From assembly GCF_000331305.1 (NCBI RefSeq), contig NZ_KB217481.1, positions 94,765-158,764 of the forward strand: DNA of 64,000 nucleotides, in the 5' to 3' direction. The DNA is from Calothrix sp. PCC 7103 (GTDB lineage Bacteria; Cyanobacteriota; Cyanobacteriia; Cyanobacteriales; Nostocaceae). The notes under the pieces are model-generated. The model saw nothing but the letters and a program-made list of their open reading frames with translations, had not been told where the DNA came from and did not search any database. Below, piece by piece: positions 1 through 64,000 of the stretch (the stretch's first letter is position 1; each line of letters opens with the position of its first letter). The position numbers were made by a program, and so were the translations under genes.

Positions 1-13
1 AGTTCGATGCTTA

Positions 14-190
14 TTAGCTTGGCACTTTAATTGTTAGTTTAGCATAACAAGTACTGAAGAGCCATAAATTTTGATTGATTTTTCTAACCTCGCAGTAAGC
101 ATAACCATATCCTCCTGAACGGAGAGGAACTAATATTTCTTCAGTGGTGTACATTACTTCTGGTTTGTTTTTAAATATTTTTTTAAACAT
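14..190 (-). CDS. Small hypothetical protein, 58 aa
   Basis: This 58-residue frame starts MFKKIFKNKP and ends KLTIKVPS. Its ATG lies six bases after the stop of the next upstream gene (197-430), so the two are probably co-transcribed and translationally coupled; the end of that gene (AGAAGAA) would serve as a weak ribosome site. Composition is ordinary for a soluble protein, with a YGYAYC segment in the middle. No family is recognised. The assignment rests on spacing and sensible amino-acid composition. Confidence 0.5.
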   Translation of the reverse strand: MFKKIFKNKPEVMYTTEEILVPLRSGGYGYAYCEVRKINQNLWLFSTCYAKLTIKVPS

Positions 191-196
191 CTTAGT

Positions 197-430
197 TTAT
201 TCTTCTTGTAAAAGCGCTGCAAGTTCTTCGTGATGAAAACGGTACGGATAGCCGTGAGTGTTTTTTGTATTAATATACTTTGAATCAATACTGGTAACAG
301 TGTAAGTGCCAGTATGTATAATTTCTGCGTCTTCATCGCTATAGTTATCAGCTTTTTCTATTTCACCGCCAATGTTATAATGTAAAAACTTATCTTCTGG
401 TATTTCTATCGTTATTTTTATCTTTGCCAT
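197..430 (-). CDS. Small hypothetical protein, 77 aa
   Basis: The protein begins MAKIKITIEIPEDKF and is acidic, with a beta-rich appearance (ITIEIPE, TGTYTVTSI). It ends in an acidic helix, EELAALLQEE. No family is recognised. It is the upstream partner of the 58-residue gene that follows six bases after its stop, and it sits downstream of a GGCGCC-paired terminator hairpin, so these two genes form their own short transcription unit. A competing 60-residue frame over the same bases is a shadow. Confidence 0.65.
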   Translation of the reverse strand: MAKIKITIEIPEDKFLHYNIGGEIEKADNYSDEDAEIIHTGTYTVTSIDSKYINTKNTHGYPYRFHHEELAALLQEE

Positions 431-471
431 TTTAAAACCAGGTTAATAATTATTTTGATGTATTTAGCTAG

Positions 472-508
472 AAAGGCGCCAGCTTAATGGGTATGGCGCC
501 TTTTATTT
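472..508. terminator. Intrinsic terminator made of two GGCGCC copies
   Basis: AAAGGCGCC (472-480) and GGCGCCTTT (495-503) can pair as a 9-bp stem around a 14-base loop. On the minus strand it follows the gene ending at 526; on the plus strand it is followed by TTTTATTT. It could work in both directions. Confidence 0.6.
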
Positions 509-525
509 CTACCGACAGTACTGTT

Positions 526-795
526 TTATAAGTTGTATTCAGCTAAGTTTACAGCTTCTAAATCCCAACCTTGAGGAAAATATTCATCATCACTACCGAA
601 ATAAATTTTTTTGCCTGTTTCATATGCTTCTTTCTCAGTACTACCTGGCATAATTACTTGATATGCTAACCTGCTTTCATCAACTATATTATTACTATTA
701 GGGTAGATTGATTCTTCTGAATACACATTAATTATGTGGTCTTTTTTAGCTGTATTGTCGTAAAGTGAACTACCGTAATAAGCATCCATTGTCAT
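526..795 (-). CDS. Small hypothetical protein, 89 aa
   Basis: The product starts MTMDAYYGSSLYDN and is acidic and rich in tyrosine. An ATG two codons inside is an alternative start; the first ATG is preferred because AAGGTAA lies just upstream. No family is recognised. It is one of a run of small minus-strand genes and is followed by a hairpin terminator at 472-508. Confidence 0.6.
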   Translation of the reverse strand: MTMDAYYGSSLYDNTAKKDHIINVYSEESIYPNSNNIVDESRLAYQVIMPGSTEKEAYETGKKIYFGSDDEYFPQGWDLEAVNLAEYNL

Positions 796-805
796 AATAT
801 TTACC

Positions 806-1026
806 TTAATTTACTTGAAAATTATCAAAACCTACTCTAACTATTTCTTTAGCTATAGTTAACGCTGATTCAAGTGCTTGAATACCCAACTATTTAACTC
901 GCAATTTGCAGCAGTACTGAGAGTATTATTATTACGTACAAAGACATGTACATCATATTTAATTCCATCATTGTTTAGCCAACTAACTATAATTTTAATT
1001 TCATCGCGCCTTTTTACTATTTGCAT
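806..1026 (-). pseudogene. Small gene with an apparent frameshift
   Basis: From the ATG at 1026 the frame reads MQIVKRRDEIKIIVSWLNND and stops after 55 residues at 859. In the next frame, from about the same point, the reading continues as LGIQALESALTIAKEIV and ends NFQVN at 806. That continuation looks like a real amphipathic C-terminal helix, so a one-base shift near 890 probably broke a gene of about 73 codons. It could instead be a genuine 55-residue protein. No family is recognised. Confidence 0.4.
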
Positions 1027-1141
1027 GTCAAATTCTCCAAAATAAACAACGGCATTGTTACAGGCAACATTAGGCTAATCAAACTAACTGTAACTATTTT
1101 GTTAATTAACGAGGTAACGAGCGTTACCGCGATTAGGGTGT

Positions 1142-1444
1142 TTAATTGTTTAACGTCTCAACATAACTCAAAATCGCATCTTCCCGTTCGTAAGTAGCCA
1201 ATTCCATAAATTCAAATGCTTGAGTTGCCCATTCAAATTGAAAGTTCATGTTTGTTTGGTGAGGATGCTCATCTACAGAATCTGAAGAAAGACAATTAAA
1301 ATTATGATGCGCTATACTTCTTAGCGTTTGATAGCACTCTTCGCGTACTCCTTCATCTTCGTCTACTACAGCTACATTTACCGAATATACTTTAGTTACG
1401 TTATGACCCAAAGCTGAGGCAAGTTTTTGAATAATAGAAGTCAT
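1142..1444 (-). CDS. Hypothetical protein, 100 aa
   Basis: The protein starts MTSIIQKLASALGHN, contains a histidine and cysteine-bearing middle (AHHNFNCLSSD) and an acidic C-terminus. No domain is recognised. It is an independent member of the run of small minus-strand genes at the left end; the gap to the 170-residue gene upstream is about 40 bases, so co-transcription is likely. Confidence 0.6.
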   Translation of the reverse strand: MTSIIQKLASALGHNVTKVYSVNVAVVDEDEGVREECYQTLRSIAHHNFNCLSSDSVDEHPHQTNMNFQFEWATQAFEFMELATYEREDAILSYVETLNN

Positions 1445-1483
1445 TTATTATACCTCGATTTAATGGTTATATAAAATGTAAAA

Positions 1484-1996
1484 TTATCGGTTTGAGAGTG
1501 CGTGAAGCAAGGCGCCGCAATTATATCTATCTAACTGAAAAAGCATTGAGTAGACATAAGTTGCTTTATCGCTTTCTTGATTCTCTTGATGGTTGAGGAA
1601 ATAATATTCGCCCATCATACCCAAGAGCCACATTTGGTCAACTTCGTTTAAGTTATCGAGATAATCTCCAAAGTAATCATGAACATCCTCAATTAAAGGA
1701 ATTTGATAATCGCAGGAATAAAAACCGAGGGGTCTTGTCGCGCTTCCCTTATTTCCAATTGCTTGAATCAAACAAGCCAGTTGATTCTTAGGTAATTCTT
1801 TTAAACGGTCGCGTATTTCTTGAGCTTCAGTACTTGGTGAAGCTTCACACCATTTCATCCAGTAATGGGCGCCTATCTTTCCCAGTAACCACGACCAATC
1901 AGTTTCGTCCATATCTTGCAGTTCGTTATATTGTTCTGCAATATCTTTAATTAATGCATTCTCGTAGCAGGCGCCAAAATATCCTAGTGGACGCAT
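1484..1996 (-). CDS. Two-repeat hypothetical protein, 170 aa
   Basis: The protein is an internal duplication. Residues about 2-50 (RPLGYFGACYENALIKDI, then DETDWSWLLGKIGAHYWM) align with residues about 88-135 (RPLGFYSCDYQIPLIEDV, then NEVDQMWLLGMMGEYYF). The shared pattern is R-P-L-G, an aromatic/cysteine stretch, P/A-L-I-x-D-[IV], then W-L-L-G and a Y-Y/W ending. Each half also ends with a helix of the L-x-x-L-x-x-A-[IL] type (LIQAIGNK, LLHALSNR). No known family is recognised. Confidence 0.7.
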   Translation of the reverse strand: MRPLGYFGACYENALIKDIAEQYNELQDMDETDWSWLLGKIGAHYWMKWCEASPSTEAQEIRDRLKELPKNQLACLIQAIGNKGSATRPLGFYSCDYQIPLIEDVHDYFGDYLDNLNEVDQMWLLGMMGEYYFLNHQENQESDKATYVYSMLFQLDRYNCGALLHALSNR

Positions 1997-2063
1997 TTTT
2001 CAAAATCTCCTTTTGTTTCTACTTGGGTTAAAAATTCTCTTTAGGTCAGTTTCATTTTTTAAT

Positions 2064-2240
2064 TCAGTCGCGCAATGTTGTTTGGAGGATATCAAATTCT
2101 CTACTCCAGCTTGCTACTGATTGAGTCTTGCCTTGGTAAGTGACAAGTTTTACTCCACTTGTATTGTTGTGTTGTGTCAAAGCATCAGCCCAGCGACAAT
2201 TCTCAGGTCAATAATCACTGTTTGAATCAGTACGGAGTAT
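2064..2240 (-). pseudogene. Remnant of an HNH endonuclease (C-terminal part)
   Basis: Read on the minus strand the segment gives DSNSDY, a stop, then PENCRWADALTQHNN and further on LVTYQGKTQSVASWSREFDI. This is the usual tail of small HNH nucleases of phages and cyanobacteria (DNxGNYSPENCRWAT, then G-K-T-x-S-x-A-x-W-A-R-E). The serine before PENCRW has become TGA, and the HNH core itself is missing because the fragment ends at the neighbouring gene. It is a decayed homing-type nuclease, not a functional gene. Confidence 0.6.
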
Positions 2241-2248
2241 AAGTAGTT

Positions 2249-2773
2249 TTAAACGTAATCCCAATCAATTTCGGCAGTTTCTTGAGTCGTTCTAACAGAG
2301 GTGTTATCAACCCAATAACCTCCACCCACATTGTTTTCATGATCAAGGCACAAAATGTAGGATTGTGTATTGTTCCTAACTTTGATATAACAACGATATT
2401 CTGTACCACCAATTTGGGCGTAAGATATCTGTAGTGTTATTTTATCTTTTTCACTATTAATTTCATTGTATTCGTCCGGATCAGTCCCTACTTCTTTATT
2501 ATCTCTATCTACATCTAGGCGCCATCTATCAGGTGTCTCGCTTGCCATGTCCATAAATTGTTGAGTAATTTTAATATTTCCTAAAGCTTCGGGTTCGAGA
2601 TAGCAGTAAAGCAGCTGTAAGGAATCAAAACGCCCGTTCCAATAAGCCTCAACGTGTGAGTTATGTGCGCGGTTTTGCAATATGTTAGCTTCTGCTAGAT
2701 TATCGTGCAAGAGATGAGTGAAGACGCCTCTTTGCTCCGGTGTTAGCGAAGCTGTAAAGTCTGTGAAGTTCAT
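2249..2773 (-). CDS. Hypothetical protein, 174 aa
   Basis: The N-terminus (MNFTDFTASLTPEQRGVF) begins a helical region of about 75 residues. The C-terminal half, after an acidic linker near residue 100 (DPDEYNEINSEKD), looks beta-rich (KITLQISYAQIGG, YRCYIKVRNN) and ends EIDWDYV. No family is recognised. It is divergent from the XRE regulator at 2985, with about 210 bases of AT-rich DNA between them. Confidence 0.65.
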   Translation of the reverse strand: MNFTDFTASLTPEQRGVFTHLLHDNLAEANILQNRAHNSHVEAYWNGRFDSLQLLYCYLEPEALGNIKITQQFMDMASETPDRWRLDVDRDNKEVGTDPDEYNEINSEKDKITLQISYAQIGGTEYRCYIKVRNNTQSYILCLDHENNVGGGYWVDNTSVRTTQETAEIDWDYV

Positions 2774-2984
2774 AATAAATATATTTAAGTTTTTATGTTT
2801 TTATTTTCACTTTTCGGTTTTGTCGATTGTCCGAACTAATACTTTTATAGATATGGCGCTTTTACTTTTACTTATATATTCATGATATTACCATATAATT
2901 GATAATACTAGGTAATTATGAATATTTTTATTTTGGAGATAAAAGTGCTATGAGTAGGTTGATATTATTATCTGTATACTATTA

Positions 2985-3224
2985 ATGCCAGTTCGTAACA
3001 CTATCAAGCAATTTGTAGAAGGCATGGGCATCACGCGCTACCAGTTTGCCAAGGATACCGGAATATCCGCTACTACGGCATATGGGCTATACGATAATCC
3101 CTGGCAGGTGCCGAATGTCACGGTACTAAACAAGCTGTGCGATTATTACCGAGTACAACCGCATTTGTTTTTGGAGTGGGTGGCGCCTGAAGATGTCGAG
3201 AGCGCTTCTCGTCGCCCTCTATAA
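2985..3224 (+). CDS. XRE/Cro-type helix-turn-helix regulator
   Basis: This 79-residue protein is almost only a DNA-binding domain: residues 5-60 give N-T-I-K-Q-F, then ITRYQFAKDTGISATTAYGL (the helix-turn-helix), and LNKLCDYYRVQPHLFLEWV as the closing helices, typical of Cro/C1-type regulators. It lies alone on the plus strand, divergent from the 174-residue gene. Its last 18 codons are repeated downstream at 3549, showing that the gene and its 3' flank were duplicated and the copy then lost its 5' part. Its target is not visible. Confidence 0.85.
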   Translation: MPVRNTIKQFVEGMGITRYQFAKDTGISATTAYGLYDNPWQVPNVTVLNKLCDYYRVQPHLFLEWVAPEDVESASRRPL

Positions 3225-3527
3225 TTGGCATATTGTATACTACAACTTTCCACAAGGTGTTAAGTATTGATGCTGCCACACACGGGTTTTGACGCTCTAA
3301 ATTTAAGCTTCAAAAATTTATTCGTTAAAACGGCTGTAATTTAATGACAGTAAGCAATACAATCGGTGACTGGCAAGATTATTGTCTTATATAAAAATAG
3401 GCACCAGTCACCCGATAATAAGCCAGATGGCTCAAGTAAAATTTTCGTAGTTTAGCATACTACAAAACAGTAAAGGGAATAGAGGTGCAGGCGTTCGGGT
3501 GGTGGGGTGACGGCACGGTACCAGTTT
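3171..3527. repeat. Repeat unit copy A (XRE gene tail plus hairpin)
   Basis: The unit begins at the last 18 codons of the XRE gene and runs through a non-coding stretch ending CCAGTTT. It contains AAAACGGCTG, a hairpin with arms GGTGACTGG (3365-3373) and CCAGTCACC (3404-3412) around a conserved TTATATAAAAATAG loop, and a second small hairpin, GTAGT/ACTAC. It is followed almost directly by copy B. Confidence 0.8.
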
Positions 3528-3548
3528 CAAAATATACATAAGTACTGA

Positions 3549-3907
3549 TTGGAATGGGTGGCGCCTGAAGGTGTCGAGAGCGCTTCTCATCGCCCGCTTT
3601 AGTTGCTGTATTTTATACTACAACTTCTATACAATGTACTGAATTATTAGCGCCTGCTACACCAGGTTTTGACTCTCTAAATTTAAACTTCAAAAAACTC
3701 TCTATCAAAACGGCTGTAGTTTAGTGATAGTGAGTAATTCAGCAGGTGACTGGTGAGAAAATTATCTTATATAAAAATAGGCGCCAGTCACCCAGTAATT
3801 AACCACATGGTTCAAACAAAATTCCTGTAGTTAGACATACTACAAAACAGTAAACTGAATGGAGGTGCAGGCGTTTAGGTGGTGGGGTGACAGCACCGCA
3901 CCAGTTT
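3549..3907. repeat. Repeat unit copy B, with a truncated XRE gene tail
   Basis: This is a second copy of the 357-base unit. It opens with an in-frame relic of the XRE gene reading LEWVAPEGVESASHRPL and stop. The hairpin arms GGTGACTGG (3745-3753) and CCAGTCACC (3784-3792) are unchanged, as is TTATATAAAAATAG in the loop, while the bases between features have drifted. No gene is seen between copy A and the CDS at 4012. Confidence 0.8.
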
Positions 3908-4011
3908 AAAGCAGCACATACATACCAAATTGTGTTTGCCAGTAGTAAAGTATGTTTCGGACAATGCAATAAAGGGTAGTTACAATAATTATATTTGATA
4001 CATTATTAATT

Positions 4012-4638
4012 ATGCAGCTACGTATTAATTGGAAACTTTTAAGACCTTTCAGGCATTTGGCATCTGAGTGGGAAGAAGCATTTTTAAGGAATTTGGAAGA
4101 TAGGGAGGAGAACCAAGAGCAGGCGCCAACGCAAAAACAAGTCGATAAATTCAACGAAGTAGCTAGTAAATTGTACCAGCGTTACCATGACCGAGAGATG
4201 TGTAAAGGTTCTAGCAATTTTGGAGTCAGTTTGCGACGATTGTACAACCACCTAAGCGACGGTAAAGATTTGACTGATAAACAGCGATGTTTAGTATATC
4301 GGCAATTGGTAGATGAAGGAAAGGCGCCAGAATTGATGGCGATTAGTATCCATCAAAGGTTCACACCGCTTTGTGAGCTAAAATTTCCTCCTTATTTTCC
4401 ACCTCTTCAGCTAGGATGCGTTTATGATGATTTTATAGCCGATAAATCAACTGATTGGCTTGATATGGCGCCTGCTGATTGGAACGAATATTTAAATTTT
4501 AGTATCGCTTTTGATAAATATAAAGAATATGCCAGTGCCTACCCTAGCATGGAGGAAAATTTTATAGAGTGGCTTGATAATAATGGCGAATCACGTTTTA
4601 TTATCTGGCGTATTCAAAACTATAAAAAAGATTTGTAA
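4012..4638 (+). CDS. Hypothetical protein, 208 aa
   Basis: The product starts MQLRINWKLLRPFRHL, carries an acidic/basic helical stretch (residues 20-50), and ends RFIIWRIQNYKKDL. It has three GGCGCC copies, like the resident backbone. No family is recognised. It sits between repeat copies B and C, so it may have been part of the segment that duplicated, or have separated copies that were once adjacent. Confidence 0.6.
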   Translation: MQLRINWKLLRPFRHLASEWEEAFLRNLEDREENQEQAPTQKQVDKFNEVASKLYQRYHDREMCKGSSNFGVSLRRLYNHLSDGKDLTDKQRCLVYRQLVDEGKAPELMAISIHQRFTPLCELKFPPYFPPLQLGCVYDDFIADKSTDWLDMAPADWNEYLNFSIAFDKYKEYASAYPSMEENFIEWLDNNGESRFIIWRIQNYKKDL

Positions 4639-4651
4639 AAGATTTTTTATT

Positions 4652-5010
4652 TTAGAAATGGCGCCGACGCTTGAGGTCGATGCGCTTCTCATGACTCGCT
4701 ACTATCAAGCTCAACACGTACTACAACACACGCCAAGAAGTTATTCATGGGCACCCGACTCTACTTGCCTTTTCCATGCTCCAAATATAAACATAAAAAT
4801 TTAAGTTACTAAAACGGCTGAATACATTACAGAGTAAGCAATACGTGAGGTGACTGGCAAGAAAATTATCTTATATAAAAACAGGTGCCAGTCACCCGGA
4901 AATAAGCCAAATGGTTTACCCTGATTTTATGTAGTTTAACGTATACATTTTTATTAAGCGTGGGTGGTAGGCGCCTTCTAGAGGAGCGTGTATAGGGAGG
5001 TGGTGCTGTG
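4652..5010. repeat. Repeat unit copy C (diverged)
   Basis: A third, more decayed copy of the unit. Its start resembles the XRE tail with frameshifts (TTAGAAATGGCGCCG against TTGGAGTGGGTGGCGCC). AAAACGGCTG is kept, as are the hairpin arms GGTGACTGG (4849-4857) and CCAGTCACC (4888-4896) and the TTATATAAAAA loop. The last bases before 5019 include a G-rich GGGAGGTGG run. An open frame over 4574-4804 is an accident of this relic. Confidence 0.7.
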
Positions 5011-5018
5011 CTAAAGAT

Positions 5019-5174
5019 ATGTTGTATGGAAAATTTTCCGAAATAGTGGGTGATCTAAAAGTTTGTATAATTAGTAGTGAGCTATACTATGATAATATGT
5101 TTAATGAATGTAATCACAAACTTGTTTTTCTTGGTAAAGATGAAGTATCTGAGCTTTACAGTCTAGCGAATTAA
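5019..5174 (+). CDS. Small hypothetical protein, 51 aa
   Basis: The frame starts MLYGKFSEIVGDLKVCI and ends FLGKDEVSELYSLAN, with a composition typical of a real acidic protein. The stop is 24 bases before the DUF5131 gene in the same direction, so the two could share a transcript. A G-rich stretch (GGGAGGTGG) ends about 15 bases upstream, rather far for a ribosome site. No family is recognised. Confidence 0.4.
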   Translation: MLYGKFSEIVGDLKVCIISSELYYDNMFNECNHKLVFLGKDEVSELYSLAN

Positions 5175-5198
5175 TAAAAATACTTTAATAAAAATATT

Positions 5199-6068
5199 AT
5201 GAGTACTAAAATAGAATGGTGCGATGAGGTTTATAATCCAATTGTGGGCTGCTCTCGAACCTCTGACGGTTGTCAAAATTGCTATGCCGCAACCGCATCT
5301 GCACACGCGCGCCTTCAACGATTTCCACAGTACCAAACAGTTAGTGCCTGGGATGGTACGGTTGAGTTTGTAGAGTCGCAATTGCTTAAGCCACTGAAAT
5401 GGCGCCAGTCTAAAAAGGTTTTCGTTTGCTCGATGAGTGATCTATTTCATTCAAATGTGCCTGACGAGTGGCGAGATAGAGTATTTGCAGTGATGGCTTT
5501 ATGTCCTCAGCACGTCTTTCAAATATTGACGAAGCGACCTGAAAACGCAAGGCAATATTTTTTAGAGAATCCTTGGGGAAGAATAGCTGATGTAATATTG
5601 AAAGAACATTTAGCTAGGTTTCCCCATATAACGCCTTTAGCAGAAAATCTTAAAAAAAGCACCAATGGTGCGTATTTAAAAAATTGTTATCTCGGCACCA
5701 CTGTTGAGAATCAAGCTATGGTTAATCGTCGCATCCCAATTTTGCTAGATATTCCAGCACACGTTAGGTGGTTAAGTGTTGAGCCGTTGCTTGAAGATGT
5801 TGACCTAAGATTGAGTCTGGCGCCTGTTAAAAATTCAGAAAACGAAGGTACGGGTGGTGGAATTTTTTGGGTCGTTGTCGGCGCCGAGTCAGGTAAAAAT
5901 AGGCGTCAATGTGAAGTGGCATGGATTGAAAACGTTGTTTCTCAATGCAAGCAAGCGGGAGTTTCTGTTTTTGTAAAACAGGATTCCCACCATCAGTCCG
6001 GCAAGCAGGGGCGCCTGTCTGATGAAATTTGGAACACTAAGGAGTTCCCGGCGCCTGTGCTAAACTAG
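5199..6068 (+). CDS. DUF5131 (phage Gp37/Gp68-like) protein
   Basis: The 289-residue protein opens with KIEWCDEVYNPIVGCSRTSD followed by GCQNCYA, the signature of the phage Gp37/Gp68 family (T-x-W-x-N-P-x-x-G-C, then C-x-x-C-Y-A). Other family marks are VFVCSMSDLFH, the LTKRPEN motif near residue 115, LGTTVENQ, RWLSVEPLLED, and VVVGAESG near residue 230. The cysteine cluster and barrel-like order suggest a radical-SAM-like, iron-sulphur fold, but the chemistry is not established to my knowledge. The gene is typical of phages and plasmids. It is followed by a strong hairpin at 6088-6131. Confidence 0.85.
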   Translation: MSTKIEWCDEVYNPIVGCSRTSDGCQNCYAATASAHARLQRFPQYQTVSAWDGTVEFVESQLLKPLKWRQSKKVFVCSMSDLFHSNVPDEWRDRVFAVMALCPQHVFQILTKRPENARQYFLENPWGRIADVILKEHLARFPHITPLAENLKKSTNGAYLKNCYLGTTVENQAMVNRRIPILLDIPAHVRWLSVEPLLEDVDLRLSLAPVKNSENEGTGGGIFWVVVGAESGKNRRQCEVAWIENVVSQCKQAGVSVFVKQDSHHQSGKQGRLSDEIWNTKEFPAPVLN

Positions 6069-6087
6069 GTAATGACAATCTCAACAG

Positions 6088-6131
6088 AACCTAAAATAAT
6101 CAATTTTGAAAGGGATTGGTTATTTTAGGTT
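6088..6131 (+). terminator. Intrinsic terminator after the DUF5131 gene
   Basis: AACCTAAAATAATCAA (6088-6103) pairs with TTGGTTATTTTAGGTT (6116-6131) in a 16-bp stem with one or two weak pairs and a 12-base loop; a T-rich tail follows on the plus strand. It may also stop minus-strand transcripts leaving the gene at 6181. Confidence 0.6.
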
Positions 6132-6180
6132 TTGTTGATTATTTTGAAGAAATATCTCTTCCAATCAGGAAAGCTAGTTA

Positions 6181-6444
6181 CTATCCACGCGCATTAAGCT
6201 CCTTGAAAATTCTTGCAAAGTAACCCATTAACCAAGAGTCGCTCATTATTTTATAATCATCTGATGCGTCAAATTCTTCAGGACTGCCGTTCTGTATTTC
6301 CATATCTTGTGCCAATTGGCGCCTGTCTTGGGCATTGGGAAGAATTTCTTTCAAATCGTAATCATTGCTGCCGTGGTTTGCAAACTCACTTGAAGCTAGT
6401 TCAAGTAAATCAGCGATTAACGGGTAGTATTTTGGGTCTATCAT
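6181..6444 (-). CDS. Hypothetical protein, 87 aa
   Basis: The protein starts MIDPKYYPLIADLLELAS and ends SWLMGYFARIFKELNARG. It reads as a compact helical domain with an acidic centre (SPEEFDASDDYK). No domain is recognised. It follows the 189-residue gene on the same strand with a gap of about 90 bases and may be co-transcribed. Confidence 0.6.
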   Translation of the reverse strand: MIDPKYYPLIADLLELASSEFANHGSNDYDLKEILPNAQDRRQLAQDMEIQNGSPEEFDASDDYKIMSDSWLMGYFARIFKELNARG

Positions 6445-6535
6445 ATTTTTGTTTCACGTAATTGATAGTTTAGCTTGAGCAGATATTACTCGAACTACTC
6501 AAGCTTTTGATCAGGTTTTAAAAATCAAGCGGCGC

Positions 6536-7105
6536 CTAATAGCAATCAGGGTCTGAGTCGTAATCATCTACTGCAAGACTTGAAGCTTTTTTTTCAAACA
6601 GAAATTCTTCTTGTTCGGTTATAAGTTCCCAATCCTCTTGGTTTGCAAGATACGCATCGTGCCATGCGTCAAAGTCATATAGTTTTTCAGTCTGTGTTCG
6701 CTCGGACAGTCCAAATGCAAGACGACTTTGGTCAATCCGATATTGGCGCCAGCCAGATACTAAAAGTGCTGCTGCTTTTTTGTTTCCGCGTTCTGCTTCT
6801 ACAGCAATCAGAATATCTAAGTCATCGCCTGAAATTGTTTCTGCAATCGTGGCGCCTCGCTTTCCTTCGCGCTTAACTGTTACACGTTGACCGGAATCCG
6901 TATAACCCTTATCTAGCAAAGATTTTAACAGGTTTGGAGCCTCAGAACGGAATCCGTTAATCCATCTTGGTGTATGTCCTAGTAGCTTAGAAGTGCCTGT
7001 TTTGCTATATCTTATTTCACCTGATTCAAGCAAGAAAGCATCTATGGTTATTGCATTTCCAAACTCTACGGTACTTTTAACCGCAGGTAGTGCCCTGTTT
7101 GTCAT
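6536..7105 (-). CDS. Cyanobacterial plasmid-type conserved protein, 189 aa
   Basis: The N-terminal part reads VEFGNAITIDAFLLESGEIR, then S-x-T-G-T-S-K-LLGH. It is followed by a basic segment and SGDDLDILIAVEAERGNKKA (residues about 92-111), and a long acidic tail. I recall proteins of this layout (ITIDAFLxxxGExRYS, LSxxDLxxLIxxEAxxKNxKA) as common on cyanobacterial mobile elements, reminiscent of phage antirepressor-like domains. I am sure of the resemblance to other cyanobacterial proteins but not of a function. Confidence 0.6.
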   Translation of the reverse strand: MTNRALPAVKSTVEFGNAITIDAFLLESGEIRYSKTGTSKLLGHTPRWINGFRSEAPNLLKSLLDKGYTDSGQRVTVKREGKRGATIAETISGDDLDILIAVEAERGNKKAAALLVSGWRQYRIDQSRLAFGLSERTQTEKLYDFDAWHDAYLANQEDWELITEQEEFLFEKKASSLAVDDYDSDPDCY

Positions 7106-7293
7106 GTTATTATTGTCCTAAGTATTATTGTTACATCCCGCTTTGACTATTGGGTTGGGCGGGGTTTGCTTTATAAGCATGTCTATGTCAAAGCAAGTAT
7201 CTCTAACTGTTATGAGCATTAACTACTAAACCTTGACTTTGAAAGTTTAGCCGTTTACAATCGGATATGTCAATACTTTAGGGTCATTAAATT

Positions 7294-7524
7294 TTGAAAA
7301 AACTTAGAAACAAAGAAGACAAACCTCGTGACGAAGTTGGCAAATTTTCTTCCAAGGGTGTTGGGACGACTTCTGCAACAGTTATTTCAGTTGGTTATCC
7401 TCCAGAAGTATATGAAATACTTCGGACTTTACCTTCGCGTAGTTCCTATATTCGAGATGCAGTGATAAAAAAGTTACAAGAAGACGGACTACTCAATTTA
7501 GAAGAAGCGCAATCTATCAAATAA
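7294..7524 (+). CDS. Small protein, possible ribbon-helix-helix regulator
   Basis: The start is TTG, giving KKLRNKEDKPRDEVGKFSS, a basic tail, followed by TVISVGYPPEVYEILRTLP (strand then helix) and SSYIRDAVIKKLQEDGLL. A short strand, a helix, a turn with RSSYIRDAV and a second helix is the ribbon-helix-helix arrangement used by plasmid regulators and antitoxins. It is divergent from the 189-residue gene. A similar layout appears in the transposon passenger gene at 55398. Confidence 0.5.
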   Translation: MKKLRNKEDKPRDEVGKFSSKGVGTTSATVISVGYPPEVYEILRTLPSRSSYIRDAVIKKLQEDGLLNLEEAQSIK

Positions 7525-7605
7525 TTGCTGGATATCGGCGCCTGAATAACGTCATTAAGATAAAAAATAAAAACTAACGCTTTTTAGATTAGTTCTCTTT
7601 AATTA

Positions 7606-7816
7606 GGGGTTGCTGAAAAACTCCACAAAATGAATCTAGACGCGCTCACAGTACAAAAAATGGTTGTTTCGGAGGTTGGCTTAAAAATCAAGCCCTAATT
7701 TTTCCATCCAAATGCACGGATTTTGAGCCTGTAGGCGCCATAATCTTGCACCTACTAAGAATAAAAATGCTTTAAATCCTTACATGGCAAAGGTTTTAGT
7801 TCTATTCAGCAAGCCC
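7606..7816. mobile_element. Miniature transposable element (MITE), 211 bp
   Basis: The ends are inverted: GGGGTTGCTGAA at 7606-7617 and TTCAGCAAGCCC at 7805-7816, with one mismatch. Both are flanked by TAATTA (7600-7605 and 7817-7822), which reads as a 6-bp target duplication. The interior has no gene. It contains one GGCGCC. It is a non-autonomous derivative of an insertion sequence whose family I cannot name from the ends alone. Confidence 0.7.
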
Positions 7817-7893
7817 TAATTAATAAGGCACTTAATAATAAGTGCCTTGAGGATAATTTTTGTAGACTTTCTTTATCAACGCCTAATTTGAGG

Positions 7894-8619
7894 CTATTGA
7901 GTACCGCTAATCTTCTTAATTAAGCCCAGCACATCTTGGGCATCCTTTGATTTTCCTTGTTGTTGGTATAGGTCAGCAGCTTTTTGTAAATCAGAGATTG
8001 CTCTCTGTTTATCTCCTAACTGAATACGTGCAATACCCCGGTTCTTATAGGCTTGGGCATAGTTGGGATTAATTCGTAGGACTTGGTTAAAATCTTCTAT
8101 TGCCTCTTTGTTATCTCCCAATTGAATACGGACAATACCCCGATTGTTATAGGCATCGTCTAAGTTAGGATGAATCCGCAGGGCTTGCTTGAAATCTTCT
8201 ATGTCCTTCTTGTTATCTCCTGACAGAATGCGGGCAATACCCCAAATATGCTGGCCGATGTCTAAGCTAGGATCAATCCGTAGGGCTTGGTTGAAATCTT
8301 CTATCGTCTCTTTTTTATCTCCTATTAGAATACGAGCAATACCCCGCATATAATAAGCTCCAGCATCGTTGGGATTAATCCGCAGGGCTTGGTTAAAATC
8401 TTCTATTGCCTCTTTGTTATCTCCCAACTGAATACGGAGAACACCTCGCTTAGAATAATATTCGGCAGAATTTACTTGGGCTAATAGCAATTGAGATTTT
8501 GGTCTTACCTTGAAAACGCTTGCCATATTAGTTGCATCAGCCTTTGGACTGCACACGATTACTCCCGAAACAAGCATTATTACGGTTAATTTCAATCCCA
8601 ATATCAAACTATTTTTCAT
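7894..8619 (-). CDS. Exported TPR-repeat protein
   Basis: Four to five 34-residue tetratricopeptide repeats follow each other (EAIEDFNQALRINPNDA, GAYYMRGIARILIGDKK and so on), ending AISDLQKAADLYQQQGKS. The start is set at MKNSLILGLKLTVIMLVSGV because this gives a lysine followed by a hydrophobic stretch and an A-x-A cleavage region, a signal peptide. The frame is open upstream to 8925 but that part is unlike the rest. TPR proteins act as scaffolds for protein partners. The whole 1.8 kb around the gene lacks GGCGCC and lies between two miniature elements, so it was probably acquired from a chromosome. Confidence 0.8.
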   Translation of the reverse strand: MKNSLILGLKLTVIMLVSGVIVCSPKADATNMASVFKVRPKSQLLLAQVNSAEYYSKRGVLRIQLGDNKEAIEDFNQALRINPNDAGAYYMRGIARILIGDKKETIEDFNQALRIDPSLDIGQHIWGIARILSGDNKKDIEDFKQALRIHPNLDDAYNNRGIVRIQLGDNKEAIEDFNQVLRINPNYAQAYKNRGIARIQLGDKQRAISDLQKAADLYQQQGKSKDAQDVLGLIKKISGTQ

Positions 8620-8927
8620 GATACTTAACTCTCTTATAAAATTACGTGTTAACGCGAACCGAGTCATCACCAAGTCGAAGCAATAACCATCAGCGCACCC
8701 TATTCTATAAACGTTCGCGCTTATACTTTGTTGATTTGCAGAACTATCAATGTAGTGGTTTACCAGTTGTGAAATATAAGGAGTTAAGATATATTTTTTA
8801 GAAACTAAGCAATCGGCATCAATTACTTTACCACAAACACTATCCAAATCCTGTATTATTAGAGACATAGCAATAGCAGTAGGCGCTCCAATGAAAATAG
8901 CTAGAGATTGGGGTCTTAGTAGCAAAC

Positions 8928-9099
8928 GACCAGAAAACCGGGTTAAGCCTGAAAGTCTGATGATATAAGGATTCTACACGAGCTACGGTTAGTTGCCTTT
9001 GATTATCACACTGGTACTACTCAACGAGAAAACAAGGGTTTCAGCATTGAAATAAATTTGTATTATCTATGTAATAACACTTAACCCGGTTTTCTGTTC
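8928..9099. mobile_element. Tn3-derived miniature inverted-repeat element (172 bp)
   Basis: GACCAGAAAACCGGGTTAAG (8928-8947) and CTTAACCCGGTTTTCTGTTC (9080-9099) are inverted copies with one mismatch. They match the ends of the Tn3-family transposon at 50559-55711 (GAACAGAAAACCGGGTTAAG). The interior encodes nothing. This is the structure of Tn3-derived miniature elements, which can be moved by the transposase of a full-length relative. No 5-bp duplication is visible at the borders (CAAAC on the left, GGATG on the right). Confidence 0.75.
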
Positions 9100-9118
9100 G
9101 GATGATGCTCTTACCCCA

Positions 9119-9295
9119 TTAGCCTTTTGAGTATAAATACTTAATTATCAATTTGTTATCGATACGCAATGTTTTATATATTAAAATAAACGATACTACT
9201 AGTCTCGAATATAAATATATCGATACGATAGGTATCATTAATTTTAATTTGAATATGAGACAGGCAGTAGCGTAAATTAAAAATTACGATACAAA
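9119..9295. repeat. Repeat cluster 1 upstream of parA (candidate centromere or operator)
   Basis: The order is TTAGCC, TTTTGAGTATAAATACTTAA, then several GATAC/GTATC words: TATCGATACG (about 9158), AACGATAC (9188), TATCGATACGATA (9217), GGTATC (9231) and TACGATAC (9284). The same order of elements is found at 32461-32625 and, inverted, at 31100-31300. Position upstream of parAB suggests a ParB or ParA binding region (parS-like) or an autoregulatory operator. Confidence 0.6.
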
Positions 9296-9686
9296 GTGTG
9301 TTGCTTATGTTAAATGAGTATTCAGCGTCCTCGTGGAGTAATTGGTTGCTTGCCCTTTAAGTTCAAACTTTTTGTAAGGAACGTTTGTAGGAAATCTTTC
9401 TGCAAAGCTGCTGCCGGAACGGAAAGCCGACTCCGGAAGCTTGCTGGAAAGTACATCTTCATTTATCAGAGTCTATAAAAGCAACGCGCCTCGCGGTTTG
9501 TAGAAAAGTTAGTTGCAGGCGCCGCTTCCTAGAAGCGCATATAGTTAATAGTAAAAAAAATATTGTGCTTTCCTTGAATGGTATTACTATATATATAGGT
9601 TGAGAAAGTTGAGATGGGGACGTGGCGCCTGCACTTAATCTGCTAAACTTCTTTTAGTTATACGCTTCAAAAAAGTTGTGGCAGGT
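9296..9686 (+). promoter_or_regulatory. Leader region of parAB
   Basis: These 390 bases carry no gene that I can support. They include two GGCGCC copies and the palindrome CTATATATATAG at 9587-9598, about 90 bases before the parA start, close to where a promoter would lie. A GGCAGG ribosome site precedes the ATG at 9687. Confidence 0.4.
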
Positions 9687-10454
9687 ATGAAAAAAATAAT
9701 TGCGGTTGTAAATCAGGCAGGCGGTGCAGGGAAATCGACTTTAACTCAGAACCTGGGTTATCACTTGGCTTTAAAAAATAATCGGGTGTTGCTGATAGAT
9801 ATGGACCCACAGGCATCCTTAACTTCGTTTATGGGTTTAAATAAAAATGAGGTTACGGTTGAAAAAAATATTTACGGTGCCCTAACTGATAAGGCGCCTT
9901 TAACAGTGTGGGATGAGCCGATACATGGAATGCGGATTGTTCCAACTAATAAGCAATTAGCTTCAACCGAGATTGAAGTTATCCAGGACACGGTTGTAGA
10001 TAACAGAATGCGGTTGAGGCTTGCATTAGATCAAGTTACCGAAGATTTTGACTATATATTAATTGACTGTCCTCCCTCGCTAGGGTTGCTTAGTGTGATG
10101 AGTTTAATTGCAGCAACTCATGCAGTAGTCCCTTTGCAAACTCAATATAAATGTTACTTGGGTACTGACGAGCTGCTTGGTACTATCGCGCGTATTAAAA
10201 AAGCGGGGCATTCAGAATTAAAGATTGCCTGCATTGTTCCAATAATGTATGATGCGAGGAACAAACAGGATAAAGGAATATTGGAGGAAATAAAAAATCA
10301 GCTTGAGGGTAAGATACACGTAACAAAGCCAATACCTAAGTCTACTTATTTTGCAGATGCTTCCCAAGAGCATGTACCTTTCGCACTCTATAAAAAAGGG
10401 CATCCTACTGGTAAACTTCTGCAAGACATAGCCACCTATATAGAAAAAATATGA
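9687..10454 (+). CDS. parA: ParA-type partition ATPase
   Basis: The N-terminus MKKIIAVVNQAGGAGKSTLT is the deviant Walker A motif of ParA/MinD ATPases (G-G-x-G-K-S/T). It is followed by LLIDMDPQASLTSFMG (Walker A' region), DYILIDCPPSLGLLSV (Walker B) and VVPLQTQYKCYLG. About 255 residues, the usual length for a ParA without an extra N-terminal helix-turn-helix. ATG at 9687 is preferred over GTG at 9678 because GGCAGG then sits at ribosome-site distance. It overlaps parB by four bases, so the two are one operon. It would segregate the replicon by ATP-dependent binding to the nucleoid. Confidence 0.95.
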   Translation: MKKIIAVVNQAGGAGKSTLTQNLGYHLALKNNRVLLIDMDPQASLTSFMGLNKNEVTVEKNIYGALTDKAPLTVWDEPIHGMRIVPTNKQLASTEIEVIQDTVVDNRMRLRLALDQVTEDFDYILIDCPPSLGLLSVMSLIAATHAVVPLQTQYKCYLGTDELLGTIARIKKAGHSELKIACIVPIMYDARNKQDKGILEEIKNQLEGKIHVTKPIPKSTYFADASQEHVPFALYKKGHPTGKLLQDIATYIEKI

Positions 10455-11413
10455 AACGCGCGTTAGAAAAACTTTCAAATTTAGACGATTTAATTTTTCT
10501 TCAAGACTCAACACAAAATTTGAATGCAGGCGCCTCTCCTACGAAAATCCCAATCAACCAAATAAAGCGCACTGCTCAACAACCCAGACGTTATTTTGAT
10601 GAAGACAAGTTAGAGTCTCTGGCTAAAAGTATTTCTGATGTTGGACTGCTGGAGCCTATTGTTGTTCGAGAAGTTGATGCCCAAGCTTACGAGTTGATTG
10701 CTGGTGAACGGCGCCTGAGAGCATGTCAAAAATTGGGGCACGAATTTATCGCAGTCAATATAATTGAGTGCGATGAAGAGAAGGCGAGGCATATTCGTTT
10801 AATTGAAAACCTTCAGCGTGAGGACTTGAATGCTTACGAAGAAGCAATAAGCAGTCTTGATTTGCTAGCATTATTACTATCTATTGATGTGGAAGATGTG
10901 GTTAAACTGCTTTATTCCTTACATCATGCTTATAAAGGCGACACCACGAGTGTAACCGCCCAAAACATGTTGGGCAGTGACGAACTTAAAGTTATTGAAG
11001 AATTTTTTAACAAGTTAGGCAGGTTAAGTTGGCAATCTTTTGTGGCGACTCGCTTGCCGTTGCTAAATCTCAAAGACGACATAAAGCTTCTTTTACTTGA
11101 AGGTAAGTTAGAATTTTCAAAAGCTCTTGTTATATCCAGAGTAAAGGACGATACAGCAAGAGCAACGATAGCAAAACAAGCTATTGATAATAAAAAGTTG
11201 TCTGTTGCAAAAATCAAAGAACTAGTAAATTCTGCTAACGCCGGGGGGGCACCTGTTTTTTTAAAAGAAATTACAATTCCAGTGCCAAAGGAAGTTAGCA
11301 GGAGATTGAATAAAGTAAGCAGGCGCCTGAAAGATAATCCAATTTGGGACAAGCCACAAGAAGTGAATCAGCTAATTAAATATTTAGCTCAAATTGAAAA
11401 ATTGTTAGGCTAG
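10451..11413 (+). CDS. parB: ParB/Spo0J-type partition protein
   Basis: The 320-residue protein has an N-terminal ParB/Srx nuclease-fold domain: IPINQIKRTAQQPRRYFDED, SISDVGLLEPIVVRE, YELIAGERRLRACQKLG and RHIRLIENLQREDLNAYEEA (the CTPase motifs G-E-R-R and E-N-x-Q-R). A helix-turn-helix middle follows and a C-terminal helical domain ends the protein. In the usual place of the HTH the order is slightly unusual, with YKGDTTSVTAQNMLGSDELK. The start codon overlaps parA (ATGA). It should bind a centromere; the GATAC clusters are the obvious candidates. Confidence 0.93.
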   Translation: MKRALEKLSNLDDLIFLQDSTQNLNAGASPTKIPINQIKRTAQQPRRYFDEDKLESLAKSISDVGLLEPIVVREVDAQAYELIAGERRLRACQKLGHEFIAVNIIECDEEKARHIRLIENLQREDLNAYEEAISSLDLLALLLSIDVEDVVKLLYSLHHAYKGDTTSVTAQNMLGSDELKVIEEFFNKLGRLSWQSFVATRLPLLNLKDDIKLLLLEGKLEFSKALVISRVKDDTARATIAKQAIDNKKLSVAKIKELVNSANAGGAPVFLKEITIPVPKEVSRRLNKVSRRLKDNPIWDKPQEVNQLIKYLAQIEKLLG

Positions 11414-11445
11414 GACTTGTATAGTTGTAATCATTAGCAAAGTCC

Positions 11446-11649
11446 CTAATTAATAGAAATCCATTCGTGATCTGGAAATACGTATAGCTGTGTATTTGTT
11501 CCGTATCTTATAGTCAGTTCTATTTTTTGATCTGATGTCAAATATAGGTGTACACCAACTGGAGTAACTGTTTCGATAGTCCAAAATGTATCTGTACCGC
11601 TAACCTGCTCGACAAGCGCTTGTTTTCCAATATGTAGGTGAAGACTCAT
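11446..11649 (-). CDS. Small hypothetical protein, 67 aa
   Basis: The protein starts MSLHLHIGKQALVEQVSG and reads as a small all-beta domain (HLYLTSDQKIELTIRYG, QLYVFPDHEWISIN). Its start overlaps the stop of the 42-residue gene upstream (ATGA), so they are coupled. No family is recognised. It converges with parB; a short GGACTT/AAGTCC hairpin at 11414-11440 lies between. Confidence 0.6.
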   Translation of the reverse strand: MSLHLHIGKQALVEQVSGTDTFWTIETVTPVGVHLYLTSDQKIELTIRYGTNTQLYVFPDHEWISIN

Positions 11650-11774
11650 TGTTTTTTCCTAATTGTTTTTAAATTTAAAAATGTCGGCACCGCAATTTGG
11701 CTATATACAAATCCATGCGGGGTTTGGTATACGGATAACCATTGCCCAGCGCTTTCCCATAATTTTATTGCCAT
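11646..11774 (-). CDS. Small hypothetical protein, 42 aa
   Basis: The frame reads MAIKLWESAGQWLSVYQ and ends NLKTIRKKQ. The stop overlaps the ATG of the next gene by the ATGA arrangement, which supports both. One or two amphipathic strands are the only features visible. No family is recognised. Confidence 0.45.
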   Translation of the reverse strand: MAIKLWESAGQWLSVYQTPHGFVYSQIAVPTFLNLKTIRKKQ

Positions 11775-11821
11775 ATTTGAATTGAGTTAAAATTATTTTA
11801 CTAAGGTGATTTTGTACTGAT

Positions 11822-12148
11822 TTACTGGAATTGGTCGAAGCATGGGTCATCCTGGTTGAACCCATTGCATAAATTATCCATTCCGTTTTTCGCTAAAAAG
11901 TCTCGGTTTTTATAAAACCACTTGTAAGCAGCCCAACAGCGAACAGCATTAGAATCGTTTTCTTTTTCACAAGCAGATTCGCAGTACGTGGCTAATTTAT
12001 CAATAATGTCATCGTAAAATTTGATATGCTGCGGGTATGCAGCTTTAAGTATTTCCAATCGAGCGAACATAATTTCTTGAGCATCATAACTATGTTCACG
12101 CAATAAGAAGTCCAAATGTTCTTTGTAATATTCTAAACTTGAATACAT
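11822..12148 (-). CDS. Hypothetical protein, 108 aa
   Basis: The product starts MYSSLEYYKEHLDFLLREH and is helical, with a tyrosine/aromatic-rich second half (RCWAAYKWFYKNRDFL) and an acidic tail (NQDDPCFDQFQ). No domain is recognised. It is one of five minus-strand accessory genes between parB and the WYL gene. Confidence 0.55.
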   Translation of the reverse strand: MYSSLEYYKEHLDFLLREHSYDAQEIMFARLEILKAAYPQHIKFYDDIIDKLATYCESACEKENDSNAVRCWAAYKWFYKNRDFLAKNGMDNLCNGFNQDDPCFDQFQ

Positions 12149-12208
12149 AATTTTTGCTATTTAAAATAATTTATTTATAAAGGAGTGCGCTACCACACTC
12201 CCATGAAG

Positions 12209-12583
12209 TTAGATGCCTTTTACAGCAATCGGCAGTCTATATTCGTTAGCGAGATTCCATATTTCTAGTGGACTGCGTTCATGCCAACTAAGCGCATTTA
12301 TTGACACCATCAATTGTCCAGGGTGCGCTGTCCAAACCACATAATTGTCTGGGCTGAACGTATCTTTTCCAATTATCATCCACCCAATATTAGTTTTAGA
12401 TTCTGGCACGTATTCTGATACCAGTTCAAATCCTCCATGTTGACTCGGTTGTTTGGTAACGGCGCCTGCTAAAATCTCTGATTCACTCCACTCAACTAAT
12501 GAACGAACGCGCGTTACTCCTAGCTGCCATTCAAAACTCGGTTGACCATAATAGCGAAAATACAAACATTCTGGATTATGCAA
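12209..12583 (-). CDS. Hypothetical protein with an unclear 5' end
   Basis: From a TTG at 12583 the frame gives HNPECLYFRYYGQPSFEWQL and ends YRLPIAVKGI (124 aa). The same frame stays open and clearly coding-like upstream to 12682 (YYFDPHRPIAGAEELAAANW), but no ATG, GTG or TTG is present in that part before a TAG at 12685. So the true start was lost, or a non-standard codon is used. No family is recognised. The gene may be a recently damaged pseudogene. Confidence 0.5.
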   Translation of the reverse strand: MHNPECLYFRYYGQPSFEWQLGVTRVRSLVEWSESEILAGAVTKQPSQHGGFELVSEYVPESKTNIGWMIIGKDTFSPDNYVVWTAHPGQLMVSINALSWHERSPLEIWNLANEYRLPIAVKGI

Positions 12584-12707
12584 GCTAGTAATATAATCTT
12601 CACGTGGGAAAATTCGCCAGTTAGCTGCTGCTAGTTCTTCGGCGCCTGCAATTGGTCTATGGGGGTCAAAGTAATAAGGCGCCTATTTTGATTAAGAGTT
12701 GCTTAAA

Positions 12708-12953
12708 TTAAAGATTTATTTGTCTGTCATCCACAAATTCAGTATGTCCGTTCTCATACAGCCGTAAAGCAGCGATATTAAGTGTTGTATAATCGCTTTT
12801 TATATAACTTGGATTGTTTTTGGCATATCCTATACATACATTGCAAAAACTGTCGATGTTGGAATGAACGAATGAAGTAGATGTAATGGGGTAGTGATTA
12901 GTTTCTTCCCAGCTAAAGTGTAAAACAGAGGCAGTATATATAATTATTTTCAT
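12708..12953 (-). CDS. Hypothetical protein, 81 aa
   Basis: The protein starts MKIIIYTASVLHFSWEETNH and looks like a single alpha/beta domain, with a cysteine pair CNVCIGYA in the middle and an LRLYENG strand near the end. No family is recognised. It lies about 25 bases upstream of the open part of the 12209-12682 frame and may be co-transcribed with it. Confidence 0.5.
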   Translation of the reverse strand: MKIIIYTASVLHFSWEETNHYPITSTSFVHSNIDSFCNVCIGYAKNNPSYIKSDYTTLNIAALRLYENGHTEFVDDRQINL

Positions 12954-12996
12954 AGTTTTAAATGATTTACTATTATTGTAATTTTTGTAAATAGGG

Positions 12997-13030
12997 GACT
13001 AAAGCAAGCAGGCGCCTGTTTCCTTTAGTC
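12997..13030 (-). terminator. Hairpin after the gene at 13062
   Basis: GACTAAAG (12997-13004) pairs with CTTTAGTC (13023-13030) and the loop contains the palindrome CAGGCGCCTG, extending the stem. It lies 32 bases past the stop of the minus-strand gene. The T tract is weak. Confidence 0.4.
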
Positions 13031-13061
13031 ACCTATTAATATCTATTGGTCGATGCAGTAT

Positions 13062-13517
13062 TTATTCATTCTGAGGTTCATTCCAAATCATCTGAATTTC
13101 TTCTTCAAATGCCTTACCCACTTTACCTTCTAGCCTTTGTATCAGGGTTAGGACACATTCACCGCTAAAAGAACGTAACGTGTTGCCATAGCAATGTGGC
13201 TCTGGCATGTTTGGATACACCATTTCGGCTATCCAAAATCCTGCTGTGTCAGGATTAGGGTTTTCGCTGTCGTCGTAAAATTCTCTGCACCAGTCGCAAT
13301 CCAAGTCCAGTTTTTTACTTTTTATATTAGTCATTTGTTCGTTCCTTATATTTATTGTTTCACAAACTAAAAATTTAACTGGTTGCTCTGTAACGCGCGT
13401 CACTGCCAAATCAATTGCAGGTTTTCCCAGCAATGTTGGATATTCGATTGTGGCGCCTAAATAAATAGGCATCAACTCACTGTAAAACCAAAGTTGCAAG
13501 CGAAAAGCTTCGCCCAA
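13062..13517 (-). CDS. Hypothetical protein, 151 aa or slightly longer
   Basis: From a TTG at 13517 the product reads GEAFRLQLWFYSELMPIYLG, has a cysteine pair in DLDCDWCREFYDD and ends MIWNEPQNE. The frame remains open upstream as PNYTDYPLLGEAF to an AAGGAG ribosome site, with ATA at 13544-13542 at the right distance but no standard start. So either ATA is used or an ATG was mutated. No family is recognised. Confidence 0.5.
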   Translation of the reverse strand: MGEAFRLQLWFYSELMPIYLGATIEYPTLLGKPAIDLAVTRVTEQPVKFLVCETINIRNEQMTNIKSKKLDLDCDWCREFYDDSENPNPDTAGFWIAEMVYPNMPEPHCYGNTLRSFSGECVLTLIQRLEGKVGKAFEEEIQMIWNEPQNE

Positions 13518-13675
13518 CAGTGGATAATCAGTATAATTTGGTATATGTTTTACTCCTTATATTTAAGTTTTTGTATTATATGACCAGGTGAATCAGGGGT
13601 CTTCCAACTGGTGCGCGTAATTAAGTCAGATGTATTATCGACCCTCTTTGACCATCCGCTTTCGCCCTATAAACA

Positions 13676-13701
13676 TTAAAAAGCGACGTTAGTTACGTCG
13701 C
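13676..13701 (-). terminator. Intrinsic terminator
   Basis: On the minus strand GCGACGT, a five-base loop and ACGTCGC form a perfect 7-bp stem followed by TTTTTAATG. It lies about 90 bases beyond the end of the P-loop fragment at 13793 and probably served that gene. Confidence 0.65.
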
Positions 13702-13792
13702 AGCATTTAATTTTATTCTTAATTAGAACAAAACCTCAAAATTACATGGCGCGTAAGCGCCGCAATTCCAAAGCTATTCTTGAAATCTTTCT

Positions 13793-13948
13793 TTAATCCG
13801 GCACCTGCACTCTTCCTCTAACTCTGGGTAAAAAACCGGGAAAGTTGTCGCTCTCGTGAATGTTATTTAGCGGCGCCAGTTTTTGGGCTATTGTTGATTT
13901 GCCCGTTGCCGGCTCTCGACGAATTACTATGAATTCCCTTTTCTCCAC
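13793..13948 (-). pseudogene. P-loop kinase fragment (N-terminal part only)
   Basis: From a GTG at 13948 the 51-residue frame reads EKREFIVIRREPATGKSTIA, a Walker A motif (G-x-x-x-x-G-K-S-T in its usual form; here E-P-A-T-G-K-S-T), then QKLAPLNNIHESDNF, which matches the I-x-E-A-D-x-F region of small AAA_33-type polynucleotide kinases. The reading then becomes non-homologous and stops, so the gene has lost most of its length. It keeps a terminator downstream. Confidence 0.5.
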
Positions 13949-14041
13949 CGTCTATTCTCCAAATAGGCGAATTAATTGTGCTACTTTTATTATATACATT
14001 TTCCTTTATTTGTATATACATCAACGTTAAAAATTATATAC

Positions 14042-14890
14042 ATGACAACTTATAAAGCTATACAAAGGATAACTGACTCAGACTGGGTGGAGTTAGAGCG
14101 CCTAGCGGAATTGTTAGGGGAAAGTACGCCAGCGGCAATGGTACGCGCTATGGCTCGCGGTACTTATGTTCCTACTCCTAAATTAGAAGGTAGTTTGGTT
14201 CCTTCTTTTTTGCGTGCAGTCAACGCCCTGGTTGAAAAAGGCAGCTTAGAGGACGCCTTCTTAATTTCGGAAGCCTTCATGAAAAATTTAGATGTTGGGG
14301 AGGGAGCTAAACGGGAATTACGGCGCCTGGTTGGATGCGGCAATGCTTGGGTACAAATTGCGCGTGAGTGTGTTAACAAAAAAGAAGCTTTCATGTTAAA
14401 AACTTCTAGCAATATATATAGATGCGACTATGCTGATTTTTGGGTTGGTGAGGTTGGGGAACGTCGTACTTATTTGCGAACCTGGACTGAAACAGGCGCC
14501 GACACCAGCGACGAAATAAAAGCACTGCGCCATAATCGAATATTTGGGCTTGATAGAAATATTGAAATTGAGCCTTTTGGTTGCGGGATGTCGCGCCAGG
14601 GATTAGACGAAATCAAAGCTAGATTGTGGATTAGTACTAATATTCGCTATAAGTTTAAAACTGGTGATGAGTTGATAGCCTGCAACGAAGAGGCAGATAC
14701 TATCGACAGGCTAGGCGCCGGGATTGTTATTGAGAAGCCCGTTTGGAGTTTCTTTTGGCTATGGCAATCTATCGCACGGTACGGCGAAAACTGCGTAATT
14801 ATTAGCCCAGCCGAAGTTGTAGAGTTAGCTCGAAGTAAAGTTGGCGCCTGGAACGAAGCTTATACAAAACCGGGAGAGAACAAAAAATGA
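14042..14890 (+). CDS. WYL-domain protein
   Basis: The start is set at MTTYKAIQRITDSDWVEL; the open frame extends upstream to 13976 but that part is unlike protein. The N-terminal part (residues 1-110) is helical and may hold a DNA-binding domain. The C-terminal part reads EIEPFGCG, then WSFFWLWQSIARYGENC, VIISPAEVVELARSKVGAWN. The W/F-x-x-x-x-x-I-x-R-Y-G-x-x-x-x-V-x-S-P series is the end of WYL-domain proteins of cyanobacteria, which sense ligands and regulate accessory genes. Six GGCGCC copies or near copies mark it as resident. Confidence 0.6.
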   Translation: MTTYKAIQRITDSDWVELERLAELLGESTPAAMVRAMARGTYVPTPKLEGSLVPSFLRAVNALVEKGSLEDAFLISEAFMKNLDVGEGAKRELRRLVGCGNAWVQIARECVNKKEAFMLKTSSNIYRCDYADFWVGEVGERRTYLRTWTETGADTSDEIKALRHNRIFGLDRNIEIEPFGCGMSRQGLDEIKARLWISTNIRYKFKTGDELIACNEEADTIDRLGAGIVIEKPVWSFFWLWQSIARYGENCVIISPAEVVELARSKVGAWNEAYTKPGENKK

Positions 14891-14918
14891 GGGGAATTTC
14901 GCACAATCGGTTAAATTT

Positions 14919-15077
14919 ATGGATAAAGCTTTAAGATGTTTTCGGCATTTACGGTTCGAGAAAATAATCGAAGCTAGCACTGTAGATTTTCATAACCTCG
15001 ATGACTTAATTGTAAAATGCCTTTGCTGTAAAGAGTTTGTGGATTGGGTGGCGCCTAATAAAGATGGGGTTCCTTGA
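14919..15077 (+). CDS. Small hypothetical protein, 52 aa
   Basis: From the ATG at 14919 the frame reads MDKALRCFRHLRFEKII and ends EFVDWVAPNKDGVP, with a CLCC cluster in the middle. A longer frame from 14841 overlaps the WYL gene and is not preferred. The closing DWVAP matches in spirit the EWVAP tail of the XRE gene at 2985, but the similarity is too short to be sure of. Low confidence; could be a relic. Confidence 0.35.
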   Translation: MDKALRCFRHLRFEKIIEASTVDFHNLDDLIVKCLCCKEFVDWVAPNKDGVP

Positions 15078-15282
15078 GTTGGCGGAAATCGAAGCTTTAT
15101 TTAAACGTAAAGAAGTAGCGGTGTTCCGTGGATTTTTAACGACCAGGACAGATAATATACGAGTGCCATACGGTAGAACGATTGAGGAATTTCCTCGTAC
15201 TTAGGTTTTTGTAGGCTCGATTAACCCAGATAAATTTTTGGTTGACCCTGAAGGACACGTGAAGAAACTGCTGTTTCAATAA
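15064..15282 (+). pseudogene. Remnant of a VapE-type primase/ATPase, part 1
   Basis: The frame reads MGFLELAEIEALFKRKEV, GFLTTRTDNIRVPYGRTIEE and FPRT, then TAG, then VFVGSINPDKFLVDPEG to a stop at 15282. The order E-L-x-E, K-x-F-x-T, R-x-P-Y-G-R, P-R-x-x-V-F-x-G-x-x-N, L-x-D-x-x-G is that of the virulence-associated protein E family of primase-linked ATPases found on phages and islands. The in-frame TAG sits where the family has a residue before V-F. The Walker region upstream is absent. Confidence 0.65.
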
Positions 15283-15284
15283 TT

Positions 15285-15491
15285 TTGAGCGACTGCCTCA
15301 AAATCGAGATCGGGCGCCATGACAGACCATTCCAAATGCGGGTTGCTCAAATCCTCAAAAATCTAGGTTGGGTTAAAGGCGATAAGAAGAAAAAAATAAA
15401 TGGAATTTCTACTTACCCCTGGATTAAAGGAAGTCCGGCGCCTGAATTGAATATCCCAAGGTGTCAACCCAACCGCAGCAGAATCGAATAA
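15285..15491 (+). pseudogene. Remnant of a VapE-type protein, part 2 (C-terminal winged helix)
   Basis: After the stop at 15282 a TTG-started frame reads IGRHDRPFQMRVAQILKNLG, then WVK and INGISTYPW. The Q-M-R-V-A-x-I-L-K-x-L-G-W pattern is the closing DNA-binding motif of cyanobacterial VapE/primase proteins. It fits as the next piece of the broken gene at 15064, with the linking part lost. The last residues (SPAPELNIPRCQPNR) look random. Confidence 0.55.
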
Positions 15492-15516
15492 AACCCTTAC
15501 ACACAGAGACTTCGAG

Positions 15517-16338
15517 ATGGTGGACACCTTTGTTAAAGCTGAAAAAACGAGTACAGCAGATGAAACAAGTAATCCTGATAACAAACCAACTCAAATCATA
15601 AAGGCGCCTGCCCAAGATGTAGCACCAACAATTGAAATGAATCAGGGCGACATTAATCAAAATAATTTGGTTATAGAATCTGAATCTAGGTTAAATGTAG
15701 AGGCGCCCAAAATTCAGCTAGATAATCAGGAGGAAGTGATTCGTACTAATGCTGACCTGCTTCGACAATGCATTGAAGACCAGAGTTGGGAAATGGTAGC
15801 GGAGTTAACAGAGGAATGGGCGCCTACCTTTAAAGCTCAAGTTTGGAGATGCTTGACAACAGCAGAACAGAAGGCAATCAGGGAACTGAAGCCGCAACTC
15901 AAGACTGAATCAAGCCAGATTGAACAAAACAACACTATATATATAGATAAGAATGAATTAAATATTGAACCCGTTAGATGTCAAGAACCAGCTAAACAGC
16001 CTGAAAAACCAGCACCTACCCTAAAACAACAAATCAAAGAGAACTGGGATAATACTCTAACTTTAGGAAATATAATTTTAGCTAAGGCGGAAACTGAGGA
16101 ATTACAAGCGTTTGTTAGTGAATGTACTCCCGAACAAATTAAACATATTTTGGGCGCCGCTAAGTACGCATGGAAGCCAAGCTGTGTTTCTTTTGGTGAG
16201 TATGACGGTGATAAAGTCGAATTATTCGAGTTTGGACATATGCCCAATTGGAAAGTCCGACCTGTTCAAGGTAAAACAATTGTACGTGCCAAACGCTCTA
16301 CAGTCTTCCCGTGGCTTGGCGAATGGCAGTGCTTCTAA
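15517..16338 (+). CDS. Hypothetical protein, 273 aa, perhaps the tail of the broken primase
   Basis: The first 85 residues are low in structure (TSTADETSNPDNKPTQI). Then follows NADLLRQCIEDQSWEMVAEL, TEEWAPTFKAQVWRCLTTAE and QKAIRELKP, which I associate with the C-terminal extension of long cyanobacterial plasmid primases. The last 50 residues (YAWKPSCVSFGEYDGDKVEL) look like a beta domain and end WLGEWQCF. The gene is intact and in line with the VapE remnants, so it may survive as a separate protein. It contains an in-gene CTATATATATAG palindrome coding T-I-Y-I-D. Confidence 0.5.
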   Translation: MVDTFVKAEKTSTADETSNPDNKPTQIIKAPAQDVAPTIEMNQGDINQNNLVIESESRLNVEAPKIQLDNQEEVIRTNADLLRQCIEDQSWEMVAELTEEWAPTFKAQVWRCLTTAEQKAIRELKPQLKTESSQIEQNNTIYIDKNELNIEPVRCQEPAKQPEKPAPTLKQQIKENWDNTLTLGNIILAKAETEELQAFVSECTPEQIKHILGAAKYAWKPSCVSFGEYDGDKVELFEFGHMPNWKVRPVQGKTIVRAKRSTVFPWLGEWQCF

Positions 16339-16517
16339 GTGCTTACAAAATATAGGAACATTTTGATATTATTAGAAAATGCAAAAGTCTAAAATGCGTT
16401 TTTATGAAAATGTTCCCAAACCTTCCCAAAATTGGAAGAGTGTAAACTGACATAGGATTAAGGTAAAATAATAGTGATTCACTTGAGATTCTGAAGTTTC
16501 TAGCTTTAGAATCGATT

Positions 16518-16560
16518 CCACAACATGTATATTTTTATAAGATGCTTGTTGTGGTTTTTA
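16518..16560 (+). terminator. Intrinsic terminator
   Basis: CCACAACA (16518-16525) and TGTTGTGG (16547-16554) form an 8-bp stem followed by TTTTTAT. It lies about 180 bases past the gene ending at 16338. Between them, GGAACATTTT near 16355 and AAAATGTTCC near 16402 make a second hairpin. Nothing else is seen in 16339-16619. Confidence 0.6.
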
Positions 16561-16619
16561 TCCACGCTTATCATAGCGGGATTAAATTTTGAATGAGATA
16601 GGTGCTAGTTATAAAAAAG

Positions 16620-18512
16620 TTAATCCTGATTTTGAAAAAGCAGTTCAAGTAAAGATAGGGATTGAAAAGCCGCGCGTGCTTGTACTTCTTCTTGGGTTTC
16701 TCCACCGATATGAGTTGAGCGAACAAAAGTGTAACCAGTAGGTAACATTATGGCGAGCGAAGAAGCAAGTTCCATTTGTTGCTGCGATGGCTGGTGCCCA
16801 GGCGGCAATAGTCTGATATGCGCGCTTCTAAAATGAGGCGCCATTTTCTTAACTGCTTTTACAAAATTGTCAGGGTCAGCAAATGATTTTTCGAGGTTTC
16901 TTTCTAAACGGGGTATTAGAATGATTGGTGTCGATGCTAACGAGGCGCCTTTTGAAAGTTTACTTTTAGTATGTGAGGTCGGTATTTTTGAATTTTTGTA
17001 TTTTGATTTATTACTTTTATAGTAGTTTTGTTTAAAACTTGGACGAGCTACAATTAAATCACGATAACCGACTGCTACAATAAATTCTAGTAATTTTATA
17101 ATTTGACGCATTACATCAGATACATGAACAGAATGCGCCCAATCAATTTGTTTTTTAAATGGGTTTAGACAGCCAAACAAACAATAATTAGTTTCGTGGA
17201 CTTGATAAATTACAACTCTTATTAAAATATCTCCGCTTTTGTCTGTAGTCGGCATATAAGATATTTCGTGACAGCCTACCTTATTTATAAAAATTGTTGA
17301 TAATCTATCTATGGGATATTTTTGCTCTATTACTGCCATTTCTAGTAGCTTGTCAATTTGAGTAAAACTATTGTGCGTAGGTATTTCTCCAAGATTTATA
17401 CAGTTATTTGTAACATGAAATTCTTGTACTGGAATTATATTGTCATCTAACAAACTTCCCCAGCTTTTCAAAAGTAGATATTTAAAAGTTGAACAACTAG
17501 CTACAAAGGATTCTAAACTTTCTAGTTTAACTTGAGCAAGATGCCATTCCTGACTGCCGTTTCTTCCATAAGGACAAGCTACAATGTGAAACTTGTTTGA
17601 GGCAATAGAATTTAGCGACTCATTCGCTACAGTTAGCTCATAAGATAAACGACAAAACATGTATGTTTTAAAAGCCTCATCATCAGACGAAGGGCTTTGT
17701 GACGAAAGGTAATCAAATAACTCCTGCTTATTCTTTGCAAACTGATTGGGGCCTGGATTCAAATAATCAAATTTTTTAATATTATCATGATATAATAAAT
17801 TAAATTCTTTTAATAAATCTTGTGTTTTATACTTAGCTTTTTTATAAATTATGGTTTCAGGGTCAAATTCTTTTATGATATATTTAATTACGTTTTCTTC
17901 AATTACAGATAACGATATATCTATGCTAGTCTGTTTCATTTGTAAACGAAGTGCATCAAACATCTTACCTAAATAAGCTTCTTCATACTCTTTGAAAGAT
18001 AAAAGATTTTGATTAATTGTTAAAATAGTATTTTTGACAATAGCTATATTTAAGTTCTTGATGAACAAATTAATTTCAGATTTACTGAGTATATTAAAAA
18101 CTAAAGAATTGAATCCGCTATAAGGAATATCGAAAACGAGAGAAGCTTCAAGATTTGTTTGATGTTCTAGTTCTTGTTTCCAATTTTTTAACGGCTCTTC
18201 TAAAAAGTTGCATGGGTTAAGACGTGCCGAAGCAAGCCAAATATAAGAACCGCCTTTTTCAGCAAACATTAATGTAAGATACAAAAAAATACCCTCGGAG
18301 GTTTCTGCAAAACCAGCGCGCGTTTCGTAAACGTACTGTTTTGGTATGCTCAAACTTTCTTGATAATTTAATTTTCCGCTTAAATATGCTTGGACTATAG
18401 CATTCTTATTAAAGACCTCAAACGAAAGCGGAACTGTTTCGATTGTAAAACCAAACTCGTTTATTACTTCATTCGTCTGAGCTTTCTTTTGTTTAAAAGA
18501 TTTATCTAACAT
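16620..18512 (-). CDS. Hypothetical protein, 630 aa
   Basis: No family is recognised. The N-terminal 500 residues are mixed helix and strand (MLDKSFKQKKAQTNEVINEF; YGRNGSQEWHLAQVKLESL). A basic, serine/lysine-rich linker lies near residues 505-530. The last 90 residues read VKKMAPHFRSAHIRLLPPGH and TGYTFVRSTHIGGET, recalling a small closing domain common on phage and plasmid proteins (R-x-A-H-x-R, then x-x-V-x-x-x-x-x-G). From about 16950 to 18655 there is no GGCGCC, the longest gap in the backbone apart from mobile elements, so most of the gene may be a later arrival. It faces the HNH gene. Confidence 0.6.
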   Translation of the reverse strand: MLDKSFKQKKAQTNEVINEFGFTIETVPLSFEVFNKNAIVQAYLSGKLNYQESLSIPKQYVYETRAGFAETSEGIFLYLTLMFAEKGGSYIWLASARLNPCNFLEEPLKNWKQELEHQTNLEASLVFDIPYSGFNSLVFNILSKSEINLFIKNLNIAIVKNTILTINQNLLSFKEYEEAYLGKMFDALRLQMKQTSIDISLSVIEENVIKYIIKEFDPETIIYKKAKYKTQDLLKEFNLLYHDNIKKFDYLNPGPNQFAKNKQELFDYLSSQSPSSDDEAFKTYMFCRLSYELTVANESLNSIASNKFHIVACPYGRNGSQEWHLAQVKLESLESFVASCSTFKYLLLKSWGSLLDDNIIPVQEFHVTNNCINLGEIPTHNSFTQIDKLLEMAVIEQKYPIDRLSTIFINKVGCHEISYMPTTDKSGDILIRVVIYQVHETNYCLFGCLNPFKKQIDWAHSVHVSDVMRQIIKLLEFIVAVGYRDLIVARPSFKQNYYKSNKSKYKNSKIPTSHTKSKLSKGASLASTPIILIPRLERNLEKSFADPDNFVKAVKKMAPHFRSAHIRLLPPGHQPSQQQMELASSLAIMLPTGYTFVRSTHIGGETQEEVQARAAFQSLSLLELLFQNQD

Positions 18513-18587
18513 AAGTTGCGCGGTTTGCAGATAAATGATATTTTCAAAAAGTATATTTTTATAAGTATAAATACATTAACTGCTTTT

Positions 18588-18887
18588 ATGGGTAAAAATA
18601 AGAAATCTTTATATCCACCAAATTGGAAGGAGCTTGCATTTTCTGTGAAAAGCGGCGCCGATTGGAAGTGCAGTCGTTGTGGATTGCAATGCTTGCGACC
18701 TGAAGATGACGCTTCCGAATTGAGTCGTTCTGAGAGAGCTACGAAAACTCTTATGGTACATCATTGGAATCGAGACCCTTCTTCAAATAACAGAGAAAAT
18801 CTCGGCGCGCTTTGTTCTGCGTGCCATTTGAATTTTCATACTAGAAGAAGAAGTAATATTTCACCTGGGCAGTTATCTTTATTTTAA
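18588..18887 (+). CDS. HNH endonuclease, 99 aa
   Basis: ATG at 18588 gives MGKNKKSLYPPNWKELAF. The core has the zinc-binding C-S-R-C near residue 30, then TLMVHHWNRDPSSNNRENLG with the V-H-H and N-x-x-N signature, and ALCSACHLNFH (C-x-x-C-H). This is a complete small HNH nuclease of the type carried by phages and cyanobacterial elements. The open frame upstream to 18516 is not used because it lacks coding character. It may act as a free-standing homing or defence nuclease; the target is unknown. Confidence 0.85.
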   Translation: MGKNKKSLYPPNWKELAFSVKSGADWKCSRCGLQCLRPEDDASELSRSERATKTLMVHHWNRDPSSNNRENLGALCSACHLNFHTRRRSNISPGQLSLF

Positions 18888-18963
18888 AGCATCTTGTAAC
18901 AGGTTGCTCTTGATACACACACAATTATTAGTTTACTGTGTAGTAATAAAGTTAACACAGTAA

Positions 18964-19272
18964 TTGTGGAGAAATACGATTGCGTATTTGACTAGTAACC
19001 TGGCGCCTGGAGAGCGGATAATTTTAATCGCACGTCCGCATTGGGTTATTTTTATAAAAGCATGTTTTATTTTATTATCTGGAATTGTCTTATTTACCCC
19101 GCATGAAACTCAATTTTTCGGAGTTTTTATTGCTGTTTTAGGTATAATTCGCTTTTTGTTTACATTAGTTAGATTTATGACGGACGTAAAGAACCATTTC
19201 GTACAGTTGCTAAACCGCAATTTTTCCAACGTACTGTTCAAAATCAATCTTTTAGCAACTAGAAAAAAATAA
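18964..19272 (+). CDS. Membrane protein, possibly a truncated PH-domain (bPH2) protein
   Basis: From a TTG start the protein reads WRNTIAYLTSNLAPGERIIL, ARPHW, then two hydrophobic helices (VIFIKACFILLSGIVLF and FFGVFIAVLGIIRFLFTLV). L-x-P-G-E-R-x-x-x-x-x-R-P-H-W before two helices is the start of bacterial PH-domain membrane proteins (DUF304 type). The beta domain that should follow is replaced by VQLLNRNFSNVLFKINLL and a stop, so it is probably truncated by a frameshift. Role unknown. Confidence 0.55.
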   Translation: MWRNTIAYLTSNLAPGERIILIARPHWVIFIKACFILLSGIVLFTPHETQFFGVFIAVLGIIRFLFTLVRFMTDVKNHFVQLLNRNFSNVLFKINLLATRKK

Positions 19273-19308
19273 CCCGTAACCAACTAATATAGTTGATTAC
19301 AGGTTTAT
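19271..19308 (+). terminator. Intrinsic terminator
   Basis: AACCCGTAACCAACTA pairs with AGTTGATTACAGGTTT through a bulged stem, followed by TTATTA. It directly follows the membrane-protein stop. Confidence 0.55.
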
Positions 19309-19382
19309 TAGAATATATTTAGATATTTTTGCTTTAAAGGTTATTGGCGCCTGACTCTATAGTTTGAAAATTTTACAATATA

Positions 19383-19565
19383 CTATAAGTCTACGTCGTT
19401 TTCTTCCCAAGAAATATATATTGTAATAGTTTGGTCTCGGCGCCGTTTCAAACTAAAAGCAGCATTGTCTAGTAGCACAGAAGCATCAGCTATTCCACAG
19501 CCGTTAGCGAAACTTAGAGCTTCTGACAATGTTTTGAATCTTTTATCAACACGAATATCAGCCAT
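19383..19565 (-). CDS. Small hypothetical protein, 60 aa
   Basis: The protein reads MADIRVDKRFKTLSEALSFA, then a short linker and FSLKRRRDQTITIYISWEEN. A strand-helix-strand layout of this size is common in small regulators, but no family is recognised. It lies about 70 bases after the stop of the giant gene and is probably the last gene of that transcript. Confidence 0.5.
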   Translation of the reverse strand: MADIRVDKRFKTLSEALSFANGCGIADASVLLDNAAFSLKRRRDQTITIYISWEENDVDL

Positions 19566-19633
19566 AGCTGGAGACTCTTATAATAAATTGCAAGACAATA
19601 TGGTCGAAGACCACAGATTAAAAAGTTAGTTGC

Positions 19634-22600
19634 TTACTTCAATAACAAGTTTTTACGCTGTTCTTGCTTTGTGGCTTGATTCAACCAAAAATTCTTTTGC
19701 TGCTCGTTTAGGTTATTGATTGTAGGCGCCTCACCTTTCTTAGCTTGATACAGCACTTCCGATGAAGCGTTAACTATTTGTATAGTTTGAGTAGGCTGTA
19801 CAAAGTATATTGTAGAATTATTTAATTTAGCAGATTGAAGTTCTTTATTTTGATTGTCTGGATTCGCTTCAAGTCGTTTGAAGCATTCAGTTAGCATAAC
19901 CTGTTCCCACTTCTCGCGATTACTACTAACTCGTGGTTTGGTAGAATTATCTAAAGGAATATTTTGATTTTGCTCATTTTGTGTGGGTTGATTAGTATAA
20001 TTTTTGGTTATCTGTAAGGCTTTTTCATACCCTTCTACTAATGCTGCAATAAAAGGAGATTGATGTCCTTTACCCTCCCAAAAAGTATCTTGATTTTCGG
20101 TTACATAATGAGTACATTGCTCAAGCCATGCGGCGCCACCATTTTTTGTAACGGCTTCTAATAATTTAGGATGTTGTTCAAATTTTGCGGTTATAATCTG
20201 AGCCATCAAATCTCCTCTATCTTCATACGCCACTCCTTCTTTAAAATGTTGATAAGCTTGTTCCGCTGAAAAAAAGGGCGTACCTTTTGGTTTATCTTGC
20301 GTCCATTTTTCAGCTTTACACTCACCTGCTGGAGAAAAAGGATTATTTCTAAAAGATACGGGGTAATCACTTTTTATATTACCTAGCTCTTGTGATTTTA
20401 CAGTCGGGTTTGTTAAAGCGGCGCCAAGGCTAGATTTACTGCGTGTAGCTATATTTATAAGAGGTGCTATTTCTCTGGAGTTGTTATTTACTTTTATTTG
20501 TTGGTCGGTATATTTATTTATAACTTCGCTTCGATATTTTTGCAAGGTAGATTCTACTATAGTAGATACAGCCTTTTCAATACCAGGCGCCTTACTTTCA
20601 GTATTGCCAGCAACATTTAGTACCTCAATATTATTGTCTACAATAAATTTTAAAAGCTTTTGAGATGCTAATTCAGGATTATCGTAGACTTGTTTAGGTA
20701 TATGGAGGAGCAGTTTACCCATTCGGGCAGCATTTTCGGCAGTGTTTGAAGAACCTTTGTCAAAGTCGGGGTCAATGCTACCAAACACGACGGTGGCATC
20801 AGAATTTTGAATGTTGGCATTTGTTCTTATCATATAAGTATGCCCAATATTATTTCCTGCCTGACCTTCAGTTAAACCGTAGTCAGCAAGTTTGGGATTC
20901 TTGCCTTTTTCTGTAACCCAGCCAGCAGGGGCCGTACCTCCGGTTTCAAAACCCGCTTGCTTTGCTCCAACTAAAGCTCCCATGTCGGCGCCTGTCTGTC
21001 CTCCGCTAATAATTGTTGTAAGCGTAGCTGTCTCAGGTTTTTGTGGTTTGGCGGTAGAAGTAGAGTTGGGTATTATTTTTTTTACAGCTTTAGGTGCCGA
21101 TTTGGGCAACAATTCCGGTTCGCTAGACGATTCGTAAGTTTGCTGAGGTTTTTGGAATTGCTGAGTTTGAGGTTTAGATTGCTGAAGCTGGGGAGATATT
21201 ATTATTGCTTCAGGAACAGTAGCTTTAATAATGGCTTGGACTTGTTTCCAAGTTTGCTGACGCTCTGCCTGAGTTGCACCTCCAGCTAATCCAGAGCCTA
21301 GTTTTTCGGGTATGTAAACAGGTAGATTCTTCTTTTGGGCAAATTCTGCTACTTTTTCTAACCCATCACTAAGCCCTTTAAAATCAGTGTAGCGCCTATC
21401 AGTTCCATAACGGTCTTGCCCAGCTACGTTAGCAACAATCAACTGCGGATTTTCCTTAACTTCAACTAATTGAACATCCCCTAGCTTCCAATCCTGTTTT
21501 TGTAAATATTGATCTTTAACTTGAGGATATTTTTCTGCTATAGCAAGTGCAAGTCCGGCGCCCATCTTGCCTTGGCAATTAACTTGTTGAACAATAATCC
21601 CACTTTCAACTTTTAGTAAGTCTGTTAAAGGTTGTTTAGGTTGTTGTTCAGTTATCTGGGTTTTGGGGGTAATTAATTGACCTAGCTCTAACTCCAAAGC
21701 GCGTGTGATAATCTTCGTGGTAGCTTCTTGAAGCCCAGGTGATCGACTTTCACGATTCCCAGCTACATTAATTGTTTGTATTTGATTTTCTTTAATAAAA
21801 TCAGATATTTTAATGGCTGCTGTTTTAGGTTCATTTAAGGCTTCTTTCAAATTTATATGCAGGCAAGGTTTATCCTGCCCTTGAGCTAGTTGTATAGTCT
21901 TATAAGTTCCTGGATTATTAGCTGGGTCGGCATTACCTAAAACTAGCGTGCCATCAGATTCAAGAATATTGAGTTGAGTTCTTGCAATGTAAGTCTTTCC
22001 TATACTATCAAATTTTTTACCTTCTTCTAGACCAAATGATTCGAGCAGTTTTTTGTTATTTATATGAGATTTACCACCATTACTTAAATCTTCCATTAAC
22101 CAACCACCAGGCGCAGTTCCTCCTGTCGGCAGTCCATAATCTCTTGCAGCTATTAAGGCGCCAAGGTCAGCACCAGTTTGTCCACCAGAAATAATTTTCT
22201 CTAAAGTGCTTTTATGCGGGCTTGGCGCCTCTTGAAGTTGCAAGGCTTCTGGTTTAATTTGGATGTTTTCTTGTGCTGATGGTTCAGGTGCTTGTTGCTG
22301 TTGTGCAAAAGACGTAGTTTTAGTATTTTCAGAATGATTGGCTATTGCAATGCCATTTATGCGTACAAAATCATACCCTTTTTCTTGCAGGTAATCTACA
22401 ACTAATTTAGTACCTTCATTACTACCATCGCTGATAAGAAAGGAGCTTTTTGCTTCAATTGCCTTATCTAGTAAGGGCTGATAATTATCTATAAAATTCT
22501 GCTCTACTTTTTTCAACGATACGCCACGACGCACCTCGTTAATTTCGACCATTATAGTGTCTTCTTGAGAATACTCGCCAGTGTTAGCAAGTTCTCCCCA

Positions 22601-25600
22601 TGCAGCAGCATATTTTTTAATATCGCAGGCGGTTTTTGCTGATAAAGCTGATTGCCCTATAAACTGAGTGGCAAGCAAAGCCATCTGTATTTGTAGACTA
22701 TGCGATTCTTGGGTTATTCCAACAGCTTCAAGGTTTAATAATGGATTAGCCTTTTTAGGTACTACTCCGGCGCCGGAGTCACTATCAGCAATATTTTCTA
22801 AACTAGTTTTTATAACTTGCAGTTTCTCTCCTGCTTCGGGTTGTTTTAACATTTTATTTTGGTTATTGATGTATATCTCGCACAGCTTTTCAAGATACTC
22901 GTTCGTGAATTGCTGCTGATTATCTAATTGGGGTAAACTATTAATACTTGCTTGCAATGCAGTTATTTTTTCATTATAACTTGTATATCCTTCTTCTATA
23001 CTAACATCTACGGGTGTTCCAAAGTTGGCTATAAGTTCTTTACGAATAGAATCGCGCGTATAAAATTCTTGCACAACCAATGTAGATATTCCATCCACAC
23101 TATCTACTGCTGGTTTTATCCCTTTATCATTTAGCCAGAGAGCGGCTATTTCGGCATCTGCATTACTTAAAGTTAACCCCCAAGCAGGCGCCGCTTTTTC
23201 GTTTCCTCCATCTTCTATAAACTCTTGTTCTGGGTTTATATAATAAACGCCAAGTTCAGGATTACTTAATTTTTCAAGGGTAACTTCAGGAGGAGTTGCA
23301 TCTAAGACTCGCCCAAAATTAGCAATTAATTCTAGCTTTGCGGTTTCCGTCAAACTTCTTGGATCTATTGCTATTACTTCTGCTTTTAAGCTTTGCTCTA
23401 GCGGCGAAAGCTCTGAAATGTGGTCAGTGACGGCGCCTCTTCTATTTAGCCAGCTATTAATGTTATTAGTATGTTGTTGATCGCATGTAATATAAACAGC
23501 ATCGCGGTATTCTGTTTTTTCTCCGTTTGTATATGCATGGCGCCTGCTTTCTGACAAGATAGGCTGTATTGTTGTGTCTATATAATCCTGATGCGTAAGT
23601 ATTGGCTGACTTTCACGCTGTATCCATACTTTCGGGTACTCAACTGTATTAGGGTCTATTGTAATAAGTGCGGCTGAAGGCGCCTTAGCGATTAAAGTAG
23701 CTTCAAAATTAAAGCCCTGCGGCTTAACTCCTAAATTACTTAAATTTTCTGTAACTTCTTTATGATTTTTGATTTCCCCTAAAACTTTATTGTCGGCTTC
23801 AACCACTGCCACCAGAACAGCTTTAGCTTTCGGGTTATTTCTTTCCGCAACTTTTGCTCTATACTCCAACCGTAGAGATTGATTTTCTGATGTAAGGTTT
23901 AAGCGTTCGTCTTGAGTATAATCAGAATAATTTTTGAAATTTCCAATTTGGATTATAGTTTCCTTTTTTGTAACCGCTTCAAAGGTAGCTACATCATGAA
24001 TTTGAACTTGAGCTTCGGCTTTAGTTCCAATAGGCAATTGTCCGGCGCCTTTAGAGATAAAACCAAGTCTTTTATCATTTATATATATTGCAGTGTTAAT
24101 GCTATTATTGTTTCCTTCTACATTTTCTGGTAAAAACTCATGTCTAATTTCCAATCTATGCTTTTTTGTAGAGTCAAAATTTTGAAGATAATGTTGATTT
24201 ATTTTTGAATTATTAATTTTGGTGACTTCTAGCGATGTTATTTGTAAGCTATGAAGTCTTTGCGTTACTTCAGGCGAGAATAATGCAGTACTTTTCCATA
24301 TCGTTCTATTATCTTTATTAAAACCCTGAGAATTAGAAGTATCAAAATTTTCTATATCAAATTCATTTTCATTTTCATTTTCATCTATGTAAATACTAGG
24401 TTTATTATTGCTTTTGTTTCCTTTATCTGAACCTTGCTGCACTTGGGTTTCTATTTTCCACATTGCCGCAGCAGCGCTTAAAGTAGAATATTGCCGTTGT
24501 CCAAGCTGCTCTAAAGTTTCTTTTATATAATTATTAGTTGTTGCTTTGATTGCATCTAAATTAGCTTCAGTTGCTACAGGAGTAATTGTAGCTTTCCATT
24601 TTAATGTACGATTCTTATCAGGATACTCTAACGATATGAATTTATCGTCACCGCCATTTCGTCTAATTTCTGATTGTTTTTTCTTAATTAACTCAATGTT
24701 TTCTAGTAAAGAAGTGTTAGTCAAAGTACCTATTTGTTTCCTAACAGGTTTAATCTCACCTCTTTCATTTTTTGTAGTAACAAGCTGACCTTCTTTATCT
24801 TGTATGCAAGCGGTTACTTTGAATTCTAGGTTTCTGCTTTTGTCATCTTTTATAAGCATTATATTTTGTAGCTCAGTCATATTTCTATAATCAAACTTTT
24901 CATAAGACTTTTCAGATACTGCTACAATTAACTTTTTACCTAGCGGGCTTTCAAGTTGCAAGTAAAAATCTGTTCTATCAGCTTCTGCAACTGCAATGTC
25001 TTGTTTTACAGTTCTTTGATAAGTAGCTAAGGCGCCGAGTCTATTACTACATTCAGCCATTAAACCTACTTTCTCGGTTTTCGCTTTTTGTGCATCAAAG
25101 CGTATAGCATATAGTTCTGATGGAACATCAACGTCTTGAAACAAATCTTTTAATTGATATACGGGTCTTTGCTTTAAATCGGTTTCTTTATAAGTAGCAT
25201 TAGTCAACTGAGCAAAATGATCAAGTACTGTATGGGTATCACTTCCCATTTCGGCGCCTTCTTTAAAGTACAATGTATCTTTGTTTCTATCCGCTAGCGG
25301 AAGAACAGGGCGCCAGCTTAATTGGCTCAGACATTCTAAAACTTTGTCTTTGTCACATCGTCGCGCACTTTTTTCACTTTGTACTTCAATTTCTAGCTGT
25401 TGAGCTAGGGTATTTACAATATCTCTAAAATATTTCCTGACTGAATTTAATACTTCAACTTTCTCTTGTTGTGTTAATGGGGGTGGCGCCTCTTCAGGAT
25501 ACTGAGCCATAAAATCGTAAATATCTTGCCGAATCAAACCCTGATTTAAGGCTTGAGATAAAACTTCTTGGTCACGAATAGCATTTTCAGAAGTAGGGCT

Positions 25601-27544
25601 TGCTGAGAAATTAATTCCTGTGGTTCTGATTCGGTAGTAATCGAGTTTACCCCACTCAGTATCCAATTCGTTTTGACTAAACTCTCTATCATGAAATTTA
25701 AAGAAGCTTTTAATATAATTATCTTGTACGTCATCGGGAAGATAATCTATTTCTTTTTCAAGCGCTATTGCGTGCATTGATTGGTTAGCAACAAAACCGA
25801 TAGAATTGCTTATACCTGCGAGCGCAACTTCTTCAAATGTTTCTTGGTCGTATTGAGATTTTGAGGGAGTTACAATTTTTTCGTAGCGTACTCCATCCTG
25901 TTGGAGGTACTTGACTTCGGCAATAAATCCATCAAAAGCTTCTTCGTACTGAGCTAACTTATTGAGATAAAATTGGTGCTGCCCTTCTTTATCTCCGGTA
26001 TACTCGCCATACCACTCTGAGTGTTGTTTGGCGTAACGATCACAAATTTCGCGTTTACTTACAAAAGCTGGACGATCTCCGTCTGTGTCAGCATTCAATG
26101 AATCGTAGGTTGCACGATTCATTTCTATTGTGCCTGGATGCACGCTATCTCCAGCAAGTCTATTATTTTTTAATACTCCTATAACGTTCGAGTTAGGGAC
26201 GGGAGAGCGATAAAAAGCAACCTCTTCACCGTCAGGTAAGTTCGCTATGCGTATTTCTCCATCAGCTAGCTTATTGTTAGTCATCATCATACCGTACTGA
26301 AATTCAATATATCTGCCTGTAGCGCAGTCTCTATATTGTTCTTTCATATACTTTTTAAGATGGTTCAAATCAGTAACATCAAAAACTTGAGCGTGGTTTT
26401 CTAGGTCAGTCTTAATCCGTGTATAAACTTTATTTTTTGATGCGACCTCATTAAATACTGCGGTTTTATCTTCTTGAGGTATATCTTGCAGTGAAAGTAA
26501 TTTGTATTTTTCCTGCAATACCATGTCTACTTTTTGCTTAATCCGGCGTTCTTCGCTTTGTATGTAGTCCCAAGCAATTTTACGAGTGTCTTCCTGTATA
26601 CTGTGCAGTTCCTTAAGCCTGTCTTCAACAATCATGGAAGCAAAATTTCTACCTGAGTCAGGTAAGCAGTTCCAAAACTGGGCGCCTGTCGAAGTGTGTC
26701 CATAAGTCAGGTTAAACTCCTTTTCGGCTCTGCTAGGTTTAAGGAGATTTGGTTTAAAATCGGCTCTCTCTAATTCTTCAATAGAGTATTGCGATATATT
26801 TTCTCGTGCAGCATAGGAAGTGGCGCCTAAATCAACATCCAAAGTGTAACTACCTAGCTTTACTTTGGTTTCCGCGCTTTTACGACCTTTACCAAGTTGG
26901 TCTGTGCTAAGTATTAAATCGTAACCATAGGTATTTTCTTCAGGTACAAGGGTTCCTTTGAGTAAGCAAGTGTCAGGAAATCCTGCTTCTTTTTGGCTAA
27001 ATATAAGACCGCGCGTTTGAAACTGGCTATTTTCAAATCCTGCACTAGAAGCAAAGGCTTTTGATATCCTACCATCACCATCTCCCACAAGAGTTCTACC
27101 AATTTCAGGTGGTAAGACACCTGCTGATTCTCCTGTTTCCCCATCAACTACCAACACCCTTAAATCTTTGTATTCCTCTATGCCAACTTCAGCACAATCA
27201 GTAAATAAGTTAGAACCGTATTGTGCGGCATAAAATTCTTCGTCAAAAATTTCTATCCGTATATCTTTAGCTGCTTCTCTGTCTACACTTGCAAAGTAAA
27301 ATCTATCCCGTGAAGAAGCTATTAACTTTTTGTCAGGTGCCTGCGATAAGTCATCTTTGTTTGTAAATTTTTCGTAAACGGCGCCTATATAAAATTGTAT
27401 ATCCTGATGCGAATCCGGGTACATCTTTTTTATAAGCGCTTCCATAACGCAGCTACTAATTGTTTCTGTTAAAGCTTCTTCTGTGCCTTCTATTATAGTT
27501 GGTTGGTTGTTAATCGTATTAAAGTGTGATAGTGTAATAGCCAT
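19634..27544 (-). CDS. Giant multidomain protein: two-barrel RNA-polymerase-like region, SLOG-type, macro and NADAR domains
   Basis: This single frame codes 2636 residues. Residues 150-200 (GDGDGRISKAFASS, then FQTRG and LLKGTLV) resemble the first barrel of RNA-dependent/YonO-type RNA polymerases. Residues 445-495 (YRSPVPNSN, then SLNADTDGDRPAF) match the second barrel, with D486, D488 and D490 in the place of the catalytic D-x-D-G-D. Residues about 850-1750 are unassigned, with two loose repeats around ELIANFG and an acidic stretch near 1055. Residues 1780-1948 and 2175-2335 are two copies of the putative molybdenum-carrier (SLOG) domain (IISGGQTGADLGAL, NVAGNRESRSPG). Residues 1975-2115 form a macro domain (QQVNCQGKMGAGLALAI, LGSGLAGG). 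Residues 2390-2510 form a NADAR domain (NPFSPAGE, FFSAEQAYQHF, WEGKGHQS). Its 20 or so GGCGCC copies show long residence. Confidence 0.75.
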   Translation of the reverse strand: MAITLSHFNTINNQPTIIEGTEEALTETISSCVMEALIKKMYPDSHQDIQFYIGAVYEKFTNKDDLSQAPDKKLIASSRDRFYFASVDREAAKDIRIEIFDEEFYAAQYGSNLFTDCAEVGIEEYKDLRVLVVDGETGESAGVLPPEIGRTLVGDGDGRISKAFASSAGFENSQFQTRGLIFSQKEAGFPDTCLLKGTLVPEENTYGYDLILSTDQLGKGRKSAETKVKLGSYTLDVDLGATSYAARENISQYSIEELERADFKPNLLKPSRAEKEFNLTYGHTSTGAQFWNCLPDSGRNFASMIVEDRLKELHSIQEDTRKIAWDYIQSEERRIKQKVDMVLQEKYKLLSLQDIPQEDKTAVFNEVASKNKVYTRIKTDLENHAQVFDVTDLNHLKKYMKEQYRDCATGRYIEFQYGMMMTNNKLADGEIRIANLPDGEEVAFYRSPVPNSNVIGVLKNNRLAGDSVHPGTIEMNRATYDSLNADTDGDRPAFVSKREICDRYAKQHSEWYGEYTGDKEGQHQFYLNKLAQYEEAFDGFIAEVKYLQQDGVRYEKIVTPSKSQYDQETFEEVALAGISNSIGFVANQSMHAIALEKEIDYLPDDVQDNYIKSFFKFHDREFSQNELDTEWGKLDYYRIRTTGINFSASPTSENAIRDQEVLSQALNQGLIRQDIYDFMAQYPEEAPPPLTQQEKVEVLNSVRKYFRDIVNTLAQQLEIEVQSEKSARRCDKDKVLECLSQLSWRPVLPLADRNKDTLYFKEGAEMGSDTHTVLDHFAQLTNATYKETDLKQRPVYQLKDLFQDVDVPSELYAIRFDAQKAKTEKVGLMAECSNRLGALATYQRTVKQDIAVAEADRTDFYLQLESPLGKKLIVAVSEKSYEKFDYRNMTELQNIMLIKDDKSRNLEFKVTACIQDKEGQLVTTKNERGEIKPVRKQIGTLTNTSLLENIELIKKKQSEIRRNGGDDKFISLEYPDKNRTLKWKATITPVATEANLDAIKATTNNYIKETLEQLGQRQYSTLSAAAAMWKIETQVQQGSDKGNKSNNKPSIYIDENENENEFDIENFDTSNSQGFNKDNRTIWKSTALFSPEVTQRLHSLQITSLEVTKINNSKINQHYLQNFDSTKKHRLEIRHEFLPENVEGNNNSINTAIYINDKRLGFISKGAGQLPIGTKAEAQVQIHDVATFEAVTKKETIIQIGNFKNYSDYTQDERLNLTSENQSLRLEYRAKVAERNNPKAKAVLVAVVEADNKVLGEIKNHKEVTENLSNLGVKPQGFNFEATLIAKAPSAALITIDPNTVEYPKVWIQRESQPILTHQDYIDTTIQPILSESRRHAYTNGEKTEYRDAVYITCDQQHTNNINSWLNRRGAVTDHISELSPLEQSLKAEVIAIDPRSLTETAKLELIANFGRVLDATPPEVTLEKLSNPELGVYYINPEQEFIEDGGNEKAAPAWGLTLSNADAEIAALWLNDKGIKPAVDSVDGISTLVVQEFYTRDSIRKELIANFGTPVDVSIEEGYTSYNEKITALQASINSLPQLDNQQQFTNEYLEKLCEIYINNQNKMLKQPEAGEKLQVIKTSLENIADSDSGAGVVPKKANPLLNLEAVGITQESHSLQIQMALLATQFIGQSALSAKTACDIKKYAAAWGELANTGEYSQEDTIMVEINEVRRGVSLKKVEQNFIDNYQPLLDKAIEAKSSFLISDGSNEGTKLVVDYLQEKGYDFVRINGIAIANHSENTKTTSFAQQQQAPEPSAQENIQIKPEALQLQEAPSPHKSTLEKIISGGQTGADLGALIAARDYGLPTGGTAPGGWLMEDLSNGGKSHINNKKLLESFGLEEGKKFDSIGKTYIARTQLNILESDGTLVLGNADPANNPGTYKTIQLAQGQDKPCLHINLKEALNEPKTAAIKISDFIKENQIQTINVAGNRESRSPGLQEATTKIITRALELELGQLITPKTQITEQQPKQPLTDLLKVESGIIVQQVNCQGKMGAGLALAIAEKYPQVKDQYLQKQDWKLGDVQLVEVKENPQLIVANVAGQDRYGTDRRYTDFKGLSDGLEKVAEFAQKKNLPVYIPEKLGSGLAGGATQAERQQTWKQVQAIIKATVPEAIIISPQLQQSKPQTQQFQKPQQTYESSSEPELLPKSAPKAVKKIIPNSTSTAKPQKPETATLTTIISGGQTGADMGALVGAKQAGFETGGTAPAGWVTEKGKNPKLADYGLTEGQAGNNIGHTYMIRTNANIQNSDATVVFGSIDPDFDKGSSNTAENAARMGKLLLHIPKQVYDNPELASQKLLKFIVDNNIEVLNVAGNTESKAPGIEKAVSTIVESTLQKYRSEVINKYTDQQIKVNNNSREIAPLINIATRSKSSLGAALTNPTVKSQELGNIKSDYPVSFRNNPFSPAGECKAEKWTQDKPKGTPFFSAEQAYQHFKEGVAYEDRGDLMAQIITAKFEQHPKLLEAVTKNGGAAWLEQCTHYVTENQDTFWEGKGHQSPFIAALVEGYEKALQITKNYTNQPTQNEQNQNIPLDNSTKPRVSSNREKWEQVMLTECFKRLEANPDNQNKELQSAKLNNSTIYFVQPTQTIQIVNASSEVLYQAKKGEAPTINNLNEQQKNFWLNQATKQEQRKNLLLK

Positions 27545-27606
27545 TGTTTTACTAAGTCTATAGAATAAAATTAAAAATTACAGGTAAAAGAGAGGCGCCA
27601 GTTTTT

Positions 27607-27894
27607 ATGACAGGTAAACAAACTCGTTACTCAGATGATGAGGACAAGTATAGTTCAGGGTTAGATATTGATGATTGTATTGCTATCGACTCTGGCAAAA
27701 AAGTGTTAAATGCTGAATCATCTAATTTATATCCTTTAGATGTAAGCATAGATGCGGATACTACTTTATATTTAGCCAATCGTGCGAGTGGTTCAACAGA
27801 TGAAGAGATTGAAGAAAAAGCCGAAAAATTTGAAGAAAGCTCAGAAAGTTCTGTAAAAGGCGCCTCTGAAGAAACGGTGTTAGATGAGTTCTAA
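27607..27894 (+). CDS. Acidic hypothetical protein, 95 aa
   Basis: The protein begins MTGKQTRYSDDEDKYSS and is strongly acidic throughout (DEEIEEKAEKFEES). No domain is recognised; it may be largely disordered. It is divergent from the giant gene, 62 bases from its start, so both promoters lie in the short gap at 27545-27606. Confidence 0.6.
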   Translation: MTGKQTRYSDDEDKYSSGLDIDDCIAIDSGKKVLNAESSNLYPLDVSIDADTTLYLANRASGSTDEEIEEKAEKFEESSESSVKGASEETVLDEF

Positions 27895-27895
27895 T

Positions 27896-27923
27896 AAAAA
27901 ACCTCGTGTTATTTAGCACGAGG
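27896..27923 (-). terminator. Intrinsic terminator of the holA-holB unit
   Basis: CCTCGTG (27902-27908) and CACGAGG (27917-27923) form a perfect 7-bp stem; on the minus strand it is followed by TTTTTTATTAG. It lies 60 bases past the delta-prime stop, and may also stop the plus-strand gene ending at 27894. Confidence 0.75.
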
Positions 27924-27983
27924 TGAACAAGTCAAGATTTGAGTTACGCTGTTTGTAGGGGAACAATATAAAACGTTTCTATA

Positions 27984-28916
27984 TTATGCTTTGTTTTCGT
28001 TTTGTATGAAAGATAAAAGCAATACATTCCAAACAAGCAATGGTTTTACATTTAGCTGTAGGTGCCTATAAGCTTTATCTATATTTTGTAAAGCGCTTGT
28101 AAATTTCTTGCTTTTGTAGAACTGATAAGATAAATATTTCAATAACCAAAGTTGTGTTAGCTTGGGCAAGTTACTCGCTTGTTCTGCAAAGTGTAGACAC
28201 TCCCAGACAGTTTTTGGGAAATAACTGTAATTAGTTTCAAACGCATTATTAATAATTTTTAGATGATTGATTGCTTTAAGGGCGGCGCCGGGACTGCCAT
28301 CTGCAAAGTCTAATACTTCCTTATATTCATAGATATCTGTATTTGTAGAATTTAAAACTAACTCTACCTGTTTTAGTGATAAAGGTTTGAAGGGCAAAAC
28401 AGAGCATCGGCTTTTTATAGTTGGAAGAATTACTTCTTCGTTTGAAGAGACTAATATAATGGTCGAACGTTCTGGTTCTTCTAAAGTTTTTAAGAAAGCA
28501 TTAGCACTTATTGTAGGCATCCGGTCAACGTCTTTAATAATCACTACCTTCCTTTCAGATTTTATTGGCGCCTTACCTATAAACGACATTAAGTTGCGTA
28601 CTTGCTCCACCCGAATTACAGGGTTTTTGAATTCTACTCCTTTATCTTGCACTTCCTTTTCGGTCAGCATCTGCCCTTCATGTAAGGTCGTTGGCTCAAC
28701 CTCCAAGTAATCTGGATGATTGATCAAGTTGGAGGAAGTAGCTCTAAGTAGTGACTGAGCAAATAATTGCGCGGTAAGGGTTTTACCTACGCCATCTCTT
28801 CCTACAAATAAGTAAGCAGGCGCCACTAACTCTTGCTCAATAACTTTAGTTAAACTAGTCTTTATTTTATCGTGCCCGATTAATGTTTCAAATTTTGTAT
28901 CTTTTATAGTTGGCAT
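27984..28916 (-). CDS. holB: DNA polymerase III delta-prime-like clamp-loader subunit
   Basis: The 310-residue protein has an AAA+ clamp-loader fold. FETLIGHDKIKTSLTKVIEQ opens it; GRDGVGKT (about residues 39-46) is the Walker A motif; KVVIIKDVDRM is the Walker B region, with D-V-D in place of D-E; ANAFLKTLEEPERSTIILVS is sensor 1, and PTIKSRCSVLPFKPL carries the S-R-C arginine motif. The four zinc cysteines of typical delta-prime are absent. It overlaps the delta gene by 13 bases. Together with DnaX at 34415 it would load the sliding clamp at a plasmid fork. Confidence 0.85.
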   Translation of the reverse strand: MPTIKDTKFETLIGHDKIKTSLTKVIEQELVAPAYLFVGRDGVGKTLTAQLFAQSLLRATSSNLINHPDYLEVEPTTLHEGQMLTEKEVQDKGVEFKNPVIRVEQVRNLMSFIGKAPIKSERKVVIIKDVDRMPTISANAFLKTLEEPERSTIILVSSNEEVILPTIKSRCSVLPFKPLSLKQVELVLNSTNTDIYEYKEVLDFADGSPGAALKAINHLKIINNAFETNYSYFPKTVWECLHFAEQASNLPKLTQLWLLKYLSYQFYKSKKFTSALQNIDKAYRHLQLNVKPLLVWNVLLLSFIQNENKA

Positions 28917-29833
28917 ATTTTTATAAGAAAGGGGATTATTTCAATTTCGGCGCTTGACTTCACAGCTAAATCAAGCTCTGCAAGAATTTCAATTATTTTT
29001 ACTAGTCGTGCAAATTTTATCTGCTCAACCTCCTTTTTGAGATAGTAAAGGCGGTTGGAGTTAGTGATACTGCACAACGCAAGAACTTTACTGTCCTCAC
29101 ATTTTTCTTCAATTCCGGCTCTAACATTTAGCCAAGTCAGGAATTGAGTAGTAATAATTGCACTTATTTTAACGGGATGCTCATTACTCTCGATTAACCC
29201 TCTATATATAGTTACTGCATTCTCGGTTCTTCCATGCAGCAAAGCATCAGCTAATTGGAAGCAACTGTTATTGTTATTTTCCACTAACTCGTCAACTGCT
29301 TCCTTGGTAATCAGGCGCCCTGAAGTATATGAGTCGAGTTTGTGCAATTCTGAGATTAATCGACTAGTATTGTGTCCTGTTTTATCCACAAGCGCGCGCA
29401 TTGCTTCTTTATCTATATCAATGTTCTCTTCCTGGGCGAGCTTTTGGGCTAAATCTATAAATTGCTTAGTCTGCCATTCTGGGATAAGCGTATATTCTTT
29501 TATTTCGGCGCCACTGCTCAATATATTCTTTACAGCTTTCAACCTGCGGTCTGGATTACTGACGCAACGCACAACCATAATATTTTGGCCATCCCCAGTC
29601 TGACTTTTATTGATTGTCTCCCAATCCTCTTTACTCAGCTTTTCTTGCAACAGTACAACAACTTTACGCCCAAATAATCCTAGAGTTGAGTACTGACCTG
29701 CCGCAGCTTCCGTACTGCTAGTGTTAGAAGTGCTTAAATACTGAGTACCTTCAGATAAAAGTTTATTTTTAATTTTCTCAATGTGGCGGGTTTGTAAAAA
29801 CTCGTCTTCTCCATACAAGATGTGTATAGGCAT
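28904..29833 (-). CDS. holA: DNA polymerase III delta-like clamp-loader subunit
   Basis: The N-terminus MPIHILYGEDEFLQTRHIEK is the hallmark of delta (Y-G-x-D-x-x-L), followed by LFGRKVVVLLQEKL, the region that contacts the clamp. The middle (VDKTGHNTSRLISELHKLD) matches the G-x-D-x-x-x-L-x-x-E-L-x-K-L motif, and the C-terminal helical collar starts at FQLADALLHGRTENA. Length (309) is close to normal (about 330). It overlaps the delta-prime gene in one operon. A second clamp loader on a plasmid is unusual and points to a self-supplied replisome. Confidence 0.85.
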   Translation of the reverse strand: MPIHILYGEDEFLQTRHIEKIKNKLLSEGTQYLSTSNTSSTEAAAGQYSTLGLFGRKVVVLLQEKLSKEDWETINKSQTGDGQNIMVVRCVSNPDRRLKAVKNILSSGAEIKEYTLIPEWQTKQFIDLAQKLAQEENIDIDKEAMRALVDKTGHNTSRLISELHKLDSYTSGRLITKEAVDELVENNNNSCFQLADALLHGRTENAVTIYRGLIESNEHPVKISAIITTQFLTWLNVRAGIEEKCEDSKVLALCSITNSNRLYYLKKEVEQIKFARLVKIIEILAELDLAVKSSAEIEIIPFLIKICQL

Positions 29834-29862
29834 AATTTAAATCAGGTTTATTTTTTAATTTT

Positions 29863-30267
29863 ATGACTTATAGTAATTACCGCTCTTTTAGCCAAACAGA
29901 AGTCAGCATGTTCAAGAATGTGTTAGGCGCCTATGATGTAACTGATGTTAGTGAGCTTACTCCAGATAAAGCAAGCGAAATTTTTACAGCATTATCTACG
30001 AGCCGTCCACCAGAATTAAATCTTACTTTTACTATTTGGCTACTGCACCAAAATCTACCTCAATCAGCACGGGAATATATACTAGACTCAGATTTTGACC
30101 ACGACGGCATTACTCTACGTGATGAATTTGCAAACGGAACCAACCCTTTCGAGTACAATCCTTCAAAACAAAAACAAGACGCACCTTCAACTCAATCAAA
30201 TCTTGACTCATCTTCTAGCGGCGCCAGTTCAAATCGTAAACGTTCGGCACCTCAACTTGAGATGTAA
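29863..30267 (+). CDS. EF-hand-like calcium-loop protein, 134 aa
   Basis: The first 80 residues are helical (MTYSNYRSFSQTEVSMFKNV). At residues about 80-95 lies DSDFDHDGITLRDEFANGTN, an EF-hand-type calcium-binding loop (D-x-D-x-D-G-x-x-x-x-x-E-F) of the kind seen in thrombospondin type 3 or dockerin-like repeats. The tail is serine-rich and disordered. No signal peptide is seen. Divergent from holA, 30 bases apart. Function unknown. Confidence 0.65.
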   Translation: MTYSNYRSFSQTEVSMFKNVLGAYDVTDVSELTPDKASEIFTALSTSRPPELNLTFTIWLLHQNLPQSAREYILDSDFDHDGITLRDEFANGTNPFEYNPSKQKQDAPSTQSNLDSSSSGASSNRKRSAPQLEM

Positions 30268-30292
30268 TCGGAGATTGTTCAGCTCCTTGCTT

Positions 30293-30629
30293 CGTCCAGT
30301 AAAACTTGTATATCTATATTATACAAATTGTCTGGACGCTCTTATATTGTCCAGGGTGTCCAGGTTTTAAGAGCGCTGTCCAAATAGCCTGTCCAGGGTG
30401 TCCAATTTGTCCAGAGTAACTTTTAAGATTGAGAAATTAATGCGATTAGGCGCCTAAAATTTTAGTAACTATAATTCCATTATTCTAAAAAGTTCCAATT
30501 CTTCAATGGACAGGGTGAACAGGGTGAACAGGGTGAACAGGGTGAATAGGGTGGATAGTCCTACTACATAAGGGTTTGAGCAATTTAAGGGTGGGTGGAC
30601 AGTTTTGGACAGCTTTAAAAAAGTGGACA
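30293..30629. repeat. TGTCCAGGGTG iterons and 9-bp tandem repeats
   Basis: TGTCCAG/GTCCAGGGTGTCCA words repeat between 30293 and 30425. On the opposite sense, GGACAGGGTG followed by AACAGGGTG three times and AATAGGGTG form a head-to-tail 9-bp array at 30508-30557. TGGACA recurs at 30595-30629. Both orientations share the core ACAGGGTG / TGTCC, so one protein could bind the whole block. Confidence 0.7.
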
Positions 30630-30780
30630 AGTTTATATTCAATAACGCAGTAAAAAAATACGCCTAATAAAATCTGGCACCTAATTAGAGAACAAGCATT
30701 TAGTCGCTGCGGCTCTTAGGACAGGCACCCAGTACTCGGCAGTTTGTAAATTTTATTACCTTTATATAACTAGCCCAAAG

Positions 30781-30828
30781 GGTGACTAACCTACATTTTT
30801 ATATAAGTAAAATTTGAGTTCAGTCACC
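30781..30828. repeat. GGTGACT hairpin element copy D (inverted)
   Basis: GGTGACT (30781-30787) and AGTCACC (30822-30828) enclose a loop with ATTTTTATATAAG, the reverse complement of the loop shared by the copies at 3365, 3745 and 4849. So this is the same structured element in the opposite orientation, 26 kb away. Confidence 0.6.
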
Positions 30829-31099
30829 GACTAGAATGTACGCTGCACATAGTAAAGAGCGATTTTGACCGAGAATTTTTTAATTCTTCAATTTTAGATC
30901 GACAGCCTAACCATAAACACCGAATTGACTCTTGACTTTTTAGTTATATTTTATACAATTGAAAAATGCGATAACTAGAACGGCGCCGCGCACCCACTCT
31001 TTTCTTAAGCTACTCAATTACTTTCATCCATAATCAAGCAACATCCCAAACTAACCAATATCGAACCCTCTAAAAACCAAACTCTATTTTTTATCGCGG

Positions 31100-31345
31100 T
31101 CTTATTACGACACATTGGGTATCGCAATCATTTGATTTACGCACCCTTAGTATCGCTTGTTTTTTTATATGAGTCTAGGCGTATCAATATATTTTTATTT
31201 ACGATACTTTAAGTATCGTTTTAGTTTTAAATATAAGACTTAGTGTATCGATATTATAGACAAATTGAGTATTTATACTCTTAATCCAAAATTAGCCTAA
31301 GTTAGGCTACATTAGGCTAATTTAGTCTAAGTTGGGCTAATTGTG
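31100..31345. repeat. Repeat cluster 2 (GATAC words and TTAGGCTAA words)
   Basis: Read on the minus strand it has the same order as the clusters at 9119 and 32406: TTAGGCTAA words, AGTATAAATACT, then ATCGATACAC and further GATAC words. AATTAGCC/TTAGGCTA/TTAGTCTA words repeat at 31290-31345. A 34-base block starting TAATCCAAAATTAGCCTAAG (31282-31315) is repeated identically and in direct orientation at 32406-32439. Confidence 0.65.
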
Positions 31346-31705
31346 GATTAGCGGTATTTACGGGTAAGTTAGGTACCATCTACGTATAAACCGAACAAAG
31401 GATTTTATAAATTAGCGGTCTACATGCAGGACTTTAAAGTACGTTCATTTGCTGAGTAAACCTTTGGTTTTATGAAGTAAAAAATGGCTGAAAATTCTAC
31501 AGGTAGGCGCCTGAAATAAATAGCATAGTTTGCAATGTGTAAAACGTAAGTGCGGATAGTTTTAGGAAATTAATGGTTATTAAGAACAGTCGCTTAGTTT
31601 TTCTAATTTAATTATTAATTTATTACTTGATCTGGTTATTGAGCGGATAGGTATCGCTAAATGAAATATTAATCTTTATATTTATTATGAAATGCTACTT
31701 GAAAG

Positions 31706-31955
31706 GGTGCGCTTCCTTACACAGAAGGGTGCGCCCTTATTCTATATAAATGTGCGCTTTTATAAGGCGCACCTAAAAAGCGCTGCGCTTAGGGGTGCGC
31801 TTTTTGTGAAAGAGGCTGCGCTTCCTTATATATCAAGGGTGCGCCTTATTTTGGGTAGGCGCACATCCATGTGCGCTTTTGATGTGCGCTCAAAAAGCGC
31901 ACCCCCTTTTAGACACGTTTGACGAGTAGAGGTGCGCTTTTTCATGTGCGCTTTT
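31706..31955. repeat. GTGCGC/GCGCAC iteron array
   Basis: About 14 copies of GTGCGC, CTGCGC or GCGCAC lie in 250 bases, in both orientations, many followed by TTTT (GGTGCGCTTTTT). Spacing is irregular, 11-34 bases. Several neighbouring pairs can form hairpins. The array is flanked by the two identical 34-base repeats of clusters 2 and 3. Open frames crossing it (31692-31922) are produced by the repeats. Confidence 0.75.
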
Positions 31956-32166
31956 TCGGTTTATGATTTGGCGCCTCCAATTGGGAAGCAGTTGCATTAT
32001 CCCGTTTCATATAAACAATACTATTATCTGTTTTTATTCTTAAGGGTAAAGGACGGCGCCTCGTAACCACTCTAATATCTAAGAAGTGTTTAAGTAGACA
32101 AATATATATGTGAATAGAACAGTGTCGTTTATTTACATCTACACACTGCAAACCAATTAAGAACAT
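31942..32166 (-). CDS. Doubtful small protein, 74 aa
   Basis: The frame reads MFLIGLQCVDVNKRHCSIHI, then VVTRRRPLPLRIKTDNSIVY and a basic end (NHKPKKRT). Two GGCGCC copies fall in it. Its 3' end runs into the GTGCGC array. It has no recognisable domain, and it may be a chance frame in the origin-like region. Confidence 0.25.
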   Translation of the reverse strand: MFLIGLQCVDVNKRHCSIHIYICLLKHFLDIRVVTRRRPLPLRIKTDNSIVYMKRDNATASQLEAPNHKPKKRT

Positions 32167-32405
32167 CTTTGTCTAATAAAACTTTTGCGGAATATGCCAG
32201 TTCTGTCTAACCTTTATACATAAGCAGTTTACATATGAACATTATTTACTGAATAAACTAAGAAATTCTTTCGTATCAACGTAGTGCCCCTATGCCGCTC
32301 GAACTTCTAATTTTTGAGAATATTTTTAACATCAATTGAGCTTTCAAGGTACGGTTAGCCGTACATAAACATAATTATTTTATACAAATATTTTTCTAAG
32401 TGGTG

Positions 32406-32625
32406 TAATCCAAAATTAGCCTAAGTTAGGCTACATTAGACTAAATTAGCCCAAGTTAGGCTAATTTAGGCTTTTGAGCATAAATACTTAATTTATTAAA
32501 ATATATCGATACGCTTAGTATTAAAAACATTGTATTGTAAAACGTCAAGTATCGAAACTCTTTGTTATATCGATACGTCGTGTCCAGTAATTATTTTATT
32601 AATGATACGTGTAGTATCAAAACAG
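32406..32625. repeat. Repeat cluster 3 (TTAGGCTAA words and GATAC words)
   Basis: The block starts with the 34-base repeat TAATCCAAAATTAGCCTAAG and more TTAGGCTAA/TTAGCCCAA words to 32475, then TTTTGAGCATAAATACTTAA, then ATATATCGATACGC (about 32502), AAGTATCG, ATATCGATACGTCG and GATACGTGTAGTATC. This order is the same as upstream of parA at 9119. Confidence 0.65.
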
Positions 32626-32658
32626 TTTTAATAAAGAAACGATGTGTATTATATATAT

Positions 32659-34425
32659 TTACGCTTTCTCTGCCCAAGACTTGCAAATGGCAGCATCGAC
32701 GACACAAGGTATGTGGCGTAAAAAAGTAGAGCCGGCTTGTTGCATCAACTCTACTACAAGGTTTCTCGTTTCTACTGCATGGGCATGAGGAACTTCGACA
32801 ACTATTTCATCATGAACAAGGGCGATGATGCAAGCGTCATATTTTATAAGAGGCGCCCATAATAACGAGACAGCGAGTTTTGTTATATCGGCGTTAAGTC
32901 CTTGGACGGGAGTGTTGACAGCTTCGGTGAAAGGCGCCGGGTAGCTCCACTTTCGGATACGGCCTGAAAGGGTTCGGACGATTTTAGTATTTTGACTTTT
33001 GATTTGTTTGTGCCATTCAAGAAGACCAGGAAATCGTTTAAAAAACTTCGCGCTTATTTCTTCTGCTTCTTTCTGAGCAATAGCAACACCGTAGTTAGAA
33101 CGTGCGTAAACTACAAGGCTAGCAGGCATCATGCCATACACGAGTCCGAAATTGACAGGTTTTGCGAGTCTTCTATCTTCTTTGGTAACTTGGTCGAGCG
33201 GTTTATCGAGTATCACACTTGCTGTAAGTGAGTGGATGTCGAGTCCTTGCTGATATGCGAGTGTTAAGGTTTCGTCGCCGCATACTTCAGCAATAATCCG
33301 AAGCTCCATTTGGGAGTAGTCAGCGACGATTAGGTCGTAACCTTCTTCGGGTACAAACAATGATCTAAATTTTGTATTATTAGGAATTTGCTGGAGTGGC
33401 GGGTTGCGTACACTCATCCGTCCAGTCGCGGCGCCGATCTGAAAAACCGAAGTATGAATCCTGCCTGTTTTAGGGTTAATGAATCTTTCTAACTTGTTAA
33501 GATACTTGGTTAAATAATCGTTAGCCTTGCGGTAGTCTACGAATTTTTGGATTAGCTCGTTTTGACCTATATATATAGATAAATGATCTTTGTCTGTGCT
33601 GGTGAGCGGTACGCCAAGTAGGTTAAATGCCTTTTTAACTTGGTGGTGGCTATTTAAGTTAATCTTGGTTTTGTACTCACTGGGGAATAAAGGTAAAGTT
33701 GTGCTATTGCTGACGTCATCAAGTTGTAAACTATTTTCCAACTCAGCTTTTAATTTTTTTTTTAATTCGCTGTACTCTTTTTGTAAGACCTTGAGTTGAG
33801 GCAAATCGAGCTTCATGCCTTTAAATTCAAGCATTGCGGCGCCTGTTAAGCAACCAAACTCAATGTCGCGCGCTCTTTCAAGTTTTAAGTTTTTGATTTT
33901 TTTGCTTAACTCACGTTCAAGTGGCAGCAAAACCAAAGCATCTTCCGCAGCATAATCAAGCTGTTCGGAAGTTAACTTGGGCACAGACCAGTTGCTATCT
34001 TGTTCTGTTTTATCAAGTTCAATTCCTAGGTGCCTATGGGTAACAACTTTAAGGCTGTGCGTTAAACCTAGGCCGTTGTCAACTAAGATTGATGCAAGCT
34101 GAGTGTCGAAATATGGTGGGCTAACTGGTATTCCGGCGCCCCACAGCATTTGGATATCAAATATACCGTTATGAAATATTTTAGTTATATGTTCAGAAGC
34201 GAGTATTTTAATTAGTAAATCGGTAACTTCGGTTTTAAACAGGTCAATTATAAGCGTTGGTTCTGACTCGCAGGAAATTTGAAGTAATCTGATTTTATTA
34301 GTGTGTGGGCACAACCCTGTAGTTTCGGTATCTATCGCAATTAGGTTGTGGAAGGCCACATTTTCAAGATGGGTGTCTAAATCTAAGGTGTTAACTATAT
34401 ATATATAGTTATTTTTACTGTTCAT
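32659..34425 (-). CDS. Family A DNA polymerase with 3'-5' exonuclease domain
   Basis: The 588-residue protein lacks the 5' nuclease of chromosomal Pol I. The proofreading domain shows IAIDTETTGL (D32, E34), IFHNGIFDIQML and LDYAAEDALVLLPLE. The polymerase domain shows ATGRMSVRNPPLQQIPN, motif A VADYSQMELRIIAEV, motif B RRLAKPVNFGLVYG and motif C IALVHDEIVVEV, all complete. This is the phage/plasmid type of replicative family A polymerase. It overlaps dnaX by 11 bases and is the last gene of the primase-dnaX-polymerase unit. Two in-gene TA palindromes code for Y-I-Y-I and S-I-Y-I. Confidence 0.93.
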   Translation of the reverse strand: MNSKNNYIYIVNTLDLDTHLENVAFHNLIAIDTETTGLCPHTNKIRLLQISCESEPTLIIDLFKTEVTDLLIKILASEHITKIFHNGIFDIQMLWGAGIPVSPPYFDTQLASILVDNGLGLTHSLKVVTHRHLGIELDKTEQDSNWSVPKLTSEQLDYAAEDALVLLPLERELSKKIKNLKLERARDIEFGCLTGAAMLEFKGMKLDLPQLKVLQKEYSELKKKLKAELENSLQLDDVSNSTTLPLFPSEYKTKINLNSHHQVKKAFNLLGVPLTSTDKDHLSIYIGQNELIQKFVDYRKANDYLTKYLNKLERFINPKTGRIHTSVFQIGAATGRMSVRNPPLQQIPNNTKFRSLFVPEEGYDLIVADYSQMELRIIAEVCGDETLTLAYQQGLDIHSLTASVILDKPLDQVTKEDRRLAKPVNFGLVYGMMPASLVVYARSNYGVAIAQKEAEEISAKFFKRFPGLLEWHKQIKSQNTKIVRTLSGRIRKWSYPAPFTEAVNTPVQGLNADITKLAVSLLWAPLIKYDACIIALVHDEIVVEVPHAHAVETRNLVVELMQQAGSTFLRHIPCVVDAAICKSWAEKA

Positions 34426-35683
34426 TCATCTCACCCCTTATCAGTTCTACCCAGGCAACAGCTTTCTTACCATTCACAGCAAGTAAGTTATTCCACATAG
34501 TGGACACTTCCGTAATTGATTTTGCTGGTAATTTGGAATGTCCCCATTTAATAGCATCATCATAAGACTTCCAAGTTTTCCAAGGCGCCTCTTCTATCTC
34601 AAGTAGTGGAGTTACAGGCATCGTGACTTCGGGAGTTGAAGCAACTGCAACGACTTTACTACTGGTTTTGGTTGAATCTAGTAATTTTAAAAACCCAACT
34701 TCTAACCATATTTGAGGATTAACCGTAGATTTTAGCTGCTTCTGTATTTCAAGTAAATAATCTGAAATTCGCATCAACTTGTTTGTTTGGTCTGGCTCTG
34801 CTATTAGCTGGTCGGTTATAAATTTAGCAAACTGGTTTACAATAGTTTCTGGTTCTTTACCTTCAAAAGCTAAAAATCTTAGAGTAGTTAAAAGTTCTGT
34901 CTGGTTATTTGTAACCACAAGGTTATACACTTTTTGCAGTAATTCTTTTGAGACTTTGCCAGTTAGCTCATAAATATCGTCGGGAGTAATGGCGCCTGCC
35001 CTGAAAGACTGAGCTTGGTCTAACATGCAAAGCGCATCACGCAAACAACCGTCAGAAAAAGTAGCGATGATTTCAAGCGCTTTAGATTTAATATCTATAT
35101 TTTCAGTTTTGCTTATGGCGCTCAGATGCTGCACCATCGTGTCAGAGTTTACTCGTTTAAAGCTGAAATGTTGACAGCGAGAAGCTACTGACTCTTTAAC
35201 CTTATGTAGTTCAGTGGTGGCAAGTATAAATACTGCGTAGGCTGGTGGTTCTTCGATAGTCTTGAGCAAGGAGTTGAATGCCTCGCGCGTCAGCATATGC
35301 ACTTCATCGATTATGATAACTTTGTACTTGCCAGATATTGGGGCGTAATGCAATTTTTCAATTAATTTGGTTGCGTTCTCGACTCCACTGTTGGAGGCTG
35401 CGTCTATCTCAATAATATCGAGAGATGCTTGTTTCAAGGCTTCTGTACATGAAAAGCATAACCCACAAGGTTCGGCGCCGTTTACCCGATTGCTACAGTT
35501 TAAGGCAGCTGCAAAAATACGAGCTGTGGAAGTTTTACCACATCCACGTGGTCCATAGAATAAATAAGCTGGCGCCACTCTCTCTCGTTTAATCGCGTTG
35601 GACAGTGTTTGGGCTATAGGCGCCTGACCTACAAGATCAGAAAATTTAGCAGGTCTATATTTTTGATGAAAAGGAATGTACAT
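34415..35683 (-). CDS. dnaX: DNA polymerase III tau/gamma-like clamp-loader ATPase
   Basis: MYIPFHQKYRPAKFSDLVGQ is the standard opening of DnaX. Next come GPRGCGKTSTARIFAAALNC (Walker A), a cysteine cluster for zinc around residues 64-80 (EPCGLCFSC), KVIIIDEVHMLTREAFNSLL (Walker B), EPPAYAVFILATTELHKV (sensor 1) and SRCQHFSFKR. At 422 residues it has the gamma core and a short tail, without the long tau extension. It would form a loader with the HolA and HolB encoded at 28-29.8 kb. Ten bases separate it from the primase gene upstream. Confidence 0.92.
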   Translation of the reverse strand: MYIPFHQKYRPAKFSDLVGQAPIAQTLSNAIKRERVAPAYLFYGPRGCGKTSTARIFAAALNCSNRVNGAEPCGLCFSCTEALKQASLDIIEIDAASNSGVENATKLIEKLHYAPISGKYKVIIIDEVHMLTREAFNSLLKTIEEPPAYAVFILATTELHKVKESVASRCQHFSFKRVNSDTMVQHLSAISKTENIDIKSKALEIIATFSDGCLRDALCMLDQAQSFRAGAITPDDIYELTGKVSKELLQKVYNLVVTNNQTELLTTLRFLAFEGKEPETIVNQFAKFITDQLIAEPDQTNKLMRISDYLLEIQKQLKSTVNPQIWLEVGFLKLLDSTKTSSKVVAVASTPEVTMPVTPLLEIEEAPWKTWKSYDDAIKWGHSKLPAKSITEVSTMWNNLLAVNGKKAVAWVELIRGEMNEQ

Positions 35684-35693
35684 ATAATTTTAT

Positions 35694-36629
35694 TTATGAT
35701 TTTTTTAAATAATAGTGCAGAGTTGATACTGTACGTCTATTGTTGTTGGCGAAGGTATCCCATTTATATTCGCATTCGCCTTCTTTAAATTTTGGTGATT
35801 TTTTACTCCAGTCAACCCATAAATTTAAGAAGCTGCTATCGAGAGCGTAAAGAGTTTTACCTACATCTATCCAAGAGTGGTAGTCGTCAGCAAACTTTAA
35901 ATTTATTTTTCCTAGAATATTTTCAATATCTTCGCGGCTATAATTTTTATCTATATATATATAGTTATTGTTCGAGATTGTTCGGAGCATTGCACGCTTT
36001 ATCCAATCAGGCGCCTGGGCTACATCTACATCAGTCGGGCTACAGTTATTTAGAAAAAAGTAATTTCGTCCACTGGTATGCAGTGATGGAGGAAGAGTAG
36101 ACCCTAAACCGCTGCCGCGTAACTCTAATTTATCCTTTCCTATATGAAAAGTTAGAGACATCAGACTTTGCCCTAATTCCTTGTTTGTTTTAAATAACCT
36201 GTGGGCGTGGTGGGGTGTACCCGATGAATAACTTATAGTTGGAGGCATTAAATCGAGTGCAAATCTATATAACTCGCTGCTGGTAATCCCTTCTAAGTCA
36301 TCATTGCTGGCACCAGTGGCAAGTTGAACTAATTTTTTATAGCCTCCAATTCCATCAAAATCGGCAGCTATTATAAATTCTTGGTCGTTTAACCCGCAAA
36401 CTAAAGCTATGCCATTAGGAACTATCAGTTTACCTCCATATTTAGATTGAATTTTGATTCGACCATTTGAACTAAGTTCTTCTTTCAACTGATTAGGTAA
36501 AAAGCAGTCAGTATTCCAGTTTTTACCTACTGGATTTTTGTTCATCGTCGGTGTCAGGCGCCAGTGCTGGGGAAGTATATCAAGGGTTTCTAGTATTTGT
36601 TGTATTTGTTGTATTTGTGATTTTATCAT
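35694..36629 (-). CDS. Primase-polymerase (prim-pol) with PriCT-2-like domain
   Basis: Start set at ATG 36629 (MIKSQIQQIQQIL); the longer GTG frame begins inside a hairpin. The first 220 residues fit the bifunctional primase/polymerase fold: WRLTPTMNKNPVGKNW (binding loop), FIIAADFDGIGG with the acidic D-x-D, YSSGTPHHAHRLF with the catalytic histidine, KLELRGSGLGSTLPPSLH. The last 90 residues (DIENILGKINLKFADDYHSW, LWVDWSKKSPKFKEGE, KWDTF) are a PriCT-2-type domain that usually links to a helicase such as VapE. No helicase is attached here; the VapE relics are at 15 kb. Confidence 0.8.
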   Translation of the reverse strand: MIKSQIQQIQQILETLDILPQHWRLTPTMNKNPVGKNWNTDCFLPNQLKEELSSNGRIKIQSKYGGKLIVPNGIALVCGLNDQEFIIAADFDGIGGYKKLVQLATGASNDDLEGITSSELYRFALDLMPPTISYSSGTPHHAHRLFKTNKELGQSLMSLTFHIGKDKLELRGSGLGSTLPPSLHTSGRNYFFLNNCSPTDVDVAQAPDWIKRAMLRTISNNNYIYIDKNYSREDIENILGKINLKFADDYHSWIDVGKTLYALDSSFLNLWVDWSKKSPKFKEGECEYKWDTFANNNRRTVSTLHYYLKKS

Positions 36630-36641
36630 TTTACTGAAAAA

Positions 36642-36680
36642 CCTCACTTAGTTAATCTATTAATTAGATACTAAGCGAGG
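36642..36680 (-). promoter_or_regulatory. Attenuator-like hairpin covering the prim-pol ribosome site
   Basis: On the minus strand CCTCGCTTAGT pairs with ACTAAGTGAGG (36670-36680 with 36642-36652, one mismatch), followed by TTTTTC and, 13 bases after the stem, the ATG at 36629. The only ribosome-site-like bases (GTGAGG) lie in the downstream arm. It could stop transcripts from the DMP19-like gene upstream and limit primase translation. Confidence 0.5.
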
Positions 36681-36849
36681 CTTACTATTAGATTTTGTGC
36701 GTTCTAATTCTATTTATTATTTTGCTGTAAGGTTTAATTGTTGCCTATCTTATACTATTTTTATATGAAGATGTACATTATTATTCTTAGTCCCCCGAAA
36801 TCGCGGGAGGTTGGGGGATTTAATATAACTGCTTCATATTAAATCGGTA

Positions 36850-37260
36850 TTACTCTAATGTTTCAAGATATTTTTCGCATTGATGCATAAATTCTTCGCT
36901 GATGCGATAGTAAGCTTCATCTAGCTCATTTAACTCTAACATTTCTGTTAGGTCATATTCGTCTTCTGCAAAGAACCTTGCCGTTATAACTTGTGACCAA
37001 TAGCTATTTACTAATTTTTCAACTTCTATTCCAATGGGGATACAATTTAAATGAAATTTTAAGTAGTTTATTCCTACATAATATTTATTTATGTGATATT
37101 GCTGGAATCCGCCATTTTCTACTTGATAATTCAAATTGCCTAGGACTACTGCTGCTCTTTGCTTTTTGTTGAGCATTTCTAAAAATTGCTCGTAATTCAG
37201 ATGTGGGTTATTATTCCACAATTCATAAGCTTCATCCATTATTTGTTGATGTAACGACAT
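36850..37260 (-). CDS. DMP19/DUF4375-like protein, 136 aa
   Basis: The core LNKKQRAAVVLGNLNYQVEN and GGFQQYHINKYY carries the family signature (L-x-x-x-V-x-N-G-G-F-x-Q-Y/F). The rest is helical and acidic (EDEYDLTEMLELNELDEAYY). The human-parasite-named DMP19 family is often described as a DNA-mimic, consistent with the acidic surface, but this is inference from family. Located upstream of the replication unit on the same strand, separated by the hairpin at 36642. Between 36681 and 36849 a short CCCCCGAAATCGCGGGAGGT element is the only feature. Confidence 0.65.
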   Translation of the reverse strand: MSLHQQIMDEAYELWNNNPHLNYEQFLEMLNKKQRAAVVLGNLNYQVENGGFQQYHINKYYVGINYLKFHLNCIPIGIEVEKLVNSYWSQVITARFFAEDEYDLTEMLELNELDEAYYRISEEFMHQCEKYLETLE

Positions 37261-37570
37261 ATTTAAAACGTATCCGCTCGATAAGTAGGGGTAGCGGCAA
37301 TGTGCGAGCGCACGTGCCTTCCAAAGTGGAAAATAAACATATTGTCATATTTAGGCAATGATATTGCCCTATTGTTCCCGACGTTCAATCAGGCGCCTCC
37401 TAACAGTTCACGACGAAGAGGAGTGAGCATCACAATTAATCGGCTCCTGGCTTGCACTGTACGTGTACAAGGCAGCAACAAGAAGTCAACAGCAAAACAA
37501 TAATAAGAAACCAGGTAGAAAAAATGTAGTTCGGGATGGAAAGTACACGTAACGTTATAGAATATGGTAC
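37261..37570. other. Intergenic stretch before the transposase
   Basis: No gene is supported. The part GCCTCCTAACAGTTCACGAC at about 37396-37415, followed by GAAGAGGAGTGAGC, belongs to a type of short dispersed repeat I know from filamentous cyanobacteria, often mis-annotated as protein (its minus-strand translation reads TPLRRELLGGA). The outer end of the transposase element was not identified. Confidence 0.4.
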
Positions 37571-39332
37571 ATGACGCAAAATCCGGAGAACGAAAAGTTA
37601 GTACCCCAATTGCTGCAAAACATTGACCCAAGAGAAATTGCAGATACTTCTGTGCGTCAAACTATAGAAATACTGTTGAACTTGATAGAAGAGCTAAACT
37701 CGAAGGTAAAAAGTTTAGAAGAAGAAAAGCAGAAGTTACAAGATGAAATCAATCGTCTCAAGGGAGAAGATGGCAAGCCAGACATCAAAGCCAATAAAAC
37801 TAAAGGGTTCAAGAAAGACCATTCATCAGAAAAAGAACGAAAAACACCTAAAAAACATATAAAAAGTAGTAAAAATGTCAACATCACAATAGATAGAAAG
37901 GAAATATTACCATACTCCAAGTCGGAGCTACCATACGATGCAGAATTTAAAGGCTATGAAGAAGTAGTCGTCCAAGACATCTCGTTTAAAACTGATAACG
38001 TATTATTCTTAAAACCAAAATACTACTCGGCTTCAGAGGGGAAAACATACTTGGCTCCATTACCTTTAGGTTATGATGGGGAGTTTGGTCCTGGAGTAAA
38101 AGCCTTTGTCATTAGCCTATATTACGGAGGCAATATGACTCAGGGCAAAATTTTAGAGTTTTTAGAAGATATTGGTATCTCAATGTCAGCAGGATATTTA
38201 TCAAATCTGTTAATTAAAAACACGGAAGATTTTGAGGCTGAGTTAAACGAAGTATACGTAGAAGGACTAGCTAGTACTCCCTGGCAACATCTAGACCAAA
38301 CATCCGCGCGCGTAAAAGGTGTAAATCACACCACGAATGTAATTTGTAATCCATTGTATACATTATATTCGACGACACTGAAAAAAGACCGATTAACAGT
38401 ACTTGGCGTATTACAGAACAACCGAGAACTTCAATTTATAATCAGTCCACTCACTTACGAATTACTCGATAGCTTAAATTTACCAACAAAGTGGAAAAAT
38501 CAACTCAAATTATTACCTCAAAATACAGTATTCACAGAGCCAGAGTTTGACACTTTGCTTGATACTTATTTAAGTAAACTCGGTTCTCAACAGCGTACTC
38601 GTGTATTAGAAGCAGCAGCAATTAGTTTTTACCATCAGCAAACCGACATTCCAATAATACAGACACTTATATGTGATGATGCTCCTCAATTCAAGCTACT
38701 GACTGATAGTTTAGCGTTGTGCTGGGTACATGAAGGGCGCCACTATAAAAAATTGACTCCGTTTGTTCCTTGCCACCAGGAGATTTTAGACAAATTTCTA
38801 ACAGAATTTTGGGATTATTATCGAGAATTACTTGCTTATAGAGATTCTCCGAGCGTTCATAGAAAAATTGAGTTGGAGTCAAAGTTTTGGAAAATTTTTG
38901 GTACTAAAAGCGGTTATGAGCAGTTGGATGAGCGAAAACAATTAACAGCAGCAAAAGTATCTGAGTTGCTATTGGTCTTAGAATATCCGGAACTGCCGTT
39001 ACATAATAATCCTGCTGAACTGGCAGCAAGAACAATGGTGCAGCGACGCAACATTAGTTACGCGACTCAAACAACTCAGGGTACTAAAGCTTGGGATATT
39101 TTTATGTCTCCCTTCGGGTTCGCCACTTTGGCGGGACGGAAACCGACACCGCCAAGTGGACTCACTTGTCGCGACTACTCGTAAATTAGGAATAAGCTTT
39201 TTTAAATACATTCAAGACCGTATTTCCTCCAAAAGTAAAATTCCATCATTGGGAACTATCATTAGAAATAAATGTTTTCAAGAGTCAATTCTTCTGTCAG
39301 ACCAAGAAGAATTACTTTGTATGTCAGGGTAA
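37571..39332 (+). pseudogene. IS66-type transposase, broken near the C-terminus
   Basis: The intact reading would give about 570 residues. A coiled-coil N-terminus (NSKVKSLEEEKQKLQDEINR) and a basic linker (HSSEKERKTPKKHIKSSKN) precede the IS66-like catalytic region: LYYGGNMTQGKILEFLEDIG, WQHLDQTSARVKG, LICDDAPQFKLLTDSLALCW with the D of the DDE triad, VHEGRHYKKL and LPLHNNPAELAARTMVQRRN (N-N-x-x-E). After WDIFMS a 55-bp hairpin repeat shifts the frame and the protein stops at 39184; the original end (KLGISFFKYIQDRISSKSKI) continues to 39332. Only one GGCGCC lies in the gene. Confidence 0.85.
39110..39164. repeat. 55-bp hairpin repeat inserted in the transposase
   Basis: The inserted sequence starts CCCTTCGGGTTCGCCACTTT and ends CCGCCAAGTGGACTCA. 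CCACTTTGGCGG and CCGCCAAGTGG pair around a 14-base loop. Removing the 55 bases restores the reading FMS-LVATTRKLG. It resembles the small dispersed repeats of filamentous cyanobacteria that begin with CTTCGGGTTCGCC. Confidence 0.75.
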
Positions 39333-39743
39333 ACACTTTTAGAAGTTAATCAACTTGTTAAACTAAAACCTCAAGCGCATTTGATATTGGATGCGTTTAA
39401 TTATGCTGCATCTCTATTTTGTGCGGTTATAGTGCCATGCGAAACAGCCAAGGCGTTTAGAAGTGCCGGACTCGTGATAGCGCTATAGTCGTTTGAATTT
39501 TTCATTCGTTAAATGGTTATTTATTACCTAAATGTACTAAAAATCATTGTGCTTTGAAGTTAAAATACTTAAGCATGTATCCAATAAAATGCAAAATTTT
39601 TTATCTTCGTTCAATGCCGCTGCAGGCGCGTAGCGCCCGCATAGCTTGAGTTATTTTATAAAGAATAAATTTTTTAAAAACACCAGAGGTATTACTACTC
39701 ACCCCAATTTATCGAGCCGATACTTTAAAACCTTTAATAAATA
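39333..39743. other. Gene-free stretch after the transposase
   Basis: I see no supportable gene here. Small palindromes are present (GATAGCGCTATAG near 39477; GGCGCGTAGCGCC near 39624) and the region has no GGCGCC. A short open reading on the plus strand (KPQAHLILDAFNYAASLF, about 39370) might be a relic. The right end of the insertion sequence was not found. Confidence 0.4.
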
Positions 39744-40154
39744 TTAAAGTGATATCGATTTAATTTTCTGAGAAGACAGGCGCCATTCTTGTATTAGCGC
39801 TTTTTCTAATTCTTCTACTATATAGTCATACATGATGTTATTGTTATCACGGTCGTTGATGAGTAAATCAAGTTGTGCTAATAACCATTCGCAGCCATTC
39901 ATATTAGAGCTTAAAGGGGGCAAGTCTGGGTTTAGTAGAATCTCGTCGTTTGCCAAACTGTAGGCACCTGGTGCTATATCATCAAGATTTAAACTTTGTT
40001 TCAATAGATTAAAGATGCGGTTAATTAAATATTCTTGTTCTTTGTTTATGCTTGTAATTAATTCATTAAGTAGTTCTGTAGCTTTGTCGGTGAACCACCA
40101 TTGGTCGTTATCGTCTCTAAAATCGTCTTCAGAACCTGCGACTAAAATCGGCAT
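39744..40154 (-). CDS. Hypothetical protein, 136 aa
   Basis: The protein starts MPILVAGSEDDFRDDNDQWW and is acidic and helical in the rest (ATELLNELITSINKEQEYLI; YDYIVEELEKALIQEWRL). No family is recognised. A paired-GGCGCC hairpin at 40194-40213 separates it from the amidoligase gene. Confidence 0.6.
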   Translation of the reverse strand: MPILVAGSEDDFRDDNDQWWFTDKATELLNELITSINKEQEYLINRIFNLLKQSLNLDDIAPGAYSLANDEILLNPDLPPLSSNMNGCEWLLAQLDLLINDRDNNNIMYDYIVEELEKALIQEWRLSSQKIKSISL

Positions 40155-40193
40155 AAAAACCTCTTATAAATTATAAATATATTAAATAAAGCA

Positions 40194-40213
40194 GGCGCCG
40201 ATTATTAGGCGCC
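40194..40213 (-). terminator. Paired-GGCGCC hairpin after the amidoligase
   Basis: Two copies of the self-complementary GGCGCC (40194-40199 and 40208-40213) are eight bases apart and can fold on each other. On the minus strand GCTTTATTT follows. It lies 60 bases past the amidoligase stop. Confidence 0.5.
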
Positions 40214-40272
40214 ATTTCATAGACAATTCGTAGACACTTCGTCAGCAACCCACTTTCTTTGTCATTTGCAGA

Positions 40273-41985
40273 TTATATGTACAGCCCATCTCCAAAAATA
40301 GGCAAAGGCTCGTTTATATCTAGAGCTTCAGAGAGAGCAAGTATTCCATGTAAATCAAGATAATTTTCTGGTTTGTATTCTTCAGTGACTTTATGATTGT
40401 GTAATGTAGGAGTGTAAAATTCGCCTTTGTACCACGATTCATTTTCTTCTGAATTAATGAAAGTTTGAAGGCGCCCATCAAAATACGACCAACGCTCTAT
40501 GCTATCTATAGATTCTCTAACACCATCACGATTAAATTTATTATCGGTTTGTGTAAACAACAACCAATTATCAATAGTGTTAGTAAACACTGTCTCTATT
40601 CCATCTTTAACAAAGGACAAGTAGTCAATACCTTTCTTAGTTTTGATAGTTATAACATCATACTTGCTTGCTGATTCTATGATTCGAGATAACAAAACAA
40701 ACCAATTTGATTGTAGTTCTACATCACCAGTAGAAGGTAAAATCCGCCACTCGAAGGTGGGTAAGAGCTTTTCTTTAAGCATAGGCGCCGGAGAACATGC
40801 AAAATACCTCGGATTTCTGACAATGTTAGCAGCTAGGGATGAAAATTCTTCACGAGATGCGGCTGATGCTGCGTACTTATTAATTTCTTGATAATTGAAT
40901 TCATGCTGCATTGGGGCACAGCCGTAAGTTAAAGCCAAAGCAAATTCATAAGAAAGTGCTTCTTTATCAGCAAGTAATTCTTCATCGCCCATGATACCGC
41001 GAACTATCTGGTTAATTTTGCGTTGGACGTAACCAAGCTGAGTCAAGTCGGCTTTGTTTTTTCTTTTAAGCAGATGTTCGTCAACACGGGCGCCTATCGG
41101 CAAGCAAAAATTGTTGTTTCTTCGTGTTGGAGGAATTATATCCATTACAGCATGAGATGCTGCTGCTGTGACAGCCGCTACATTAGCCAAGTATTTTAAA
41201 TATTCTTCACCTTGCAAATCAGGTCTTTCTACGCTAACGTGCAAGTGAACCCCAGACGATTTTGTGAAGTGTACTCCAATTCTTTTTAAGGAATTGACTA
41301 CCACTTTATAAATGCCCGTTAGTTCATAAACATCGCCGCACACTGGAAATCCTGCTTCTAACCCAGAGTAAGTCTTGAAATCGAATCGTTGCTCAGGATT
41401 ATTAACATCATGATAACGCTCTTCAAAGCTGGCTATATTTTGGCTTGTGGTTCCATGCACCGAGTTATCGAAGCCAATGTTTACACAATTTTCAGAGGCG
41501 CCTTGTATAAACCCGCAAAGCTCCAGTCTGTCAAACAGTTTCAATACTGTTTGTTCGATGTTACCTCGTTCTATATTTATGAGGGTTCCATCTAAAGGCG
41601 ATTCTAATGTGATTGGGGCATCATACTTTTGAGCAGTTTTTATTAACCGCTCTTTTATTTTGTTAATATCCGCAGCATTAAGCTTACATCTATAAGGTAA
41701 GCCAGCATTTTCTAGCTCGCTGTCAATGATGCCAGCTATATAAATCATCTGCACCAACTGCATAAACTTGGGTTGGCGCCTCATTGGCTTTGAATGCTTG
41801 ATTACAGCTAATTGAATAATTGGTTTTAAAGCTTCTCTGATTGAAGCAGATAGTCGGGATAAGGGCACCTCGGTTAAAGGTAAAAATTCAAGTTCGGCGC
41901 CAACTGACATTTCAACATTTTTGTTATAATAAGCCGATTCTTCAGACTTTTCGATAATTGCGGGTGGATTTAGTGTAGAGTACAT
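40273..41985 (-). CDS. Amidoligase-family enzyme, 570 aa
   Basis: The protein keeps the order of amidoligases of the glutamine-synthetase-like fold: SVGAELEFLPLTEVP near residue 30 (G-x-E-x-E-F), FTKSSGVHLHVSVERPDLQG near residue 240 (S-G-x-H-x-H-x), and LLPTFEWRILPSTGDVELQS near residue 410 (x-E-x-R-x-x-x-x-x-x-D). It is longer than usual, with extra helical parts. These enzymes join amino groups to carboxylates using ATP, for example in peptide modification. The intrinsic terminator at 42022-42048 separates it from the AAA/WGR genes, so it probably has its own promoter in the 50-base gap. Confidence 0.75.
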   Translation of the reverse strand: MYSTLNPPAIIEKSEESAYYNKNVEMSVGAELEFLPLTEVPLSRLSASIREALKPIIQLAVIKHSKPMRRQPKFMQLVQMIYIAGIIDSELENAGLPYRCKLNAADINKIKERLIKTAQKYDAPITLESPLDGTLINIERGNIEQTVLKLFDRLELCGFIQGASENCVNIGFDNSVHGTTSQNIASFEERYHDVNNPEQRFDFKTYSGLEAGFPVCGDVYELTGIYKVVVNSLKRIGVHFTKSSGVHLHVSVERPDLQGEEYLKYLANVAAVTAAASHAVMDIIPPTRRNNNFCLPIGARVDEHLLKRKNKADLTQLGYVQRKINQIVRGIMGDEELLADKEALSYEFALALTYGCAPMQHEFNYQEINKYAASAASREEFSSLAANIVRNPRYFACSPAPMLKEKLLPTFEWRILPSTGDVELQSNWFVLLSRIIESASKYDVITIKTKKGIDYLSFVKDGIETVFTNTIDNWLLFTQTDNKFNRDGVRESIDSIERWSYFDGRLQTFINSEENESWYKGEFYTPTLHNHKVTEEYKPENYLDLHGILALSEALDINEPLPIFGDGLYI

Positions 41986-42021
41986 TGAGAGATACCTTTA
42001 ATAATATAATGTAAGTAAATA

Positions 42022-42048
42022 ATCCAAAATAAAAGACGCATAAGCGTC
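42022..42048 (-). terminator. Intrinsic terminator after the WGR gene
   Basis: On the minus strand GACGC, a four-base loop (TTAT) and GCGTC are followed by TTTTATTTTGGAT. It lies 35 bases past the WGR stop. Confidence 0.6.
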
Positions 42049-42082
42049 GTATTAAAATGTAGCTCTGCACCTTATTATTTAA

Positions 42083-42583
42083 TTAATCCCAAAAATCTTC
42101 AGTTAGCGACTTTAAAGAGTATGTTTTATTCTTTAAATACATTTCTAGTTTCTGCTGTTGATGTGAAATACGCAACGTATTCTGAAACAAACTACTTAAA
42201 TTAAATTTCATACCAGTTGGTGAAGGTACAATTTTTAAAAACTCATTAGCAGAATTAGCAAACTCGCTACTTTCAGTATTACCTGTAGTCACTAACTGCT
42301 CAATTTTTGAAAGCAGTTTGAGCGCTTGTTTTATCTCTTCTAGCTCCAGAGTTTTAATTTCTCGCTGGGTTTGTACATAGCCCTTCTTTGCTTTCTCTGC
42401 AACAAGCAAGGCTAATTTTACTTTGGCGTGAGTTTGGGAATTTAAGATGTGTACTTTGCTTTGGGCTTTGTAACCAACTCTGCCCCACTGGACGACTAAA
42501 TCGCCTGAATTGTTTACGATACCTGACCAAAATTTGTTGCTGTTCGATTGGGTGTCTACGTAAATTAAATAGATTTCTTCCAT
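42083..42583 (-). CDS. WGR-domain protein, 166 aa
   Basis: Residues 1-80 are a WGR domain: YLIYVDTQSNSNKFWSGIV, then GDLVVQWGRVGYKAQSKVHI with the W-G-R triad, and KLALLVAEKAKKGYVQT. In other proteins WGR domains bind DNA or RNA, notably in poly(ADP-ribose) polymerases and MolR-type regulators. The second half is helical and of unknown role, ending SLTEDFWD. It lies about 110 bases downstream of the AAA+ gene on the same strand. Confidence 0.85.
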   Translation of the reverse strand: MEEIYLIYVDTQSNSNKFWSGIVNNSGDLVVQWGRVGYKAQSKVHILNSQTHAKVKLALLVAEKAKKGYVQTQREIKTLELEEIKQALKLLSKIEQLVTTGNTESSEFANSANEFLKIVPSPTGMKFNLSSLFQNTLRISHQQQKLEMYLKNKTYSLKSLTEDFWD

Positions 42584-42661
42584 ATCCTACTACCCATAAT
42601 AAGTGTGAAATAAGCGTGAAGAATTTATGATATCCCCGTATCTTCTACATACTTTTAAGCA

Positions 42662-42684
42662 AGGCGCCCATTTTAAGAGCGCCT
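42662..42684 (-). terminator. AGGCGC/GCGCCT hairpin between the AAA+ and WGR genes
   Basis: AGGCGC (42662-42667) pairs with GCGCCT (42679-42684) just after the AAA+ stop. No long T tract follows, so it may reduce rather than stop transcription. Confidence 0.35.
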
Positions 42685-42696
42685 GGTAATACTGAA

Positions 42697-44334
42697 TTAA
42701 TTGAAATCCATATTGACTTTATAGCTAGTTTTCTCTGGCTGGACGTGCTTAATAGTTGATGCAGGTCTTGCTGTAGCCGCCCATTTCTCCATATGCTCAA
42801 TTTTTGTTGAGTCTTGTATCGCCAGAGGAACAATACTTTTGCGAGCTTTTTGTAAATCCGCTAGTGTAACTTTTTGAGGGCGCCCTTCATCAAAAGCGAT
42901 TAGAGATGCTTCGGATGCAAGGTTTTCAAGTTCGGCGCCTGAAAATTTATCCGCGTCTGCCGCCACTGCTTCAATATATTCTTGTTCCACATCAGAACAA
43001 CCAAACCTGACTAAATGCTTAGTGAGTATTTCTACTCTCTCTTGTTCTGTCGGTAGCGCAACATAGAATATTTCGTCAAAACGACCTTTACGTTTAAACT
43101 CGCTTGGAAGTTCTGCTACGTTGTTAGCAGTTGCGATAATAAACACTCCTTCTTTACTTTCTGACATGAAAGTAAGTATCATGCCTAATATTCGCTGGCT
43201 TACTCCAGAAGTATCACCACTCCCTGATAACGCTTTTTCAACTTCGTCCAACCAAAGTATACAAGGTGCTATTGCTTCGGCAGTTTTGAGCGCGCGCTTG
43301 ACGTTAGCTTCACTTTCTCCTACCAAACTACCTAGCATTGATGCAAGGTCAAGCTGCAACAAAGGTAAATTTAATATCTTTGCTGTTGTTTTGGCGACCA
43401 ATGACTTACCTGTACCTGGTGGTCCAGCAAGCAACATACCTTTAGGTTTGGGTAAGTTATAGTTTCTCGCTTCTTGATTAAAAAGTCGGCGCCTTTTGTG
43501 TAACCACTCTCTCAAAATATCAAGCCCACCGAAATCAATGTCAGATGGTTCAGCAAGCTCGATTTGCATTTGTGCAAGTATTCGCGTCTTATACTGAACT
43601 GCGGCATTTATTAAATCTCGGTCAACTGTAATTGTGTTTCCGTTTCTTTTTTTGCGACAGTTTAAGCGCATAAAATCGCCTATTTCTTCCAAGGTTAAAC
43701 CTAATAAAGCTCTGCCTAACTCTTCAATATCATCGCTGTTTAGTTTAAGCAGCAATTTTATATCCTTACATGCTGCTGATTCTGTTATAAAGCTAATGTA
43801 CTCGTTGAAGTGGTTTACGACTTTTTCAATAGTCGGCAACTGCATTTCGCAGTACGGTATTAACCTTACTAGACTTTCGTCCAGTTTGATGTTTTGACCA
43901 AGTATTATTAACCTCTTGTCGGTGGGCTTCAAATCGAAGCACAAATTTTTGACTTTTGAAGCTATTTCAACCGAGTGCCGAGAGCCTCCATCAATAAATG
44001 GCGCGATGTCACTGATTATAAAAACAGCTTTCTTATTTTTGTCGCATTTCTGTATGTAGTCGAATATATATAGTAGAGGTTCGATGTTTGGCGGGTTTTT
44101 GAATTCAGGACACTCTTGGAGAACTAGCCCGTTATCTTCAGCAATTGCTACCTTTTTCAAGGTTCCGTACCCTATGTTCCAAATATATGTCTCTGATTTA
44201 AGCTTACTCAGAAATTCATCTCTAAGCCGCAGTAAGACATTTGACTGTTCCGGCGCCAGCACATCCAACGCAACGACGGGTATTTGGGATTTAAGGTAGT
44301 CAGATATTTCAGAAATGTCAATTGAAGCGCGCAT
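42697..44334 (-). CDS. AAA+ ATPase of the Ycf46 type
   Basis: The 545-residue protein has an N-terminal helical region of about 260 residues and one AAA+ module: NLPKPKGMLLAGPPGTGKSL (Walker A), CILWLDEVEKALSGSGDTSG (Walker B with D-E), IIATANNVAELPSEFKRKGR and FDEIFYVALPTEQER (second region of homology with arginine finger). A helical lid with FSGAELENLASEASLIAFDE follows. This layout is that of Ycf46, the AAA+ protein of cyanobacteria and plastids. It ends KVNMDFN. Genes for DUF2997 and DUF1257 (Ycf35) lie directly upstream, the usual company of Ycf46. Confidence 0.85.
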   Translation of the reverse strand: MRASIDISEISDYLKSQIPVVALDVLAPEQSNVLLRLRDEFLSKLKSETYIWNIGYGTLKKVAIAEDNGLVLQECPEFKNPPNIEPLLYIFDYIQKCDKNKKAVFIISDIAPFIDGGSRHSVEIASKVKNLCFDLKPTDKRLIILGQNIKLDESLVRLIPYCEMQLPTIEKVVNHFNEYISFITESAACKDIKLLLKLNSDDIEELGRALLGLTLEEIGDFMRLNCRKKRNGNTITVDRDLINAAVQYKTRILAQMQIELAEPSDIDFGGLDILREWLHKRRRLFNQEARNYNLPKPKGMLLAGPPGTGKSLVAKTTAKILNLPLLQLDLASMLGSLVGESEANVKRALKTAEAIAPCILWLDEVEKALSGSGDTSGVSQRILGMILTFMSESKEGVFIIATANNVAELPSEFKRKGRFDEIFYVALPTEQERVEILTKHLVRFGCSDVEQEYIEAVAADADKFSGAELENLASEASLIAFDEGRPQKVTLADLQKARKSIVPLAIQDSTKIEHMEKWAATARPASTIKHVQPEKTSYKVNMDFN

Positions 44335-44367
44335 ATTAGTAAATATTTGGTTATTTTAACTTTGGTT

Positions 44368-44384
44368 GGGGAGTTAAACTCCCC
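44368..44384. promoter_or_regulatory. Perfect palindrome between the DUF2997 and AAA+ genes
   Basis: GGGGAGTTAAACTCCCC is a 17-base perfect inverted repeat in the 62-base gap. It could be an operator or an RNA processing hairpin; there is no T tract on the minus strand. Confidence 0.45.
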
Positions 44385-44396
44385 TTGCGTTTTGCG

Positions 44397-44600
44397 TTAG
44401 TAACGTACTCTGTTTTGAAGAGTGTTATGGTTTCTTGTCAGCCGCTGTTCTTCGTATTCAGGCTTGTATTCACGCTCGACTACTACACCAAGAGCATTTT
44501 CAAAAGGTTGAGTAGCAGCAGTACATCCGGCGCCATTAAACCCGACAGCCTCTATCTTTACTTTGCCAGTTTCGGAGTCAAAAATAATTTCAATTTCCAT
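44397..44600 (-). CDS. DUF2997 protein, 67 aa
   Basis: The small protein starts MEIEIIFDSETGKVKIEAVG, followed by the conserved FNGAGCTAATQPFENALGVV and a basic/acidic tail (EREYKPEYEEQRL). G-x-x-C-x-x-x-T/A-x-P-x-E-x-A-L-G is the DUF2997 signature. It stands two bases after the DUF1257 stop and just before the AAA+ gene. DUF2997, DUF1257 and a Ycf46-type ATPase occur together in many bacteria, which suggests one complex. Confidence 0.85.
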   Translation of the reverse strand: MEIEIIFDSETGKVKIEAVGFNGAGCTAATQPFENALGVVVEREYKPEYEEQRLTRNHNTLQNRVRY

Positions 44601-44602
44601 GA

Positions 44603-45046
44603 TTATCTCCTTGCAAATTGCTGTTGTTGCTGAACACTAACACGTAACGTTGTGGTGCTACCTATTCGGGTTTCTTGTTGGATAGTGGCGCCCATTTCAG
44701 CAGCCACTTTTCTGCAAATCTGAATACCGTATTCAGTTGTTAATTTATTGACAAAATTTCTGCCTAGTCCTTGTCCAGGTGCGGCAGCACCATTTCTAAC
44801 ATCGTACTCAGATATAATGGTGTCGTAGCTTTCACCGTTCCAGTGAAAGCCCAGGTCATTACTGTAATTTGCTATTTGATGGCGCCGGACAATTATATGG
44901 GCAGTTGTGCTTCTTTTATCTCCCATATATCCATATAGACTTACGGGAGTTTCATGAACTTCAGGGTGGAACCCCATTGTTTCTAAAGCTGCTACTAAAC
45001 AGCTTTTATCTGTTAATTTTGTTTGGACACTAGTAAAATGTGACAT
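44603..45046 (-). CDS. DUF1257 (Ycf35) protein
   Basis: MSHFTSVQTKLTDKSCLVAA and LETMGFHPEVHE are the standard DUF1257 opening (M-S-H-F-x-x-x-x-x-x-x-x-D, L-x-x-x-G). The middle has DLGFHWNGESYDTIISEYD and the end VAAEMGATIQQETRIGSTTT LR with the family's R-V-x-V close. Length (147) is typical. It leads the DUF2997-AAA+ unit. The function of Ycf35 is not firmly known; it is conserved in plastid genomes. Confidence 0.88.
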   Translation of the reverse strand: MSHFTSVQTKLTDKSCLVAALETMGFHPEVHETPVSLYGYMGDKRSTTAHIIVRRHQIANYSNDLGFHWNGESYDTIISEYDVRNGAAAPGQGLGRNFVNKLTTEYGIQICRKVAAEMGATIQQETRIGSTTTLRVSVQQQQQFARR

Positions 45047-45225
45047 ATTTGTTATTTAGTAGTAAATTCAGGAGGGGATTTTAGAATAAATTGAGTGGGA
45101 AGAATGTTTTTGTATGTTTTCCACTTAGCTAAAGCAAATCGAACCTCATTAGTCCTGTTTACGTCGCTTACACTTGTATGATACTGAGCAATAGCCTCTA
45201 ATCGTTATCTCAATGTCGTCCTGAA

Positions 45226-45594
45226 TCATGCAGCAGCAAACTCGGTATAAAACATTGGATAAAGTGCGGGCGCCACTTCCTCTTTTGGCTGCCTTTCCTT
45301 GATTTTATACAAAGCTTGTAAACGGCTTAGAAAATCTTCGCCAACACCGTAGCCAAGATATTCTTCACCAAATGTTAAATCTGCATTTGCCATACTTACC
45401 TGATATTCTGCACCATTCCAATGCAAAACTACACCAGCCTTTATACCTCGTTTGGTAGATTCATATTTGGGCACCACAATTACGTTAATGCCTTCGTAAA
45501 CTTCAGGGCTATAACCCATTCGATTAAGTGCAGCAACAATCAATGTTTGATTGACTAAGCCTAGTTGATGTGAAGTGTACTTGCTCATGTTCAT
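45226..45594 (-). CDS. Second, diverged DUF1257 protein
   Basis: The order is the same as in the previous gene: SKYTSHQLGLVNQTLIVAAL, NRMGYSPEVYE, VVLHWNGAEYQVSMANADL and YLGYGVGEDFLSRLQALY. It ends with a short, different tail (YPMFYTEFAAA). About 122 residues. The two copies probably come from a duplication followed by divergence. The 178-base gap to the first copy has no other feature. The start context is AAGGGATGAAC. Confidence 0.8.
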   Translation of the reverse strand: MNMSKYTSHQLGLVNQTLIVAALNRMGYSPEVYEGINVIVVPKYESTKRGIKAGVVLHWNGAEYQVSMANADLTFGEEYLGYGVGEDFLSRLQALYKIKERQPKEEVAPALYPMFYTEFAAA

Positions 45595-45654
45595 CCCTTC
45601 TATATTTGTTGGTTGATTAATTGATACCGTTATCTAGGCGCCCAAACAATTTGT

Positions 45655-45846
45655 TTAACTTCCTTTACCCGCCAAATAAGACACTACTGCTTTACAGCAT
45701 TCTTTTAAGGAACGGCGCCGAATCGTTTCTCCCGAAGCTTTTAATATTGCGTGATAATTTCCCTCTTCAACACATTGTTGAAATGTTGCAACATCTACAA
45801 ATATTTCGTTTGCAGTTTCTACAGAAATTGCGTTACCCCAAGCCAT
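45655..45846 (-). CDS. Hypothetical protein, 63 aa
   Basis: ATG 45846 is preferred because TTAAGGAGAT precedes it. The protein reads MAWGNAISVETANEIFVDV, then FQQCVEEGNYHAILKASGET and ECCKAVVSYLAGKGS. A small helical protein; no family is recognised. Its ribosome site overlaps the stop of the DUF3150-like gene, so the two are coupled. Confidence 0.6.
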   Translation of the reverse strand: MAWGNAISVETANEIFVDVATFQQCVEEGNYHAILKASGETIRRRSLKECCKAVVSYLAGKGS

Positions 45847-45856
45847 GATTATCTCC

Positions 45857-46900
45857 TTAATCCCAATCAATATTCATAGCTGTCTGCTTCCCAATACCCA
45901 TACCATCAGTTGAAATCATCTCTTTTAGGGCTGCTTGGTCATTGAGTAGCTTCACCTTGATGGCGTTCATCGTCTGTTGTAGATGCGATTTATCGGCACC
46001 TTTTTCAGTACCTTGCTCTGCTGTTACCATCGCTTCTTCAAGGCTTTTCATTAAACCTTGAATATTTTCACTAGCTTTGGGAGAAGCGTTACTTAAGAGG
46101 ACTTGAATGCTTTGCATATGCTTTTTCAACTTGTTCTCGAAGAGTTTGGGTTTTCTACCTGGCTCCCACTCAGATAGCTCTTTCAAAAGAGTTGACGCAA
46201 TTTCTTCAGCGCCTTGTGTTGCTGCTTCAATCAACCGTTGCTGGAAAGTTTCGTCATAATTTTTTATGAACGACTCGATTTGTTGCAAGCACTCTGCCTG
46301 TTCCTCGCTCAATTGATCTTTGATTGACGGGATAATTACAGGGCGCCCAATCTCAATAACGAGAAACTCTTCAACATCATCTAAAGTTGGGAAAGCTTGC
46401 AGAAGGTCTGTTTTAACTTCCTCTCGCTTTTTCTCTTCCAAACTCCAAGTCTGTAAATTCAGAAATTCCTCAATTCTTGCTTCGTAGTCAGCAAGACCAG
46501 ATTCATACTCTTGCCTAAGCTTTTCTCTCAGGCTAGGCGCCAAATTATCGCGCAAATCTAACAACTGCGACCAAACTAGCGGTGCCATATCAATATTACA
46601 TACGAGGTCGCCTTTATCAGCAACACACCAGTCTGACAAAGACTTTAACGCTTGTCGAATTTTAGATGCCGCCTCTTCAAGCGACTTGAAAACTTTGATT
46701 CCACGTAAATTTACCTCGCTTTTCTTGGCGCCTACCAAGTCAGAGGTTTGTAGAACTTGACTCCACTTGGGAGAGTTGGACTTTGTAGCATTTTTAATCC
46801 TTACACGGAATCTTATACGTGTTTTACTCATTTGCTCGAAGTCGTGTTTATAAACTTCGGCATCCTTCAAAAAGCTCGGACGTTCTAAGGCTTGTGTCAT
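45857..46900 (-). CDS. DUF3150-like protein, 347 aa
   Basis: Start set at MTQALERPSFLKDAEVYKHD (46900); the longer frame from 46981 is not coding-like. The N-terminal half has RFRVRIKNATKSNSPKWSQV, GAKKSEVNLRGIKVFKSLEE and IRQALKSLSDWCV, matching DUF3150 proteins of cyanobacteria and plasmids. The second half is helical with coiled-coil stretches. It ends AMNIDWD, close to the KVNMDFN tail of the AAA+ protein. DUF3150 genes often sit near AAA+ ATPases. It heads the 46.9-42 kb minus-strand block. A hairpin at 46931-46956 lies in its leader. Confidence 0.6.
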   Translation of the reverse strand: MTQALERPSFLKDAEVYKHDFEQMSKTRIRFRVRIKNATKSNSPKWSQVLQTSDLVGAKKSEVNLRGIKVFKSLEEAASKIRQALKSLSDWCVADKGDLVCNIDMAPLVWSQLLDLRDNLAPSLREKLRQEYESGLADYEARIEEFLNLQTWSLEEKKREEVKTDLLQAFPTLDDVEEFLVIEIGRPVIIPSIKDQLSEEQAECLQQIESFIKNYDETFQQRLIEAATQGAEEIASTLLKELSEWEPGRKPKLFENKLKKHMQSIQVLLSNASPKASENIQGLMKSLEEAMVTAEQGTEKGADKSHLQQTMNAIKVKLLNDQAALKEMISTDGMGIGKQTAMNIDWD

Positions 46901-47142
46901 ACAATATATGATGATCTTTTTTATTGTCGCCCTGCTCTTACAAAAGAGTGGGGCATTTATTTTTCCGCCTAAACCGCGCAACGCGCGTCAACCTCCCACA
47001 AGTTCTATATTACACACGTGTCCGCAAAAAGTCAACTTTGCGGACAAATAGATTCATTTGCGTGCAAAGCGTTGATTTTGTCGTTGAAAGCGGGTAGTAT
47101 TGACTGGTAAATTAGTAAATAAACTCAAAAACTCACGATTAT

Positions 47143-47640
47143 ATGGAGGATTCTAAAAATAGTGAAAAAAGCTCTGATGATAGGATTAGTTTCAGGGATA
47201 GCGATATTGTGGACTATGTGTCATCGAGATCAGATCGCCGCCACTTAGCAACGCGCGCTATGCTGCATAAGTATATGTGGCTAATGCAAGAGACTAAAAA
47301 ATATGCCCCTTTTGATTTTTCGTCGAAAGAGGCGTTAGCGATTTATGAGGGTAGTGAGGCATCAAGTCTAGGGATTGAGGTAGACCCTGACGAGATTCCG
47401 TTCTATTACACTAAAATCCTTGCGAAACTTAGGCGCACAGGTAGACACCTGGAGTTAGGAGTTGATTACGCGGCCTTGGAGACTAAGTTAAGGGAACTGG
47501 CGCCTGTTCAGGTGTGCGCTCTTATAGATTCTCTTGAGCAACTACATAAAAAGCTGAACTCTCAAGTATTGAGTGATAGCAGGGTTGAAGATAAATTTAT
47601 TGAAGAGTTTAGAATAGTTGGATTAATAAAGGAAGCTTAA
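47143..47640 (+). CDS. Hypothetical protein, 165 aa
   Basis: The N-terminus is acidic and probably disordered (MEDSKNSEKSSDDRISF). The rest is helical (RRHLATRAMLHKYMWLMQET; VQVCALIDSLEQLHKKL). No family is recognised. It is divergent from the DUF3150 block across a 240-base promoter region and converges with the gene ending at 47637, the two stops overlapping. Confidence 0.6.
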   Translation: MEDSKNSEKSSDDRISFRDSDIVDYVSSRSDRRHLATRAMLHKYMWLMQETKKYAPFDFSSKEALAIYEGSEASSLGIEVDPDEIPFYYTKILAKLRRTGRHLELGVDYAALETKLRELAPVQVCALIDSLEQLHKKLNSQVLSDSRVEDKFIEEFRIVGLIKEA

Positions 47641-47885
47641 GTATTTTGGTTTAGCTTCAAATAGATAAGTATAATAACATCATCATGCGTACAATCCGTA
47701 TAAGCGTCACCATTAGCGCATATGCGATGTTTTACTATTTTAATTTTCCCTTCGTATTCTAAAGCTTTTGCGGCATTATAAGCGTCCCACATAGAAATTT
47801 TGCAAAAGTCGATTAACCTAGAAATCCCGATTAAATCTTCGGTTTTATTGTTGATTAAATATTCTAATATTTTGTCATTTATCAT
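47637..47885 (-). CDS. Small protein, possible winged helix, 82 aa
   Basis: ILEYLINNKTEDLIGISRLI, DFCKISMWDAYNAAKALEYE and GKIKIVKHRI follow the helix, helix, recognition helix, wing order of small winged-helix proteins. The tail is acidic and hydrophobic (DVIILIYLKLNQ). The assignment is by pattern only. Confidence 0.45.
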   Translation of the reverse strand: MINDKILEYLINNKTEDLIGISRLIDFCKISMWDAYNAAKALEYEGKIKIVKHRICANGDAYTDCTHDDVIILIYLKLNQNT

Positions 47886-47919
47886 GCGAGGTTAGAGACG
47901 TTTAATTGGTAAATAAACT

Positions 47920-48237
47920 TTAAAGTCGCAGGTAAAGCCCAGTTTCTGACTCAAAAATTTGAATAAGCTTATCATGACTGACTAAAAAATATTGTTTGGT
48001 GATTTTGCAGTCAAAATCCTTTGCAAGCTTCCAAAATTCTATATCATATAAATCTAATTCGTTGATTTTAATGGAAACATAGTTACATTTTTTACAAGCT
48101 TTGAACCGAAATGATACATATTTGTCGTTGGCAGAGTAGCTAAAATTATAGGCGCCTACCATTACCTCAAGTCGTCGGCACCCTCCTAGTTGTGCAAAAA
48201 TTACATCTACAAAATCTGGAATGCTTTGATTGTTCAT
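47920..48237 (-). CDS. Phage/plasmid-type conserved protein, 105 aa
   Basis: FAQLGGCRRLEVMVGAYNFS, YVSFRFKACKKCNYVSIKIN and ELDLYDIEFWKLA, ending FESETGLYLRL, match a small family found on phages and mobile elements (Q-L-G-G-x-R-F-x-V-M-T-G-A-x-N-F, then I-x-L-N-x-x-D-x-Y-x-x-E-F). Its function is unknown. The start overlaps the stop of the next gene upstream by four bases. Confidence 0.65.
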   Translation of the reverse strand: MNNQSIPDFVDVIFAQLGGCRRLEVMVGAYNFSYSANDKYVSFRFKACKKCNYVSIKINELDLYDIEFWKLAKDFDCKITKQYFLVSHDKLIQIFESETGLYLRL

Positions 48238-48515
48238 ATATTACGGTTTATAAATTTAAGAATATTTTCTAGTGTCTCAGGTGTAAGCTGGAACAAAATA
48301 TTTTTAGCGTCTTGTTTGTTAAAATTAGGGTTTGTAGCGACTGTTACAAATAATTCGTATAACCATTCTTTTTCCTCTACAATGGTTTCGGGAGTGCAGG
48401 TGCCTACAGCACTTATCGCGTACTTCAGATTGTTATTTAGTTGCTCTCTGGTTATAAAGATATTGCTGCTCTCAGCAATCATTGATTGTATTTTTGAAAT
48501 GTCAAGCATAATCAT
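48234..48515 (-). CDS. Hypothetical protein, 93 aa
   Basis: The protein reads MIMLDISKIQSMIAESSNIF, is helical and ends ENILKFINRNI. It overlaps the methyltransferase gene by 14 bases and the following gene by four, so all three form a tight operon. Start may be the second methionine. No family is recognised; it could be a partner or regulator of the methyltransferase. Confidence 0.6.
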   Translation of the reverse strand: MIMLDISKIQSMIAESSNIFITREQLNNNLKYAISAVGTCTPETIVEEKEWLYELFVTVATNPNFNKQDAKNILFQLTPETLENILKFINRNI

Positions 48516-49410
48516 TAAATTTCAAAATGCAGTTGGCAATGTATTCTCCTAGCTTGGGAGGAACAGCATTGCCTATCATTTGTTCCAAGTCTGTCTTTGT
48601 TTGATTGACTTCATCAAAGTCGAACCAATCCGGAAAAGTTTGAATACTGGCTCGTTCTCTATATGTTAACGCTCGTATATTTTTATCTTGCGAAGCGTCA
48701 CCTTTGTGAGGTTGGCGCCCTTTCGGCACGGGACGGTTTACTCCTCTAATGGTGGGGCTTGGTTCGTCAATACTAAAAATCGCACGTCGTTGATAACTCC
48801 GTGGATGCCGATAATAATACTCAATTTCCAAGCTATCGCCAAAGTAATCTCTCACTGACATACAGGTTTTGGATTGATTACTTTTTAATATAGGTAAAAG
48901 TTCACCGTCTTGTCCGTTTAGTCTGCCTATACAAATAAACCTCTTTCTTTTTTGAGGGGCGCCGCAACGACTTGCATCTAAAACTGTTTCAGTCAAGCCG
49001 TAGCCAAGACTTTTGAAAATCTTTCTGGCTTGTTTATATGTTGAAGCATTTTTGCAGCGTTCCACATTTTCCATTACAAACCATTTTGGCTGCACGTGGG
49101 CAATTAGTTCAGCGTAAGAAATAGTAAGACTTGCTCGACCTAAACTTTCATTGCGCCTGCCTGCTTGACTATAATCTTGACAGGGAGGACCTCCAAGAAT
49201 TACATCGCACGCTAAGTTTTCTATAATACTAAAATTCCCTTTACTTAAATCTAAATTATATGCATGGTGATTAAAATTTTTATTGTAAACCGCAATAGCA
49301 GGCGCCCAATTATCGAACGCTGCTACAATTTCATAACCAGCATTTTGAAACCCTAACGATAAACCGCCACATCCAGCAAATACGTCAACTACTTTAAAAC
49401 TATTAATCAT
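48502..49410 (-). CDS. C5-cytosine DNA methyltransferase
   Basis: All the main motifs are present in 302 residues: VVDVFAGCGGLSLGFQNAGY (I), DVILGGPPCQDYSQAGRRNE (IV, with the catalytic PCQ cysteine), WFVMENVE (VI), QKRKRFICIG (VIII), LTYRERASIQTFPDWFDF (IX) and QMIGNAVPPKLGEYIA (X). The target-recognition region (residues about 175-235) is short. No restriction enzyme gene is next to it, so it looks like a solitary methyltransferase. Its specificity is unknown; the plasmid's iterated GGCGCC is an obvious candidate. Confidence 0.93.
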   Translation of the reverse strand: MINSFKVVDVFAGCGGLSLGFQNAGYEIVAAFDNWAPAIAVYNKNFNHHAYNLDLSKGNFSIIENLACDVILGGPPCQDYSQAGRRNESLGRASLTISYAELIAHVQPKWFVMENVERCKNASTYKQARKIFKSLGYGLTETVLDASRCGAPQKRKRFICIGRLNGQDGELLPILKSNQSKTCMSVRDYFGDSLEIEYYYRHPRSYQRRAIFSIDEPSPTIRGVNRPVPKGRQPHKGDASQDKNIRALTYRERASIQTFPDWFDFDEVNQTKTDLEQMIGNAVPPKLGEYIANCILKFNDYA

Positions 49411-49482
49411 AATTTGTCAATAATATATTAATAGATACGCAAGTTAACAAGATGCATATCTAAATGTTTATTTTTAATTGCC

Positions 49483-49653
49483 TTAATTTGTATAAAAGGT
49501 GAAGTTTAAAGCATTCTCTAGTTCTGCTAAATCGTACAGTCCGTTGTACTTAGGAAATAGTTCACGACTTAAATAGCATTTAGCAATCACAGTGCCCTTT
49601 GCTCTATTGCCTCGCACTATACCGGGATATGGGTTATAAATGATTCTTTCATA
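49483..49653 (-). pseudogene. Fragment of an unidentified gene
   Basis: The minus-strand frame reads YERIIYNPYPGIVRGNRAKG, TVIAKCYLSRELFPKYNGLY and ends LNFTFYTN, clearly coding in character, but there is no ATG and a stop lies just upstream. A GTG at 49617 would give 44 residues. The pattern R-G-x-R-x-x-G-x-x-x-x recalls the start of ASCH-type domains, which is uncertain. The rest of 49654-49957 holds nothing I can support. Confidence 0.35.
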
Positions 49654-49957
49654 TTATAGAGCGACTTATTTATATTTCAAGCAAATCAATAAAACAAACT
49701 CTAATTCAATTTTTATGAGTTTTAACTAAATGCTGGGCTTGCGTCATTACAACGTGAAATCGCTAAACTTAGAAACGCGCATTTCCCTGTCTAGATAAAA
49801 GTCTTTTGTTGGGGTTTGCCTACAGTGCTAATACAAGTCTTTAATGTAAAGCGACATCAACTCTTTTTGTTCTAGCAACTGTAAATTAAAGTTGCTTCTC
49901 AAAATTATAAATAACGGGGTTTCTGTTGAAATTTTATACATGGATTTAACTTACTGT

Positions 49958-50558
49958 TTAATACGGTCCAGCGTTATCAAAAGTCAAGGTGCCTAGCGGG
50001 AGTTTCCAGTTCTCAACAAAAATGGGCTGGTTCCATTGTCCGGTTACAGCTGCTTCGACATCAACATCGTCCCAAGGCGAGTAGGGAGTTCCTCTTTCCA
50101 CACGCTCCATAATCGAACATTTTCTATGGATTGTCAGGCGCCCTGGTTCTTTTCCTGCTGCTATTAAATTTTGTTGATGAATTCGACTAAACTGTTCTTC
50201 CAGTGCCGCGATTCTTTCCACTTTCTCAGGGAAAAGTTTGTAAGCGCTAGCTAGCTGGTTATCAGAAGCGAAGATGCACAGCAAGCAGGATACTCGACCC
50301 CAACCAAGTTTATAAGCTGGGTGTGGATTTACTTTGAATTGTTCATAAATCTTCCACACTTCATCTTCAGTCCAGTCAATTATAGGGCGCCATCTCCAAG
50401 AGTTTATCCGCCTTGATTGTGTTGTATCTGGTTCAAATTCTTTATATTTAGCACGATTGGGCGATTCCTGGCGCCGTTCCCCAGATACGACTAAAACATT
50501 TTTTCCATTAAAACGGTTTTGATTGCGTATAGCAGCATTGCGGGGTGTGAGTATCAAT
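49958..50558 (-). pseudogene. PAPS-reductase-like gene, 3' part (split by the Tn3 transposon)
   Basis: The frame reads LTPRNAAIRNQNRFNGKNVL, VVSGERRQESPNRAKY, WRPIIDWTEDEVWKIYEQF, HPAYKLGWGRVSCLLCIFA and later TIHRKCSIMERVERGTPYS. These are the C-terminal motifs of plasmid/phage phosphoadenosine phosphosulphate reductase-like proteins (G-E-R-x-x-E-S-x-x-R, C-x-x-C). The 5' part lies on the other side of the transposon (55712-55888). About 80 residues between the two parts are missing, so excision alone could not restore it. The remaining TTG-started frame is unlikely to work. Confidence 0.85.
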
Positions 50559-50579
50559 GGAACAGAAAACCGGGTTAAG
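50559..50579. repeat. Left terminal inverted repeat of the Tn3 element
   Basis: Begins GGAACAGAAAACCGGGTTAA at the outer end. The palindrome ATGTATATACAT near 50614 is its subterminal companion. Confidence 0.85.
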
Positions 50580-50732
50580 AAAATTGAGAAGAAAAAAAAT
50601 CAGCTTCACTAGCCATGTATATACATAGGTAAAAGCCTTGTTACAAGCGGGTTTTACAATTTTCAGGGTGTAAAAACAGCCCAGAATTTGTAATATAACT
50701 TAAGAACAGATTACCGGGATAAGCCCAAATTC

Positions 50733-53700
50733 TTATAAGAAATCGTCTAAGAAGCTGCCCAACTCTTCACGTGCGTATGGGTCGCGCAATGGTCGCAGTT
50801 CTCCCTTTAAAATGGGTTCCGCCAACGAAAAATAATAACGCCCCAGCATATTAATATGTTTACGTCCTAACGGAGAAAGTCGAGCAATGTCTTCTCGGTG
50901 TGTGGGCTGCTCAAGGGACTGGAGCTTGTTGACTGCTGCATTCATATAATAAGTGTTCCACAGCACAATTACATTTACAACTAAACCCAATGCCCCCAAT
51001 TGGTCTTCTTGACCCTCACGGTATCTTTGACGAATCTCTCCTCGTTGTCCGTGTAAAACTGTCCTAGCTAAACTATGACGACTTTCACCACGATTGATTT
51101 GCGTCAAAATTCGACGACGGTATGTTTCATCATCAATATAGGACAATAGGTACAAGGTTTTTATGACCCGTCCTAATTCTCCAATTGCTTTCGACAAAGT
51201 AGAAGGTTGATTACCTCGCTGCAAAGAACGCATTAAATCAGAAGCATTAACTGTCCCTAATTTGAGAGAACCAGCGACCCGCAACATATCATCCCAATTG
51301 TTTGCAATCAAGTCAGTATTTATTTTGTTTCTTGCCAGTCCATCAAGGGTGCCATAGTTTGCAGTTGGGTCGATTCGCCAAAAACGTGCCTCACCAATAT
51401 CTGCAAGTCTTGGGCTGAATCGGTACCCCAGAAGCCAAAACAAACCAAATATAACATCGCTGTAGCCAGCAGTATCAGTCATAATTTCAGTTGGACGCAG
51501 GCTCGTCAATTGTTCTAACAAACCTTCCAATAAGAAAATGGAGTCACGCAAAGTACCAGGAATCACTATCCCGTGGAAACCAGTGAACTGGTCGCTAGTA
51601 AAGTTGTAATAAGTAATACCCTTACCTACTCCAAAATATTTACTATTAGGCGCCGCATTAATTGTTCTGACGGGGACGGTAAAACGCAGACCATCAGCAG
51701 AGGCGACTTCCCCACCACCCCATATTTGTGCTAGTGGAATATGCGTTTGGGTATCAACTAGTCGAGCATTAGCTCGAACTAGGGTTTCTTGACGAATATA
51801 ATTTTGCTGTACCCAAGATAATCGTCCGCGAGTTAATGCTGGTATCTCTGAACGCACCAATGGTTCCAAGCCAATATTGCAAGCTTCTGCCAACAATACC
51901 GCACAGATACTAATGTGTAAATCATCAACCCGACTATTACTCATGCTTAAGTGAGTAAATTCTTTAGTAAAGCCAGTTCGAGCATTTATTTCTAATAATA
52001 ATTCCGGCAAATCAACTTTTGGTAACATTGCTGACACTTGCCTTCTAAGAGTTATTAAGCTGGGTGGGTCAACCAGCTTATCTAAGGGTGTCAGTATTAA
52101 ATTATCTTTTCCATCTGACGATTCAATTCGTACCGCATTATTATCTTTTAAGTTAGCAGCAGCACGATGATAAGCATCATCCAATTCTTGCTTTAAAATT
52201 TCTAGTGATGAATCAAAGGTTGGGTTTAAATCTAAAGTTCGACATATTGCTGCACGTTGTGCTGACCATGCTTCATCACTGAGAAGTTTCGCACGTGGGT
52301 CTCCATAACGCTGACTTTTGGGTACAAATATATCCCGGCGACGCAACGCTGACCGTAATGATTGTAGAGTACAAAATGTATAAGCTTTGCGGTCAATTGC
52401 TCCATCTTTACGCTGACAATATTGTGCCCAACCTTTAGTAATAACTTCGAGTGGTGCAGCGCTCATATCAGGTTTATTTTGACCCTCTATTTTACGCAAA
52501 AATTCTAAAGCATCCAAAATATATTTTGCATTCTCTGTTCCCATAAATTCAACTTGTTCAAGCAATTTGGGCAGAAAAATACGGACGGAGCGCCAACGAG
52601 AAAATAACAAATCGTAATAGTCATCTGACTCATGACGAGCTAGTGATTTTATCTTGGATACAGATTGTGCCAATTGCTCGGCACTTACCCTTTTGAAAGC
52701 TTCAATTCGGACATTAATATCGTCAAGAGAGTCATCTATAAGCACTTCTACCGCTTCGGTTAGTTTGAGCGCAGCCGCATCCAAATCCTTAATTGTCCGC
52801 AAGCGTTCTTTTTCTCCCTCCCGCTTAGATTTTGACAACAATGTCTTAATCAGTAAATCAAACAAATCAATTACATCATCTGTAGCCGTATATTCAAGTA
52901 AATGAGTAAATGCCAATAAAGTAGCAATTCTTTTATCATCAGGCATCCTGGCAATTGAAGCAGATTTGGATGCTGCACCAAGACGTGCTAAAAATTTTAC
53001 CCTTGTGGGTGGTAAGGATGTAAGAGAAATATTTCCAATTCCAAATGAACGTATTTCCTCCAAACGCGAGAGTGCAGATAGCATTGATGTGGGATTAACA
53101 CGAGTTGGAGAACGACGTAAGCGGTCAAGATTTGAGTAACGCCCTTTTTCTGGTATAAGTAATAACTGTTCGAGACTCTGTTTTTGCTTCTTACTAGGAT
53201 ACTCAGACAAAACCTTAAAAAATCGATTGGCTGCTCTTTCTCTTACCGATGCAACTAGTCGCGCTAAAACACTTACCCCTGGCAACAATATTTTTCGTTC
53301 AGCTAACCGGGCTGTGGTTAAGTCAAATAAAACACTTGGAGATTCTGCACTTAAACTTGAGCGCTGGTAAAGCCAACGTACTAACTGCCAATGTGAAGGT
53401 TGAGAATGAAATTCTCGGTAGCCATAATGTTGTTTAATTAACGCAGTATGTTCCCACTTTGTCTCGGAATTCCGGTATTGTTCTAAATAGTTTGTATCCT
53501 CAATACCTAATTGAGATGTCAAATAATTAACAACTACTCCAGGCACATCCGCTGGGTCAGTTAAAAAAGTGCCTAAAAAACGAACTGTACATAACTGTAA
53601 CGCTAAACCCAAGCGATTATGATTTCCTCGTCGCCTTTTAATAAGTTGTAAATCGTTATCATCCAGATAAAAATATTTTGCCAGTTGTTCTGGAGATGGT

Positions 53701-53759
53701 TCACCGTTGTAACATCCATATTTTTTCTCTTGTTCTTCACTTAAAAATTCAACTGGCAT
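50733..53759 (-). CDS. tnpA: Tn3-family transposase
   Basis: The 1008-residue protein has the length and motifs of TnpA: MPVEFLSEEQEKKYGCYNGE and FYLDDNDLQLIKRRRGNHNR at the N-terminus, SADGLRFTVPVRTINAAPNS and KYFGVGKGITYYNFTSDQ near residue 690, TEIMTDTAGYSDVIFGLFWL with the second catalytic aspartate, LARTVLHGQRGEIRQRYREG and LGALGLVVNVIVLWNTYYMN with the last catalytic residues region. The catalytic D-D-E set appears complete. It is preceded by a regulator gene six bases upstream. It should move the element, and possibly the 172-bp element at 8928. Confidence 0.95.
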   Translation of the reverse strand: MPVEFLSEEQEKKYGCYNGEPSPEQLAKYFYLDDNDLQLIKRRRGNHNRLGLALQLCTVRFLGTFLTDPADVPGVVVNYLTSQLGIEDTNYLEQYRNSETKWEHTALIKQHYGYREFHSQPSHWQLVRWLYQRSSLSAESPSVLFDLTTARLAERKILLPGVSVLARLVASVRERAANRFFKVLSEYPSKKQKQSLEQLLLIPEKGRYSNLDRLRRSPTRVNPTSMLSALSRLEEIRSFGIGNISLTSLPPTRVKFLARLGAASKSASIARMPDDKRIATLLAFTHLLEYTATDDVIDLFDLLIKTLLSKSKREGEKERLRTIKDLDAAALKLTEAVEVLIDDSLDDINVRIEAFKRVSAEQLAQSVSKIKSLARHESDDYYDLLFSRWRSVRIFLPKLLEQVEFMGTENAKYILDALEFLRKIEGQNKPDMSAAPLEVITKGWAQYCQRKDGAIDRKAYTFCTLQSLRSALRRRDIFVPKSQRYGDPRAKLLSDEAWSAQRAAICRTLDLNPTFDSSLEILKQELDDAYHRAAANLKDNNAVRIESSDGKDNLILTPLDKLVDPPSLITLRRQVSAMLPKVDLPELLLEINARTGFTKEFTHLSMSNSRVDDLHISICAVLLAEACNIGLEPLVRSEIPALTRGRLSWVQQNYIRQETLVRANARLVDTQTHIPLAQIWGGGEVASADGLRFTVPVRTINAAPNSKYFGVGKGITYYNFTSDQFTGFHGIVIPGTLRDSIFLLEGLLEQLTSLRPTEIMTDTAGYSDVIFGLFWLLGYRFSPRLADIGEARFWRIDPTANYGTLDGLARNKINTDLIANNWDDMLRVAGSLKLGTVNASDLMRSLQRGNQPSTLSKAIGELGRVIKTLYLLSYIDDETYRRRILTQINRGESRHSLARTVLHGQRGEIRQRYREGQEDQLGALGLVVNVIVLWNTYYMNAAVNKLQSLEQPTHREDIARLSPLGRKHINMLGRYYFSLAEPILKGELRPLRDPYAREELGSFLDDFL

Positions 53760-53765
53760 TTGTGT

Positions 53766-54242
53766 TTAATTACGGTGTAAATCTGATTCAGTTTGCTGAT
53801 AGGATTGACCACAATGAGGACAAAACCTGAATTTCAGCGACAGAATCGGTTCGTTACAACTCCAACATCTTGAAAGTAATTGTGTACCACAAGCAAAGCA
53901 ATATTTTGACCGCACCGTTGTCCACATCGGGTCAAGGGTTGTCCCTGGTGTCCAACATTTCGGGCAGAATTTTAATGTCGTTACTCTCTCAATTGGTACT
54001 TGTTTGACTACCGCATCCAGATATTCTTGAGGAATATTCAATGCAGCAGCTAGTCCAGACTTTGCTTTTTGATTGAGTCTTCCGGTATTACCCGATTCAA
54101 TCTTGCGGATAGTTTGAACATGTACCCCAGCTTTTTGACTTAACTCCGCTTGAGTTAGAGATAACTCACTGCGAACTCTTTGGATATAACGTCCCAACGG
54201 TTCTGTAGGATTTGGAGCCACCGAGCCTGATAAAACGCTCAT
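53766..54242 (-). CDS. HTH regulator with C-terminal zinc ribbons
   Basis: Residues 15-75 are a Cro/C1-type HTH (LGRYIQRVRSELSLTQAELS, QKAGVHVQTIRKIESGNTG). Residues 90-150 have paired C-x-x-C sets: FCPKCWTPGTTLDP, KYCFACGTQLL, CWSCNEPILS and FCPHCGQSY. It lies six bases upstream of tnpA and 80 bases from the divergent recombinase, a position that suits a repressor of both. A comparable helix-turn-helix gene in front of tnpA occurs in some cyanobacterial Tn3 relatives. Confidence 0.85.
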   Translation of the reverse strand: MSVLSGSVAPNPTEPLGRYIQRVRSELSLTQAELSQKAGVHVQTIRKIESGNTGRLNQKAKSGLAAALNIPQEYLDAVVKQVPIERVTTLKFCPKCWTPGTTLDPMWTTVRSKYCFACGTQLLSRCWSCNEPILSLKFRFCPHCGQSYQQTESDLHRN

Positions 54243-54323
54243 AAAAGTATACCCTTTTAGATACGATTAATAATAATTTAATACTTATATTTGTTTTTCA
54301 AAACATCCCCTAAAAAATTGCAA

Positions 54324-55220
54324 ATGACTATTACTTTAGCATCATTGGCTACACAGTTTTTAGAGCGACCTGGACTCTCGCAAAGCACTATCGATTCCTA
54401 TCAATCAACCTTAATGCCTTTGCTCAAGCTTTATGGCAGATGGACTCTAGAGATTATTGATAGAGATATCTTACTTGAATATCTCAGTAACTTAACTGAT
54501 ATGAAATTTACCACTCATCATCGTCACCAAGCGGTAATTACTGCATTATTTAATTTTGCAGTAGAACAGCGTTTACTAAAATCTAACCCTGCGTCTAATC
54601 TGAAACGACGAAAACCTAACCCAAATATCGGAGAACATAATTCAGATGAAAAAGTACGTTATTTAACGTCACAGCAATTAGATATTCTCTATTCTCTAGT
54701 TAAAAAAGATGCTCGAATGGATACATTGGTACATTTATTACATAGTAGTGGAGCAAGGATTGCGGAGATACTTAGCCTAGATTTAGTTGATTTAGATGTT
54801 TCGAGACGTAGATTTCAGGTAATTGGCAAAGGTAATAAACAGCGCTGGTGTTTCTATAATGACTCGACTGCTAATAGTCTAAAAAACTACATTAAATATT
54901 ATCGACACGAAGGTAATCCGGCTTTATTTACTGCCCAAAAACACCAAAACGATTCCATAACACGTCTTTCTTACGCTCGTGCATATCAGTCTTGGGTACA
55001 AATTACTGGTAATAATCCAGATTTAAAAGGTATCCGTATACACGACCTCCGCCATAGCTGGGCTACCGAACGTACAGGAATATTACAGATAGAAGAACTT
55101 AGGGCTTTAATGGGGCATGAGAAAATTCAAACCACTCTTCGTTATTCTAAAGTTACCTCACAACGCGCGGAAGAAGTTGCACAGATGGCCTTCACTAAAA
55201 TTAAAAATTACGGTGAATAA
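54324..55220 (+). CDS. Tyrosine recombinase (TnpI/XerC-like resolvase)
   Basis: The start is MTITLASLATQFLERPGL; the frame is open from 54291 without coding sense. The N-terminal SAM-like domain runs to about residue 100. The catalytic part contains HSSGARIAEILSLDLVDLD (first arginine), VIGKGNKQRWCFY (lysine hairpin), IRIHDLRHSWATERTG (H-x-x-R), ALMGHEKIQTTLRYSK (H and tyrosine). All catalytic residues are present. It probably resolves cointegrates of the Tn3 element, as TnpI does in the Tn4430 group. It is divergent from the regulator-tnpA unit. Confidence 0.9.
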   Translation: MTITLASLATQFLERPGLSQSTIDSYQSTLMPLLKLYGRWTLEIIDRDILLEYLSNLTDMKFTTHHRHQAVITALFNFAVEQRLLKSNPASNLKRRKPNPNIGEHNSDEKVRYLTSQQLDILYSLVKKDARMDTLVHLLHSSGARIAEILSLDLVDLDVSRRRFQVIGKGNKQRWCFYNDSTANSLKNYIKYYRHEGNPALFTAQKHQNDSITRLSYARAYQSWVQITGNNPDLKGIRIHDLRHSWATERTGILQIEELRALMGHEKIQTTLRYSKVTSQRAEEVAQMAFTKIKNYGE

Positions 55221-55397
55221 TCAATTATGTTTGTTTACCAGATTTTTATGGTGAATATTGCATTTCTTGTCACCTAAAAGGTATGCTTTCCTTTTATATC
55301 AATAGAATAGACAATACTATTTACTCTCAAAATATAATAAATATTATTTTTTTGTAATAAATATTACTCATGATTTTAATGTTAGTCGGGATAATAC

Positions 55398-55613
55398 TTA
55401 ATATAAGTCGCCTCCGCGAGCGAAGATTTCTATCACTTCGCTTCTGGTTACTTGATTAAAATCACCTATCTCCAGCAGTTTCTCCCATGCTTTATCCGTT
55501 AGACGAATAGACCTTAAACGCTTGGGTGAATCTCCATAATCTGTTTCAAATTTACCATCTGATGTACGTGGTCGTCTTTGAGATTTTTGCCTAGTACCTG
55601 AATACTTATCCAT
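55398..55613 (-). CDS. Small ribbon-helix-helix-like passenger protein, 71 aa
   Basis: A basic N-terminus (MDKYSGTRQKSQRRPRTSDG) precedes RLRSIRLTDKAWEKLLEIG and VTRSEVIEIFARGG, the strand-helix-helix layout of plasmid RHH regulators. The start has no clear ribosome site. The gene lies between the recombinase and the right end, where Tn3 elements carry passengers. The 180 bases between 55220 and 55398 are AT-rich and might hold the resolution site. Confidence 0.6.
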   Translation of the reverse strand: MDKYSGTRQKSQRRPRTSDGKFETDYGDSPKRLRSIRLTDKAWEKLLEIGDFNQVTRSEVIEIFARGGDLY

Positions 55614-55690
55614 ACGTGTAAGTTCTACATGACAATCTCACTTTATCATGTATATACATGGCTGAACACTCAATTTTTCAAGATTTTTTT

Positions 55691-55711
55691 CTTATCCCGG
55701 TTTTCTGTTCC
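55691..55711. repeat. Right terminal inverted repeat of the Tn3 element
   Basis: Ends CTTATCCCGGTTTTCTGTTC plus C, the inverted copy of the left end with one mismatch. ATGTATATACAT is repeated near 55650. Confidence 0.85.
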
Positions 55712-55888
55712 GTTGCTACTCGCACCCCGATTACTTCCTTCTCTGCCATCTACAATGTGATGCCACAGTTCTATTCTTTCTGGCGGAAATCCTCTGTTTA
55801 TTAAATCTAACAAGCAGGCTATTGAATCTTTACCACCACTGAGCATCACAAGAATATAGTGCCAATAATTAATATTTTCGGGTGTCAT
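55712..55888 (-). pseudogene. PAPS-reductase-like gene, 5' part
   Basis: The frame reads MTPENINYWHYILVMLSGGK and DSIACLLDLINRGFPPERI, the PP-loop (S-G-G-K-D-S) that binds ATP, followed by ELWHHIVDGREGSN. At 55711 it runs into the transposon end, and the frame closes inside it. Its start overlaps the preceding gene by four bases, so the gene was the third of an operon with the DUF2227 gene. Proteins of this family on mobile elements may take part in sulphur-based DNA or nucleotide modification, but that is not shown here. Confidence 0.85.
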
Positions 55889-56109
55889 TTACTTAGCACC
55901 TCGTCACAAAATTTCGCTAGGTCATCAAATCCTAAATTAAGTGCTACCTGGCGCCTTGAAAGAATTCTACTGTTAAGCACTTCTATTTGTTGAGCAGCGT
56001 CTAGCTGAAACAATAGGTCTTCAAAATAATTTAATTCTTTTAAATCGGTTTTGTATATAGTCACTATTTGATATTGAAGTTTTGCTTTATTTATGTTAAT
56101 TGTATTCAT
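55885..56109 (-). CDS. Hypothetical protein, 74 aa
   Basis: The product MNTININKAKLQYQIVTIYK continues with acidic helices (NYFEDLLFQLDAAQQIEVLN) and ends DDLAKFCDEVLSK. It overlaps the PAPS-reductase-like start and begins one base after the stop of the DUF2227 gene. No family is recognised. Confidence 0.6.
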   Translation of the reverse strand: MNTININKAKLQYQIVTIYKTDLKELNYFEDLLFQLDAAQQIEVLNSRILSRRQVALNLGFDDLAKFCDEVLSK

Positions 56110-56110
56110 T

Positions 56111-56602
56111 TTATTTAGACAACCATTTAGTTACAAATTTTGGAACTGGTATTAACAACCCATCAAGGAGCAGGTGATTAAGTGCAGACGCTTCCACTGC
56201 CCAAAATAAAATTAAAATTTGATTTCTTATGCTATCCGTATTGTAAATGTTTGAAATAAACGCTTGTATTTGTTCAGGCTTGCTTACAACAAACAACGGC
56301 AAAAACCAAAATAAATTTATGTATAGTAGGCGCCCAAGTGTCCCTACAATCGGACAGTGCGACCAGATACTTCTGTGCCTTAACTTTCGGTACGGTGCCC
56401 AGATAACTTTTAAAAATCCCCAACGCTTTGTGGGGTTTGAATCTATATCAAGGTCAGGTGAAAGCATTAGACCACCTATACAATAGGCGCCAGCTACTAT
56501 CAAGCTTTCAGAGATTTGTAATTTGAAGCTGGTAAATGCAATGGCGCCTGCTATTGGAGCAGTTGCTATTATACTTAAATCATGTTTTCTTCCACTTGCC
56601 AT
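56111..56602 (-). CDS. DUF2227 putative metal-binding membrane protein
   Basis: MASGRKHDLSIIATAPIAGA opens with the conserved G-R-x-H-D. It is followed by a hydrophobic helix, then GGLMLSPDLDIDSNPTKRWG, WAPYRKLRHRSIWSHCPIVG and NHLLLDGLLIPVP. The D-L-D, R-H-R-S-x-x-S-H and H-x-x-x-D sets are the metal ligands of the DUF2227 family, distantly related to LexA-induced YdjM-type membrane hydrolases. Three to four membrane helices. It heads the operon that ended in the PAPS-reductase-like gene. Confidence 0.85.
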   Translation of the reverse strand: MASGRKHDLSIIATAPIAGAIAFTSFKLQISESLIVAGAYCIGGLMLSPDLDIDSNPTKRWGFLKVIWAPYRKLRHRSIWSHCPIVGTLGRLLYINLFWFLPLFVVSKPEQIQAFISNIYNTDSIRNQILILFWAVEASALNHLLLDGLLIPVPKFVTKWLSK

Positions 56603-56697
56603 ACACCATACATATAGTTTTTATAAAAAATTATACTAGTTTGTAAAAAAAATTCTATGGTTATATTTTATACAAAGTAGTTCATGCATTACTTGAA

Positions 56698-56859
56698 TCA
56701 ATTATTCTGATTTTTAGCTTGAGGCAAGCTTCCGCCTATTGGAGTATAATAGCTTGCGTCGTGTACAGGGCGCCCTTTTGTGGAATCTTGAGGGTTTTTA
56801 TTGCGTTGTGTATTTTTGTTTTTATCGTCTGGTTCTGGAAACTCGAATGTAGTTTTCAT
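56698..56859 (-). CDS. Small polar protein, 53 aa
   Basis: ATG 56859 is preferred because AAAGGAGATTAC lies directly upstream. The protein reads MKTTFEFPEPDDKNKNTQRN and ends GGSLPQAKNQNN. It is polar and probably disordered. No family is recognised. It is the last gene after the two methyltransferase-related genes, beyond the hairpin at 56884. Confidence 0.5.
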   Translation of the reverse strand: MKTTFEFPEPDDKNKNTQRNKNPQDSTKGRPVHDASYYTPIGGSLPQAKNQNN

Positions 56860-56883
56860 GTAATCTCCTTTCAGTAAATCCAT

Positions 56884-56904
56884 TAAAAATGCGCCGTAAG
56901 GCGC
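56884..56904 (-). terminator. Intrinsic terminator
   Basis: On the minus strand GCGCC, TTAC and GGCGC form a hairpin followed by ATTTTTAATG. It lies directly after the stop at 56910. Confidence 0.6.
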
Positions 56905-56909
56905 GTAGT

Positions 56910-57557
56910 TTAGAAAAATTTTATAAAATGGTCTACAATTTCTAGTTCATTTTCTGACAACCACTCAATCCATCCTCGCTTTAAGCCGATTCTATTTTTA
57001 TTATGCAATAATCCAAGTTTTTCTTCTTCCTGAGTCAAGTGACAGAATTTACTGTAGCCTGGATAGTTAGGAAGCACGAAAGTCTCTTTCCTATGCAAGA
57101 TAGGAGGATTACTTCTATCTTTGAAATTTGTAATTGTAATTTTACAACTTTCTAAATTAATTATACAGCTTTCATGTAATTCTGGGTGGGCACACGCATT
57201 AAAATCTGGATAATTTAACAAAGAAATTTGCGGTTTAATGGTATTTAATTTTACTATATTAAACAAATAATCTTCAGGTGCCGTTGTTAAAGCTTTATTG
57301 ACCCAATCCCTAATTAAGGGGTGTAGTGCCGATAAGGCTGTAACGTGAAAAAAGTAGGCGCCTTTAGTTATCTTTCCGTATTTTTCTTTATTAATCAGCT
57401 TTTTTATGATTATAAAATTCTTCTTATAGTTATACTCATCAAGCTGAATAGTTCTATCTAGGTCAAATAACTCAAGCTGCATTTTGTATTTATTAAGTAT
57501 TTCTTGGAATATTTTTAAATCAAAGTCGCACTCTGCACGTAGTTTATAAGTAAACAT
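56910..57557 (-). CDS. C-terminal domain of the phosphorothioation-associated methyltransferase family, as a separate gene
   Basis: The 215-residue protein reads YGKITKGAYFFHVTALSALH, ISLLNYPDFNACAHPELHES, NPPILHRKETFVLPNYPGY, KFCHLTQEEEKLGLL and NRIGLKRGWIEWL. These follow the C-terminal part of TIGR04096 proteins (G-K-x-x-x-x-A-x-Y-x-H, L-x-Y-P-x-F, N-P-P-I-L-H-R-K-E-x-F-V, L-T-x-x-E-E-x-x-G-L-L). In that family it is normally fused behind a methyltransferase, which here is the gene two bases upstream. Confidence 0.75.
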   Translation of the reverse strand: MFTYKLRAECDFDLKIFQEILNKYKMQLELFDLDRTIQLDEYNYKKNFIIIKKLINKEKYGKITKGAYFFHVTALSALHPLIRDWVNKALTTAPEDYLFNIVKLNTIKPQISLLNYPDFNACAHPELHESCIINLESCKITITNFKDRSNPPILHRKETFVLPNYPGYSKFCHLTQEEEKLGLLHNKNRIGLKRGWIEWLSENELEIVDHFIKFF

Positions 57558-57559
57558 AA

Positions 57560-58126
57560 TTAAAATAAACTAATCTGGAAATACATTTTTTGCACACGCT
57601 TTATAATAGCGTTCCCGTCAAGATTATAAATAATGCTGTATAATTCTCCAGAAAGGGCTTCATCAATAAGATTTGTAAAACTTTGAGTGCTGTAGAACTT
57701 TTGGTATGTACCAGATTTCGTATAGAATTCTCCTACTCCATCTGTTCTTACAGCTACACATAAAGTCTGTAAGCACTTTTCCCAGCAATATTTTATAACT
57801 TCTAACCTTTCTACTGGATTTTCGATAACATTAATAACGTATGTTAAATATACGTTATCGTAAGAGTTGTTGAGTAAGCTGTGATTAGAGTAGTAATAGG
57901 GGTCAAACCCACTAACATTCGTATAACCTTGTTTGATAAGATTAAATACGTCATACTTACCTCTGCCGCAACCGAAGTCTAGTATCGAACTTGTTTTGTC
58001 TAGAGATTCAGAGAATATTTTAGCAGGCACCGATAGTTTTGTACGGGTGAGTGAAGTTTTCCACCTTTTTGAATTCCAATTTTGGTGGTTAAGCCATGAA
58101 GGCATTATAATATTTGTTTGTTCCAT
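57560..58126 (-). CDS. Methyltransferase domain of the phosphorothioation-associated family
   Basis: ATG 58126 is used; the longer frame starts with TTG. TSLTRTKLSVPAKIFSESLD, SSILDFGCGRGKYDVFNLIK (SAM motif G-C-G-R-G), GFDPYYYSNHSLLNNSYDNV and YLTYVINVIENPVERLEVIK are those of TIGR04096 (D-Y-G-C-G-x-G, G-x-D-P, V-I-N-V-I-E-x-x-x-E-R). YTKSGTYQKFYSTQSF matches the F-Q-K-F/Y region. The usual linker to the C-terminal domain is absent and the two halves are separate genes. Dnd genes themselves are not in the window. Confidence 0.75.
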   Translation of the reverse strand: MEQTNIIMPSWLNHQNWNSKRWKTSLTRTKLSVPAKIFSESLDKTSSILDFGCGRGKYDVFNLIKQGYTNVSGFDPYYYSNHSLLNNSYDNVYLTYVINVIENPVERLEVIKYCWEKCLQTLCVAVRTDGVGEFYTKSGTYQKFYSTQSFTNLIDEALSGELYSIIYNLDGNAIIKRVQKMYFQISLF

Positions 58127-58176
58127 AAATATTAGTGATTGCTTGTAAATAGCCAAGATATACTTGGCTATTATGT

Positions 58177-61100
58177 TTATCCTTCTATTGCGCTAAACAA
58201 AGATAGTTGGATTGCTTGATTGGCGCCTTCTAAATTTTCCACCCTAGCTTTATGATTTTTAGTGACCGATTGATGGTTTGGATTACTTTTCATTTTGCTA
58301 GATTTGACTTTATTAGATGTAGGATGAGTTATAGTAAGAGGATTCCAGATTGGTTCTGTAACTGCCGCGATCTCTTGTAGTAGCTGCTCAATATGTTCTT
58401 TTCTATTTAGTCCAGGTAATTCTACAATCTTTGTTGGCGCCTCTATTTTAGATAATGTTAACGATTCAACTGCTGGTTGTTCAATATGATATTCGGATAT
58501 AATAGCTTTTATATCTTTTAACCAATCTGGTTGTGCCTCGGCATCATCATCTTCTAACCTGCGTTTTAAGTACTCAACAATTACAGAATTAGCCGAAACA
58601 TTTTCTACTGTTGTTAGGTCATCACCGAGGTAAATTTTCTCTTCTTCGTTCTCTTCAGTATCCTTTTTACTTTTAGAATCTTTTGAAGATTCTTTGCTAA
58701 TTACAGTTTCTTGTTCAGCTATTAAAGTGCTAATTTCAGAAAGGCGCCTTCTAATAGCATCAATTCTGTCAGCATCAGCAAAAGGCTTACCTACTAAAGG
58801 TAAGCTTTCTTCTAAAGTATTTTCTTTAATTCGTAGAGAATCGTACAAATTCAGGATATAATCATCACTAGCTAATCCATTAATTACAGTATCTAGAGAC
58901 TGTAGTGGCGTTACTTGATTGAGTTTGATTGTTCCAAAATCAAAGTACGGGAAGATAAAGTTTTTACCAGTAGGCGCCTTAATGTAAACATCTAACTCAT
59001 CACTGATTTTATTGGATTTTACATAAAGTGTAAATCCCCGATAATCAGCAATTGCTTTAAACTCCTGCAACTTATGCAGTTTAACATCAGCAATTCCACC
59101 TCTGATTCTTGCAGCAAGCTCTTTTCTAGCTTTCTCGCCAGTTAATGCTGGTTGAATTAAAGGTTGCATTTCTTTGGCATGAGCAATTTCGTTATTTAGA
59201 AATTCGATATTAGTTTTGCACTGTTTAATCGTATACTCTAAATTAAATTGATTTTGTTCGTGCGCGCGCTGTAGAAGCAGCAAAGAGTTTAACTCATTGA
59301 TTAAATTAGTTTCTTCAATAAGCAAGGGATTGCCTGTTGCCATGTTCTTGACTTGGGCAAAGCTATAAGCCGATTCATCAACGTCGCTCATTTCTTCTAT
59401 GTCAAAGCCGTTCATGAACGCTCGAATCATCGACTGTTTCCATTCAAGCGTCTGCCAACGCAAGGCATCAAGGCGTTCTGTAATGTATCTGAATATCCAA
59501 CACTTACTGAGTTGTTTAGATAATCTTTTACCGTTGCCTTGTCGAATTAATCGACCTTCACGTTGCTCAATATCGGCAGGGCGCCAAGGTGCATCTAGGT
59601 GGTGTGCAGCAATTAATCCACATTCATGAATATTGCAGCCAGTACCCAATTTCTGGGTGCTGCCTAAAATAATTCGGACTTTACCCGAATTTATACTCTC
59701 AAAAAGTTTCTTCCTTTTCCCTTTGCCGTTATGATCGTGAATGAATTCAATTTCATGACTAGGCACGCCAAGTGCAATCAACATTACTTTAACATAATTG
59801 TATACTGAGTATTTATATTTACTTGGTATACTATAGTCACAGAATATAGCTTGAGTTGATTTAATTGGTGTGGTTGCTTTCCAGATTCTATATACGTTTA
59901 AAATACACTCATTGATTTTACTTTCAGGCGCCTCTTTTAATTCGCCAAGTAGGCGCATTGATAAAGCTGCTTTAGTTAAATCGGTCGTGATTTTCAACAT
60001 GTTGTCGTCTCTAGGATCGACAGTGCCATTATAAATAGCTTCTGAACGTTTGAGTGCTTCGCTTAAAAACTGAAGTTGAGCTTCTGAAGGTTGTGCGATT
60101 ATATTAATGTAATTTGCGAAGGGTCTTACAAGCTTGTCTCCAGCATGTTCTGCGGTTTTGATATCGATAAACTGGGACAGTAAGTTACGTAATACTGGTA
60201 AATCACTAAAATTTTTCATTCGAGTGATTACTTTATATTTTCCAGATGCCGTAATTTCTGCGCTAGAAACAGCTTCTGCAAATTGAGATGCAAATGAATC
60301 AAACGCTTCTATATGCAATTGCTTAAGGGTCTGCCCCATAAACATTCGCATCCAGTTAAATAATTCTGCTAAAGTGTTGCTGATAATTGTACCCGTGGCG
60401 CCAACTACTTTACCCTTAAATGCAGAGTTATCGTTGTTGAATAATTCACCTAAAACATTTAGAATCTTGAGATAAGTATCTGTTGCGCGTTGGGAATAGT
60501 TAGTTGGTATTCCTCGAACATCATTCATCTTCGAGAATACAAACAAATTCTTGAATTTATGAATTTCGTCTAGCACGAGCATGTCACAAAGCCCGATAAA
60601 CTCGATATGATTATCTTTTCTAACGCTTTTATTAACTCGCTCAATTTTAGATTCAATGTTTCTTAAAACACGCTTGATTTGCTTGGAGCTGCCCCTATCA
60701 TTCTTAACTTCTTCTAGAAAATCTTCTACTATTTCCTTTTCTTGATTTAAAAATGCTAACTGCTGTTCTTGAGGGACAGCTAGTGTAAAGAATTGGCTGT
60801 GAGTTATAATGGCGCAATCAAAATCTGCTGTAGCTAAAGCAGCAGTAAATAACTTTCTTCCTTCAGCATCTAGCTTGGTTGGAAGAAGCAGGTTTGCCAT
60901 TGGATAAAGTTTCTTGAAGTCGTCAGCAATTTGTTGCTCGGTATCATTCAAAACAACTAAGATAGGTTTCTTAGCTAAACCTAGGCGCCGAGCTTCCATA
61001 ATACCAGCGCACATCGACCAAGTTTTACCCAGTCCTACATCATGAGCAAGGAAAGTTGCATCTTGTTCAAGAATTCTGACTACGGCGCCTTTTTGCCACC

Positions 61101-63573
61101 AGTTAAGTTCAATATCAGGATTGGAACCAGGTAATGTTACCCAACTCGAATCGCACTGCCGTTCACGGAATACGTTAATGGTTTTATTGTAAAGTGTGCA
61201 TAATTTAACTGCTCGTTCCCGACTCTTCCAAATCCAATCAGCAAATTCGGCTTTAATTAACTTCAACTTAGTACGAGCTTCTTCAGTTGCAATGGCAGTC
61301 TGCATTTTGTTAAGTTCGCCGATGCTATCATGAATTGCAACGTAAGTATCTTCTTGGTTTAAACCTTTCTTCAGTATTTCTGCACTATTTAAATAATAAG
61401 TGCCATACTTTTGGTTATCGTTACTTTTACCTACAACAGTCCAGGCGCCACCAGCCGCACCGTAAAAGTCGCATTTAAGGGTAATACCGAGAACTTCAGC
61501 AGCGAACTCACTCCAGATTGAACCGGGAACCCATGAGGCGCCTAATCTTAAATTGATAGTTTTACGCAACATTTTATCGCGCGTTGCCTCATTCAAGCTT
61601 TCCCAATCAATACCAAGTTCTTCAATGCACGCTAGTTTGGTTTGAGTATCCGAAGTTTTGGGTAATCTCGGTAACGGTTGAACAGCTTTAAGAGCAATAA
61701 CATTTTTATCAAGTTTTGATTTTATCGCCTCTTGCAGCTTTTGATAAACATTACCAGATAAATACTCGTCAGTTTTGACCCATTTGTTCTTTCGGGGGTC
61801 AAAGTAGATAGTATCAGCGTTGCTGAGTTCTTCAATTACTTCTTCAACACTTTTATTAATTAAGGCAGCTATATACTCGATATCAACTTTACCAAAATTA
61901 CGCATTGAATGCAGTAACCCGTCTGCTGCTGTTGTCGCAGCTTCATTACTTGTATCAGTCCGACAAACCCGCTTGTAGAAAATGTCGGCTAGTTTATTAA
62001 TACCTACTTCTAAAGTTCTAACTAAGTAATAGTTAGGGTCGGCGCCTAGTGCAATTAAATTCTTTTTGGCATTAATTAACCCGTGTTTTGCTTTAAAATA
62101 GTTGTATTCTTTTAGTAAAAGTGCTTGGTTCTGAGCAAGTACTTCGTCTGATGCAGTGATTTGAGCAGCAACTAGTTCTTGCAAAACTTGGCGTAATCTC
62201 CAGAAACTTCGCACAAGTTCTGGCTTAATATCGCTCTTTTCTAAATAGGCGCCATTCCTTTTGTAGATATTTCCTTGATATTCGCAGAAAGATTGGTCTT
62301 TAACTTCAGATAATTCAGGAGGTATTAATTGCTGTTCAGCTTCGGCGCCTGCTTGCTCTGGAAGGTCGCCGTAGACAGGCTGAAATTCAAACTTTTTAAG
62401 TGCTTGAGCCAAATCTCGACCATCGTTTTTGAGCGCAAACCCGTCGCCATAAAGTTCGTTAAGGCTTGGAATACCTAACATACAGTGTTTAGTGTTATTT
62501 ACCAAACTTCTGTAATTAGTTGCTAGTTGTTGATTACCTGCCTTTTCGTAATACTCTGCCGTTTTTAAATTTCTGAGGTCACAACTTCTTGCATTAAATT
62601 CAGAGCAGTATATTTTATTGAGATCGGCGTGCCCCGCTTCATCTTCTTTCAAGCCCCAGTCACTTTGATCAATTTGTATCTGCCTGGTGGCGCCCCATTC
62701 GGCAAAGTTACCAGTCTCGCCTTCCTCTAATTTCTGGAATATCAACAAATCAGTAGTGACCTTTGTGTTGGCTATTCCTTGCTGGGCGCCTGCGGGTAAT
62801 CTAATCGCCTTAATTAGTTTGACTCTGTTACCTAGCCATTTACGAAAGTTATATGAACCACGTGCGTCTAGTGTGTAAGTGGAAGTGATGAAAGCAATCA
62901 ACCCACCTGGACGAACTAGATCAGCACTCTTTGCAAAGAAATAGTTATGAATTGGTAAGGATAAGTGCTGATAACGGGGGTCGTGCAACTTGTAACTGCC
63001 GAAGGGCACATTACTTATTGCTAAATCAAAATATTTATCAGGCAATACTACCTGCTCAAACCCTTTAATATTGATATGAGCGTCTTCATGAAGATATTTC
63101 GCGACGGCGCCGCTTAATTTCTCAAGCTCTACTCCTATGATTTGAGAATTTTTACGGATATCTTCTGGCATTGCCTGAAGGAATAATCCAGTTCCAAAAG
63201 CAGGTTCAAGAATTTTACCTCCCGTAAATCCTAGCCTTTGAACTATTCCCCAAATCTCTCTAATAATAACAGGATCGGTATAATGAGCATTTATAATACT
63301 TTCTGATGCTTTACTATACTCTTCTTGAGTAAGTATTTCTCGTAATTCGGCTTGAGCATCCTTCGCCCAACCAGATGGATTAATGTTAAAAACTTGATGG
63401 ACGCTACCCCAACCATTATATTTTGCAAGGATTTCTTTTTCTTCTAGAGTTGCACTCCTACTTGATTTCTCTAATTCTTTAATAAGTAAAATTGCATCTC
63501 TATTATTCAGATACCTTCGTTTGGGCGTAGCGCTTTTTAGTTCATTTTCTATAATATTGTTAATAAAAAACAT
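58177..63573 (-). CDS. Giant N6-adenine methylase/SNF2-type helicase, 1798 aa
   Basis: Residues 90-350 form a methylase: GGKILEPAFGTGLFLQAMPE (motif I) and FDLAISNVPFGSYKL near residue 188 (N-x-P-F). Residues 350-800 are helical. Residues 820-1400 form a superfamily 2 helicase: LNWWQKGAVVRILEQDATFL, AHDVGLGKTWSMCAG (Walker A, about 843), MLVLDEIHKFKNLF (about 1000), GKVVGATGTIISNTL, and IILGSTQKLGTGCNIHEC with WRPADIEQREGRLIRQGN (motif VI, about 1343). The last 400 residues have coiled coil and charged linkers. Such methylase-helicase giants (DarB of phage P1 is one) are carried by phages and conjugative plasmids, where they protect incoming DNA. Confidence 0.9.
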   Translation of the reverse strand: MFFINNIIENELKSATPKRRYLNNRDAILLIKELEKSSRSATLEEKEILAKYNGWGSVHQVFNINPSGWAKDAQAELREILTQEEYSKASESIINAHYTDPVIIREIWGIVQRLGFTGGKILEPAFGTGLFLQAMPEDIRKNSQIIGVELEKLSGAVAKYLHEDAHINIKGFEQVVLPDKYFDLAISNVPFGSYKLHDPRYQHLSLPIHNYFFAKSADLVRPGGLIAFITSTYTLDARGSYNFRKWLGNRVKLIKAIRLPAGAQQGIANTKVTTDLLIFQKLEEGETGNFAEWGATRQIQIDQSDWGLKEDEAGHADLNKIYCSEFNARSCDLRNLKTAEYYEKAGNQQLATNYRSLVNNTKHCMLGIPSLNELYGDGFALKNDGRDLAQALKKFEFQPVYGDLPEQAGAEAEQQLIPPELSEVKDQSFCEYQGNIYKRNGAYLEKSDIKPELVRSFWRLRQVLQELVAAQITASDEVLAQNQALLLKEYNYFKAKHGLINAKKNLIALGADPNYYLVRTLEVGINKLADIFYKRVCRTDTSNEAATTAADGLLHSMRNFGKVDIEYIAALINKSVEEVIEELSNADTIYFDPRKNKWVKTDEYLSGNVYQKLQEAIKSKLDKNVIALKAVQPLPRLPKTSDTQTKLACIEELGIDWESLNEATRDKMLRKTINLRLGASWVPGSIWSEFAAEVLGITLKCDFYGAAGGAWTVVGKSNDNQKYGTYYLNSAEILKKGLNQEDTYVAIHDSIGELNKMQTAIATEEARTKLKLIKAEFADWIWKSRERAVKLCTLYNKTINVFRERQCDSSWVTLPGSNPDIELNWWQKGAVVRILEQDATFLAHDVGLGKTWSMCAGIMEARRLGLAKKPILVVLNDTEQQIADDFKKLYPMANLLLPTKLDAEGRKLFTAALATADFDCAIITHSQFFTLAVPQEQQLAFLNQEKEIVEDFLEEVKNDRGSSKQIKRVLRNIESKIERVNKSVRKDNHIEFIGLCDMLVLDEIHKFKNLFVFSKMNDVRGIPTNYSQRATDTYLKILNVLGELFNNDNSAFKGKVVGATGTIISNTLAELFNWMRMFMGQTLKQLHIEAFDSFASQFAEAVSSAEITASGKYKVITRMKNFSDLPVLRNLLSQFIDIKTAEHAGDKLVRPFANYINIIAQPSEAQLQFLSEALKRSEAIYNGTVDPRDDNMLKITTDLTKAALSMRLLGELKEAPESKINECILNVYRIWKATTPIKSTQAIFCDYSIPSKYKYSVYNYVKVMLIALGVPSHEIEFIHDHNGKGKRKKLFESINSGKVRIILGSTQKLGTGCNIHECGLIAAHHLDAPWRPADIEQREGRLIRQGNGKRLSKQLSKCWIFRYITERLDALRWQTLEWKQSMIRAFMNGFDIEEMSDVDESAYSFAQVKNMATGNPLLIEETNLINELNSLLLLQRAHEQNQFNLEYTIKQCKTNIEFLNNEIAHAKEMQPLIQPALTGEKARKELAARIRGGIADVKLHKLQEFKAIADYRGFTLYVKSNKISDELDVYIKAPTGKNFIFPYFDFGTIKLNQVTPLQSLDTVINGLASDDYILNLYDSLRIKENTLEESLPLVGKPFADADRIDAIRRRLSEISTLIAEQETVISKESSKDSKSKKDTEENEEEKIYLGDDLTTVENVSANSVIVEYLKRRLEDDDAEAQPDWLKDIKAIISEYHIEQPAVESLTLSKIEAPTKIVELPGLNRKEHIEQLLQEIAAVTEPIWNPLTITHPTSNKVKSSKMKSNPNHQSVTKNHKARVENLEGANQAIQLSLFSAIEG

Positions 63574-63599
63574 AAATCAATTTAAATATTTAGATATAA

Positions 63600-63624
63600 A
63601 AAAGGCGCCTGTATTAGAGGCGCC
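63600..63624 (-). terminator. Paired-GGCGCC intrinsic terminator
   Basis: Two GGCGCC copies (63604-63609 and 63619-63624) fold on each other around nine bases. On the minus strand TTTTTTATATC follows, a full intrinsic terminator for the pentapeptide gene. It lies 50 bases past its stop. Confidence 0.75.
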
Positions 63625-63673
63625 GATAATTAGTAGTTGGTTTTAATTATTAAATGCTGATAGGCAGTAAATT

Positions 63674-64000
63674 TTATTCAAAAATAGCTAAACTTAGATC
63701 AACTCCTTCGAGATCAGCGTTTTCTAGTTTGGTGTCAATTAGTTTGGCGCCTGCTAAACAAGCTCCTTTCAAGCAAGCATTATTAAAGTTTGTGCCAGTT
63801 AGGTTGGCTCCCTTTAAGTCGGCACCTGTTAAATCGGCACCTTCAAGATATGCGTCAGTTAAATTAGCGTTGACTAAAACAGCATTAACTAAATTAGTAT
63901 TTATAAGGGAAGCGTTGGTTAGATTAGTATCTAGTAAATAAGCGTCGTTCAAATTAGCTAAGTGTAGTGACGTTTGAGATAAATCCGCCTTTTCTAAATC
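63674..64000 (-). CDS. Pentapeptide-repeat protein (5' end outside the window)
   Basis: At least 20 repeats of the A-[DN]-L-x-x type follow each other: DLEKADLSQTSLHLANLNDA, YLLDTNLTNASL, LEGADLTGADLKGANL and so on to LEGVDLSLAIFE. They fold as a right-handed four-sided helix that mimics DNA in some members (gyrase protection), while others have no known role. The frame stays open to the last base of the window, so at least 108 residues are present and the N-terminus is missing. Confidence 0.9.
   Translation of the reverse strand, partial: DLEKADLSQTSLHLANLNDAYLLDTNLTNASLINTNLVNAVLVNANLTDAYLEGADLTGADLKGANLTGTNFNNACLKGACLAGAKLIDTKLENADLEGVDLSLAIFE

Follow-up and report, generated by a model that had tools for sequence, protein, structure and literature searches.

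A giant cyanobacterial plasmid protein headed by a predicted two-barrel RNA polymerase of YonO type

The first ~830 residues of a 2636-residue protein encoded on a cyanobacterial plasmid share their fold and ancestry, to near certainty, with two-barrel RNA polymerases of the YonO/RdRP type. They probably constitute a complete RNA polymerase of YonO/eukaryotic RdRP type, borne by a mobilizable plasmid and most likely transcribing plasmid DNA. For bacterial plasmids, dependence on the RNA polymerase of the host is the usual assumption; if active, the enzyme would make large cyanobacterial plasmids close to self-sufficient in expressing their genes and would bring a broad bacterial group into a deep RNA polymerase family. 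The gene lies at 19634..27544 on the minus strand (as do all parts of the protein given below) of a 64,000-nucleotide stretch of Calothrix sp. PCC 7103, referred to here as the window. It is an open reading frame with an ATG start and no internal stop, and its product joins the polymerase to a modular tail.

Predicted fold and active-site motifs

A sequence-only reading had placed an RNA-polymerase-like double barrel at 25900–27544, which corresponds to residues 1–548. The start of that span stands and its end does not: the AlphaFold2 model, Foldseek and alignments extend the polymerase-like part to about residue 830 (residues 1–830, 25055..27544). The model of this region (first about 830–850 residues; pLDDT 80.1, pTM 0.81) is predicted to hold two double-psi barrels in one polypeptide. 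When residues 1–850 were compared with the PDB using Foldseek, all 21 matches at E ≤ 0.001 were single-chain two-barrel RNA polymerases (best E 1.0e-8), which supports the two-barrel single-chain interpretation at the level of the model. A lack of predicted barrels had been named beforehand as the result that would count against it; instead, the matches to two-barrel polymerases are followed in rank by designed and natural double-psi barrel (DPBB) domains (7dww, 7dvc, 7dbo and 7dg7; rmsd 2.5–3.0 over 87–89 columns, TM 0.66–0.71 by target length, E 0.02–0.04), and large subunits of multi-subunit RNA polymerases are also among these lower ranks. TM-scores over the whole length are low (0.26–0.37 by query for the 21 PDB matches), so the similarity is at the level of domains and not of the whole chain.

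The first barrel covers about residues 120–245 (26810..27187; boundaries inferred from model strands, together with motifs). It contains GDGDGRIS (residues 154–161, 27062..27085; TDGCGMML in YonO, from the open reading frame and the YonO alignment), the stretch FQTRG...KGT (residues 175–198, 26951..27022), in which Q176, R178, K196, G197 and T198 are invariant in the family alignments, and K219–G220 (26885..26890), with a second invariant lysine that is aligned with the lysine of YonO SQFK. The second barrel, at about residues 410–500 (26045..26317; boundaries inferred from the model), carries RSPVPNSN (residues 446–453, 26186..26209; RSP in YonO) and DSLNADTDGDRPAF (residues 481–494, 26063..26104), with the catalytic-type triad D486/D488/D490, as read from the open reading frame and from the family and YonO alignments. 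The three aspartates sit in one loop of the model, between a predicted helix (477–482) and a predicted strand (493–496). Two further motifs are aligned with YonO beyond the barrels: IGFVAN (residues 582–587, 25784..25801; IGEYSN in YonO) and QSEKSA (residues 722–727, 25364..25381; VDxxKSA in the family and IDFAKT in YonO), which includes the invariant K725. The letters from which the sequence-only reading had argued (GDGDGRIS at 154–161, FQTRG at 175–179, KGT at 196–198, RSPVPNSN at 446–453 and DSLNADTDGDRPAF at 481–494) all match the translation.

Relationship to known polymerases

Profile–profile comparison using hhalign linked the polymerase region to phage YonO (95.4%, E 1.7e-8), with the motifs in order and in register, whereas all 14 controls remained at or below 0.5% (reversed YonO, 0.1%; reversed RpoC1, 0.2%; 12 unrelated families taken from neighbour clusters, ≤0.5%). 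The YonO alignment is thin, with six rows of which one is truncated at the triad; it comprises YonO and all but the unannotated L148 and L149 of its 7 retrieved phage relatives, hence 5 of them. The earlier assignment of D-G-x-G, F-Q-x-R and KG to the first barrel is borne out by this alignment. In YonO, the counterparts of K196 and K219, the two basic residues of the predicted first barrel, are K271 and the lysine of SQFK, and the counterpart of D486/D488/D490, the DxDxD triad of the predicted second barrel, is the DNDGD loop. For RpoC, a kinship suggested by the same reading, the correct loop was aligned (NADTDGD in the giant protein, NADFDGD in multi-subunit polymerases) but the match to RpoC1 was weaker than that to YonO and confined to the catalytic loop (29.7%, E 5.6e-4); the YonO and RpoC1 profiles matched each other at only 0.6%.

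YonO of Bacillus phage SPbeta/SPBc2 is likewise a single chain, of 839 amino acids and thus close in length to the head of the giant protein, and has the same order of motifs (DGxG, R, KG, K, Q, RSP, DxDGD, IGxxxN, DxxK). It differs in being a phage gene without a tail or plasmid context, and the relationship is visible only by profile–profile comparison. The best solved folds are QDE-1 (2j7n, 5fsw and 7y7r) and RDR2 (7w82), with E values of 1.0e-8 to 3.3e-6; these are cell-encoded polymerases of eukaryotic RNA silencing, known from plants and fungi, have 9–13% identity to the giant protein and are not linked to it by sequence search. Phage RNA polymerases also share the fold (phi14:2 virion polymerase (crAss-like), 6vr4; P74 gp62, 8f5m; P32 gp64, 8f72; E 2.5e-6 to 3.6e-5), but are virion or phage proteins. 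Against a viral library, 12 matches had E ≤ 0.001, the best being an annotated RNA-dependent RNA polymerase (1.6e-9).

That QDE-1 and RDR2 are the closest solved folds, and that 4 of the 36 phage proteins listed as relatives of YonO bear the annotation RNA-dependent RNA polymerase, would suit an enzyme that, like QDE-1 and RDR2, makes double-stranded RNA for silencing or amplifies plasmid transcripts. We consider this quite unlikely: YonO, the characterized relative that is aligned by sequence, is described as a processive DNA-dependent RNA polymerase that is inactive when the triad is mutated (PMC5467207), and no RNA-silencing partner was recognized among the annotated neighbours.

Searches of other kinds returned little for the polymerase region. 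Pfam gave no match over the cut-off, the sequence profile found no relative in the PDB (a single row at E 1.6 was a nuclear factor), the YonO profile had no match in the same genome, and the large cyanobacterial family to which the region belongs has no name in the libraries searched. Membership of the multi-subunit RNA polymerases was rejected, as the protein is a single chain with no RNA_pol Pfam match and lacks the multi-subunit architecture of RpoC1 (beta-prime); T7-like single-subunit polymerases were rejected on the same Pfam result and on the fold, which is two-barrel and not palm-type.

Conservation and distribution

Of 80 loci of relatives, 72 have a sufficiently complete open reading frame (8 have none), and all 72 of these frames carry the D-x-D-G-D motif, which the sequence-only reading had taken for a catalytic loop; together with the invariance of the triad, this is more than chance. 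D486, D488, G489 and D490 are identical in 70 of 70 rows of the family alignment (the window and 69 of the 72 frames; L042, L056 and L069 omitted). A second alignment spans three cyanobacterial branches at a mean column identity of 25%, and the triad, G489, K196, K219, Q176, R178, P448 and K725 do not vary in any of its 21 rows; these are the window itself, 8 relatives of plasmid type and 12 of 18 further regions (L196, L201, L205, L209, L210 and L211 omitted). Purifying selection is evident in the 14 most similar of 407 eligible pairs, with omega values of 0.117–0.240 in the polymerase core and 0.108–0.534 in the tails.

These observations bear on another reading, in which the barrels are what is left of a polymerase, dead or structural, and act for the conflict modules of the tail as a scaffold or as a head that binds nucleic acids. 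The varied tails of these giant modular proteins could be read in this way, as could the broken state of some relatives (a remnant interrupted by a stop in the same genome, and G212 with many stops). However, the catalytic positions are invariant in both alignments, selection is purifying and stand-alone relatives of ~870–910 amino acids exist without a tail, and we regard a relic as very improbable. The polymerase region is likely to be an active RNA polymerase.

Scanning genome_contigs and viral_contigs with a single sequence gave no relatives. An alignment query recovered 162 relatives among 242 stretches of genome_contigs, of which 80 were kept as loci, and none in viral_contigs; tblastn with two family queries, including the head of the window protein, matched 0 of 50,697 phage records. 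Plasmids are a common location of the family (132 of 217 family genomes). Relatives occur on 61 of 72,556 plasmid records, 29 of them typed as conjugative and 13 as mobilizable, and the laboratory strain Trichormus variabilis ATCC 29413 has relatives on two plasmids. The 38 of 386 obtained from genome scoring is a lower bound, with at most two candidates scored per genome. Some copies are on chromosome-size contigs; for example, 2 of the 6 loci of the Calothrix sp. PCC 7103 genome are on contig C7, where the host rpoC1 and rpoB are also found.

RNA polymerase homologues in cyanobacterial mobile elements have already been published as uncharacterized, and YonO-like proteins in cyanobacteria were reportedly described by Ruprich-Robert and Thuriaux in 2010 and by Iyer and Aravind in 2012. 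A 2020 tabulation of polymerase families assigns single-subunit two-barrel RNA polymerases to phages and fungal cytoplasmic plasmids, not to bacterial plasmids (PMC7281927). A plasmid Rep protein of the CyRepX type was also considered, as the CyRepX proteins, too, are carried by plasmids, lack Pfam domains and occur widely in cyanobacteria (PMC10899382). The 1121-amino-acid protein at pSYSX 27957-31322 (Slr6031), taken as CyRepX1 from coordinates in that paper, had no match above the inclusion threshold to four family profiles, which refutes this identity at the sequence level and leaves it with a negligible probability.

Plasmid setting and proposed function

The window encodes a ParA and ParB partition pair (9678..11413, plus strand), and a Mob_Pre relaxase is on the same contig as the giant gene. 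On the minus strand, the strand of the giant gene, are genes for a clamp-loader delta-prime type protein (HolB; 27984..28916, PF13177, E 4.9e-35), a clamp-loader delta subunit (HolA; 28904..29833, PF21694, E 1.1e-14), a family A DNA polymerase with a 3'-5' exonuclease (PolA; 32659..34425, PF00476 and PF01612), a DnaX-type clamp loader (34415..35683, PF13177 and PF22608) and a PrimPol-type primase (35694..36647, PF09250 and PF08707). Some large cyanobacterial plasmids likewise encode a DNA polymerase, a clamp loader and a primase of their own. A conserved replication operon was rejected: in stretches of at most 10 kb on each side of 80 relatives, HolB and DnaX were found in 1, PolA and HolA in 0 and PrimPol in 3.

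The position of the window copy among replication genes also suits priming, and the protein might instead be a primase or replication-initiation polymerase that lays RNA primers, or extends DNA as archaeal PolD does, for the nearby family A polymerase and clamp loader. The shared strand fits this alternative, as does an overlap of plasmid records: at least 8 of the best 12 of 88 with branch-2 relatives recur in the 25 listed out of 33 that have the same type of DNA polymerase. On those 8 plasmids, however, the two genes are more than 20 kb apart, and their co-occurrence may reflect a shared plasmid type; the neighbours seldom recur (0–3 of 80 loci), and the 21 significant fold matches are RNA polymerases, not PolD. 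As PrimPol is already encoded in the window, priming can be assigned elsewhere, which we count in favour of transcription. Overall, a primase seems rather unlikely, and we lean towards plasmid transcription, rather than priming, as the main role. Plasmids with the giant protein may be able to transcribe or prime their own DNA.

For transcription, the active site would lie where the two barrels meet, like that of YonO and QDE-1, with basic residues coming from barrel 1 (DGxG...FQxR...KG...K219G) and metal-binding aspartates from barrel 2 (RSP...D486-x-D488-G-D490); fold and homology are computed, and the chemistry is predicted from them. The enzyme would use plasmid DNA as its template and make RNA with no need of the host polymerase, as YonO does in the service of its phage, and we infer host-independent transcription of the plasmid. 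A screen of 7- and 8-mers upstream of 28 window genes gave no promoter-like motif: GGCGCCT alone stood out (9 of 28 genes, shuffle maximum 7), and it is part of a GGCGCC palindrome that is iterated across the whole window.

Tail modules

Behind the polymerase, residues 851–1585 (22790..24994) are partly common to other family members, and residues 1586–1750 (22295..22789) form an unnamed domain present in 13 of 72 long proteins (the window included, and two rows being the same plasmid). They are followed by a cpYpsA (SLOG) domain (residues 1784–1949, 21698..22195), a DarG-like macro domain (residues 1975–2134, 21143..21622), a second cpYpsA domain (about residues 2177–2340, 20525..21016; ISGGQTGADMGAL at 2179, boundaries by eye) and a region suggestive of NADAR (residues 2346–2530, 19955..20509). 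None of these four modules was mentioned in the sequence-only reading.

PF12694 assigns two stretches to cpYpsA of the SLOG group (202 bits against a cut-off of 26.2, E 4.2e-60). The macro domain matches phrog_335 (E 1.7e-23) and, over the macro part only, NF048014 DarG (E 2.9e-9); its 36.7 bits miss the full-length DarG equivalog cut-off of 250 bits, and PF01661 is under its cut-off of 22 (17.2 bits, E 0.0049). Profile matches of the NADAR-like region are weak (PF08719, E 0.6, 13.1 bits against 35.1; hhalign against NADAR, 7.2%), and its model (pLDDT 67.9) places NADAR 8bau at rank 1 of 77 in Foldseek, but at E 1.5; the region had no relatives in viral_contigs. A minority of long proteins have a macro domain (7 of 72) or a NADAR-like domain (13 of 72), in a count in which L094 and L160 are the same plasmid; the tail scan took in 10 of 66 listed non-window tails.

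Going by these families, the tail appears to be an exchangeable set of modules tied to NAD and ADP-ribose. By its domains, the ParAB pair, the relaxase and the plasmid typing, the giant protein is a multidomain conflict-type protein of a putatively conjugative element, and in size and mobile-element setting it resembles the polyvalent proteins of phages and conjugative elements (PMC5512222). The available part of that paper notes a paucity of such proteins in cyanobacteria and contains neither 'YonO' nor 'barrel'. Our literature search did not find the giant plasmid architecture with ADP-ribose modules.

NADARs reverse ADP-ribosylation of guanine and DarG that of thymidine (PMC11125620). With DarTG/NADAR systems the giant tail shares a macro domain of DarG type and perhaps, in its NADAR-like region, a NADAR; it differs from them in that the modules are fused to a polymerase, the NADAR assignment is weak and contig C10 has no DarT match. 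By analogy with their families, the two domains would free the template DNA of ADP-ribose, on thymidine and on guanine, during copying, and nucleotide-type signals would be the ligands of the SLOG domains. The tail may in this way couple transcription with undoing the ADP-ribosylation of DNA by defence systems, and a counter-ADP-ribosylation role is possible, if doubtful. More speculative, and unlikely as a whole, is a picture in which cyanobacterial plasmids have their own host-independent transcription and, in some, the fused hydrolases clean DarT-type marks off the template, perhaps in the recipient after conjugation. DarT genes are present elsewhere in the same genome. As an anecdotal observation from a single-sequence search over the 80 loci, DarT is near the polymerase in at least 2 (L060 and L063).

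Predicted fold and relation to YonO

The gene at 19634–27544 (minus strand) has a stop-free reading frame encoding 2,636 amino acids, and the window that holds it lies on contig C10 (321,658 bases) of an 11.58-Mb genome in 12 contigs, which its relatives mark as that of a Nostocales-type cyanobacterium. The sequence-only reading had seen a two-barrel single-chain RNA polymerase in the head of this protein (approximately residues 1–830), and the motifs that it cited there were all found, at the residues it gave. An AlphaFold2 model built from alignment A2, which comprises the window and 69 relatives, has a pLDDT of 80.1 and a pTM of 0.81. A Foldseek search of the PDB returned 614 matches at E ≤ 10, and all 21 at E ≤ 0.001 are single-chain two-barrel RNA polymerases, which is the fold class that had been claimed. 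They include maize RDR2 (1.0 × 10−8), QDE-1 of two fungi, P74 gp62 (which we take to be an RNA polymerase), P32 gp64 and the virion RNAP of crAss-like phi14:2; the next ranks are double-psi barrels, designed and natural, and large subunits of multi-subunit RNAPs. Full-length TM-scores of the 21 matches are low (0.26–0.37 by query), so the fold match is limited to the catalytic domains. In a viral library, 12 matches reached E ≤ 0.001, the top one being an annotated phage RNA-dependent RNA polymerase.

Profile–profile comparison with YonO and RpoC, suggested earlier as a check, also bore out the assignment. Against an aligned profile of YonO, the RNA polymerase of Bacillus phage SPbeta/SPBc2, and five phage relatives, hhalign gave 91.4% (E = 8.9 × 10−7) for A2 and 95.4% (E = 1.7 × 10−8) for the three-branch alignment A5, compared with 0.0–0.1% for reversed YonO and at most 0.5% for twelve unrelated neighbour families. 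The family matched RpoC1 at 25.7–29.7%, at the DxDGD loop (reversed RpoC1, 0.2%); YonO against RpoC1 gave 0.6%. In the long alignment, the window family and YonO have in common the motif order Y, DGxG, R, KG, K, Q, RSP, DxDGD, IGxxxN, DxxK. YonO is described as a DNA-dependent RNA polymerase, inactive when the triad is mutated, and many firmicutes and cyanobacteria are said in the same source to encode YonO-like proteins (PMC5467207). The head is probably catalytic too, with DNA as its probable template, and may serve plasmid transcription.

Conservation and distribution

Residues invariant in all 70 sequences of A2 are G154, D155, Q176, R178, K196-G197-T198, P201, K219-G220, R446, P448, N451, N453, D486, D488, G489, D490 and K562. 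Beyond A2 there are two distant branches (profile E-values of 6.6 × 10−32 to 8 × 10−78): one of approximately 690–1,130 aa (branch 2), whose DFDGD stands in contexts like HQADFDGDQLMVSPA, and one mostly of stand-alone proteins of approximately 870–910 aa (one of 1,115 aa) with LGRDTDGDFIQLI-like loops. Across all three branches, with identity to the window as low as 19%, Q176, R178, K196, G197, T198, K219, G220, P448, N460, D486, D488, G489, D490, K562, G583 and K725 are invariant (21 of 21). Purifying selection acts on the polymerase core: across the 14 closest pairs out of 407, omega is 0.117–0.240 in the core and 0.108–0.534 in the tails.

Of 72,556 plasmid records, 61 were matched by single-sequence tblastn with residues 1–850 (29 conjugative, 13 mobilizable and 19 non-mobilizable), all 60 listed being cyanobacterial; none of 50,697 phage records was matched. 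Branch 2 and stand-alone-branch queries matched 88 and 51 plasmid records, sets that overlap each other and the 61; the stand-alone query matched none of the same phage records. The polymerase head has a match in 132 of 217 whole genomes of the same family as the source, and the 70-row profile matched at least 38 of 386 genomes sampled across the phylum, a lower bound with at most two candidates scored per genome. Scanning GTDB contigs with alignment A1 yielded 162 relatives, of which 80 were kept, all with cyanobacterial titles. The source genome itself has six loci: the window copy, three on C12 and a pair on the 8.8-Mb contig C7, one of which is broken across two frames. C12 also has a remnant, interrupted by a stop. 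The family is thus common on plasmids and present also on chromosome-size contigs. Neither the window protein nor any of 15 members scanned has a Pfam match above cut-off in its polymerase region, and NCBIfam gave none in three proteins.

Plasmid setting

ParAB is encoded in the window, and a Mob_Pre relaxase on the same contig (C10:213394). We counted neighbours around the window gene and its 80 relatives (81 loci in all), annotating one representative per cluster. Near the gene are a 380-aa protein, actin/ParM-like by eye and without a Pfam match (52 of 81), a ParA-like ATPase with a weak Pfam match (37 of 81), a DUF6753 protein (36 of 81) and a Mob_Pre relaxase (29 of 81), and these recurrent neighbours place the family among plasmid-backbone genes. 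Upstream of the window gene, on the same strand (27984–36647), are homologues of PrimPol, DnaX, HolA and HolB and a family A DNA polymerase that also has an exonuclease domain; together they make up the greater part of a plasmid replisome. Such an arrangement is not general among the 80 relatives; a family A polymerase is also present on 8 of the 12 listed best branch 2 plasmids, more than 20 kb away.

Other features of the window were noted. A 134-aa protein (29863–30267) without a Pfam match has, by eye, an EF-hand-like DSDFDHDGITLRDEF stretch, and recurs in the neighbourhood of the polymerase at 8 of the 80 other loci. The 1,798-aa protein at 58177–63573 matches a helicase C-terminal domain and, weakly, an Eco57I methylase, and is reminiscent of the giant anti-restriction proteins that phages and plasmids encode. 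A DUF5131 protein (5199–6068; PF07505, E = 2.1 × 10−74) belongs to a phage Gp37/68-like family. The palindrome GGCGCC occurs 161 times in the window versus 2.9 expected from base composition (55-fold), and HIP1 (GCGATCGC) 0 times; GGCGCC is a HIP-like iterated palindrome that differs from HIP1 in sequence.

Putative ADP-ribose modules of the tail

RNAP homologues in mobile elements of cyanobacteria have been published before, as uncharacterised proteins. Our literature search, with two older papers outside its reach, found no paper on plasmid giants of such architecture in the text it covered; a paucity of polyvalent proteins is described for cyanobacteria (PMC5512222). The tail has two cpYpsA (SLOG) domains (PF12694, E = 4.2 × 10−60) and a macro domain (residues 1975–2134; partial DarG match, PF01661 below cut-off). 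Residues 2346–2530 look NADAR-like by eye, with Pfam, hhalign and Foldseek giving only hints of NADAR, and have counterparts of 45–60% identity in 12 further giant members of the family. We compared 72 long proteins (66 from GTDB loci, five from plasmid records and the window protein); two of the rows, L094 and L160, come from one plasmid. Counting the window, the macro domain is in 7 (L083 partly covered), and the NADAR-like region and the 1586–1750 domain are in 13 each; SLOG is in the window protein alone. Pfam found nothing above cut-off in 10 other long tails.

Guanine ADP-ribosylation is reported to be reversed by NADARs and that of thymidine by DarG, and phage NADARs have been proposed to shield phage DNA against host transferases (PMC11125620). 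DarT is encoded in 27 of 99 family genomes. In the source genome it is present on C7 and on C9, C12 has a fragment, and C10 gave none. At least two of the 80 loci have both a DarT and a macro gene no more than 10 kb from the polymerase gene, which is interrupted in one of the two. Given the macro and NADAR-like domains, the reported NADAR and DarG activities and the occurrence of DarT, a counter-ADP-ribosylation role for the tail is no more than plausible.

At locus L216, a 1,840-aa protein (1847–8012) with a DarT domain near its C terminus (E = 4.5 × 10−25) is followed by a stand-alone macro-domain gene and lies approximately 3 kb from a polymerase of the window family; at L217, a DarT and macro (DarG-like) gene pair (57–1800) lies approximately 6.6 kb from an interrupted polymerase gene of that family. 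Tail-type domains also match 29174–30142 of NC_014249.1, a plasmid of ‘Nostoc azollae’ 0708 absent from the 60 listed of the 61 polymerase-match plasmids; it may be a truncated relative carried by a symbiont.
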